A stretch of DNA of 39,165 nucleotides, from positions 1-39,165 of the forward strand of contig CAIUSV010000032.1 of NCBI GenBank assembly GCA_903901915.1. The letters run 5' to 3'. Below the pieces are notes generated by a model. The model saw only the letters and a program-made list of their open reading frames with translations. It searched no databases and was not told where the DNA came from. The DNA is from an uncultured Rhodospirillaceae bacterium. Lineage in GTDB: Bacteria > Pseudomonadota > Alphaproteobacteria > Rhodospirillales > Magnetospirillaceae. Each line of letters starts with the position of its first letter. Position 1 is the first letter of the stretch. Below are positions 1 through 39,165 of the stretch, in pieces. The translations under genes and the position numbers were made by a program.

Positions 1-332
1 ATCTTGTGACAGAGGTCGTGCCATCCCCGCTGGCCTCCTATCCAGCCAGCAGTTTGAATCACATTCTTGGCACAAGGGGAATCCAAAATCCGATTCCGCC
101 TAACCCGGACAGACTCTAGTTTACCGCATCAGCTGGATAGTGTTTCAGGGCCGGAGTCTCGCGACATCAGGCCCTGATTCGTTATGCATGAAGTTGGAGC
201 CGGAGGTCTTACGACCTCCGGCCCGGTTTCGTCGCGATAGAGTTGGAGCCGGAGGTCTTACGACCTCCGGCTCCGGGGCGTCAGCGGGTCGGGGGGATGA
301 GGGGGGGGGACCCGCTTATCGGTCGGGGAGGG
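1..332. other. Non-coding left end with hairpins
   Basis: I see no convincing gene here. The open frames crossing it on the plus strand are antisense to the acetyltransferase gene that ends at 333 and have no recognisable domain. The stretch contains an inverted repeat with arms 145-152 and 170-177, a twice-repeated palindrome (described separately) and a G-rich run near 290-310. An imperfect hairpin at about 320-344 overlaps the stop codon of the minus-strand acetyltransferase gene and could help terminate it, but no T-tract is evident. Confidence 0.5.
192..274. repeat. Direct repeat of a palindromic unit
   Basis: A 31-bp unit occurs twice without mismatch, at 192-222 and 241-271, with a 49-bp period. 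Each copy contains a perfect hairpin with 10-bp arms and a TTAC loop (199-222 and 248-271). In the second copy the arms extend to 13 bp (245-274). There is no T-tract, so a simple intrinsic terminator is unlikely. A REP-type extragenic palindrome is the best guess; this is inference from structure only. Confidence 0.7.
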
Positions 333-1310
333 TTACCCCAACCGACGCCAAAAGCTTACGCGCTGCGACGGCGCAAAGCCGCATCGCGCCAGGAAGCCCA
401 GCAGGTCAAAACTGTTCCAGGCGACCTGGGTTTGGACCTTCTCGACGCCCAGCGAGGCCAGATTGGTGAGCAGCTGGCTCATCAGGGCACGGCCGACGCT
501 GTGGCGGGCATAAGCGGGATCGACACCGATGGTGTCGAGGATCGAGGTGGCCTGGGCGCGCCCAAACTCGCCGTACTCGGTACGCGCCATGACGAAGCCG
601 GCGAACTGGCCGTCGATTTCGGCGACCAGCGATACCCGCACGCCCGACTGCTTGGTCACTTCGGCGATCTTGCGCTTGTAGTAGGCGGAACGGTCGCGGC
701 GGGTGACCTTGCGGTCGATGGACACGATGAAGGGGAAGTCGGCCTCGGTCAGCGAGCGCACCGGGACGCGATCACGCGACAGCGCCGCGAAATCGTCGCC
801 CGACGGATCGGACAGATCGACTTCGCTGCTGTCCTCGCGCTGGGCCAGGGGGGCGTCGAAATCGGTGGTGTCGGCGGTGGACCGTTCCAGCACCAGCCGG
901 GGCGCCAGCTCGAAGCCGGCCGATTGGAAAAAGCGGGTGATGCCGTGTTCGGTCCAGGTCGCCTGGGTGACCAGTTCCTTGATGCCGCGGGCCTTCATCG
1001 CCTGCTCGACCGCCGCCATCAGCTTGCGGCCGAGGCCGGCACCGCGCTGGTCGGGATCGACGCCGATGGTCTCGAGCACGCCGACGGGGCCGGAGCCGCC
1101 GAACTCACCATCGAGGATATGGGCGAAGGCATAGCCCTTCAGCACGGCGCCATCGGCGGCGGCCAGGGTCACGAAGCTGGCCGGTTCGGCGGTGGCCGCG
1201 GCCATGCGCTTCTCGTGATAGCTCCGGCGGGATTTGCCGGTCAGTCGGCGATCGAGTTCGATCACCCGTTCAAGGTCGGTGGCGACGACGTCGCGGATTG
1301 TGGTGCTCAT
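333..1310 (-). CDS. Tandem GNAT-family N-acetyltransferase
   Basis: The protein (about 325 aa) carries two GNAT acetyltransferase folds in a row. The first (about residues 1-150) has an intact acetyl-CoA loop, IGVDPDQRGAGLG. The second (about 195-325) has the same strand-loop, IGVDP, but the loop reads AYARHSVG, so its cofactor site looks degenerate. The domains share a ring of similar motifs (IDRKVTRRDRSAYYKRK versus LDRRLTGKSRRSYHEKR), which points to internal duplication. The start at 1310 was chosen over an upstream ATG at 1379 because a GGGGGAGG sequence lies 12 nt before it and the GNAT fold begins there. The substrate is unknown. The gene is divergent from the dehydrogenase at 1465. 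Confidence 0.85.
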   Translation of the reverse strand: MSTTIRDVVATDLERVIELDRRLTGKSRRSYHEKRMAAATAEPASFVTLAAADGAVLKGYAFAHILDGEFGGSGPVGVLETIGVDPDQRGAGLGRKLMAAVEQAMKARGIKELVTQATWTEHGITRFFQSAGFELAPRLVLERSTADTTDFDAPLAQREDSSEVDLSDPSGDDFAALSRDRVPVRSLTEADFPFIVSIDRKVTRRDRSAYYKRKIAEVTKQSGVRVSLVAEIDGQFAGFVMARTEYGEFGRAQATSILDTIGVDPAYARHSVGRALMSQLLTNLASLGVEKVQTQVAWNSFDLLGFLARCGFAPSQRVSFWRRLG

Positions 1311-1413
1311 GGAACTCGCGAACCTCCCCCGTCTGGAGGGGCCGCCCTGTTGATGGGCGGGTGCCGCACTTGACGGCACCCATTTGCGGGCGGTACCCTG
1401 TTAAATGAATAAT

Positions 1414-1431
1414 TCGGTACGATAATACCGA
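1414..1431. promoter_or_regulatory. Inverted repeat between divergent genes
   Basis: TCGGTA and TACCGA form a perfect 6-bp inverted repeat separated by 6 nt, followed by TTTTCT on the plus strand. It lies in the AT-rich gap between the divergent acetyltransferase (start 1310) and dehydrogenase (start 1465). That position suits an operator better than a terminator, since no plus-strand gene ends upstream. No regulator gene lies beside it, so its partner is unknown. Confidence 0.35.
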
Positions 1432-1464
1432 TTTTCTCCAGCCGGTCAATAGCGGGGTGTGGTC

Positions 1465-2172
1465 ATGAAGTGGGAGTTTCCGAACAGGGTGGCGGTGGTC
1501 ACCGGCGGCATGCGCGGCATCGGCCGCACCATTGCCGATGGACTGCTGGCCGGTGGCGCCGAAGTGCATGTGTTCGACCGCGAAACCGGCGACCTGCCGG
1601 CGGGAATGACCGCCCACGCCGTCGATGTTTCTGATTCGGCCAGCGTCAACGCCGCCTTTGCCGCCATCGGCAAGCCGGTCCATCTTCTGGTCAACAACGC
1701 CGGTATCACTCGAGACCGCACGCTGCTGCGCATGAGCGACGACGAGTGGCGATCGGTCATCGACGTCAATCTGACCAGCGCCTTCCATACCATCCGCGCC
1801 GCTGGCCCCGGCATGGTGCAGGCCGGCGTCGGTCGTATCGTCAACATGATTTCCATCAACGGGCTGCGCGGTAAGGTGGGGCAGGGCAACTATGCCGCTT
1901 CCAAGGCCGGCATGGTCGGACTGACCAAGACGGCGGCCAAGGAACTGGGCGGCAAGGGCGTTACCGTCAACGCGGTGGCACCGGGAATGGTCTTGACCGA
2001 GATGACGTTGAAGCTGGATCAGCAATTCCGCGACAAGGCCCTGGCCGAGGCGGCGCTGACTATTCTTCCCGACACCTCCGACATTGCCAACGCCGTGCTG
2101 TTTCTGCTGTCCGACGCGGCGCGTTGCATCACCGGCGAGGTGATCAAGGTGGATTCGGGTCAGTATATCTAG
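1465..2172 (+). CDS. Short-chain dehydrogenase/reductase (FabG/PhaB-like)
   Basis: A classical SDR oxidoreductase of about 235 aa. The N-terminal Rossmann glycine motif reads TGGMRGIG, followed by the NNAG motif and the catalytic Ser (MISING) and YAASK (Tyr-x-x-x-Lys). The C-terminal PGMVLTEM and the ITGEVIKVDSGQ ending are typical of 3-oxoacyl-ACP or acetoacetyl-CoA reductases, which use NAD(P)H to reduce a keto group on an acyl chain. The ATG at 1465 is preferred to an in-frame GTG at 1459 because it starts right before the first beta strand, with a weak AGCGGGG upstream. Its stop codon shares the four bases CTAG with the stop of the convergent arsA. No other fatty-acid gene is nearby, so the substrate cannot be assigned. 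Confidence 0.85.
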   Translation: MKWEFPNRVAVVTGGMRGIGRTIADGLLAGGAEVHVFDRETGDLPAGMTAHAVDVSDSASVNAAFAAIGKPVHLLVNNAGITRDRTLLRMSDDEWRSVIDVNLTSAFHTIRAAGPGMVQAGVGRIVNMISINGLRGKVGQGNYAASKAGMVGLTKTAAKELGGKGVTVNAVAPGMVLTEMTLKLDQQFRDKALAEAALTILPDTSDIANAVLFLLSDAARCITGEVIKVDSGQYI

Positions 2173-3935
2173 GGTCGTTCCATCAGGCGGCGCAGCCCGT
2201 CGCTGCCGACCGGGGCCTCGGCTTGCCACGGAATCAGGGCGGTGCGCCGTGACAGTTCGGTTGCGACTCGTAAGATGAAGGGTGCCTCGCAGCGACCCCG
2301 CCGCGCCAGCAGTGGATCGGCGGTGCCGCTGGCCAGCAGGCTTTGGTTGATCACCCAGGCGAAGGGCGTGATGCCGGCGCGCCCCAGGTCCCGCTGTAGC
2401 CGTTCGGCCTCATGGACCGGGGTGGCTTCGGCCAGGGTGACGATCAGGATGCGGGTGAAGTCGGGATCGCGCAGGCGCGGCAACAGGTCGCGCACCGAGT
2501 CCGGCATGTCGGCCTGGGTCCGCAACACCTCGCGGTGGTAGGCCTGGGCGGCGTCCAGCAGCAAGATGGTATGGCCGGTAGGTGCGGTGTCCAGCACCAC
2601 GAAGCCGTCGCGGCCGGCATCGACGGCGCGGGCGAAGGCGCGGAATACCGCGATCTCCTCGGTGCAGGGCGAGCGCAAATCCTCTTCCAGCATGGCCCGC
2701 CCGGCGGGGTCGAGACCGGCACCGGCCTTGGCCAATACTTCGTCGCGATAAAGCGCCACCTCCCGTTCGGGATCGATGCGGCTGATCGTCAGCCCGGCCA
2801 CCTTGTCCTCGACGGTTTCGCTGATATGGGCGGCGGGGTCGGTGGTGGACAGGGTTACCGGACGGCCCGACCGCGCCAGCGCCACGGCAACGGCGGCGGC
2901 CACGGTGGTCTTGCCGACGCCGCCTTTGCCCATGGTCATGATGATGCCGCGTCCCGCCGCCGCCAACTGGGCCAGCAGCGGGGCGAGGCCGTCAGGGAGC
3001 GGGGTGGCGGCAATCGCCTCCGTCGCGTCCATGCGGCTTTCCGCCACGACGGGCCGCTTCAGGTCACGCAGGGAGTCGAGGCCGACGGTGCCGCCCGGCA
3101 GCAGTCCGGTTTCGTCGCGCGGTAACGCCGCCAGCCCGGTGGGCATGGCGGCCAACGCGGCGCGGCCCCGCCGGTCCATGGCCAGGGCGACAGGATCTTC
3201 GCCGCGACCGGCTTCGACGCTGAACATGCCGTTCAGCGCCAGACGCAGGTTGCGCACGCCCAACTCGGCAAGTTCGCCCCGGGTGCGTTCGGCTTCGCGC
3301 AGGGCCGAGGCCTCTGGACGGGCGACCAGCACGATGGTGGTGATGGCGGCATCGGCCAGTTGCGCCACGGTGGCGGCATACAGGGCCTTTTGTTTCTCCA
3401 GCCCGGCCAACGGTCCCAGGCACGAGGCGCCGCCGGTGGATGACGCAATGAAATCTCCCCAGGCCGACGGCAGGGTCAGCAGCCGCAGGGTATGGCCGGT
3501 AGGGGCGGTATCGAAGATGACATGGTCGAAATCCGCCGTCGCGGCGGGGTCCCCCAGCAGCTTGGCGAATTCGTCGAAGGCGGCGATTTCGACGGTGCAG
3601 GCGCCCGAGAACTGTTCTTCCATGCTGGCGATGGCGGCCGGTGGCAGGATGCCGCGATATGGCCCCACCATGCGCTCGCGGTAATCCCGGGCCGCGGCCT
3701 CGGGGTCGATGTTGAGGGCGAAAAGCCCGTCGGCGCCAGTGATAGCGGTGGGCCGCTGGCCCAGCGGCGTTCCCAGCACTTCGTCCAGGTTGGAGGCCGG
3801 GTCGGTGCTGACGATCAACACCCGCCGTCCCGCGTCGGCCAGGGCCAGACCGGTGGCGCAGGACAGCGAGGTCTTGCCGACACCGCCCTTGCCGGTGAAA
3901 AACAGCACCCGGGTGGTGCCGGCGATGTCCGGCAT
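2169..3935 (-). CDS. arsA: Arsenite efflux pump ATPase ArsA
   Basis: ArsA is the soluble ATPase that energises an arsenite exporter. The 588-aa length fits the usual duplicated form. Each half has a deviant Walker A (GKGGVGKT, Lys21 and Lys342) and the ArsA signature DTAPTGHT. The three arsenite-binding cysteines are present: Cys113 in SGACTVE, Cys172 in GASCLG and Cys424 in RSPCTEE. It is last in the operon. Its ATG shares one base with the arsD stop (TGATG), which suggests coupled translation and fits delivery of As(III) from ArsD to ArsA. The 3' end overlaps the convergent dehydrogenase stop by four bases, leaving no room for a terminator. Confidence 0.96.
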   Translation of the reverse strand: MPDIAGTTRVLFFTGKGGVGKTSLSCATGLALADAGRRVLIVSTDPASNLDEVLGTPLGQRPTAITGADGLFALNIDPEAAARDYRERMVGPYRGILPPAAIASMEEQFSGACTVEIAAFDEFAKLLGDPAATADFDHVIFDTAPTGHTLRLLTLPSAWGDFIASSTGGASCLGPLAGLEKQKALYAATVAQLADAAITTIVLVARPEASALREAERTRGELAELGVRNLRLALNGMFSVEAGRGEDPVALAMDRRGRAALAAMPTGLAALPRDETGLLPGGTVGLDSLRDLKRPVVAESRMDATEAIAATPLPDGLAPLLAQLAAAGRGIIMTMGKGGVGKTTVAAAVAVALARSGRPVTLSTTDPAAHISETVEDKVAGLTISRIDPEREVALYRDEVLAKAGAGLDPAGRAMLEEDLRSPCTEEIAVFRAFARAVDAGRDGFVVLDTAPTGHTILLLDAAQAYHREVLRTQADMPDSVRDLLPRLRDPDFTRILIVTLAEATPVHEAERLQRDLGRAGITPFAWVINQSLLASGTADPLLARRGRCEAPFILRVATELSRRTALIPWQAEAPVGSDGLRRLMERP

Positions 3936-4285
3936 CAGCAGCAGCCCGACTTGGGCGAACAGCAGCTTCGCGCGGTCTCCTTGGCGGCAAGTCCCAGCTT
4001 GTCGGCCAGTTGCGCGCGCGACAGGTAGACGCCGATGGCGACGATACGGCCGTCGATCACGGTGATCGGCAGCCGGTCGATGCCGGCCTCCATTTCCTTG
4101 ACCACCGCCGGATTGGCGGCAAAGGCCTGCGGCTCCTGGCCGAGATTATGACGGATCACCGTCACGCCCTGGGCCGCCACCCATTGCAGGTCGGCGGCGA
4201 AGCGTACCAGCGCGGGGTCCACCTCGGGGCCGCACACACCGGTCGAGCAGCACATGGCGGGGTCATAGATTTCGAGCGTTTTCAT
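3935..4285 (-). CDS. arsD: Arsenite metallochaperone ArsD
   Basis: ArsD (116 aa) binds trivalent arsenic and hands it to ArsA; it is also a weak repressor in some operons. The N-terminus carries the defining cysteines Cys12, Cys13 and Cys18 (MCCSTGVCG). The C-terminus ends in two further vicinal pairs (SCCSPKSGCC), as in the long form of the family. The start at 4285 has a CAGGAG ribosome site 8 nt upstream. It overlaps the acr3 stop by ATGA and the arsA start by one base. A much longer frame opens upstream, but that part is antisense-like low-complexity sequence inside acr3 and was discarded. Confidence 0.95.
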   Translation of the reverse strand: MKTLEIYDPAMCCSTGVCGPEVDPALVRFAADLQWVAAQGVTVIRHNLGQEPQAFAANPAVVKEMEAGIDRLPITVIDGRIVAIGVYLSRAQLADKLGLAAKETARSCCSPKSGCC

Positions 4286-5313
4286 GATGGTATACTCCTG
4301 GATTCGTACCAGCCCCTGGAGGCGTTGACGATCTTCACCACCGAGAGCATCACCGGCACCTCGATCAGTACGCCGACCACGGTGGCCAGCGCCGCGCCGG
4401 ACTGGAACCCGAACAGGCTGATGGCGGCGGCCACCGCCAGCTCGAAGAAATTGCTGGCGCCGATCAGGGCCGACGGACCGGCGACGCAATGGGCGACACC
4501 CAGCCTGCGGTTCAGCAGGTAGGCGAGGCCGGAGTTGAAGTAGACCTGGATGGTGATGGGGACCGCCAGCATGGCGATCACCAGCGGTTGGGCGATGATC
4601 TGTTCACCCTGGAAGCCGAACAGCAGCACCAGGGTCGCCAACAGCGCGGCCAGCGAAACCGGCCCCAGTCTGGTCAGCACTCCGGCCAAAACCCGCGGTC
4701 CACGCGCCAGCAGCCTGCGGCGCCAGAGTTGCGCCACGATCACCGGCACCACGATGTACAGCGCCACCGACAGCAGCAGTGTCTGCCACGGCACCGAAAT
4801 CGATGACAGGCCCAGCAGCAGACCGACGAGGGGGGCGAAGGCCACCACCATGATCAGGTCGTTGAGCGCCACCTGACTGAGGGTGAAATGGGGCTCGCCG
4901 TTGGTGAGGTTGGACCACACGAACACCATGGCGGTGCAGGGGGCGGCGGCGAGCAGGATCAACCCGGCGATATAGCTGTCGATCTGGTCTCCCGGCAGCC
5001 AGGGGCGGAACAGATGGCTGACGAACAGCCAACCCAGCAGCGCCATGGAAAACGGCTTGACCGCCCAGTTGATGAACAGGGTGACGGCGATTCCCCGCCA
5101 GTGCTCGCCGACCTGATGCAGCGCGGCGAAATCGATCTTCAGCAGCATGGGGATGATCATCAGCCAGATCAGCACCGCCACGGCCAAGTTGACCTGCGCC
5201 ACCTCCAGCCGTCCGATCGCCTGGAACGGCGCCGGAGCCAGATGGCCCAGCCCCACGCCGGCCAGGATGCACAGGCCCACCCACAGGGTGAGGTATCGCT
5301 CGAACAGTGTCAT
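4282..5313 (-). CDS. acr3: Arsenite exporter Acr3
   Basis: An integral membrane arsenite carrier of the Acr3 (BART superfamily) type, 343 aa with about ten hydrophobic segments. The family-typical segment AAPCTAMVFVWS carries the conserved Cys in the fourth helix, and GASNFFELAVA near the C-terminus is also characteristic. The N-terminus begins directly with the first helix. It overlaps arsC by ATGA upstream and arsD by ATGA downstream. Together with ArsA it would form an ATP-driven pump; Acr3 can also work alone from the proton gradient. E. coli-type ArsB is excluded by the sequence style. Confidence 0.95.
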   Translation of the reverse strand: MTLFERYLTLWVGLCILAGVGLGHLAPAPFQAIGRLEVAQVNLAVAVLIWLMIIPMLLKIDFAALHQVGEHWRGIAVTLFINWAVKPFSMALLGWLFVSHLFRPWLPGDQIDSYIAGLILLAAAPCTAMVFVWSNLTNGEPHFTLSQVALNDLIMVVAFAPLVGLLLGLSSISVPWQTLLLSVALYIVVPVIVAQLWRRRLLARGPRVLAGVLTRLGPVSLAALLATLVLLFGFQGEQIIAQPLVIAMLAVPITIQVYFNSGLAYLLNRRLGVAHCVAGPSALIGASNFFELAVAAAISLFGFQSGAALATVVGVLIEVPVMLSVVKIVNASRGWYESRSIPS

Positions 5314-5774
5314 TGCGAGACTTCTTCGGCTCGTTGCGGCCCAAGCTCGATCAGCCGGCCGACCTTGGCCTTGATCATGGCGTAGACCTTGCGGAACTCG
5401 GCCAACCGTTCCTCGTCGCTGCCCTCGGCGGCGGCGGGGTCGGGAAAGCCCATATGAACCTTCGACGGATGCCCTGGCCAGATTGGGCAGACTTCGCCGG
5501 CGGCGTTGTCGCAGACGGTAATGACCAGATCCATCCGGGGGGCGCCGGCCTGGGCGAATTCATCCCACGATTTGGACCGTAATCCTTCGGTGGAATGGCC
5601 ATTCTCGTTCAGCACCGCGATGGACAGGGGATTGACCCGGCCGGCGGGATGGCTGCCGGCGCTGTAGGCCTGCCAGCGGCCGCCGCCAAGGTCGTTGATC
5701 AGCACTTCGGCCAGTACGCTCCGGGCGGAATTGCCGGTGCACAGCACCAGCACGGTGGTGACGGTATCGCTCAA
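5310..5774 (-). CDS. arsC: Arsenate reductase ArsC, LMW-phosphatase type
   Basis: Reduces arsenate to arsenite, the form exported by Acr3. The 154-aa protein has the low-molecular-weight phosphatase fold with the P-loop C12-x5-R18 (CTGNSAR) and the resolving pair CDNAAGEVC, placing it in the thioredoxin-coupled class. The spacing of the two resolving cysteines is one residue longer than I recall for the B. subtilis enzyme. The likely start is TTG at 5774: GAGGAG sits 8 nt before it and the TTG overlaps the arsR stop (TTGA), as expected for coupling. An ATG at 5792 is possible but has no ribosome site. It overlaps acr3 by ATGA. Confidence 0.93.
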   Translation of the reverse strand: MSDTVTTVLVLCTGNSARSVLAEVLINDLGGGRWQAYSAGSHPAGRVNPLSIAVLNENGHSTEGLRSKSWDEFAQAGAPRMDLVITVCDNAAGEVCPIWPGHPSKVHMGFPDPAAAEGSDEERLAEFRKVYAMIKAKVGRLIELGPQRAEEVSQ

Positions 5775-6184
5775 TTCGAGTCTCCTCGGCATGGCTCGGA
5801 AAATGCGTCGGGGGGCAGGGCGGCTCGGCCTCCATCGCACAGAATCTGGACCGGGACCTGATTCACCAGCCCCAGCAAGCGGCGATCGGCGGTGGTGGTG
5901 GGGTCGTCGGCCAGGGAAGTCGCCACGACCTTGAGGAACGAGCGGGCATAAGCGTTGATGTCGCGTTCGGCGATGCGGTAGTAGACCCATTTGCCGTCGC
6001 GGCGCTGCTGCACCAGTCCGGCCCCGCGCAACGCCGCCAGATGTTTCGAGATGGTGCCCACCGTCAGTCCCAGCACCGCCGTGATCTGACAGACGCAAAG
6101 CTCGCCCCCCTCCAGCAATTTAAGGATACGAACCCGGCTGGGGTCTGCGACCGCCTTGGCGACGATTTCAAAGGTCTCGATCAT
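5771..6184 (-). CDS. arsR: Arsenical-resistance repressor ArsR
   Basis: A winged-helix ArsR/SmtB repressor of 137 aa. The sensor motif ELCVCQ lies at the start of the DNA-recognition region and should bind As(III), releasing the operator. The HTH reads QITAVLGLTVGTISKHLAAL. A C-terminal tail of about 40 residues extends beyond the core fold and ends GGRAALPP..EPCRGDSN; it contains two further cysteines. It is first in the operon and overlaps arsC, so it controls its own expression together with the four resistance genes. The ribosome site is weak, and a small inverted repeat (6183-6204) covers the start codon. Confidence 0.95.
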   Translation of the reverse strand: MIETFEIVAKAVADPSRVRILKLLEGGELCVCQITAVLGLTVGTISKHLAALRGAGLVQQRRDGKWVYYRIAERDINAYARSFLKVVATSLADDPTTTADRRLLGLVNQVPVQILCDGGRAALPPDAFSEPCRGDSN

Positions 6185-6201
6185 GGCGTTGATGTTAGCG
6201 C

Positions 6202-6223
6202 CATTTTGCTGTGCATCAAAATG
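6202..6223. promoter_or_regulatory. Putative ArsR operator
   Basis: CATTTTG and CAAAATG form a perfect 7-bp inverted repeat with an 8-nt spacer, 18 nt upstream of the arsR ATG, in the only AT-rich patch of the gap between arsR and the TlpA-like gene. ArsR-family operators are typically such AT-rich dyads overlapping the promoter. No good -10/-35 pair is obvious, so the exact promoter is not called. Confidence 0.55.
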
Positions 6224-6254
6224 AAATAAATGTGACCGTCCCCGGCGGACGAGA

Positions 6255-6857
6255 TCAGCGAGCGCCGCCGCGCCTGACCGGCGGCGGTTCCATATCCCGG
6301 GTCAGCGGTTGGCCCGAGGCCAGCGTGTCCAGCAGTCGCAGCGCCTTGGCGTCGTCCCATTCGGCGCCACCAATCAGTCGGGCCACCTCGCGGCCGCGCG
6401 CGTCGATCAACAGGGTCACCGGCAGCGCCGTGGCGTCAAGTTGCTGGGCGGCGGCATGGGGCGAGGCCAGGCGGAGCGCCAGGGATTTGATGCCCAGCCG
6501 GGCGAAGGTCCTGGTGACGGTCTCGGCGCCGCCGCGGTCCAGCGACACCGCCACCACCGCCACCCCCTTGGCCGTGGCCAGGGGGACGAGGCGGTCCAGT
6601 GCCGGCAGTTCGGCGACACAAGGCGGGCACCAACTGGCCCACAGGTTGAGTACCACGGCGCGACCGCGCAGGGCCTCGATGCCGGCGGGATTGCCGTCGC
6701 CATCGTGGATGGCGAACGACGGGAGCGGCTGCGGCGACTGGTGAATCACCAAGCCGCGCGCCGACCCGGCCCCTACCGGCCGGGCGGTCGCGACCGTCCC
6801 TCCGAACAGCACGGCAATGGCCAGCACCATGATCTTCCACGTATCCATGGCGGCCAT
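6255..6857 (-). CDS. TlpA/ResA-like thiol-disulfide thioredoxin
   Basis: An exported or membrane-anchored thioredoxin-fold protein (about 200 aa). The hydrophobic segment near residues 8-24 (IMVLAIAVLFGG) is a signal peptide or anchor. The redox motif WCPPC follows the classical NLWAS strand, and a cis-Pro region reads ALPVTLLID. Such proteins reduce periplasmic disulfides, often in cytochrome c maturation, but no cytochrome genes are nearby. The start may be 6857 or the ATG at 6848; neither has a clear ribosome site. It sits upstream of arsR on the same strand, with the putative operator between them, so it is probably not part of the ars operon. Confidence 0.88.
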   Translation of the reverse strand: MAAMDTWKIMVLAIAVLFGGTVATARPVGAGSARGLVIHQSPQPLPSFAIHDGDGNPAGIEALRGRAVVLNLWASWCPPCVAELPALDRLVPLATAKGVAVVAVSLDRGGAETVTRTFARLGIKSLALRLASPHAAAQQLDATALPVTLLIDARGREVARLIGGAEWDDAKALRLLDTLASGQPLTRDMEPPPVRRGGAR

Positions 6858-6892
6858 GATAACGCGGTCGGACTGTGTCAGAAGCAGGGAAT

Positions 6893-6921
6893 TTGCCGCA
6901 TGTCACCGGGACGGGTATAAT
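6893..6921 (+). promoter_or_regulatory. Sigma-70-like promoter of the sensor kinase
   Basis: A perfect -10 hexamer TATAAT (6916-6921) lies 17 nt downstream of TTGCCG (6893-6898, four of six matches to TTGACA). Transcription would start near 6928, about 33 nt before the kinase ATG at 6961. It is the clearest promoter I can see in the window. Confidence 0.6.
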
Positions 6922-6960
6922 CCCATTGGCAGTAAGCCAGTTCGGGCGGGGGGCCTTCCG

Positions 6961-9660
6961 ATGACGTCGCCGCGGAACAGATTCGTGCTGCGGGGTATGC
7001 TCGGCTATGCGATTTTCGCTTCGCTGTGGATTGTGCTGTCCGACCTTCTGCTCGAAGGGATAGCCGACCCCGCCCGATTCATCGGATTTTCGATGGTCAA
7101 GGGGTTGGCCTTCGTCGCCGTAACCTCGGTGCCGCTCTATGTGGTCCTGCGCGGTTCCACACCGGTAGAGGATGAAGCCGGGGGCAGATGGTCGCTGTCG
7201 GGGGTATTCGCCGTGATGGCGGTCGGCATCGCCGCCATCGGCCTGGCGTCGTTCCATATCCTGTCCGGCGCCATGCGGCACGACCAATTGGGCCAACTGG
7301 AGGGGGTGACCCAGCTGAAGGTCGAGGGTGTGTCGAGCTGGCTGGCCGAACGTCGCGCCGATATCGGCAATGTCACCGGCAATCCCGAAACCCGGTCGGC
7401 CCTGGCGCGTTGGTTGCGCACCGGTGATTCCGCCGCCGGCGAGCATGTGCTGCATTCCATGGAGGCGTTGCGCTTCACCCATCGGGACGTGGTCCATGTA
7501 TCGGTGTTGTCGCCTGACGGCCGCCACCTGCTCGGGGTGGACGACAAGGACGACGATGGCGACCCCGAGCTTATCGACCGGGCGGTTCGCGACGTAGCCA
7601 GCAGTCGCGGCATGGTGTTCCTCGACCTCCATATTCAACGGTCGGACGGATCGGTTCACATGGGCTATCTGGCACCGTTCATGGACCCGGCGCGACCGGG
7701 GCGGGTGCTGGCGGTGGCCATGGTGGAAATGGACCCGCGTCTGTTCCTTTTTCCTTTCGTCGGCAGTTGGCATCTGGCGGCGGTGACCGGCGAGACCCTG
7801 CTGGCGCGGCGCGATGGCGACGACGTGGTGTTTCTGAGCGAGTTGCGGCACTGGAAGGCGGACCCCCTGGGCCTGAGGCTGCCGGCCAACCGCGCGGGGC
7901 TTCCGGCGGCGTCGGCTCTGGCCGGTCGTTCCGGCGCCATGGAAGGTGAGGATTATCGCGGTGTGCCGGTTCTGGCGGCTGCGCTTGCGGTGCCCGAAAC
8001 ACCTTGGGTCCTGGTGGCGAAGGTGGACGAAGCCGAGGTCATGGACGGTATTCGCCGACTGGCCACCGTTACCGCCATTCTGGTGTTGATGACGTTGGCG
8101 TTGGCGGCGGCGGCGCTGGGGTATCTCTGGCACCGGCAGCAGTTGCGGCGGGTCCGGGCCGAACTGATGTCCGTGCGCGCTTTGGATCAGGCCAACGAGC
8201 GCCATCGCAGTCTGTTCGACAACATGCTGGACGCCTGTACCTATTGCTGGATGGTGTTCGAGGAGGGCGAGCCCAGCGATTTCATTTTTCTCAGCGTCAA
8301 CGAGGCGTTCGAGACCGTGACCGGTCTGAAGGATGCCGCCGGCCGGCGCGCGAGCGAAGTTCTTCCCGGCATTCATGACCGTGATCGCGCACTTCTTGAC
8401 GTCTGTGGCCGGGTGGCCTTGGACGGCAAGCCGGAACGGCTGGAACTCCACGTCGAGACCCTGGGGAAGTGGCTGTCGCTGTCGCTGTATTGCCCCAAGC
8501 CGGAACATTTCGTCGCCGTGTTCGCCGACATCACGCCGCGTCGGCGCGACGAGGAGGCGCGCCGGGAAAGCGAGGATCGGCTGCGTTTGGCTCAGGAGGC
8601 GGCGGAAATCGGCACCTGGGACTGGATCAGCGGCAGCGATTCGGTGGTTTGGTCGCCCGAAACCTACCGTCATCACGGCCTTGACCCGGGGCGCGGTCCA
8701 TCCTCGTTCGCCGATTGGGTCGCCACACTGCATCCTGACGATCGCGACCGCGCCATCATGCAAATCGGCAAGGCGCTCGAGGAAAGCGGTGTCTACGAAA
8801 GCGAATATCGGGTGGTATGGCCCGACGGTCAGGTCCGCTGGCTGGCCGGGCGCGGGCGCATCATCCGCGATCCCGCAAGCGGCGACGTCGCGCGCATGAT
8901 CGGCATCTCCCGCGACCTGACCGAACAGCGCGCTGCCCAGCAGGCGGTACTGCGCGCCCGCACCGAAGTGCTGCACGCCGCCCGGCTGACCGCCATCGGC
9001 GAGGTGGCTTCGACCATCGCCCACGAGGTCAATCAACCCATCGGTGCCGCCTCCAACTACGTTCATACCGCGCGTATCCTGTCGCCCGATGGCAGGATCA
9101 ACGAACTGCTCGATCAAGGCATCGACCAGATGCAAAAGGCGGCGACCATCATTTCCAAGGTGCGGGAATTCGCGGCCAACCGGCGCCATGACCGTCAGGC
9201 CGAGGCCATCGGTCCGCTGATCCGCGACGCCTGCTTTCTCGGCCTGATGGGTGATGCCGCCCATCGCATCGGGCTGACGATGGATGTGCCGGACGACCTT
9301 CCCGATGTTCTGGTGGACCGGGTGCAGATCGAACAGGTGCTGGTCAACGTCATCCGCAACGCCGCCGACGCCCTGCACGACACAGAACAGCCGAGTTTGC
9401 GGATTTCGGCGTTCTTGGCCGCCAATGGCACCATGCTGGATGTGGTGGTGGCCGATAACGGTCCTGGGATCGCCGAAGAAATTCGTCCCCGTCTTTTCCA
9501 GCCCTTCATGACCACAAAGCCCGACGGTACCGGCCTCGGCCTGTCGACCTCATTGACGATCATGCGGTCCCATGGTGGTAATCTGTGGGTCGAGGCCGGA
9601 TCGGGCGGCGGTGCCGTCTTTCGTATGAGTATTCCGATCGAGGAGGATGCCGATGGCTGA
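6961..9660 (+). CDS. Membrane PAS sensor histidine kinase (FixL-like)
   Basis: A membrane sensor kinase of 899 aa. Three hydrophobic helices lie at about 13-31, 43-62 and 79-100. A large presumably periplasmic sensing region (about 101-366) is closed by a further helix (367-391). Two PAS domains follow (about 411-530 and 541-660). The kinase core has the H-box with His688 (IAHEVNQPIGAAS), N-box Asn800 (NVIRNAADAL), then DNGPGI and GTGLGLS. This H-box type is that of FixL and DctB. I see no FixL-type haem signature, so the ligand is unknown. The ATG at 6961 follows a G-rich ribosome site; the frame extends upstream, but only across the promoter. It overlaps the response regulator by 8 nt. Confidence 0.92.
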   Translation: MTSPRNRFVLRGMLGYAIFASLWIVLSDLLLEGIADPARFIGFSMVKGLAFVAVTSVPLYVVLRGSTPVEDEAGGRWSLSGVFAVMAVGIAAIGLASFHILSGAMRHDQLGQLEGVTQLKVEGVSSWLAERRADIGNVTGNPETRSALARWLRTGDSAAGEHVLHSMEALRFTHRDVVHVSVLSPDGRHLLGVDDKDDDGDPELIDRAVRDVASSRGMVFLDLHIQRSDGSVHMGYLAPFMDPARPGRVLAVAMVEMDPRLFLFPFVGSWHLAAVTGETLLARRDGDDVVFLSELRHWKADPLGLRLPANRAGLPAASALAGRSGAMEGEDYRGVPVLAAALAVPETPWVLVAKVDEAEVMDGIRRLATVTAILVLMTLALAAAALGYLWHRQQLRRVRAELMSVRALDQANERHRSLFDNMLDACTYCWMVFEEGEPSDFIFLSVNEAFETVTGLKDAAGRRASEVLPGIHDRDRALLDVCGRVALDGKPERLELHVETLGKWLSLSLYCPKPEHFVAVFADITPRRRDEEARRESEDRLRLAQEAAEIGTWDWISGSDSVVWSPETYRHHGLDPGRGPSSFADWVATLHPDDRDRAIMQIGKALEESGVYESEYRVVWPDGQVRWLAGRGRIIRDPASGDVARMIGISRDLTEQRAAQQAVLRARTEVLHAARLTAIGEVASTIAHEVNQPIGAASNYVHTARILSPDGRINELLDQGIDQMQKAATIISKVREFAANRRHDRQAEAIGPLIRDACFLGLMGDAAHRIGLTMDVPDDLPDVLVDRVQIEQVLVNVIRNAADALHDTEQPSLRISAFLAANGTMLDVVVADNGPGIAEEIRPRLFQPFMTTKPDGTGLGLSTSLTIMRSHGGNLWVEAGSGGGAVFRMSIPIEEDADG

Positions 9661-10273
9661 TGGGTTGATCCATGTGGTCGATGATTCAACCAGCTTCCGC
9701 GAATCGCTGCGACTGATGTTGGAGGCCAGCGGCTTCAGCGTGCGGGAACATCATGACGGCCGTGCATTTCTCGATGCCATTACCCCGCGCCCATGCGGCT
9801 GCGCCCTGGTCGATATCACCATGCCCGACCTCGACGGTCTGGCGTTGCAGGAACAGCTTAACAGCCGAGGTATCGACGTTCCGGTGGTGATCATGACCGG
9901 CAATGCCGACGTGCCCAAGGCGGTGCGGGCGATGAAGGCCGGCGCGGTCGACTTCATCGAGAAGCCCTTCGTTCTCAAGACGTTGCTGGCGGCGATCGCG
10001 GCGGCGCAGGCGCGTCTGTCCGTGTCGCCTTCCGTTCCGGATGACCCGCAGTTGGCTTCCGTCCGTGTGCGGCTGTCGGACCTTACCGGCCGTGAACGTG
10101 AAATTCTGGAGGCGGTGGTGGCGGGGCATACCACCAAGACGATCGCGCATCGGTTGGGCATCAGCCCTCGTACCGTCGATGCCCATCGTGCCCGGGTCAG
10201 CGACAAACTCGGTGTGGTCGGGCTGTCCAATCTGGTTCGCCTTGCCCTTGCCGCCGGTGTCGTCGGCAGATAG
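9653..10273 (+). CDS. FixJ/NarL-family response regulator
   Basis: The 206-aa partner of the preceding kinase. The receiver domain (about 1-120) has the acidic pocket Asp10-Asp11, the phosphoacceptor Asp54 (ALVDITMPD) and the FIEKPF lysine. The LuxR-type HTH (about 140-200) reads LTGREREILEAVVAGHTTKTIAHRLGISPRTV, shown here split over helix and turn, and ends VVGLSNLVRLAL as in FixJ. The start at 9653 is chosen over ATG 9647 because AGGAGG (9641-9646) directly abuts 9647 but is correctly spaced from 9653. Likely targets lie downstream, where a 10-bp palindrome sits in the next gap. Confidence 0.93.
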   Translation: MADGLIHVVDDSTSFRESLRLMLEASGFSVREHHDGRAFLDAITPRPCGCALVDITMPDLDGLALQEQLNSRGIDVPVVIMTGNADVPKAVRAMKAGAVDFIEKPFVLKTLLAAIAAAQARLSVSPSVPDDPQLASVRVRLSDLTGREREILEAVVAGHTTKTIAHRLGISPRTVDAHRARVSDKLGVVGLSNLVRLALAAGVVGR

Positions 10274-10313
10274 GGCCGCGGTGCCACGGGCGGAATGACG
10301 GAGGTGGTAGCAA

Positions 10314-10323
10314 TACCTAGGTA
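10314..10323. promoter_or_regulatory. Palindrome TACCTAGGTA, possible regulator site
   Basis: A perfect 10-bp palindrome, extended to 12 of 14 positions, lies 40 nt after the response regulator stop and 74 nt before the FlaF-like gene. FixJ/TodT/StyR-type regulators commonly bind short dyads, so the neighbouring regulator is a reasonable candidate. This is inference from position and symmetry. Confidence 0.35.
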
Positions 10324-10397
10324 ATGCTGTCACTACCGCGATTGTTTCCGGGCCGCTAGGGTAGGGGGGTGATTAGCTTTGTTCCCCGGGGGCTCCA

Positions 10398-10838
10398 ATG
10401 CACGCCTATCAGATTCCCGTGAAGCTGACATTGGCCGAAGTCTGCGCCGCCGCCCTGCTCAATGCCGCCGATGAGCTGACCGCCGCCGCCGACCTGTCCG
10501 AGTTCGTCACCGCCCTGAACGCCAATCACCGGCTGTGGCAGATTTTGGTGGAGATGGCACCGCTGAATCGCTGGACTTTTCCCGTTTTGCGCGATGCCGA
10601 TTACGCCATTACCAAGTCCCGCAAGCTGGGAACCGGGGTCGATGACGACGATATCGAGGTGCTGGTGGAAATCAACCAGCGGGCAGCCCGCGACTTCGCG
10701 CCCATGGCCGACGGCTTTGGCGTGTTGAACCGGGCTCGTTTGGCCTGCACCGAGGCGCAGGCCCAAAGATTGGGGCAGTGGCTGTTGTCGCAGATAGAAC
10801 GCCGCAGTCATTACGCCCTGGTTGCCGTGCATCATTAG
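10398..10838 (+). CDS. FlaF-like protein
   Basis: A 146-aa soluble helical protein. The segments FVTALNANHRLWQILV and IEVLVEINQRAARDF resemble the core of alphaproteobacterial FlaF, which helps flagellin production. The N-terminus (AYQIPVKLTLAE) also starts in FlaF fashion. It is slightly longer than typical FlaF, and neither flagellin nor FlbT is next to it, so it may act in another process. The ATG at 10398 follows a G-rich stretch. It is probably co-transcribed with the next small gene, 13 nt downstream. Confidence 0.5.
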   Translation: MHAYQIPVKLTLAEVCAAALLNAADELTAAADLSEFVTALNANHRLWQILVEMAPLNRWTFPVLRDADYAITKSRKLGTGVDDDDIEVLVEINQRAARDFAPMADGFGVLNRARLACTEAQAQRLGQWLLSQIERRSHYALVAVHH

Positions 10839-10851
10839 GGAGGATGCCGTT

Positions 10852-11103
10852 ATGCTGTCGGAAATGATCGAACCGCAAGGGCTGCTGTCGAACGCCATCG
10901 CCGCCATGAGCGGCGAGCACTGGGGACGGCGGGATGCGGAAATCATCGTCGCCGCTTGTGACATCACTCCGGAACGCCATTGGAGCCTTTCGTTCTGCCC
11001 GCAGGATCGCTGCTTTTATGTGGCCATCGACGGCCATGAGCGGCTGCGGACGGATTCACCGCAAATCGCCTGCGCCTACTTCACGACGCGGCGACCGCAC
11101 TAG
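10852..11103 (+). CDS. Hypothetical small protein (83 aa)
   Basis: I do not recognise this protein. It starts at ATG 10852 behind GGGAGG, 9 nt upstream. The sequence is soluble, mixed alpha/beta by eye, with two cysteines (FCPQDRCF) and a central segment (HWSLSFCPQDRCFYVAID) that looks like beta strands. No signal peptide or membrane segment is visible. It follows the FlaF-like gene by 13 nt and precedes a strong terminator, so the two genes probably form one short transcript. Confidence 0.65.
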   Translation: MLSEMIEPQGLLSNAIAAMSGEHWGRRDAEIIVAACDITPERHWSLSFCPQDRCFYVAIDGHERLRTDSPQIACAYFTTRRPH

Positions 11104-11199
11104 ACCGTCGATTGCCAAGGTTGGAGAAGGGCCAACGGGACAAGAACCATAAAGTGGCCGACGGTGGTTTCGATGCCTCGTCGTGACGTTGGCATCGGT

Positions 11200-11239
11200 G
11201 CCGGCACCGCCTCATCCCCGCCCCCATGGCGGTGCCGGC
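11200..11239. repeat. Long inverted repeat before terminator
   Basis: GCCGGCACCGCC (11200-11211) and its exact complement GGCGGTGCCGGC (11228-11239) form a 12-bp stem with a 16-nt loop. No T-tract follows. It lies directly before the intrinsic terminator and may protect the 3' end of the upstream transcript, or be a remnant of a small element. Confidence 0.5.
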
Positions 11240-11248
11240 CACTCTTCC

Positions 11249-11279
11249 TGCCGCTCCCCTCTCCGGGGAGCGGCATTTT
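11249..11279 (+). terminator. Rho-independent terminator
   Basis: TGCCGCTCCCC (11249-11259) pairs perfectly with GGGGAGCGGCA (11265-11275) around a 5-nt loop, followed by TTTT. It ends the transcript of the FlaF-like and 83-aa genes. The ppk stop codon lies immediately beyond on the opposite strand, so the hairpin may also help end ppk transcription. Confidence 0.85.
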
Positions 11280-11281
11280 GC

Positions 11282-13423
11282 TTAGTGGGTTTTGGCCGAT
11301 TTCCGGCGGGGCGGCGCTTCGCCGGGGACGCCGCTGCCGCGGCCCGAAAGCGACGGATTGGTCATGAAATAGGTGTGGGCGCTGAATGCCCCCTCGGTTA
11401 CCGGCACCCTGGTATAGGTCCCGTCCGCTCCCAGCAGCCAGCATTGCGCCGTATCACGGAGATTGGTGACCATGATCTCGTCGAGGATCTGGCTGTGCAC
11501 CGTGGGATTCTCGATGGGGACCAGGGTCTCCACCCGCCCGTCCATGTTGCGCCCCATCCAGTCGGCCGACGAGATGTAAATGGTGGCATCGGGGGAGGGC
11601 AGGGGATGGCCGTTGGCGAAGCAGACGATGCGCGAGTGTTCCAGGAAACGGCCGACGATGCTGCGTACCCGGATGGTCTCCGACAGGCCGGGGATGCCCG
11701 GCCGCAGGCAGCAGATGCCGCGAACCACCAGTTCCACCGGCACCCCGGCCATGGAGGCCCGGTAAAGCGCGTCGATCAGATGGGGATCGACCAGGGAGTT
11801 CACCTTGATCCAGATGCCGCTCGGCCGTCCGGCGCGAGCGCTCTCGATCTCGTTTTCGATACCGGCCATCACCCGCTTGCGCAGGAACATCGGGGCGATC
11901 GCCAGCTTTTCCATGCCCTCGGGAATGGCGTAGCCGGTCAGGTGGTTGAACGCCTTGGCGGCATCGGCGCACAGGACCGGATCGCAGGTGAAGAACGAGA
12001 GGTCGGTATAGATCTTGGCGGTGATGGGGTGGTAATTGCCGGTGCCGAAATGAACGTAGGAGGCAAGCCGGCCATCCTCGCGCCGCACCACCAGCGAAAT
12101 CTTGGCGTGGGTCTTGAGCTGGATGATGCCGAACACCACCTGGACGCCAGCGCGTTCAAGGTCGCGGGCCCAGTGGATGTTGGCCTCCTCGTCGAAGCGG
12201 GCCTTCAACTCGACCATGGCGGTGACCGCCTTGCCGGCCTCGGCGGCCTCGATCAAGGCCTTGACGATGGGGCTGTCGTTACTGGTGCGATAGAGTGTCT
12301 GCTTGATCGCCACCACCGCCGGATCGGCGGCGGCCTGACGCAGGAACTGAACCACCACGTCGAAGCTCTCGAACGGGTGGTGGACCAGGATGTCCTTGTG
12401 GCGGATGGCGGCGAAACAGTCGCCGCCGAAGTCGCGGATACGCTCGGGAAAGCGGGCCTCGTAGGGGGGGAACAGCAGTTCGGGCCGTTCGTTGGTGATG
12501 ATCTGCTTGATATCGACCAGACCGAGGCGGCCGTCATACTCGAACACGTCGTTGGCGGCGGCGTGCATCTCGGTAACGACCAGATGCTTGAGGTCGTCGG
12601 AGATGCCGGCCTTGAAGGTCAGCTGGATCACCCGGCCGAGGCGGCGGCGTTTGAGTGCGCTTTCAAACACCCGGACCAGATCCTCGGCCTCGTCATCGAT
12701 TTCCATTTCCGAATCGCGGATGACCCGGAACATGCCGCTGCTTTCGACCTGAAAGCCGGGGAACAGCCGGTCGAGGAATAGGGCGATGACGTCTTCAAGG
12801 GGATGGAGTCGCACCGCCTCGCCGGGCAGGCGGACGAATCGCTTGAGCTGAGGCGGCAGCGGCACCAGGGCGCGCATGGTTTCGCCGTCGGCGATGCGCC
12901 GGAAGGTCGCCACCAGCGCCATGCCGAGATTGGGGATGAAGGGGAACGGATGCGCCGGGTCGATGGCCAGCGGAGTCAGTGCCGGAAAAATCTGCTCGAC
13001 GAAGGCGGTGGCCAGCCATTTGACGTCATCATCGGTCAGCTCGGCGGTTTCGACCACGGTGATTCCGACGGCCCGCATCTCCGACTTGAGCTCGCGCCAG
13101 CCGCGATATTGGGTTGCCATCAACTCGGTGGCATAGCGGTTGATCGCTTCCAACTGCTGGGCGGGGGTCAATCCGTCCTGACTGGTGGTGGTGATTCCGG
13201 CGTGGACCTGGCCCTTCAGTCCGGCGACACGGACCATGTAGAACTCGTCCAGATTGGATGCCGAAATGGATAGGAAGCGCAGCCGCTCGAGCAAGGGATG
13301 GTGAGGATTGAAGGCTTCCTCGACGACCCGGCCGTTGAAGGCCAGCCACGACAGCTCGCGATTGATGAACCGTTCCTTGGATTCCAGGTCGATGGAAGAG
13401 GTTGCTGCGGTCCGCTTCGACAT
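11282..13423 (-). CDS. ppk1: Polyphosphate kinase 1
   Basis: Makes inorganic polyphosphate from ATP, reversibly. The 713-aa length fits the family. The N-terminal domain begins [19 protein letters not shown], and the phosphoacceptor histidine is about His458 in [10 protein letters not shown]. The second histidine-bearing motif ([15 protein letters not shown]) and the conserved segment [19 protein letters not shown] are also present. The start at 13423 is preferred to ATG 13432 because AGGGGAG lies 10 nt before it but only 1 nt before 13432. No ppx exopolyphosphatase gene is adjacent, unlike in many proteobacteria. A tRNA gene lies upstream on the same strand. Confidence 0.96.
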
Positions 13424-13540
13424 CGCGATCATGCTCCCCTGATGGTCGATTCGGAGCGATGGTACTCACGCGAACGGTCGGAGTCTCGTGGCAATTCCGG
13501 AAAAAGGACGTCATATCCGGAAAGGGTGCCGTATAAGGAC

Positions 13541-13568
13541 GAAGCCCCCAGGTTTCCCTGGGGGCTTC
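13541..13568 (-). terminator. Terminator hairpin downstream of tRNA-Val
   Basis: Twelve-base-pair perfect arms (13541-13552 and 13557-13568) close a GAAA loop on the minus strand, directly after the tRNA 3' end. Only a short T-run (GTCCTTATAC) follows, so termination may be partial. Confidence 0.7.
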
Positions 13569-13570
13569 GA

Positions 13571-13645
13571 TGGTGGGCGCTACAAGGATTGAACTTGTGA
13601 CCCCTTCCATGTCAAGGAAGTGCTCTCCCGCTGAGCTAAGCGCCC
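13571..13645 (-). tRNA. tRNA-Val (anticodon GAC)
   Basis: A 75-nt cloverleaf with encoded CCA. The acceptor arms GGGCGCT and AGCGCCC pair fully. The D-arm is GCTC/GAGC, the anticodon stem CTTCC/GGAAG encloses the loop TTGACAT, giving GAC, and the T-arm ACAAG/CTTGT encloses TTCAATC. Valine codons GUC and GUU are read. The gene stands alone, with its own terminator hairpin downstream. Confidence 0.96.
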
Positions 13646-13782
13646 TTTTCGGCACCGGTTCCGCCGGCCGCCGAGGGTCGTTCTTTTAGCGTCGTTTTTC
13701 GGGCATTGCAAGCCCTTCTGGAAACCCGGCACAATGCAGCCCGGCAAGGGCGCGGAGGGGCCGCGCGGAAGGAAGCAGGGCG

Positions 13783-14727
13783 TTGACGACAGCGGATATG
13801 ACAGGTGGGCGGGGACCTGATAACAATGCGGCATACGCCATGGATATCGCACCCACCGTTACCGTCGATGACGGTTCCGTCCTGAGAGTCATCGCGCCGG
13901 ATCGCCAAACGGTGCCGTTGGTGTTCGCCTCCCCCCATTCCGGCTGCGACTATCCCGCCGACTTCGTCGCGATGTCCCGCCTGGATGCCAGGGCGTTGCG
14001 CCGGTCCGAGGACAGTTTCATCGACGAACTGTATGCCGGGGTGGTCGAGTCGGGCGCACCGTTGATCAGCGCGTTGTTTCCGCGGGCCTATTGCGATCCC
14101 AATCGCGAGCCCTACGAGCTCGATCCCGCCATGTTTTCCGGGCCATTGCCGGATTACGCCAACACCCGCAGTCCCCGGGTGCTTGCCGGGTTGGGGACTA
14201 TCGCCCGCGTCGTGGCCAACGGTGCCGAGATCTATGCCGGCAAGCTGCCGGTCGCCGAGGCCGAGCGCCGCATTGCCGCGTGCTATGTTCCCTATCATGA
14301 CCGGCTGAGGCGGCTGGTGGATGACACCCGCGCCGCCTTCGGCTGGGCGCTGCTGGTGGATTGCCACTCCATGCCGTCGGTGGGGGGGCCGATGGACCGG
14401 GATTCCGGAGTGTCGCGGGTGGATGTGGTGCTGGGTGATTGCCATGGCGCCGCCTGCGCGCCGCAGTTCACCCAGGTGGTGGAAGACGTCTTCCTCGGCC
14501 TGGGGTATCGGGTGGTGCGCAACACGCCCTACGCCGGCGGCTTTACCACCCGCCATTACGGCCATCCCCGCCAGGGCAGCCACGCGCTTCAGATCGAGAT
14601 CAACCGGGGGCTTTACATGGATGAGGCCGAGCATCGCCACGGCCCGGATTTTTCACGGCTTCGCGCCGATCTCGACGTGATGGCCCGGACCCTGGCCGCC
14701 GCCGCCCGGGAGTATCATCGGACATGA
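13783..14727 (+). CDS. N-formylglutamate amidohydrolase family protein
   Basis: A zinc-hydrolase-like protein of about 314 aa. Recognisable family motifs are FASPHSGCDYP near the N-terminus, DRSEDSF-like LRRSEDSFIDEL, RAYCDPNREPYELD, LLVDCHSMPS and the C-terminal QIEINRGLYMDE. In histidine degradation by the HutG route such enzymes split N-formylglutamate into formate and glutamate, but no other hut gene is visible, so the true substrate is unproven. The start is uncertain: TTG 13783 has GGAAGGAAG upstream; ATG 13798 and ATG 13840 are alternatives. The gene overlaps the following acetyltransferase by ATGA. Confidence 0.88.
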   Translation: MTTADMTGGRGPDNNAAYAMDIAPTVTVDDGSVLRVIAPDRQTVPLVFASPHSGCDYPADFVAMSRLDARALRRSEDSFIDELYAGVVESGAPLISALFPRAYCDPNREPYELDPAMFSGPLPDYANTRSPRVLAGLGTIARVVANGAEIYAGKLPVAEAERRIAACYVPYHDRLRRLVDDTRAAFGWALLVDCHSMPSVGGPMDRDSGVSRVDVVLGDCHGAACAPQFTQVVEDVFLGLGYRVVRNTPYAGGFTTRHYGHPRQGSHALQIEINRGLYMDEAEHRHGPDFSRLRADLDVMARTLAAAAREYHRT

Positions 14728-15317
14728 CGCCGGGAGCGCCCTTGCCGGTGGTGATCCGCGATGCCGTTGCCGACGACATGGCGGCGGTTCAGGCGATCTA
14801 TGCCTTCTACGTCACCCGGACGGCGGCGTCGTTCGAGGAGGTGCCGCCCGGAGTCGAGGAGATGGCGGCGCGGTGGTCGCAGGTGACGGGACGCGGCCTG
14901 CCGTTTCTGGTTGCCGAAGAAAAGGGGGAGGTGTTGGGCTACACCTATGCCGGACCATTCCGCCAGCGTTCGGCCTATCGCTATACCCTGGAGGATTCGA
15001 TCTACGTCGCTCCCTTCGTGGTCCGGCGTGGTATCGGCGGCATATTATTGTCCGCCCTGATCGAACGCTGCACCGCGCTGGGTTATCGCCAGATGATCGC
15101 CGTGATCGGCGATTCCGCCAACCAGGCCTCGATCGCCGTTCATCGTGCCCACGGGTTTGGCCAGGAGGGAGTGTTGCGGGGCGTGGGTCTGAAGTTCGGG
15201 CGCTGGGTCGATGTGGTGATCATGCACCGGACCCTGGGCGGCGACGACCGACCGCTGCCCGATGGCGGCAAGGCGCCGCCGCTGGGCGATGCCTCGACCG
15301 CCGAGGAAATTCTCTGA
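14724..15317 (+). CDS. GNAT acetyltransferase, phosphinothricin-acetyltransferase-like
   Basis: A single-domain GNAT protein (197 aa) of the Pat/YncA group. The N-terminus IRDAVADDMAAVQAIYAFYV, the segment TRTAASFEEVPP and the acetyl-CoA loop VRRGIGGILL are characteristic; the C-terminal part FGQEGVLRGVGLKFGRWVDVVIM is also typical of this group. Homologues acetylate phosphinothricin or methionine sulfone-type amino acids, but the physiological substrate cannot be read from sequence. A polar tail of about 30 residues follows the fold. It is translationally coupled (ATGA) to the formylglutamate hydrolase-like gene. Confidence 0.88.
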   Translation: MTPGAPLPVVIRDAVADDMAAVQAIYAFYVTRTAASFEEVPPGVEEMAARWSQVTGRGLPFLVAEEKGEVLGYTYAGPFRQRSAYRYTLEDSIYVAPFVVRRGIGGILLSALIERCTALGYRQMIAVIGDSANQASIAVHRAHGFGQEGVLRGVGLKFGRWVDVVIMHRTLGGDDRPLPDGGKAPPLGDASTAEEIL

Positions 15318-15320
15318 CGG

Positions 15321-15575
15321 TCAATCGTCGTCGCTACGTCCGGTGAAGTCGCAGTCGGCGCGGTCCACCAGGGTATGAAGCACGCTGCGGAAATAGCCTT
15401 CGTCGCAGCCCATCAGCACCGCATCTTCCAGCGCCTCGCGGATGATATCGGCGATTTCGACCAGATTCTGGTTGAGCACCTTGATCTTTTCCAGACAGGC
15501 GACCGGAGTTCCGGCGGCATCCAGCCACACGGTGGTTGTATCGATCCTATTCTTGATCGCCGGAATTTTTGCCAT
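15321..15575 (-). CDS. Hypothetical protein (84 aa)
   Basis: I do not recognise the family. The protein is soluble and acidic, ends in SDDD, and has a helical central part (LEKIKVLNQNLVEIADIIREAL) likely to form an amphipathic helix or short coiled coil. Three cysteines are scattered. The ATG at 15575 is used; a GTG at 15581 is an alternative, and neither has a strong ribosome site. It is convergent with the acetyltransferase, with only 3 nt between the stops. Confidence 0.6.
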   Translation of the reverse strand: MAKIPAIKNRIDTTTVWLDAAGTPVACLEKIKVLNQNLVEIADIIREALEDAVLMGCDEGYFRSVLHTLVDRADCDFTGRSDDD

Positions 15576-15660
15576 CGACACTCGCCGTTTGGTTGCTTAT
15601 CTATTCGTGCGCGCAAATCATAACTTGACGCACTGATTTTATCATGGAGGCGGGGGCGTT

Positions 15661-15972
15661 ATGAAATTGCGAATTGTCGCCGTCGCCATCGCGCTGCTGT
15701 TCGGTGGCCAAGCGTCCGGCACCTCATTCCGCCGCCAGGGCGCCTTGTTGCCACAAGGTCGGCAAATGGATCTGGCGGTCGTGGAGGCTGACCAGACTGC
15801 CACGATGGCCGACGCTGACCACCGAGGTTGCCGGCAAGGCGTTGCGCAGCAACTGGTAAAGGCGGGTCTCGGTGTCCTCGTCCAGAGCCGAGGTGGCTTC
15901 GTCGAGAAACACCCAATCGGGGCGGTTGAGCAGGACGCGGACGAACCCCAGGCGCTGCTGCTCGCCCGGTGA
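15661..15972 (+). pseudogene. Possible truncated start of a secreted-protein gene
   Basis: Only the first 21 codons lie outside the convergent ABC gene, but they look like a real gene start: GGAGGCGGGG 8-15 nt before an ATG, then a textbook signal peptide (MKLRIVAVAIALLFGGQASG). After 15724 the frame runs antisense through the 3' end of the ABC gene and has no recognisable content, stopping at 15972. This may be a gene beheaded by a rearrangement that brought in the ABC gene, or a chance frame. The hydrophobic core resembles that of the TlpA-like protein at 6255. Confidence 0.3.
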
Positions 15973-17445
15973 CAAGCGGTTGGTCCAGTGGTGGGTTTCG
16001 TCCAACAATCCCGTCAGGCCGCTTAGGTCACAGGCATCGAGGGCGGAGATGATCTCGGCGTCGGTGAAGGCACCGCTACCCGCCGGGTAGCTGGCCGCCG
16101 TCCGCAGGGTATCGAGCGGCAGGTAGGGCTTTTGCGGCAGGAACATCAGGCTGGCGCCCGCCGGCAGATCGATGCGGCCCTCGCCGAACGGCCACAATCC
16201 GGCCAGGGCGCGCAGCAAGGTGCTCTTGCCGGTGCCCGACGGGCCGGTCAGCAACACCGCCTGACCGGGGTCGAAGCTGATGTTGAGATTGCGCCAGAGG
16301 TTGCTGCCGTCGGGCAGGGCCAGTGCCAGGCCATCGACCACCAGACCGTCGGCATCACCCTCGGTGCGGCGAATGGCGCGTCCGCCGGCGTTGGGATCGC
16401 GCGTGGCGGCGAGGGCGGCACGAAAGCCGGTCAGGCGATCGACGATGGCTTTCCATTCGGCGAGGCTGGGATAGGATTCGACGAACCACGACAGCGCTAC
16501 CCGCACCTGGGAAAACGCCTGTCCGGTCTGCATCAATCCACCCAGCGACAGCGCGCCGGAAAAGAACCGGGGCGCCACCACCAGATAGGGAAAGACGATG
16601 GCGATCTGGTTGTAGCCGGCGTTGAAGAAGGTCAATCGCTTCTGCTGGCGCATGATCTGCCACCAGTTGCCCACCACCCGCTGGAAACCGGCGCCGAGGC
16701 GGCGGGACTCGTCGGCCTCGCCATTATAGAGCGCGATGCTTTCGGCGTTCTCGCGGACCCGGACCAATGAGAAGCGGAAATCCGCCTCGAAGCGTTGCTG
16801 CTCGAAGTTGAGGCGGACCAGCAACCGGCCGATGCGGTCGGTCAGCACGCTGCCGGCGGCGGCGTACAGCAATGCCGCCCACAGCATGCCACCGGGTATG
16901 GCGATGCCGGCGATGGTCTGGGTTCCCGACAACTGCCAGAGGATGGCGGCGAAGGACCCCAGCGTCACCACCGAACTGAGCAGCCCCAGCCCCAGCCCCA
17001 GGGTGCGATCGACGAACATGTTGACGTCGTCGGCGATGCGCTGGTCGGGGTTGTCGGCGGCGGCGTGGTCCATCTGCATCAGATAGTGGGCCCGCCCGTG
17101 TAGCCAGTCGTCCAGGAGATGCTCGGTCAACCACCGTCGCCAATGAATCTGGAGCATCTGGCGCAGATAGGTCTGATAGACGGCGACGACGATGAAGGCC
17201 GCCGCTATGCCGGTGAACACCGCCAACTGTCGGAGGAAGACGTCGAAATCCTTGTTTTGCATGGAATCGAAGAAGGCGCTGTTCCATTCACTGAACAGCA
17301 CGTTCAGATAGACCAGCCCGAGGTTCAGGGCGACCACCGCCGCCAGCAGTCCGCGCGCGGTCCAACGCTCGCGCGAGACCCAATAGGGACGGGCCAGGGC
17401 CCAGAGGTCACGTAAGAAACTGCTTGCCGAAGCGAAGATGGCCAT
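15724..17445 (-). CDS. ABC transporter, fused membrane and ATPase (SbmA/YddA type)
   Basis: A half-transporter of 573 aa with membrane helices first and ATPase last. The membrane part (about 20-330) belongs to the ABC_membrane_2/SbmA-BacA-like group: LNVLFSEWNSAFFDSMQNKD is the hallmark. The ATPase has Walker A GPSGTGKST (Lys407), signature LSPGEQQRL, Walker B WVFLDEATSALD and the H-loop VGHRGS. Relatives import peptides or cobalamin-like molecules, or are of unknown direction. It is divergent from the cyclase gene at 17617, and the 171-nt gap contains the CRP-like palindrome 65 nt upstream of this start, so it may share that control. Confidence 0.92.
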   Translation of the reverse strand: MAIFASASSFLRDLWALARPYWVSRERWTARGLLAAVVALNLGLVYLNVLFSEWNSAFFDSMQNKDFDVFLRQLAVFTGIAAAFIVVAVYQTYLRQMLQIHWRRWLTEHLLDDWLHGRAHYLMQMDHAAADNPDQRIADDVNMFVDRTLGLGLGLLSSVVTLGSFAAILWQLSGTQTIAGIAIPGGMLWAALLYAAAGSVLTDRIGRLLVRLNFEQQRFEADFRFSLVRVRENAESIALYNGEADESRRLGAGFQRVVGNWWQIMRQQKRLTFFNAGYNQIAIVFPYLVVAPRFFSGALSLGGLMQTGQAFSQVRVALSWFVESYPSLAEWKAIVDRLTGFRAALAATRDPNAGGRAIRRTEGDADGLVVDGLALALPDGSNLWRNLNISFDPGQAVLLTGPSGTGKSTLLRALAGLWPFGEGRIDLPAGASLMFLPQKPYLPLDTLRTAASYPAGSGAFTDAEIISALDACDLSGLTGLLDETHHWTNRLSPGEQQRLGFVRVLLNRPDWVFLDEATSALDEDTETRLYQLLRNALPATSVVSVGHRGSLVSLHDRQIHLPTLWQQGALAAE

Positions 17446-17509
17446 GTCGACTCTTTGTCAGGGGAGATGTTGCCGAGACACCACTGTCGGCCAGCCCGGA
17501 CGCAGGCAC

Positions 17510-17525
17510 TGTGAACCGTTTCACC
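17510..17525. promoter_or_regulatory. CRP-like palindrome, site 1
   Basis: TGTGAACCGTTTCACC fits the CRP form GTGA-N6-TCAC. It is one of four related sites in the locus (see 19475, 23484 and 29007), whose shared core is GTGAANCGNTTCAC. It is centred about 100 nt upstream of the cyclase gene and 72 nt upstream of the divergent ABC gene. A second, unrelated small dyad (GTATC/GATAC, 17533-17547) follows it. The protein that binds it is not proven; the CRP-like protein at 29041 is the obvious candidate. Confidence 0.6.
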
Positions 17526-17616
17526 GCCGGCGGTATCGTCGGGATACGTCGCTGTTTTGACGCCACCGTCGCCGCAGGCTATCCTTGCCGTCAGGTGATG
17601 GCAACGGTGGAAATCA

Positions 17617-19371
17617 ATGTCCAAGGATGCCGAAGCGGCCTTGAAGCGGGGCGACTATTTTCACGCCTACGACCTGGCTTCCTCCGAGTTGAAGTCCCAT
17701 CCGGATGATCTGCGCCTCAATCATCTGGCGTTGTTGGCCTTGGCGCGCAGTTGCGCCAACCGCCAGGCCCGCGCCTGCCTGGAGGACCTCAAGGCTCGCG
17801 GTCTGCTCGACCAGCCGATGGAACCCAGGCTGGCGGCCGATCTCGCCGCGATCGACGCCAAGTTGATCAAGAATGTCGCGTTGGAGGCCGAAGGGGAGGA
17901 GCGTCGCGCTCTGGCCACCCGTTCGGCCGAGGGCTACGAGGCGGCGCTGGCGGGGGCGGACGACTATTATCCGGCCATCAACGCCGCCACCATGTGGCTG
18001 GTGGCGGGAAATCTCTCCCGCTCGGCGGTCATGGCGCGCCGGGCGCTGGTGGTGCTCGATGCCCTCGGTGGCGAGGATGCCGCCGATTATTGGGCCTTGG
18101 CCACCCGGGCCGAAGCGCTGTTGCTGCTTGGTCAGGGCGAGGCGGCGGCGGCGGCGCTGGCTACCGCCATGGAAGCCGCGGCGACCGATCCGGCGGCGGC
18201 GGCGGCGACCCGGCGGCAGTTGCGCTTGATCTGCGACATCTCGGGCATGCCGTGGTCGGAGCTTGACCGGGGCGGCGCACCGATCGTGCTGCATTATCGC
18301 GGCCACGGCATCGGCGGCGCGGCGACGGCGCCCGATCCGTCATGCGAGGCCGATGTGGCCACGGCGATCGGCCGCTTTCTCGATAGCCGTCATGTCGCCG
18401 CCGGCTTCGGCTCGCTGGCCGACGACGCTGAAATCCTGGTTGCCGAGGCGTTGTTGGCCCGCGACATCGACCTGCACCTGATCTTCCCCTGTGATGTCGC
18501 GAGCTTCAGGCAAGCTTTCGTGGCCGAGCGCTGGTGGCCGCGGTTCGACGCCTGCGCCGCGGCGGCGCGTCAGACCGTGGTCAGCCGGGGGGCCGATCTG
18601 GACGATCCGCTGTTCCGGCACGCCGCCATGGTGGGGATGGGGATGGCCTTGATGCGTGCCGATTTTCTGGCCACCACCGCCGAGCATCTGGCGGTATGGG
18701 ATCGGTCGCCGGAGGAGGACGCCGCCGCCACCGTTCGCGATGTGGACGAATGGAGCCGCACCGGCAATCCGGTGACGATAATTCCCAGTGGTCGCGGGCG
18801 TGCGGGCGTCGCGGCCAAAGCCGGGGCTATCGCCCCGCGACGCGAGCTGAAGGCCCTGTTGTTCTGCGACATCAAGGGCTTTTCGACCGTGGCCGAGCCG
18901 CAGATGCCCGCCTTCATCGAACACGTTCTGGGCGGTCTGGCCAAGGAGATTGCCGTTTTCGATCATGCTATCGCCTACCGCGAGACCGCCGGCGACGGCA
19001 TCTATGTGGTTTTCGACGACGTGGTGGCGGCGGCGGATTGCGGCGTGGCGCTGACCCGGCGCATGGAGCGTCTTGGCTCGGTTCCGGGGCTGCCGCCTTT
19101 GGCATTGCGGGTTTCCGCCCATGTCGGGGTGGTTCTGCCGGCGATCGATCCGGTCACCGGCTTTCGCAAATTCTTCGGTACCGAAGTGATCCGCGCCGCC
19201 CGTATCGAACCGATCACGCCACCCGGGGAATGCTACGTCACCGAGGAACTGGCCAGTCATCTGCAACTGGCGGCGCCCGACCGCTTTAATTGCGACTATG
19301 TGGGCGTACTCGACAGTGCCAAGGGATTCGGCGCCTTCCGTATGTATTCGTTACGCCGACGAATGATCTAA
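17617..19371 (+). CDS. TPR/TRAFs-binding-like, SLOG-like and class III cyclase protein
   Basis: A 584-aa soluble three-part protein. Residues 1-215 are helical repeats resembling the TRAFs-binding/TPR region of bacterial signalling proteins (YYPAINAATMWLVAGN, TRAEALLLLG). Residues 220-390 resemble a SLOG nucleotide-binding Rossmann domain (RGHG, GSLADDAEILVAEALL, AVWDRSP). Residues 408-584 form a class III nucleotide cyclase: metal Asp418 (LFCDIKGFS), Asp460 (ETAGDGIYVVF) and Arg529 (AAR). Substrate residues are unusual: Glu456 where adenylate cyclases have Lys, Lys518 where Asp or Cys is usual, Ile525 where Asn is usual. The base it cyclises is therefore uncertain. Residues 110-203 match its paralogue at 29041, which bears a cyclic-nucleotide-binding domain. 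The start ATG 17617 lies behind a weak GGTGG. Confidence 0.82.
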   Translation: MSKDAEAALKRGDYFHAYDLASSELKSHPDDLRLNHLALLALARSCANRQARACLEDLKARGLLDQPMEPRLAADLAAIDAKLIKNVALEAEGEERRALATRSAEGYEAALAGADDYYPAINAATMWLVAGNLSRSAVMARRALVVLDALGGEDAADYWALATRAEALLLLGQGEAAAAALATAMEAAATDPAAAAATRRQLRLICDISGMPWSELDRGGAPIVLHYRGHGIGGAATAPDPSCEADVATAIGRFLDSRHVAAGFGSLADDAEILVAEALLARDIDLHLIFPCDVASFRQAFVAERWWPRFDACAAAARQTVVSRGADLDDPLFRHAAMVGMGMALMRADFLATTAEHLAVWDRSPEEDAAATVRDVDEWSRTGNPVTIIPSGRGRAGVAAKAGAIAPRRELKALLFCDIKGFSTVAEPQMPAFIEHVLGGLAKEIAVFDHAIAYRETAGDGIYVVFDDVVAAADCGVALTRRMERLGSVPGLPPLALRVSAHVGVVLPAIDPVTGFRKFFGTEVIRAARIEPITPPGECYVTEELASHLQLAAPDRFNCDYVGVLDSAKGFGAFRMYSLRRRMI

Positions 19372-19474
19372 CCGCCGCCCGGAAATGGCCTGTTTTTGTA
19401 AACGGCCTGCCGGATGTGCGCGTCCAGGTTTCGGAATCACGTTTCCCATCCGAACGGGATGAGTTACGGTTTGC

Positions 19475-19490
19475 GGTGAAACGGTTCACA
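19475..19490. promoter_or_regulatory. CRP-like palindrome, site 2
   Basis: GGTGAAACGGTTCACA is nearly the reverse complement of site 1: an 18-bp stretch covering it is identical to 17511-17528 in inverted orientation. It is centred about 120 nt upstream of the GAF gene at 19603, within a 231-nt gap that otherwise shows only a small CAGGC/GCCTG hairpin and the GGAGG ribosome site. Confidence 0.65.
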
Positions 19491-19602
19491 CGGCCAGGGG
19501 GGGCTTTCCGGCATTGTTGGATTTGCGCGACGGCCATCGGTTTTGGTCCGCGCCGGTCAGGCTGATGCCTGGGATCCGTCTCGGTGACTTGGAGGCAGGG
19601 GC

Positions 19603-20247
19603 ATGTCACACGTCTTATCCACCTATCTCGGCATTCTGCCCAACACCACGGAGGCAGGGGTGTTGCGCCTGCTGGTTCAGACCGGGGTGACTGCGGTCGG
19701 AGCCGGGGAAGGCTCGCTCCTGGTTCTTGACGAGGCCAGCGGGGTGTTGCGCTTCGCCATGACCATCGGGTCCAGCGAACAGACCCTGTTGGGACAGACC
19801 GTGCCGCTGGGCGAGGGGATTACCGGCTTGGCCGCCGCCACCCATCAGGTGCAGATCGGCGCGCCGACCTTCGGCGGCGTCCGTCAGGATGATGCCAAGC
19901 GCGCCGGGCCGGAAGCGGTGATCGCCGCGCCGATGCTGGTGGGCGAAACCCTGGTCGGGGTGATGACCGCGGTCAGCTTCAAGGAGGGCAAGCGCTTTAC
20001 CAGCGCCGACGGCAGTCTTTACGGCGGGTTGGCGACCATCGCCGGCGTCGTCGTCGATCAGCGCCGTCGTCTGGCCGCCTATGAAGGCGAACACTCGGAT
20101 GTTCCCGCGGCACTCTCGACGCTGGCCGGGCCGGAACGTCAGGTCCTGGAGTCGCTGCGGCGGGTCAGTGCCCAGCGACCGGCGGCGATCCGCCAGCTTG
20201 CCGCGATCTTGGCGGCAGTCGAAACGCTGGCTCTCGGCGAAGGCTGA
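19603..20247 (+). CDS. GAF-domain sensor protein
   Basis: A 214-aa cytosolic protein. Most of it (about 10-155) is a GAF domain, recognisable by GAGEGSLLVLDEASGVLRF, the GEGITGLAAATH helix-turn and a C-terminal EAVIAAPMLVGETLVGVMTA strand pair. GAF domains bind small ligands, often cyclic nucleotides, haem or 2-oxoglutarate; no specific NKFDE-type cNMP signature is evident here. The remaining 60 residues are helical and may mediate dimerisation. It starts at ATG 19603 behind GGAGG, is preceded by palindrome site 2, and is followed after 4 nt by the subtilisin gene, so it probably senses a signal for that operon. Confidence 0.85.
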   Translation: MSHVLSTYLGILPNTTEAGVLRLLVQTGVTAVGAGEGSLLVLDEASGVLRFAMTIGSSEQTLLGQTVPLGEGITGLAAATHQVQIGAPTFGGVRQDDAKRAGPEAVIAAPMLVGETLVGVMTAVSFKEGKRFTSADGSLYGGLATIAGVVVDQRRRLAAYEGEHSDVPAALSTLAGPERQVLESLRRVSAQRPAAIRQLAAILAAVETLALGEG

Positions 20248-20251
20248 AATC

Positions 20252-21016
20252 ATGTCCGCAGGCTCGCTCAAAGCCGCCCTGGATGAAGGGTTCGAGGTAC
20301 TGTCCCGGCGGACGTTGGCCCCGATCGAGGTGGCGGTGCTCGACAGTGGTATCGATGCCAGTCATCCGGATCTCGTTGGCCGCATTGCCCGCGCCTTCGC
20401 GGTCGAGGTGGTGGACGGCAAGGCCGAGGTCAAGGAGGTCGAAGTCGGCATCAATAACGATGCCTACGGCCATGGCACCGGCGTCGCCAGCATCATCGCC
20501 CGCATCGCGCCGAACGCCCGCATCATCGACGTTCGGGTCTTGGGGGCGGCCAATTCCGGTGCCGCCGCGGCGACGTTGGCCGGGTTGCGGCTGGCGCTAA
20601 CCCACCGCTGGAAGGTGGTCAATCTCAGTCTGGCGCTGGCCGGCAGTTCAATCACCGAACTACAGGCCTTGTGCGAACGGGCCTATTACCAGGATCAGAT
20701 CCTGGTCGCCGCCCGGCGTAACATGCCGATTTCCGATGACGGCTTTCCCGCCGAATTGTCCAGTTGCATCGGCGTGGACAACGAAGAATTCGAGGACCCG
20801 CTGCGCTTTCGCTATCAGTCCAGCGATAAGATAGAATTCATCGCCCACGGCGAAGAAGTAACAGTAGCCGCGCCGGGTGGTGGGTACACGACAGTGGTTG
20901 GTACGAGCTTTGCGACGCCAGCGATATCCGGCATCTGTGCCGTAATTGTCGGAGCATTTAACGATCTTTCTCCTTTTGAGGTAAAGTCTTTTCTAAAGAC
21001 CATTTCAGACGCATGA
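20252..21016 (+). CDS. Compact cytosolic subtilisin-family (S8) serine protease
   Basis: A 254-aa subtilase reduced to its catalytic core. The triad is complete: Asp31 (VLDSGID), His74 (GHGTGVAS) and Ser219 (GTSFATP), with the oxyanion Asn157 (VAARRN). There is no signal peptide and no propeptide, so it probably acts in the cytosol and needs another form of restraint. It lies 4 nt after the GAF gene, and the ribosome site is weak, suggesting coupling. The likely substrate is a neighbour, for example the four-cysteine protein at 21067 or a locus effector (inference). The last 150 nt or so are clearly more AT-rich than the rest of the gene. Confidence 0.92.
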   Translation: MSAGSLKAALDEGFEVLSRRTLAPIEVAVLDSGIDASHPDLVGRIARAFAVEVVDGKAEVKEVEVGINNDAYGHGTGVASIIARIAPNARIIDVRVLGAANSGAAAATLAGLRLALTHRWKVVNLSLALAGSSITELQALCERAYYQDQILVAARRNMPISDDGFPAELSSCIGVDNEEFEDPLRFRYQSSDKIEFIAHGEEVTVAAPGGGYTTVVGTSFATPAISGICAVIVGAFNDLSPFEVKSFLKTISDA

Positions 21017-21024
21017 ATTAGTTT

Positions 21025-21046
21025 GCGTATTCTTAGATACGCTTTT
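21025..21046 (+). terminator. Short hairpin with T-run, possible attenuator
   Basis: GCGTAT (21025-21030) pairs with ATACGC (21037-21042) around a 6-nt loop, followed by TTTT. It lies between the protease stop and the four-cysteine gene, 20 nt before that ATG. The short AT-containing stem suggests partial termination, adjusting the ratio of the two products, or a processing site. Confidence 0.5.
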
Positions 21047-21066
21047 CGACAACAGGAGTAGAAAAG

Positions 21067-21306
21067 ATGAGCAAGGAGCTTACGGTCAAGCAGGGCAAGA
21101 AGATCACCCCCGAGCAGGCCAAGGAAGTCAACAAGAACGAGGTCGCCCTGCTGGTGGCCCGTCCGGCCCAGGAAGAAGTCGAAGGCCAGAGCCATGCCGA
21201 ATGGGTGCGTTGCCCCTATTGCGGCGCGGTCGGTGTGGCCAGCGTGTCCAACCGCCACTGGCACAATGTGTGGTGCGGGTCCTGCGGCCAGATGTTCGCT
21301 GTCTGA
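21067..21306 (+). CDS. Small four-cysteine zinc-ribbon-like protein
   Basis: A 79-aa protein with a charged, Lys/Glu-rich N-terminal half and a C-terminal half containing two CxxCG knuckles (Cys49/Cys52 and Cys70/Cys73, 17 residues apart), with His64 and His66 between them. That spacing is what one expects of a zinc ribbon. An alternative is a leader-plus-core peptide precursor, since a protease lies upstream and an ABC exporter downstream; the highly polar N-terminus would be the leader. I cannot choose between these from sequence. It has an AGGAG ribosome site and ATG at 21067. I do not recognise the family. Confidence 0.75.
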   Translation: MSKELTVKQGKKITPEQAKEVNKNEVALLVARPAQEEVEGQSHAEWVRCPYCGAVGVASVSNRHWHNVWCGSCGQMFAV

Positions 21307-21376
21307 TGTCGCTTGGGGGGGCGGCGGCGCCGTCCCCTCCCTTGACGCGGTGTTTTTGACGATCGAGTGTTTCGTG

Positions 21377-21404
21377 CGGGAGAGCGGCGTTTGCCGTTCT
21401 CCCG
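21377..21404 (+). other. Intercistronic hairpin
   Basis: Arms 21377-21388 and 21393-21404 form a 12-bp stem with one G-U pair and a GTTT loop. No T-tract follows, so it is more likely a stability or processing element between the four-cysteine gene and the ABC exporter gene than a terminator. Confidence 0.5.
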
Positions 21405-21475
21405 TCGCCGCCCCAGCCCCCCGAGGCGGATGGCGTCCGAATTGATCACATTGGGGGGATCGGTGGAGGGGGCAG

Positions 21476-23461
21476 ATGGGGGAAGTCGGCAGCAAGGTCG
21501 CGGCGCCCGGTGATGGTCCGGGGGCTCCCAAGATGGGCCGGCCGGTTCCGATGCAGGGGCGGCCGGTACAGGGTCAGCCGCCGTCGGATGGCGTTCCCTA
21601 CATGAAATTGATGCGCTGGGGCTGGGTGGTGGTGTCGCCCGCCTTTGCCGCCTTTGCCATCAACATTGGCCTTTCGCTGGCCGACCGCCTGCTGGCCCAG
21701 TACAACGCCGTCGTACTCGGCGCCTTGCTGCCGGCCCTGGGGCAGGGCGGTGGCGGCGAGCCCGCCCGGGGTTTTCTCGGTCATCTGCTGCCGTCGGGTT
21801 TGCCTGCCATTGCCGTCACCTTCGCCGTGGTCGGCATTCTGGTCATCATCGCCAGCATCGCCAACCGGATGGTCCAGGCGTGGTCCAACAATGTGATGCT
21901 GGGACGGCTGCAATGCCGGCTGCATGACCGTCTGCTGCGGCTCGGTCCAGTCTATCATACCGGCCACGACGTTTCGCGCACGTCGCTGGTGGTCTTGCAA
22001 TACGCTACCGGCGCGCAACAGTTTCTGCGCGAGATGGTGGCGTTTCCGCTGACCCGGGGAATCAGCCTGGTCACCGCCATCGCCCTGATGGTCGATAGCC
22101 TGATGGCCATGCCGACCATGCCGGTGGGTATGGCGCTGTCGCTGGGCGCGGTGCTGGTCCTGATGCCGTTGGCGGGATGGTTGACCGGCGGTTCGGTGCG
22201 CAAGGCGTTCGAGCGGGTCAACATGAACCGGGCGCGCCTGTCCAACGAGTTTCTCAATTCCGCCGGCCAGCCGTTGGAAGTGCAGTTGATGGGCGCGCGC
22301 GAGCAACGCTCGCGCTCGTTCGCCGCCGTGGTGGGCGACGTGGTCCGCGCCGCCACCACCGCCAATCTGCGCATGGAGTTGAGCAGCCAGATCCAGAGCC
22401 AGCTGCCGACCATCCTCCAGACCGCCATTCTGATCTTCGGCGCCTTCCTGGTGGTGCAGTCGGGTGATCCGGGCGTTGCCGCGCCCATGTTGGCGATCTA
22501 TTTCCTGGTTCCCCAGGTGGTGACGCCGGTGCAGGAGATTGTTTCCTTTGCCCAGGCCATCAACCAGAACTGGCCGGTGGTTCAGGAAGTGGTGGAAATC
22601 CTTGACCAGCCCGAACCGATGGTCGTCGGCGGAGACCTCGCCTTGACCCCGTCCGACCGGGCCATCGCCTTCAAGGACGTGGTTTTCGGTTATACCCCCG
22701 AGGTTCCGCCCATCCTGACCGGGCTGTCCCATACCTTCCGCCCGGGTACCGTCAGCGCCATCGTCGCCCGCTCGGGCGCCGGCAAGTCGTCGCTGCTCAA
22801 TTTGGTGGCACGGCTACAGCGACCACAGGGCGGCCTGATTTCCATTGGCGACAAGCCGCTGGGGCGGATCGAGGAGACCAGCCTGCACCGCTCCATCGTC
22901 AAGATCTCCCAGTTCCCGTTGTTCATCAACGATACGGTGCGGGCCAATTTCCGCTTGGCCAAGGGCGATGCCAGCGACGGCGAGATCGAGGCGGTATGCC
23001 GCCGTACCGGGTTGTGGGACATCCTGGTGCGCAACGCTCCTCCCGGGGCCGGGGCGCTGGATCTTGTGCTGCCGCGCGAGACCAGCCAGGGGCTGTCGGG
23101 CGGTCAGAGACGGCTGTTGGCCATTACCCGTGCCCTGCTGCTGGAGCCCGGCGTGTTGCTGCTCGATGAACTGACCACCGGCATCGACGCCATCGGGCGC
23201 CAGATGCTGGCCACCATTCTGAGGCCCTGCTGCACCGGCCTGACGGTGCTGATGGTCGATCACGACATGGAATTCGTGCGAGCCATGGCCGATGAGGTGT
23301 GCTGCCTTGAGGACGGGCGGTTCAGCGACGTCGGTACCCCGGCCGAGTTGCTGGAACGGCCGAACCTGTTCCGCCAACTGTGCGATACGCAGAAATCCCT
23401 GCTGGCGGCTCCCGCTCAGATGGATGTGGTGTCGGTGCCGTTGCCGCGCCTGATCGGGTAG
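21476..23461 (+). CDS. ABC exporter, fused membrane and ATPase domains
   Basis: A 661-aa half-transporter. A Gly/Pro-rich, probably disordered cytosolic tail (about 1-42) precedes five or six membrane helices (about 50-330) and a C-terminal ATPase. Walker A reads ARSGAGKSS (Lys437) with Ala in place of the usual first Gly; the Q-loop (KISQFPLFINDTV), signature LSGGQRR, Walker B LLLDELTTGID and H-loop VDHD are present. It resembles lipid/peptide exporters more than nutrient importers. GGAGGGGG precedes ATG 21476. Position after the protease and small peptide genes suggests it may export a processed product, which is inference. No peptidase C39 domain is fused to it. Confidence 0.9.
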   Translation: MGEVGSKVAAPGDGPGAPKMGRPVPMQGRPVQGQPPSDGVPYMKLMRWGWVVVSPAFAAFAINIGLSLADRLLAQYNAVVLGALLPALGQGGGGEPARGFLGHLLPSGLPAIAVTFAVVGILVIIASIANRMVQAWSNNVMLGRLQCRLHDRLLRLGPVYHTGHDVSRTSLVVLQYATGAQQFLREMVAFPLTRGISLVTAIALMVDSLMAMPTMPVGMALSLGAVLVLMPLAGWLTGGSVRKAFERVNMNRARLSNEFLNSAGQPLEVQLMGAREQRSRSFAAVVGDVVRAATTANLRMELSSQIQSQLPTILQTAILIFGAFLVVQSGDPGVAAPMLAIYFLVPQVVTPVQEIVSFAQAINQNWPVVQEVVEILDQPEPMVVGGDLALTPSDRAIAFKDVVFGYTPEVPPILTGLSHTFRPGTVSAIVARSGAGKSSLLNLVARLQRPQGGLISIGDKPLGRIEETSLHRSIVKISQFPLFINDTVRANFRLAKGDASDGEIEAVCRRTGLWDILVRNAPPGAGALDLVLPRETSQGLSGGQRRLLAITRALLLEPGVLLLDELTTGIDAIGRQMLATILRPCCTGLTVLMVDHDMEFVRAMADEVCCLEDGRFSDVGTPAELLERPNLFRQLCDTQKSLLAAPAQMDVVSVPLPRLIG

Positions 23462-23483
23462 GCGCCGGCGGTCCCTCTTCACC

Positions 23484-23499
23484 GGTGAATCGGCTCACA
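23484..23499. promoter_or_regulatory. CRP-like palindrome, site 3
   Basis: GGTGAATCGGCTCACA, again GTGA-N6-TCAC with the central CG. It lies 22 nt after the ABC exporter stop and about 115 nt before the His/Gly-rich gene, just upstream of that gene's structured leader. Its placement means that gene probably has its own promoter, separate from the exporter operon. Confidence 0.6.
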
Positions 23500-23544
23500 G
23501 CGCACGGGCTTGGCCGGCTGGGCGCCGGTCCGCCGGTGTGGGAG

Positions 23545-23604
23545 GATCCCTGCATGGGTCGAACGGACCCGTGGGACCGGCAAAGGTCCCGATGCAGGAG
23601 GATC
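23545..23604 (+). ncRNA. Structured 5' leader with buried ribosome site
   Basis: The sequence can fold into a three-way junction. The outer helix pairs 23545-23555 with 23592-23604 (11 bp with a GA bulge at 23598-23599). Hairpin A is 23556-23560 with 23566-23570 (loop GAACG). Hairpin B is 23573-23578 with 23585-23590 (loop GGCAAA). Single-stranded joints are only GT and G. The Shine-Dalgarno AGGAGG (23596-23601) lies wholly in the outer helix, so translation of the gene at 23607 should depend on opening it. I do not recognise a named riboswitch class; a thermosensor or protein-binding leader is equally possible. Confidence 0.55.
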
Positions 23605-23606
23605 AA

Positions 23607-23978
23607 ATGTACGCCTACACCATGCTTCGTCGCGCCGTGCTTCGCACCGGTTTCGCCCTGGCCCTCGTCGCCCTTACCGGCGGTTCCGCCCTGGCCGGCG
23701 GTTACGGCCACCAAGGCGGCGGATCGTCCCACGGCGGTTACGGCCACCAAGGCGGCGGATCGTCCCACGGCGGTTGGGGCGGGCAGCAGCAGACGTCGCA
23801 GTACCGGTCGTCGTCCATGGGCGGGCACCAGCAACGCTCGGCTTCGTCGTGGGGCGGGGGGCAGCATCGGCAGGCAGCTTCGTCGTGGGGCGGCCATGGG
23901 CGCCACAACGTCTCCTGGGACCGGCACGACCACCGGGGTTGGGGCGAACACCACTGGCGTGATCGCGGCCGCTGGTAG
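23607..23978 (+). CDS. Secreted His/Gly/Ser-rich small protein
   Basis: A 123-aa protein with a clear signal peptide (about 1-31: hydrophobic core FALALVALTGG, cleavage near SALAGG). The mature part is low-complexity: repeats of GGYGHQGGGSSH, then Ser/Gln and finally many His and Trp (HDHRGWGEHHWRD). It would be disordered and could bind metal ions such as nickel, copper or zinc through its histidines. It has AGGAGG 5 nt upstream of ATG 23607 inside the leader structure, and CRP-like site 3 further upstream. I do not recognise a family. The 57-aa lipoprotein at 28750 has a similar Gly/His/Trp tail. Confidence 0.75.
   Translation: MYAYTMLRRAVLRTGFALALVALTGGSALAGGYGHQGGGSSHGGYGHQGGGSSHGGWGGQQQTSQYRSSSMGGHQQRSASSWGGGQHRQAASSWGGHGRHNVSWDRHDHRGWGEHHWRDRGRW
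23697..23768 (+). repeat. 36-bp perfect tandem duplication
   Basis: Two identical 36-bp copies (23697-23732 and 23733-23768) encode the repeated 12-residue unit GGYGHQGGGSSH. The absence of any synonymous difference points to a recent, in-frame slippage or recombination event, so copy number may vary between strains. Confidence 0.9.
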
Positions 23979-23998
23979 ACCGTGATCGCCGTGACCAT

Positions 23999-24038
23999 CA
24001 TCCCCCCTGCTCCTCCACCAGGAGAGACAGGGGGGATG
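23999..24038. terminator. Bidirectional terminator hairpin
   Basis: CATCCCCCCTG (23999-24009) pairs exactly with CAGGGGGGATG (24028-24038), with a nested CTCCT/AGGAG stem in the loop. It lies between the convergent His/Gly-rich and nSTAND genes. There is no strong T-tract on either side, but the position and stability suit a shared terminator. Confidence 0.65.
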
Positions 24039-24049
24039 GGATTCAGGGC

Positions 24050-26611
24050 CTACTTCTTGGCCTGCGCCTTGGCCAGTTTTTCCTCGACGTCGGCAATGCC
24101 TCGCTTGGCGTTGCCGATGGTGGAGTCGCGGCCGGCGAGATCCTGGAACGTCGCCTTTGCCGCCAGATAGCGTTCGATGGCTTCGGCATTCCGCCCCTCG
24201 GCCGCCGCGACATCGCCGCGGGTCATCAGAATCTGGGCGCGCATGTTGGCCCAGTTGACCACTTGGCCATCCAGGTCGGCAAGGGTATCGATGATGCCGC
24301 CGGAACGATCGAGCAGTTGCTGGGCCTCGTCCGGACGTTTCCGCTTCAGCAGAAGCGACGCCAACTGATACTGCGAGAAGGCGTGGCTGATGCGGGAATT
24401 GAAGGGGTCGTCCGGCACCAGATCGGCGGTCATCTTCATCCGTATGCGCAGTTCCGCCTCGGCCTCGTCCAGCTGATTGCTCTCGCGATACAGACTTGCC
24501 CGTCGAGAGTGAACGACCGACATCTCGCGGGACCACAGCACCCAAGCCCGCTTGAAGGCCACGCCATCATGTCCGTCGGCCAGGGATTTCCGCAGCATGG
24601 AAGCTGCGATCGCCTGCTGCTCTTCGGCCAGAATCATGCTCCGGTCGATCAGGGCGGCGGCGGTGGCGATCCGGCTTTGCTTCTGGGCCTCGTCCTCGTC
24701 CTTCGGCTTGTCCTGGAGGGTGGCGTTGGCCAAGCCGCCCAGCGCCCGTGACAGGCGATGTTTCAGGCGGAAGATATCGGGATAGGTTCTGACCAGCCCA
24801 TCGGCAAGGTTGACCGCCTCCTGATAGTCCCGATGGGACTCGGCGTAATTGCTCTGCTGGCTGTAGATCGCGCCCCGTTGAAGCAACAGGTCCAGCCTTA
24901 CCCGCTCGATCCAGTTCCGGGCGTTGGTGGAGGAATCCGCCACATGGTCGAGCATGGCCGAGGCTTCGGCAAGGTGGGTCAGGCCATGGCTGGGGTGGCC
25001 GTGGACGGCGGCGGCGCCGGCCCGCAGGACCAGGTCGTTGGCCTTCAGGCGATCCACCGCCTCCTCGTGCCGGCCGGTCTCTTCCTGCCAGCGGTCGGCG
25101 AACCCTTCGACGTCGGCGATCACGAATTGAATCAGGTCGCCCGCCCCAGGGTAAAGTCGGACCTGATCGGCGACCTCGGTGGTCATCGCCGTCAGATAGC
25201 TCAACAGCTTTTCGCGGTCCCGCTTGGCGGCTTCCGCCTGCTCGTGGAAACGGAACGCGGCCACCGACAAGGCGATGGCCACCGCCGCGAGTCCACCGCC
25301 CAGCGCCGTCATCCGACGTACCCGCTGCTTCTGGCGGCGCTGGACCTCGGCCTGCCTCGCCCGCTCGATGCGGCGGTCGCGGCTTTCCTTGATGACCTTG
25401 GTGAGCAGATCGTGGGTCAGTTCGACCCGCAGCACCCCGAAGCGTTCCTCAAGACGCAGTAGGCGCCGGGCGATCAGGCTGTCGATCGCCTCGCGGCTGA
25501 CGCCTTCCATGGCGAGGACGTCTTCGAGCGCGCGGGAATCCCGGTGGCCGGAATCGGTCAGAAGGTGGTCCTCGATGAAATCGCGGCATTCCGTCGACAC
25601 GTCGGCGGTGCTTTTGGAATAGAAGTCGGTGATGATGGCGCTATGGTGACCGGCCAGCAGATCAGCCGATATCTGCGGTCGATCGGTGGCGATCCGGCGG
25701 TTGTTGAGTTCCTGGCAGACTACGCTCAGCAGCGACGGTTCCACCTCCAGCGAGTCGAGGTCGACGGCTTCGCCATTGTCGTGAGTCTCGCGGCCACGGG
25801 CGACGAAATAGATGATGCGGTCGGCCACCCCTTCCTCGATAAGGTGGCCGCCGCTTTTTTCGATCGCCTGCAACGCCTGAAAGCCGGTCATGCGGGTCAG
25901 CCGCATGCGGTTGGTCATGATCGAGGGAATGATCCGCCGCAGTTCCTCGAAATGGGCAAGGAAATCCTCGCGGAAGCCAAGGATGATGTTGCAGTTCTTC
26001 TTGGAGAAGTCGAATTCGGCGGTACTGTCCGGATCGCGTTCCAGCCGCTCGGTGACGGAAGGCGGCGTGCGGTTCTCGATCAGTTCGGCCAGCGCGGTGA
26101 TAAGCTGGTGGCGGCGGTCACTGCCGGCGTTGTCGCGATCACGCGGCAACAGGGTGAAAATCTCCTCGAACTGGTCGAGCGCCAGCACCGGGACCACCAG
26201 CCGATTTTTCTCCGTCCAGAAATCCACATCCTCGCGGTGGAAGTATTCCCACAGGGTTTCGTCCGGCAGAGGCGGGCGCGCCTCGATGCGGTTTTCCGCC
26301 AGGGCCTCGGCCAGTGCGTTCTTGACCTGATCGATCAAGGACATCTGCTGATTGGCGATGTCGAGGCGGATATAGATCGGTAAAAATTCCTGTTGTCGCA
26401 GTTTGGGGAACAGGCCCGCCTTCAGCAGCGAGGATTTGCCCAAACCCGATTGCCCGAACAGTACGGTCAACACATTGCGCTTGATCAGGCGCATCAGTTC
26501 CTGAGTCTCGGTATCGCGCCCATGGAAGAAGTCCTGGGCCTGCTCGTCGAAGGACATCAGGCCGGGCCAAGGATGTTCTCGGTCCAAAAGCCGATCAGCC
26601 ATCTCGTCCAT
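24050..26611 (-). CDS. nSTAND-type NTPase with membrane helix and helical repeats
   Basis: An 853-aa STAND NTPase of the nSTAND1 kind. The P-loop domain has Walker A GQSGLGKSS (Lys59) and Walker B VLALDQFEEIF (Asp146). The winged-helix end carries VELTHDLLTKVI. A charged linker and one membrane helix follow (about 434-453), then 400 residues of alpha-helical TPR-like repeats. STAND proteins are switch-like receptors that oligomerise on ligand recognition, here presumably through the repeats. The start at 26611 lies 2 nt after the SIR2-TIR stop (TGAGGATG), so the two are translationally coupled. The frame extends further upstream, but only through the SIR2-TIR coding region. Confidence 0.85.
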   Translation of the reverse strand: MDEMADRLLDREHPWPGLMSFDEQAQDFFHGRDTETQELMRLIKRNVLTVLFGQSGLGKSSLLKAGLFPKLRQQEFLPIYIRLDIANQQMSLIDQVKNALAEALAENRIEARPPLPDETLWEYFHREDVDFWTEKNRLVVPVLALDQFEEIFTLLPRDRDNAGSDRRHQLITALAELIENRTPPSVTERLERDPDSTAEFDFSKKNCNIILGFREDFLAHFEELRRIIPSIMTNRMRLTRMTGFQALQAIEKSGGHLIEEGVADRIIYFVARGRETHDNGEAVDLDSLEVEPSLLSVVCQELNNRRIATDRPQISADLLAGHHSAIITDFYSKSTADVSTECRDFIEDHLLTDSGHRDSRALEDVLAMEGVSREAIDSLIARRLLRLEERFGVLRVELTHDLLTKVIKESRDRRIERARQAEVQRRQKQRVRRMTALGGGLAAVAIALSVAAFRFHEQAEAAKRDREKLLSYLTAMTTEVADQVRLYPGAGDLIQFVIADVEGFADRWQEETGRHEEAVDRLKANDLVLRAGAAAVHGHPSHGLTHLAEASAMLDHVADSSTNARNWIERVRLDLLLQRGAIYSQQSNYAESHRDYQEAVNLADGLVRTYPDIFRLKHRLSRALGGLANATLQDKPKDEDEAQKQSRIATAAALIDRSMILAEEQQAIAASMLRKSLADGHDGVAFKRAWVLWSREMSVVHSRRASLYRESNQLDEAEAELRIRMKMTADLVPDDPFNSRISHAFSQYQLASLLLKRKRPDEAQQLLDRSGGIIDTLADLDGQVVNWANMRAQILMTRGDVAAAEGRNAEAIERYLAAKATFQDLAGRDSTIGNAKRGIADVEEKLAKAQAKK

Positions 26612-26613
26612 CC

Positions 26614-28017
26614 TCAGGCCCTCATTCGCTTGCGATAGTCGCGGACCAGCCGGACCAGCTTCATCTGAAATTCCGCCGTGCTCTGGCCGCCTGGCAATCG
26701 GGTCCATTGCACCCGCTGAAAGCCTTCGGGAACGGCATCGTTGTAGGCGCCGGTATCGTCGACCACCACCGGCAGGATGAATGGAACGCTGTCGGCGATG
26801 CTGGACGCCCGTTCCAGCGCCCACTTCCACTCGCGGATGAAAAAGCCCTCCAGGCGGGTCGTCGATGCCTGCGAGATCAGGGGAAGGAAGTATGAGCAGC
26901 TGCGGATGTTGCGGCGGATCTTGTCGGAATACTCGTCGCCGGCTTCCAGTTCCTGCTTGTCGAGCCAGACGTCGAGCCCGGCCTCGTCCAGTCCGGCCAT
27001 GAGGGCTTGGGCCTTCTCCACGTCCTCGCTGGCGTAGCTGATGAAGACGGCACCGGGCACCATTCCCCCCGGCCGCTCGTCGTCATCGTCATCGAACCGC
27101 GACGACCGCTGGGACGAGGGGGCCGCCGGTGCCTGGACGGCAACGGTGGGGGTGTGGCGTTTCGACAGCCGGTCGGACAATTCGTCGACGAATTCGATCG
27201 GCGAATATTCGACGACCTTGGTGTTGTAGCTGAAGTGCTGGAGGAACAACACAAGGTTGTTGTCGGATCGTAGGCGGCTATCGACGAACACCTCCATTTC
27301 GCCACGCTGCAAAGACAATTGCCGGCTTTTGGCGATGCGGATGAAAAAGCGCGCCAGCCAGTCCGAGAAATTGCAGCCGATAATCAGCAGGTGGTTGCTT
27401 TTCAACTCGTCGAACAGCAACTGAGCCCGCCGCGAATCCGACTGCATGGAATGGAGAAATTCCAGCGTGTCTTCCTCGGTGATCACATAATCGGGCGACG
27501 CCGACAGCTTGCCCAGCAGATGGAATACCGTCGGCTTTTTAAGGTCGGCCTTTTCGCAGGGCAGGTCCTGCACGTTGTTGGGCGCGTAGCTGAGAACCTC
27601 GGTCCGTGATTCCCCGTGGAAGCGGACGGCGTCGATGGCCTGCTTGAGCAGGGAGTCGAAGGTGACGCTGATGAACAGATTGAAATGCTCGATGGCCGCC
27701 AGCTTGCGCAGCGGTTCGGGAATTTCAAAGGTCTCTTCCTTCATGATGGCGCGGATCTTGGGATAGATCTCTTCCCGCCGACCCCGGTTTTCCAGATATT
27801 TACAGACCACGTCGTTCAGCATGGGCGGTGCGGCGAAGTCCGCCAGCGGCAGCTTCAGCCGCTCGGCCAGCCGTTCGGCGATCCGGCTGTAGAGGGGAAC
27901 GGTTTGGCCGGGTGGCCCGACCTCCAGTAATTCCTGACCGATGATCGGAATGACGCGGCGATCCTCGATGTGCTCCAGGAGATCGTCCCACAGCAAATCC
28001 GGCGAATTGTCCAGCAT
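26614..28017 (-). CDS. SIR2-like and TIR fusion protein
   Basis: A 467-aa protein with two NAD-linked domains. Residues 15-280 form a SIR2-like Rossmann domain (VIPIIGQELL, SVTFDSLLKQA, VFHLLGK with His166, HLLIIGCNFSDW). The usual TTNYD-type Asn appears replaced by Thr119, so NADase activity here is doubtful. An acidic linker (DDDDDE) leads to a TIR domain (about 321-460: GAVFISYASEDVEKA) with the catalytic Glu396 in FFIREWKWAL intact. TIR domains in bacterial immunity cleave NAD or make cyclic ADP-ribose signals. GGAGGGG precedes ATG 28017. It forms a two-gene operon with the nSTAND NTPase and is divergent from a SLOG gene. Candidate defence module, not proven. Confidence 0.85.
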   Translation of the reverse strand: MLDNSPDLLWDDLLEHIEDRRVIPIIGQELLEVGPPGQTVPLYSRIAERLAERLKLPLADFAAPPMLNDVVCKYLENRGRREEIYPKIRAIMKEETFEIPEPLRKLAAIEHFNLFISVTFDSLLKQAIDAVRFHGESRTEVLSYAPNNVQDLPCEKADLKKPTVFHLLGKLSASPDYVITEEDTLEFLHSMQSDSRRAQLLFDELKSNHLLIIGCNFSDWLARFFIRIAKSRQLSLQRGEMEVFVDSRLRSDNNLVLFLQHFSYNTKVVEYSPIEFVDELSDRLSKRHTPTVAVQAPAAPSSQRSSRFDDDDDERPGGMVPGAVFISYASEDVEKAQALMAGLDEAGLDVWLDKQELEAGDEYSDKIRRNIRSCSYFLPLISQASTTRLEGFFIREWKWALERASSIADSVPFILPVVVDDTGAYNDAVPEGFQRVQWTRLPGGQSTAEFQMKLVRLVRDYRKRMRA

Positions 28018-28207
28018 TCGTCCCCTCCACTGATATCGCCTGATCGGATGGCCGTGGTATTATGAACAAAAGTTTAATTAAGGTCCACAAGCTCCGCTGG
28101 GTCGGGACGATTTCAACAAGAAAGCCGGGTGATCGGACCGACACCCCTTGCACGGTGCCGTTGACGCCGCGACAATAGCCGTTGACCGAGGCTTCGAGGT
28201 CCGCCGC

Positions 28208-28753
28208 ATGGATCACACCGTTCCCGCCGTCGTCGGTGTTACCGGCCACCGCGATCTCCTGCCCGACGACGTGCCCCGCCTGGAAGAGGTGGTGGCCGGC
28301 CTGCTGGCGGAATTGTCCCCGCCGCCGATGGTGCTTTCCGCCCTGGCCGAGGGTGCCGACCGTCTGGTCGCCCGTGTCGCGCTCCGGTGCGGTGCGGCGT
28401 TGGTGGTGCCGTTGCCGTTCCCGCCTGACGATTACGAGGCGGATTTTGCCGACCAGGCCAGTAAACGCGAATTTCGCGAATTGCTGGCCGCCGCCGCGGA
28501 ATCCTTCGTGGTTCCCGGTGCCTGCGCCGGCGAGCGGCGCGAGGCCGGTTATCTGCGGGTGGGCCGGGAACTGGTGGCGCGCTCCCGGCTTCTCCTGGCG
28601 TTGTGGGATGGCGAGCATCTCGCCGCCGCCGGCGGCACCTCGGATGTGGTGCGCATGTGTCGGGGGCGTACGCCTGTTCTTCATCTCGCCACCCGTCACC
28701 TGCGCAAGCCCCAGATTCCCGGTGCCTTCACCGTCAACCGGCTGGAGCCTTAG
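28208..28753 (+). CDS. Stand-alone SLOG-like nucleotide-binding protein
   Basis: A 181-aa Rossmann-like protein. The motifs VVGVTGHRDL, SALAEGADRLVARVAL and LLALWDGEHLAAAGGTSDVV are those of the SLOG superfamily, whose members bind nucleotides or nucleotide-derived signals; the SLOG domain of Thoeris ThsA binds cyclic ADP-ribose made by a TIR enzyme (family knowledge). This one has no attached effector. The ATG at 28208 is used; a frame extension to TTG 28148 lacks domain content. It is divergent from the SIR2-TIR gene across a 190-nt gap that includes an AT-rich patch near 28060-28080. Its 3' end overlaps the lipoprotein stop by 4 nt. Confidence 0.75.
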   Translation: MDHTVPAVVGVTGHRDLLPDDVPRLEEVVAGLLAELSPPPMVLSALAEGADRLVARVALRCGAALVVPLPFPPDDYEADFADQASKREFRELLAAAAESFVVPGACAGERREAGYLRVGRELVARSRLLLALWDGEHLAAAGGTSDVVRMCRGRTPVLHLATRHLRKPQIPGAFTVNRLEP

Positions 28754-28923
28754 TGCCAGCCGCGGCTGGCGCCGGAGTTCCAGTGGTTGTACGAGGGGGA
28801 ATGATGGCCGTAGCCCGACGAATGCCAGCCGGGTTCGGCGTCGTAATAGGTCGGCGCCACGACGCAGCCCGACAGGGCGAACAGCGACAGCATGGCGACG
28901 GTAAGAAGAGTAAATCTGGACAT
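28750..28923 (-). CDS. Small lipoprotein (57 aa)
   Basis: A short gene with ATG 28923 behind GGAGG at 8 nt. The first 20 residues are a lipoprotein signal (MSRFTLLTVAMLSLFALSGC) with Cys20 as the lipid-attachment site. The mature part has 37 residues, rich in Gly, Ser, His, Tyr and Trp (YGHHSPSYNHWNSGASRGWH), similar in flavour to the secreted His/Gly-rich protein at 23607. CRP-like site 4 lies about 92 nt upstream. Function unknown; it would sit at a membrane surface facing the periplasm. The stop overlaps the convergent SLOG gene stop. Confidence 0.8.
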   Translation of the reverse strand: MSRFTLLTVAMLSLFALSGCVVAPTYYDAEPGWHSSGYGHHSPSYNHWNSGASRGWH

Positions 28924-29006
28924 CGTTTCCTCCAGAATGCGGCGGGATCAATCGGGCTCCGCCGGTAAGCTCTGGACATACGATGACTCACCTCGACCGG
29001 GGGCGG

Positions 29007-29022
29007 AGGGAAACGATTCACC
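29007..29022. promoter_or_regulatory. CRP-like palindrome, site 4 (weaker)
   Basis: On the minus strand GGTGAATCGTTTCCCT matches the shared pattern GTGAANCGNTTCAC at all but one defined position. It is centred about 92 nt upstream of the lipoprotein start and just after the 3' end of the CRP-like gene. It is the least symmetrical of the four sites. Confidence 0.45.
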
Positions 29023-29040
29023 TTAAGAACGGGATGCTGA

Positions 29041-31503
29041 CTATGGCCTCAGGGTATAGATCGGCAACGGGCCGCTATCGTCCTGGGTCTGGACGCGGCC
29101 GGCGTATTCGCCGGCAAGCGGAATGTCGCGCAACGCCGCCTCGGCCATGAACATTTCGGTGGCGAACGGCACATTGGCCGGGCAGATCGGTCGGGCGATG
29201 GCGGCAGCCGAGCGCCATGCCGCCGTTTCGGCGCAGTCGCCACGAGGGCCGACGTCGCAGATGGCGCGCAGTTCAAATCCGCTGCGCCGGCCCTCTTCGG
29301 TCAGCAGGCCGGCGGCGGTGGCGGCCGAGGCAAGATCTTGGAAGATCCAGGTGGTCTGGCCGTCGCCCAGGCTCGACTCCGCCACCAGGGCATCGGTCCT
29401 TGCCGCCGCCGGCAGAACCGGCGCCGACTGTCCCGCCGCAGCTTGGCAAAACAGCATCGGAACGAAGCCGAACGTCTCGCCATCACCGCCGGTGTCTTGC
29501 TCCGTCGCCGCCGGGCGCGGCCAGGGGCAGGGAATGTGGATAAGCTGCCGGCCGGTAGCCGACCACTCCCCGACCGCCCGGGCGGTGCCGGCGATTCCGG
29601 TCGGCTTCCGGCCGTCCCATACCGCCAGCAGGGCCGCCTCGGTATCGAGTTCGGCGGCGCGGCGCAGCGCCAGGCCCATGGTGAAGCGGTGGCCGAGGTA
29701 GTAGGTCTGGTCGTCGATACCGAACCGGGCGCGTCCAAGTTCAATCACCCGGTGGGCCTGTTCCAGACAGCGGTTGTAGCGCGCCACCCAGGATTTGCCC
29801 CCCGATGCCACCGAACCGGCGATGAAATCGCCACTCCTTACCGGTAGGACGATGTTGAGCTCGTGACCGGCTTCAAGAATGGCCTCGGCGATGATGATGT
29901 CGCTGCCGCAGGCCAGCGAGCCATAGGCCCACCCCGCTTCGGCCGAGGCCAACGCCTCGCCGACCGCGTCGGCCAACCGTCCGGCGAACCGCCCTTGCGC
30001 CGATTCCTCGACAGTGCGCGCTGGCATCATGTGTCCGGTGAAAAAGATCACCCGGCGTTGACGGGCCTGTTCCAGCAGGCGATCCACCTCGGCGATGCCC
30101 AATTGCCCGCCCAGCATCCGCAACTGCCGGCGGGTAGCGGCGATGGCGCCGGGATTGGCATCCTCGGCGGCGAGGGCGCGGCCGAGATGGCGCTCGGCCC
30201 GAGTGAACTCGCCCAGAATCAATGCCGCCTCGGCCCGAGTGGCATGGGCATAATACGCCGGGTCGTCGGCCTCGACCGCGTTAAGCACGCGGGCGGCCAC
30301 CTTTGCCGCCTTCTGCGACTCGCCGGCGACCACGAACATGGCGGCGGCGTTGATGCCGGGATAGTAGTTCCGCGACCGCGAGAAGATCGCGAGATAGAGT
30401 TCCGCCGACCGGCGGGCGTAGTCGCGCCGGGCTTCCTCGTCGATGACCGACCGGCTGAGATCCTTGAGCAGGCGCGGTTCCAGCGCGGCGATATCGTCGT
30501 CGTCCGAGGTGTGGTCGAAGCCGAACGACGACAGCATGGCCAGTGCCTGCGAGGTGGCGAAGGATCGCGCCGCCGCCAGAACGGCGCGGTGGCGCAGTTG
30601 CGGATGGCGCGCCAGCGACGGCCGCCGCAGCGCGTCGCAGGCCTCGTCGAAGGCGCGGGCATTGTAGCCGCGCGCCAGATCGGCATCGATCAGCGCCAGC
30701 CAGGACTCCGCCTCCCAGGTCTTCCGCTGGCCCGACCGCATCCGGCTGATGGCTTCGAGGCCGCGAAGGTCCAAGATGGTGATGACGCCCTGATGGTCCA
30801 CATGGACGAGGCCGGCATCTTCCCACAGCCGCATGGTTTCCAGCACGCTGCGCCGGTCGGCGGTGAGCAGGTCGCCCAATTGCTGGTGGGTGACCTTGGT
30901 CGGCATGCGGATCGCGGCTCCTTCGCGCACGCCGAGAACCCTGGCCCGTTCCAGCAGGATCTGGCCGAGGCGGATTTCGACCAGCCCAATGAAGGATTGG
31001 CGTTCCAGCACCTCGACCAGACGGCGGTGCCGGGTCGCCGCCGACCGGGCGATCTTCAGGGTGATCCTGGGAAAGGTGTCGAACATGCGGCGCACCGAAC
31101 GGCCGTCGAGGACGACGATGACGCTGTCGGCGGCGGCGAAGGCCCGCATCTGGCGCGGTGGCGGCGGGGTACCGTCGGCGGCTTCGACGAATTCCATTTC
31201 GCCGAACATCTCTCCGCGCCCGATCCAGTGGGCCGCCACCTTCTTGCCTTCGGGGTCGTCGGCGGCACAGCCGAGGATCACCGCGCCGTTCTCGACGATA
31301 TAAAGTGCGTCGGAGGGATCGCTGGCCTCGTAGATGGTCCCCTGGTTGGCCACCGTGCGCAACTGGGCGCCGAAGGCCAGATCGTCAAGGGCCTCGGGGG
31401 CGAGTTCGGAGAAAGGCGCGATGCTGCCGATCACCTCGCGACAGCGTTCGCTGGCGAACCGGCGCTTGCGCTCCGCACCTTTTTCGACATCCGCAGCAGA
31501 CAA
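29041..31503 (-). CDS. CRP-type cNMP-binding/HTH, TPR, SLOG and pseudocyclase protein
   Basis: An 820-aa protein with four or five modules. Residues 25-150 are a cyclic-nucleotide-binding domain with Glu102 (MFGEM) and Arg117 in a Pro-rich loop (PPPPRQMRA). Residues 165-250 are a CRP-like winged helix (THQQLGDLLTADRRSVLETM). Residues 265-470 are TPR/TRAFs-binding-like (YYPGINAAAMFVVAGE). Residues 483-660 are SLOG-like (FFTGH, GSLACGSDIIIAEAIL, AVWDGRK). Residues 678-820 resemble a cyclase that lost its first metal Asp: FCQAAAG replaces FCDIKGF, while GDG (Asp714) remains. The TPR, SLOG and cyclase parts parallel the protein at 17617, so it could sense that enzyme's product. The start is TTG 31503 behind GGGGGG; no ATG fits. 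RecQ lies 59 nt upstream. Confidence 0.8.
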   Translation of the reverse strand: MSAADVEKGAERKRRFASERCREVIGSIAPFSELAPEALDDLAFGAQLRTVANQGTIYEASDPSDALYIVENGAVILGCAADDPEGKKVAAHWIGRGEMFGEMEFVEAADGTPPPPRQMRAFAAADSVIVVLDGRSVRRMFDTFPRITLKIARSAATRHRRLVEVLERQSFIGLVEIRLGQILLERARVLGVREGAAIRMPTKVTHQQLGDLLTADRRSVLETMRLWEDAGLVHVDHQGVITILDLRGLEAISRMRSGQRKTWEAESWLALIDADLARGYNARAFDEACDALRRPSLARHPQLRHRAVLAAARSFATSQALAMLSSFGFDHTSDDDDIAALEPRLLKDLSRSVIDEEARRDYARRSAELYLAIFSRSRNYYPGINAAAMFVVAGESQKAAKVAARVLNAVEADDPAYYAHATRAEAALILGEFTRAERHLGRALAAEDANPGAIAATRRQLRMLGGQLGIAEVDRLLEQARQRRVIFFTGHMMPARTVEESAQGRFAGRLADAVGEALASAEAGWAYGSLACGSDIIIAEAILEAGHELNIVLPVRSGDFIAGSVASGGKSWVARYNRCLEQAHRVIELGRARFGIDDQTYYLGHRFTMGLALRRAAELDTEAALLAVWDGRKPTGIAGTARAVGEWSATGRQLIHIPCPWPRPAATEQDTGGDGETFGFVPMLFCQAAAGQSAPVLPAAARTDALVAESSLGDGQTTWIFQDLASAATAAGLLTEEGRRSGFELRAICDVGPRGDCAETAAWRSAAAIARPICPANVPFATEMFMAEAALRDIPLAGEYAGRVQTQDDSGPLPIYTLRP

Positions 31504-31562
31504 TGTCGTCCCCCCTTTAGATCGCGTTTCGATCCTAGCCGGGATTTTCCGCGTTGTCGCCG

Positions 31563-33404
31563 TTAACTGGCGGTTGAAGGCCCCGCTTCGGCCTCGAACG
31601 CTTTCACCGTTGCCAGCAGGACCGTACCATAGCGCTCGCGCTTGATGTCGCCGAGGCCGGCGATGCCGATCAATTCGTCACTCCGGCGGGGGCGGCGGCG
31701 GGCGATGTCAGCCAGGGTTGCGTCGTGCAGGATGACATAGGGCGGCACGCCCTGGGCTTTGGCCAGGGCTAGGCGCTCGGCCCGCAGGCGTTGGAACAGG
31801 GCCTCGTCGTCCGGGGTCGCCAGTTGCGCGGAATGCTTGGCCTTGGTTCCCCTGGCGGCCTTGCCGGCCGGGCGCGGGTCGCGGCGCAGATCCACCCGCA
31901 CCTCGCCGCGCAGCACCGGCCGGCAAGTCTCGGTCAGGCGGAAGGCGCCGTGTCCCTCGACGTCGATGGAGAGCAGGCCGGCGGCGACCAGTTGCCGCAG
32001 CACCGAGCGCCATTCCTCGGCGGACAGTTCGGTGCCGATGCCGAAAGTGCTGAGGGCGTGGTGGCCGAACCGCCGGATCTTGTCGTTGTCGCGCCCCAGC
32101 AGCACGTCGATGACGTGGCCGGCACCGAAACTTTCGCCGGTGCGATAGACGCAGCTCAACGCCTTCCTCGCCAATTCGGTACCATCGAACGAGGCGATGG
32201 GCTCCAGGCAGGTGTCGCAATTGCCGCAAGGGTCCGCACCGGTTTCGCCGAAATATTCCAGCAGCACCTGGCGGCGGCAGCGGGTGGTCTCGCACAGTCC
32301 CAGCAGGGCGTTGAGCTTGAGGCGCTCGATCCGCTTCTGGGCCTCGGACGCCTGGCTGCCGGCGATGAACTGGCCCAGCTTGGCCACGTCCTCCAGGCCG
32401 TAGGCCATCCAGGCGTTGGCCGGCAGCCCGTCGCGGCCGGCGCGGCCGGTTTCCTGGTAATAGGCTTCCAGGCTTTTCGGCAGGTCGAGATGGGCGACGA
32501 AGCGGACGTCCGGTTTGTCGATGCCCATGCCGAAGGCGATGGTCGCCACCATCACCACTCCATCCTCGCGCAGAAAACGTTCCTGGTTGGCGGCGCGCTT
32601 CGCCTGATCCATGCCGGCGTGGTAGGCCAAGGCGGCAAAGCCCTTTTCCTCCAGCCAGGCGGCGGTCTCCTCGACCTTGGCGCGCGACAGGCAATAGACG
32701 ATACCGGAATCGCCGCCGGCACCGCCGTGTTCGGCGTCGAGAAAGCGCAGCAACTGCTCGCGGGTGTTCTTCTTGGCGGCGATGCGATAGCGGATGTTGG
32801 GGCGGTCGAATCCGGCGACGAAGACGCGGCCGTCGCCAAGGCCCAGGCGCTCGACGATGTCCCGGCGGGTGGGGCCGTCGGCGGTGGCGGTCAGGGCGAC
32901 GCAGGGAACGGCGGGGAAGCGTTCGCGCAGCAGGGCCAGTTGCAGGTATTCCGGCCGGAAGTCGTGGCCCCATTGCGAGACGCAATGGGCTTCGTCGATG
33001 GCGAACAGCGCGATGCGGCAGGTGTCGAGCAGAGCGAGAAAGCCGGGCGTCACCAGCCGTTCGGGGGCGACATAGACCAGATCAAGCTCGCCCGCCCGCA
33101 TCCGCCGTTCGATGGTGCCGGCCTCGGCGAAGCTGCGCGCCGAATTGAGCGCGGCGGCGCGCACCCCAAGCTGTCCCAGCGCCTCGACCTGATTTTGCAT
33201 CAGGGCGATCAGCGGCGAAACCACCACTGCGACGCCGGACCGGCACAGCGCCGGCACCTGATAGCACAGCGACTTGCCCGCCCCGGTCGGCATCAGTACC
33301 AGGGCGTCGCCGCCGGCAACCACATGCGAGATCACCTCGGCCTGCTGGCCGCGAAAAGCGGGGAACCCGAAGACGCTGTTGAGGATATCGAGCGGAGAGG
33401 GCAT
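31563..33404 (-). CDS. recQ: ATP-dependent DNA helicase RecQ
   Basis: A 3'-5' DNA helicase of 613 aa for recombination and fork repair. The helicase core has motif I MPTGAGKS (Lys44), the DEAH box [20 protein letters not shown] and motif [14 protein letters not shown]. The RQC zinc site reads [14 protein letters not shown], and a C-terminal HRDC domain follows after a basic linker (RGTKAKHS). The start at 33404 gives the family-typical N-terminus ([19 protein letters not shown]); the longer upstream frame is antisense to the modC end. The ribosome site is weak. It may be co-transcribed with the CRP-like gene downstream. Confidence 0.96.
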
Positions 33405-33466
33405 GGCCGTCCGGCAAAGGGGACCCGAGCGCCCGTTCTTATCCCGGATTCCCCAGCCTGTCATCA

Positions 33467-34558
33467 TCAGGGACGACCGGCGATGTCGCCCCCCGTGACG
33501 GTGACGGCTTTCAGCAGCGCAAACGCGTTCATCCCCGGTTCGAGGCAAAGCTGCGATTGGGCAAGGGCGGTGATCCGCGACCAGATTACTGCTCCGCCAC
33601 AATCAAGCATCACGTCCACCTGATGGTCGGCGGTGGCGGTCACCGACAATACCCGGCCGGCAAGGACGTTGCGCACGCTGAGGCGGCCGGGGGCATCGGT
33701 GGCCAGGGCGACGTCGCGGGCATGGATGCGCACTCGCACCGATGCCCCCGGCGGCAGCTCGACCCGGCCGGTCAGCAAGGTGCCGCCGGAGAAGCCGAGG
33801 GCGGTGACGCCGAATTCGTCGATGTGGTGGCTGACGGTGGCGCGGATCACCGCGCCGGCCTCGCCATGCCCGGTAAGGTGGCGCAGGTCGGCCCGCGACA
33901 GGATTTCCTCGGTGGGGCCGGAGGCAACGGCGCGGCCGTTGGCCATCAGCACCAGGGTATCCGCCAGACGCAGGACCTCGTCCATGGCGTGGCTGACATA
34001 GAGGATGGGGATGGTGAAACGCCGCGCCAGATCGGCGATGAACGGCAGCAATTCGGCCTTGCGCCCGGCATCCAGCGATGCCAGCGGTTCATCCATCAGC
34101 AGGATGCGCGGGCTGGCCAGCAGGGCGCGGCCGATCGCCACCCTCTGCTTCTCGCCGCCCGACAATCCCGCCGGGCGGCGGTCGAGCAGGGGGGCGATGC
34201 CCAGTACCTCGACCACGGCGTCGAATGCCACCGACCGCTCGGCCTTGGGCACCCGGTTCCAACCGAAGGTCAGGTTGGAGCGGACCGAGAGATGCGGAAA
34301 CAACCGATGTTCCTGGAAGACATAGCCGATCCGGCGCTTTTCCGGGGCCACGTCGATGCCGGAGGCGGATTCGTAAAGCACCCGGCCATCGATCTTGATC
34401 CGGCCGGAATCCGGCAGCGCCAATCCGGCGACCAGATTGATCGCCGACGTCTTGCCCGAACCCGAGGCGCCGAACAGGGCGGTGACTCCCGGCCCTGCCG
34501 TCAGGTCGAGATCAAGCAGGAAGTCCCCCTGACGGCGTTTGACCGAAAGCTCCAGCAT
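33467..34558 (-). CDS. modC: Molybdate ABC transporter ATPase ModC
   Basis: The energy-coupling subunit of molybdate uptake, 363 aa. The N-terminal ATPase has Walker [10 protein letters not shown] (Lys36), Q-loop [13 protein letters not shown], signature LSGGEKQR, Walker [13 protein letters not shown] and H-loop VSHAMDE. The C-terminal 75 residues form a TOBE/Mop domain ([21 protein letters not shown]) that binds oxyanion and regulates activity. It is third in modABC, 4 nt after modB. Confidence 0.96.
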
Positions 34559-34562
34559 CGGA

Positions 34563-35255
34563 CTAGCCTTTCATCCGGGCCTGGACCCTACGCGCCAGGA
34601 TTTCCGAGGCCAGCAGTGCGGCGAAGGCGACCATGACCGAGATGACGCACAGCCGGATCGCCGCCTCGTCGCCCCCCGGCACCTGGGTCAGGGCATAAAG
34701 GGCGATGGGCAGGGTGCGGGTCTCGCCGGGAATGTTGGAAACGAAGGTGATGGTGGCGCCGAACTCGCTGAGCGAACGGGCGAAGCCGAGAATGAGGCCG
34801 GTCAGCAGCCCCGGCGTCACCAGCGGCAAGGTGACGGTGAAGAAGGTGCGGACCGGGCCGCAGCCCAGGGTACGCGCCGCCTGTTCCAGTCCGCGATCGA
34901 CACCTTCCAGCGACAGCCGGATGGCGCGGACCATCAGCGGGAACGAAATCACCGCCGAGGCGATGGCGGCACCCTTCCAGGTGAAGGCCAGCGTGACGCC
35001 GAACCAGTCGAACAGCAGCGATCCGACCGGCCCCCGCCGCCCCAGCATCACCAGCAGGATATATCCCACCACCACCGGCGGAAGTACCAACGGCAGGTGA
35101 ATGATGCCGTCGAGCAAGGTCTTGCCCGGAAACGTCAACCGGGCCAAGACCCAGGCACAGAGTATCCCCAGCGGCAGGCTGGCGGCCACCGCCCATCCCG
35201 ACACCAGCAGTGACAGGTGCAATGCCTCGATTTCCAGGGGGGTCAGAGTGAACAT
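34563..35255 (-). CDS. modB: Molybdate ABC transporter permease ModB
   Basis: The 230-aa membrane subunit, with five or so helices. The cytoplasmic EAA loop is recognisable (EQAARTLGCGPVRTFFTVTLP), as are the N-terminal LTPLEIEALHLSLLV and the LPLVLPPVVVGYILL segment usual for ModB. It lies 12 nt after modA and 4 nt before modC on the same strand, so the three genes form one operon. Confidence 0.95.
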   Translation of the reverse strand: MFTLTPLEIEALHLSLLVSGWAVAASLPLGILCAWVLARLTFPGKTLLDGIIHLPLVLPPVVVGYILLVMLGRRGPVGSLLFDWFGVTLAFTWKGAAIASAVISFPLMVRAIRLSLEGVDRGLEQAARTLGCGPVRTFFTVTLPLVTPGLLTGLILGFARSLSEFGATITFVSNIPGETRTLPIALYALTQVPGGDEAAIRLCVISVMVAFAALLASEILARRVQARMKG

Positions 35256-35267
35256 CGGTGGATCGCT

Positions 35268-36035
35268 TCAGTTGACCTTGAAGCCGTAACGGGCGAACAC
35301 GCCCTTCGACTCGGCGGTTCTGAGGTGATCGAGGAAGGCGCGCGCCGCTGCCGTCTCGCGTCCGGCGATCAGGGCGAAAGGATAGACGATGGCGTCGTGC
35401 ATTGCTTCGGGGAAACTGCCCACCACCTTGATCTTTTTGGAGATGGCTGCGTCGGTGGCATAGACCACGCCCAGCGATACTTCGCCGCGCTCGACCAGGG
35501 TCAGGGCCGCCCGTACCGAATCGGTGCGGGCCAGCTTTGGTTCCACTGCCTTCCATTGGCCGGCGCGCTCCATCGCCTGGCGAAAGTAGAGGCCGACCGG
35601 CACCGCATCGGGATCGCCGGTGGCGATGCGGCCGGTTCCGGCCAGGGCGGCGATGTCGGTGGCGGCGGTGATCTCGATCCGCTCCAGCTTGCTGTCGAGA
35701 GGAGCGACCAGCATCAGGGTATTGCCCAGCAGGTTGAAGCGGCTGTCGGCATTGATCAGCTTCTTTTCGGCCAGATAGTCCACCCATTTGAGGTCGGCCG
35801 AGGCGAAGACCTGGACTGGCGCGCCTTGCTCCACCTGCCGGGCCAGGGCCGACGAGGCGGCGTAGGATGGCAAGACGCGGTTGCCCGTCTTTGCGGAGTA
35901 CTGCTCGGCGACCTCATTCAGGGCGTTGGTCAGCGAGGCAGCGGCGAACACGCTCACGTCGTCGGCGTGGCCGGGCGTGGCGGCAAGGGACAGGACGAGG
36001 GTGGCGACGACACCCAATAGACGCTTGAACGGCAT
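35268..36035 (-). CDS. modA: Periplasmic molybdate-binding protein ModA
   Basis: The 255-aa ligand-binding component. A cleavable signal peptide (about 1-24, ending GHA before DD) is followed by the ModA signature VSVFAAASLTNALNEVAEQY. Other conserved parts are QVEQGAPVQVFASADLKW, IATGDPDAVPVGLYFRQAM and LGVVYATDA. It binds molybdate or tungstate in the periplasm and delivers it to ModBC. First gene of the operon; the gap to modE contains a ModE-like operator. Confidence 0.95.
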   Translation of the reverse strand: MPFKRLLGVVATLVLSLAATPGHADDVSVFAAASLTNALNEVAEQYSAKTGNRVLPSYAASSALARQVEQGAPVQVFASADLKWVDYLAEKKLINADSRFNLLGNTLMLVAPLDSKLERIEITAATDIAALAGTGRIATGDPDAVPVGLYFRQAMERAGQWKAVEPKLARTDSVRAALTLVERGEVSLGVVYATDAAISKKIKVVGSFPEAMHDAIVYPFALIAGRETAAARAFLDHLRTAESKGVFARYGFKVN

Positions 36036-36058
36036 GGCGACGCTCCCGTTTCATTTCG

Positions 36059-36082
36059 GCGTATAGTCGTGGTATATAACGC
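36059..36082. promoter_or_regulatory. Putative ModE operator
   Basis: GCGTATA and TATATAACGC, separated by 7 nt, form an imperfect dyad resembling the ModE box of E. coli (CGnTATA ... TATAACG style). It lies between modA (start 36035) and the divergent modE (start 36117). Molybdate-bound ModE would repress modABC here and possibly itself. Confidence 0.65.
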
Positions 36083-36116
36083 TTGAGGCGTCTGGGCAAT
36101 CGGGAATGGAGGTATC

Positions 36117-36917
36117 GTGGCGGAATCCAAGGTCGAAGCCATATTGGCGCTTAGGCGCGGCGGCCGCTCGGTGGTGGGGCACGACCGGATCGCCCTGCTT
36201 GAGGCGGTGGCGGAAAACGGCAGCATCACCAAGGCGGCCCAGGCGGTCGGCCTCAGCTACAAGGCGGCGTGGGACGCGCTGAACGCAGTCAACAACCTGC
36301 TGCCGCGCCCGGCGGTGACTGCCCAGACCGGTGGACGCCGGGGCGGTGGCGCCACCGTCACCGAGGATGGCAGGGCGCTGATCGCCGCATTTCATCTGTT
36401 GGAGGACAAGTTGGCGCTGGCCGCCGCCGTGGTGGCCGGCGCGGCCGATGGTGTTCCCTTCGATCCCCTTGCCCTGTTGTGGAGTCTCGGCATGAAGACC
36501 ACCGCCCGCAACGCGTTGCGCTGCACCGTCATCGAGGTCCGCCGCGGCGCGGTGAATTCTGAGGTGATATTACGCCTGACCGATTCGGTGACCCTGGACG
36601 CCGTCGTCACCGAAGAAAGCGTCCGCGATCTGGATATTCGCCCCGGTCGCGAGGTTACCGCCCTGATCAAGGCACCGTTCGTCATGCTGGGTACGGGCGA
36701 GACGGCGCCGGCGGTGTCGGCCCGTAATCGCATTCCCGGCACTGTCGCCCACCGCGAGGATGGCCCGGTGAGTTGCGAGCTTACCCTGGACATCGGCGGC
36801 GGAAAGACCATTACCGCCGTGGTGACACGCGACGGCGCCGACGACCTGGGGCTGGCCGTCGGCGCCCGAGCCTGGGCGCTGTTCAAGGCCTCCCACGTCA
36901 TTCTGGCGGTGGGGTGA
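36117..36917 (+). CDS. modE: Molybdate-dependent regulator ModE
   Basis: A 266-aa regulator with a LysR-like winged helix (about 10-100: [29 protein letters not shown]) followed by two Mop/TOBE domains that bind molybdate ([16 protein letters not shown] and [15 protein letters not shown] begin them). The start is GTG 36117 with GGAGG 5 nt upstream. It is divergent from modABC. The 3' end overlaps the convergent chemotaxis gene by 20 nt. Confidence 0.95.
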
Positions 36918-38910
36918 CGGCGCCCGAGCGCGCCTCCGTTAGGAACGCCTTCACCGCGTCGTTCAAAGCGCCGGAGGCGCCGGACAGATCGTCGGCCAGC
37001 TCGAACTGACGGCTGGCGGCCAGCCCGGCGTCGTCCGCCGCGTTCGACAGGCTGCCCAGTTGGCGGGAAACCTCCATCGCCCCTTGCGCCGCTATCTGGA
37101 TATTGCCGGCAATATCGCGGGTGGCGGAATCCTGCTGCTCCATTGCACTGGCAACCGAGCGCGCGATGACATCGACCTCGCCGACGGCGTGCACGAACGA
37201 GGCGATTTCCTGGACGGCGGCATTGGTTTCGCCCTGGATCGCCTGGACCTGCGCGGCGATCTCTTCGGTCGCCTTCGATGTCTGGTTAGCCAAGGTCTTG
37301 ACCTCGCCCGCGACCACGGCGAACCCTTTGCCCGATTCCCCGGCCCGTGCCGCTTCGATGGTGGCGTTGAGCGCCAGCAGATTGGTCTGCGAGGCGATGT
37401 CGTTGATAAGCTGCACCACGTCACCAATCCGAGTGGCGGCCTGGGCCAATGCCTCGATTTTGGCGGCGGTCCGGTCGGCGCTGCCGCGCGAGCGTTCGAC
37501 GGCTTCGACCGTGGTGTTGATCTGGCGCAGCACTTCGTTGATGGAGGCCGACAATTCCTCGCCGGCGGCGGCCACGGCCTCGACACTGGCGCAGGCCTGT
37601 CGGGCGGACCCCTCGGCGGCGGCGGTCATGTTGCGGGTTTCCCCGGTGATCGCCGCCAATGTGCCCGCTCCCTGATGAACTGCTTTGGCCATGCGGGACA
37701 GAGACTCGACAACCCCCTGGATGGTCTGCTCGAAACGTCCGGCCATGGCTTCCTGGTCGCGCTGGCGTGCCAGGGCGTTTTCCCGCTCCATCTGTTTACG
37801 CTGGTCCTGCGATCGGGAAAGCGCCAGGGCGTTTTCACGAAATACCGTCAGTGCCCTGGCCATCACGGCGATTTCACTGCGCCCTTCGGTGTAGGGAATC
37901 TCTTGATCCAGGTTGCCATTGGCCACCGCCAGCATCTGGTCCGACAGGCGCCGCACCCGCCCGCTGAGCCAACGCGCCAGCAGCAATGCCATGGTCGACA
38001 CGATCATCAGGATGACCACCGAGAATCCCGCCATGGCGACGGTGCCAAGGCGACGGGCGTTTTCGTATTGCCGCTGCGCCTGGGTCTGGGTCTCGGTGCT
38101 GGAGACGATGAGACTGTCAACCGCCTGCTTGGCCGGGGCGTAATAGGTCTTGAACCCTCCGGCCTCGGCGCTGATGGTCAACAGCAGGTTGCCGCCATTC
38201 TTCACCTCCGCGATATAGTCGGCGCAGGCCTTGGCAAGGCGGTCACGTTCCGACGATGTCAGCTTCGGCGATGCGGCGATGTCTTGGGCGGTCTTTTCCG
38301 CCGCGGCCAACGTCGCCTGATAGGTTTCGAGGTTGACGCTCGCGCGCAGTTCGCCTTCCAGGCGCCGGGCTTCGGCGATGGCGCGTTCCAGGGCTTCGTC
38401 CTCGGCCTGGGGGCGCTCTTCGGTGACGGCGAGAAACACCGCCATCAGTCCCTGCGACGCCGCCGTCAGGCGACCGCGCAGCCCTTGGTCGGGCGTCATG
38501 CCCAATTGGCGCCAATGGCCGACGAAGCTATCCCATTGGGCAAAATAGGTCTTGGTCGCCTGCGCGATGGCGGCCACGGCCTCTTTGTCGGGGCTTTCGT
38601 CGAATCCCTCGGTGGCTTTCGCCAGGGCGGCGGCAATTCCTTCTCGGGGGGCCGCCATTTCGGTCACATATTTTTCGTCCGGCCGGATCAGGAATTCCTT
38701 TTCAAAGTAGCGTGCCTTCAGCATCCAGAAATCCAGGGTCACCGCATCCCGGAGATCGCTCATTTCCTTCATTTGCGTTTCAAAGGCGCGGTCCTGGCCC
38801 GCCCGGGTGAACAGCCAGATGCCCATGACCAGGAGAAACCCCAGCAATACCATGGCCCCCTGAAAAGACAGCCGCTCCGAAATCGTGGCATCGCGCAATC
38901 TGTGCAACAT
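36898..38910 (-). CDS. Methyl-accepting chemotaxis protein
   Basis: A 670-aa membrane chemoreceptor. TM1 is about 18-36 and TM2 about 291-314 ([21 protein letters not shown]), enclosing a large helical periplasmic domain of about 250 residues of unknown ligand. A HAMP domain follows ([15 protein letters not shown]). The signalling hairpin tip contains the conserved [20 protein letters not shown] and [18 protein letters not shown]. It relays attractant or repellent binding to CheW/CheA. No CheB/CheR pentapeptide tether is visible at the C-terminus (TPPPE). The ribosome site is GAGG, 9 nt before ATG 38910. Confidence 0.95.
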
Positions 38911-39006
38911 AGCCGTTATCCTCTACCTCCTGGCCCAACCGAGCGGAGGCTGACATCCGTGAGCTGAATGAGAGATGAACGGCGCTCGACCCGGTCGGAT
39001 GGCTGG

Positions 39007-39165
39007 TCAGGATCGGCCTTCGGAGACCGCTAAGGGCTTGTCCGGGGCCGGAGGCAAGGTGAAGTGGAAGGTGGCGCCCCGGCCTTCTTCCGACTCGACC
39101 CAGATGCGTCCGCCGTGCTGTTCGACGATGCCCTTGCAGACCGACAGGCCGATGCCGGTGCCGGG
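39007..39165 (-). CDS. Histidine kinase, C-terminal fragment
   Basis: The frame enters from the right window edge and ends with TGA at 39007, so only the last 52 residues are visible. They contain the G2 box of a HATPase domain ([18 protein letters not shown]) and the final strand pair ([18 protein letters not shown]), followed by a short polar tail. The rest of the protein, and hence its sensor type, lies outside the window. It is 97 nt upstream of the chemotaxis gene on the same strand. Confidence 0.88.

Follow-up and report, generated by a model that had tools for sequence, protein, structure and literature searches.

The window, by which we mean the whole stretch of 39,165 nucleotides, codes for two related proteins, P0001 and P0002, each of which joins a TPR-S domain and a SLOG-like region to a cyclase-type end. 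The reading we prefer, tentatively and with a little less than even confidence, is that they belong to two neighbouring modules, one around P0001 (module A) and one around P0002 (module B), and not to one dedicated pair. In module A, the TPR-S part of P0001 would sense a stimulus, upon which a cyclic nucleotide would be made or bound; a CRP-type regulator would read this signal and act at GTGAA-N4-TTCAC operators, the targets being P0001 itself, a group of GAF, S8 peptidase, Zn-ribbon and ABC genes, and the gene of a small secreted protein. A protease-exporter pair would be switched on in this way, probably processing and exporting a small protein. In module B, the TPR-S/SLOG/pseudocyclase part of P0002 would now be the sensor of a CRP-type DNA-binding protein, which would govern a SIR2-TIR and nSTAND1 gene pair of the conflict-system type, predicted to target NAD.

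Common build of P0001 and P0002

P0001 (17617..19371, plus strand) consists of TPR-S, a SLOG-like region with degenerate motifs and a class III cyclase domain, while P0002 (29041..31503, minus strand) carries a CRP-type cNMP-binding domain and an HTH ahead of TPR-S, a SLOG-like region and a degenerate cyclase end. Both open reading frames were found where the preliminary description had placed them; it had omitted that P0002 (820 aa) is read from the minus strand, the plus-strand translation being interrupted by a stop. The proteins align at 33% identity over 503 aa (E 6e-45), which bears out the common order of three modules proposed in that description, and the motif pairs it cited are present in both. 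TPR-S (PF20308) matched P0001 with 30.4 bits and P0002 with 36.4 bits, both above the Pfam gathering score of 27.6. The CRP-type domain and the HTH are restricted to P0002, as had been claimed (Pfam cNMP_binding, E 3e-10, 40.3 bits for a cut-off of 27.5; HTH_Crp_2, E 8e-9, 35.8 bits for a cut-off of 27).

The SLOG-like middle is conserved across the TPR-S/SLOG/cyclase family, and no Pfam model matched it in P0001 or P0002. Modelled alone, the region reached a pLDDT of 57.6 and gave weak Foldseek matches, none with E<=0.001, among which LOG, YvdD, the Moco carrier and DprA appeared along with many unrelated structures. Besides these matches, the region is taken to be SLOG-like from its motifs, which are worn in P0001 (WDRSPEEDAAAT for WDG..GT), intact in P0002 (WDGRKPTGIAGT) and lost in the P0002 orthologue. 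By its motif, P0005 (28148..28753, plus strand) is presumably a stand-alone SLOG-like protein; it had no Pfam match up to E 1.

In P0001, the Pfam model Guanylate_cyc scored 20.8 bits, slightly below its cut-off of 21.9, and in an alignment that includes P0001 and leaves out P0002 (A2) each of the 13 members matched TPR-S as well as Guanylate_cyc at E<=0.01. A class III cyclase fold was recognised in P0001, the best PDB cyclase match having an E of 0.0015. With the usual motif labels on the columns of the family alignment, both metal-binding Asp residues are kept in P0001 (the FCDIKGF and AGDG columns); the first of them is kept in P0001 only, as the preliminary description had said, with Q for D in P0002. 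Class III cyclases have their transition-state Asn in the N-x3-R motif, and adenylate cyclases hold Lys and Asp at the base-contact positions. P0001 retains the Arg of N-x3-R and has Ile for the Asn, a position occupied by Ser or Thr in its closest relatives and by Asn in the type of a third paralogue (C73, below), and it has Glu and Lys where adenylate cyclases have Lys and Asp. Because of the Ile at the catalytic position and this Glu/Lys pair, the P0001 cyclase may be weak or inactive, and the idea of a plainly active enzyme was not supported; judging from its sequence, P0001 probably makes a small cyclic-nucleotide signal. The same replacements, together with the degenerate SLOG motif, favour an alternative to which we give about one chance in four, namely that P0001 is a pseudo-cyclase acting as a nucleotide-binding adaptor, while a housekeeping CRP reads the operators in answer to other cyclases, for example the C73 copy. 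Against this, P0001 keeps both metal Asp residues and the Arg, unlike P0002.

To examine the end of P0002 we used a profile made from the cyclase domains of 19 other members, from which the incomplete L086 and L090 were dropped and P0002, L091 and L092 were kept out by design. The P0002 end scored 20.1 bits, a value reached by none of 300 shuffles (238 scored, best 2.6), and the orthologue 21.1 bits (0 of 300; 237 scored, best 6.0); the L092 protein was marginal, with 5.4 bits (0 of 300, best 4.9). The best local match of P0002 spans positions 133-186 of the 202 in the profile, chiefly the last third, the front of the domain being hardly matched. At the first metal position stands Gln in P0002 and Ser in its orthologue; at the second, GDG is still there in P0002 and gone in the orthologue. 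AlphaFold, run on full P0002 with a three-row alignment, gave an overall pLDDT of 46, with values of 22-46 for blocks of ten along the cyclase-type end. We regard the P0002 end, on the profile match, as a pseudocyclase derived from the cyclase domain of the family, in agreement with the origin proposed for it earlier.

In cAMP-type CRPs the ligand is held by Glu, Arg-Ser/Thr and Thr-Ser/Asn. With these roles given to the pocket residues (the phosphate Arg and its neighbours), P0002 keeps the Glu and the Arg and has Gln for Ser/Thr beside the phosphate Arg and Leu-Val for Thr-Ser/Asn; the contact set is only partly kept in P0002 and in its orthologue, and clear cAMP sensing by P0002 is not supported. 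The recognition helix reads R-R-x-x-x-E in P0002 as against R-E-x-x-x-K in the aligned CRPs, so P0002 may not read GTGA-type sites. By sequence, both its ligand contacts and its DNA contacts are non-canonical.

Two gene groups and their recurrence

Module A continues on the plus strand with a GAF-domain protein (P0006, 19603..20247; Pfam GAF_2, E 3e-8), a subtilisin-type (S8) peptidase whose best NCBIfam model is QhpE (P0007, 20252..21016), a small Zn-ribbon-like protein of 79 aa with two CxxC (21067..21306), an exporter-type ABC transporter with membrane and ATPase parts (P0008, 21476..23461) and a small Gly/His/Ser-rich protein with, by eye, a signal-peptide-like start (23607..23978). Elsewhere in the window we noticed by eye an arsenic-type cluster at 2169-6184 (ArsA, ArsD, a transporter, a phosphatase-type protein and ArsR) and a molybdate cluster at 33467-36917 (modABC and a modE-like gene). 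According to the consulted part of PMC7876137, QhpE cleaves a leader peptide ahead of export by the ABC protein QhpF, and the window resembles this arrangement in having an S8 peptidase near an exporter ABC and a small Cys-containing protein. The resemblance of the S8 to QhpE, next to an ABC exporter, suggests by analogy a process-and-export pair, of which the 79-aa protein is a possible substrate. Qhp biogenesis itself was rejected, as the S8 scored below the QhpE cut-off (94.3 versus 165 bits), and no radical SAM QhpD, QhpG or QhpC was recognised by eye among the window's open reading frames.

Module A has counterparts in the family f73. In all three genomes of its alphaproteobacterial genus g122 (G191, G317 and G413), the TPR-S/SLOG/cyclase gene has a CRP gene immediately upstream, and in G191 and G413 homologues of the GAF, S8 and ABC genes (39-50%) are found less than 8 kb from both. 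Homologues of P0006 occur at 46% in L083 and L085, and of P0008 at 40-42% in three f73 genomes, with none in Paramagnetospirillum marisnigri (G534) at E<=1e-40. By eye, a Zn-ribbon-similar end of an open reading frame adjoins the GAF gene in L085, none being noticed in L083. Large, secreted-looking repeat proteins, also picked by eye, stand beside GAF-S8-ABC in f73 (L083 3-2021, L085 17117-19999, L112 10719-13625). The S8 is present in 1 of 17 genomes of the organism's own genus and in 5 of 385 of its class, and four of these five also have a strong P0001 homologue (hypergeometric 5e-6), in a test that counted only P0001 matches with E<1e-60 (14 of 385) and in which three of the four come from one genus. 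Two cases count against the link between P0001 and the rest of module A: in G317 the GAF, S8 and ABC homologues are on a separate contig from the cyclase, and G489, a fourth f73 genome (92% complete), has GAF-S8-ABC with no P0001 match. No CRP gene was found in G489 within the 9 kb fetched.

Module B comprises, besides P0002, an nSTAND1 NTPase with TPR (P0004, 24050..26611, minus strand, likely ATG at 26611; nSTAND1 E 1e-31) and a SIR2-like and TIR protein (P0003, 26614..28017, minus strand). The two genes form a pair in the same order in the window and in P. marisnigri, P0003 being 36% identical to the SIR2-TIR protein there over 469 aa and P0004 44% identical to the nSTAND1 protein over 465 aa. 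The P0002-type gene recurs there too, some 10 kb away from SIR2-TIR and separated from it by several other genes, and neither P0001 nor the S8 has a match in that genome. This recurrence of module B covers two genomes, a thin basis, and the distance in P. marisnigri also counts against it. SIR2-TIR occurs in 2 of the 17 genus genomes, exactly the two with the CRP-fused type (chance 1 in 136); among the matches listed, the fused type was found in at least two genomes, that of the window and G534, and a contig scan with P0002 and its orthologue gave, again among the matches listed, P. marisnigri as one true relative and another that was CRP-only. Active SIR2_2 domains have TTNYD and HG at the places where P0003 has VTFDSLL and FHLLG, so taken from the sequence its SIR2 part may be inactive; the orthologue has HLFG, and a REW motif is seen in both TIR parts. 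The island of P. marisnigri (L096, L102; NZ_LWQT01000063.1) also holds genes for a caspase protein, a caspase-FGE, a trypsin-PDZ and a RyR-domain protein, a TIR-nSTAND1 gene adjoins the P0002 orthologue, and an exact palindrome lies between the genes of two near-alike small proteins with signal-like starts.

The preliminary description expected P0001 and P0002 to occur together, but P. marisnigri, which has an orthologue of P0002, gave no match of the P0001 type. Of the split into a producer and a sensor-regulator that it proposed, the shared build, the lost Asp and the cyclase-derived end of P0002 stand; the co-occurrence, the clear cAMP sensing and the plain cyclase activity are not supported. 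An unlikely alternative to the two modules is a dedicated pair, in which a cyclic nucleotide made by P0001 would be read by P0002 as a private receptor and regulator, the two jointly controlling the genes between them. The common architecture, the distance of some 10 kb and the fusion of a CRP to one partner are in keeping with such a pair, as is the CRP gene adjoining the cyclase gene in the three g122 genomes; those CRPs, though, are unfused, carry the full cAMP-contact signature and are only 25-27% identical to the CRP of P0002. The retention of P0002 in P. marisnigri and its ligand and DNA contacts, unlike those of cAMP-type CRPs, also argue against the pair, and for these two reasons P0002 as reader of the P0001 product is possible but not favoured.

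The wider family is sporadic in Alphaproteobacteria: at E<=1e-12, 25 of the 385 class genomes sampled had relatives of the P0001 type, the organism's own counted, 14 of them below 1e-60. A third paralogue in the same genome, missed earlier (G000:C73, 946 aa, L005 6353-9193), has TPR-S, SLOG and cyclase parts, keeps the Asn and, by eye, ends in an acidic repeat tail (SDDDIAALL-like) and adjoins a parE-like gene; matches of its type, judged by open-frame length and coverage, occur in 13 of 16 genus mates. In trees built without the incomplete L086 and L090, and in a second one also without the long branches L089 and L092, P0001 and P0002 fell in one clade with C73 outside, and a sister relation between them, as local duplication had implied, was neither supported nor rejected (p-AU 0.39). 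Partial P0001 relatives are present in four plasmid records and P0002 relatives in none at E<=1e-15; alignment A2 gave 26 pattern matches and zero relatives among viral contigs, and PHROGs gave nothing for P0001, P0002 or P0005 at E<=0.01.

We fetched the neighbourhoods of 20 relatives and, after dropping L094 and L095 (gene fragments), retained 18 loci (L076-L093). At least seven of them (L077, L079, L081, L087, L089, L091 and L092) have a TIR or STAND gene no more than about 3 kb away, a minimum count, since several contigs end early, of neighbours picked by eye in gene lists and confirmed with Pfam. A CRP-type gene adjoins in four (L083, L084, L085 and L092) and is fused in one (L091). Large nSTAND1-WD40 proteins are encoded next to the TPR-S/SLOG/cyclase genes at L077 2031-7352, L081 11131-15135 and L087 6658-10920. 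At L092 9528-11706 a TPR-S/SLOG protein with a truncated cyclase-like end is encoded next to a CRP-type gene, with a TIR-TPR gene close by, and it is possibly an unfused counterpart of P0002. The family resembles a nucleotide-signalling enzyme gated by TPR-S, repeatedly placed next to genes of the conflict type; several relatives have it adjacent to a CRP-type regulator or fused with one. Both settings are present in the window.

The window may also be a chance neighbourhood in a defence-type island, into which the two homologues would have come independently and without any connection in function, a reading we consider unlikely though a serious contender. In its favour are the sister relation without support, the occurrence of each module without the other and the finding that, of the window genes, recQ alone is present (E<=1e-15) in the recQ surroundings of five genus mates, compared over 20-kb stretches mostly on one side of recQ. 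The membership of P0001 and P0002 in one protein family and the recurrence of operator-like sites across module A speak against it. This reading, the dedicated pair and the adaptor are not mutually exclusive.

Operator-like palindromes

A palindrome, GTGAACCGTTTCAC, which we propose as a candidate CRP-like operator, is located at 17511..17524, 92 bp before the ATG of P0001; an SbmA/BacA-like ABC gene (15724-17445) is divergent from P0001 and shares this gap. A second exact palindrome, GTGAAACGGTTCAC, lies at 19476..19489, 113 bp before the GAF ATG, and a copy with one mismatch at 23485..23498, before the gene of the Gly/His-rich secreted protein. With the textbook CRP pattern the window gave 4 matches as against 8.1 expected, no general excess. 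Three of the four are these sites, each with one mismatch to that pattern, in the intergenic stretches upstream of P0001, of GAF and of the gene for the secreted protein, with GTGAA-N4-TTCAC in common. The exact form occurs four times in the 4.1-Mb genome, two of them in the window (binomial 5e-4), and not once in 317 kb of 20 comparison loci. With one mismatch allowed there are five in the window for 0.71 expected, a number reached by none of 100 shuffles, an enrichment that is partly circular, as the motif was refined on the window itself. The form GTGAA-N-CG-N-TTCAC with up to one mismatch is found 13 times in the genome, 4 in the window and 9 elsewhere, and its reversed control once; when the two exact sites are left out, 2 of 11 remain in the window (0.005), one of which, at 29008, was set aside as probably due to chance, being between converging gene ends and in no promoter position. 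The site at 30038 falls inside P0002. In two genus mates the one-mismatch operator and its reversed control were equally frequent (7 and 7, 6 and 6), that is, without excess.

Sites in f73 are independent of the refinement on the window, yet come from one genus. The exact N4 form stands before GAF in G191, as one of seven sites in that genome (chance about 5e-4); in the P. marisnigri island it is also one of seven (chance about 0.035). A CRP-like site precedes GAF in L083, with one mismatch to the CRP consensus, and in L085 and L112, with two. In the three g122 genomes such sites begin 93-99 bp ahead of the point where GAF is assumed to start, those of G413 and G317 having two mismatches at this same distance; in the window the figure is 128 bp. 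The exact operator is missing from the G413, G317 and G489 loci, and G489 has no CRP-like site with up to three mismatches in the 170 bp before GAF.

In module A as we picture it, there is about an even chance that some CRP-type protein reads the P0001 signal at GTGAA-N4-TTCAC sites, and it is doubtful, at half that confidence, that this protein is P0002. P0002 is the sole CRP-type gene that we noticed, by eye, among the window's open reading frames, a circumstance that, like the rarity of the exact operator in the genome, agrees with the dedicated pair; the same rarity counts against the housekeeping CRP required if P0001 were an adaptor. That alternative gains from at least one other CRP-family gene in the genome (G000:C66) and from the 9 of 13 one-mismatch sites outside the window, given a single reversed match in all; these sites elsewhere would fit a wider CRP regulon.

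Known systems and meaning

The pairing of a cyclase with a CRP-type regulator is that of the adenylate cyclase-CRP circuit, to which g122, with its adjoining genes for a cyclase and a CRP-type regulator, is similar; it differs in the TPR-S and SLOG-like parts of the cyclase and, in the window, in a CRP fused to a probably inactive homologue. Pycsar was rejected, as P0001 had no PADLOC match up to E 0.1 and the PycC model matched only the cNMP-binding part of P0002 (E 0.0025). Kaur et al., 2020 (PMC7159879), as far as the consulted sections go, describe conflict systems with cNMP cyclase, SLOG, TIR and STAND components, which share with the window cNMP cyclase (some inactive), cNMP-binding, GAF, SLOG or SLOG-like and TIR domains within a single genomic theme. 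Unlike the window, those systems are tied to vWA-MoxR-VMAP and similar cores, and the same sections present no TPR-S with a cyclase and no fusion of CRP, TPR-S, SLOG and pseudocyclase. Thoeris consists of ThsA, a SIR2-SLOG protein, and ThsB, a TIR protein, in the consulted part of PMC9503650; as in the window, a single locus encodes SIR2, TIR and SLOG-like domains, but in the window SIR2 and TIR make up one protein, whose gene is followed by an nSTAND1 gene, and the SLOG-like parts are found in other proteins. Thoeris was also rejected, since no SIR2-SLOG protein was noticed in the window and PADLOC matched ThsB weakly, the best E being 6.5e-4. In general terms, both the parts and the way they go together with conflict systems are known, from the portions of these sources we drew on (PMC7159879; PMC9503650). 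The literature searched yielded no paper on TPR-S with cyclases, which other domain papers may mention, no protein with CRP, TPR-S, SLOG and pseudocyclase parts, and no experimental account of the family.

It is improbable, in our estimate, that the enzyme P0001, possibly with a non-canonical product, and the receptor P0002, on the same TPR-S/SLOG platform, couple an exporter-protease response to a NAD-targeting SIR2-TIR/nSTAND1 pair. On the two-module reading that we prefer, P0002 would exemplify how a dead enzyme can be turned into the sensor part of a transcription factor, and this reading raises the question of whether conflict-type cyclases act via transcription instead of a toxic effector. 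With their adjoining CRP and cyclase genes, an operator that is rare and a target cassette of small size, the g122 relatives make such a transcription route for a conflict cyclase directly testable.
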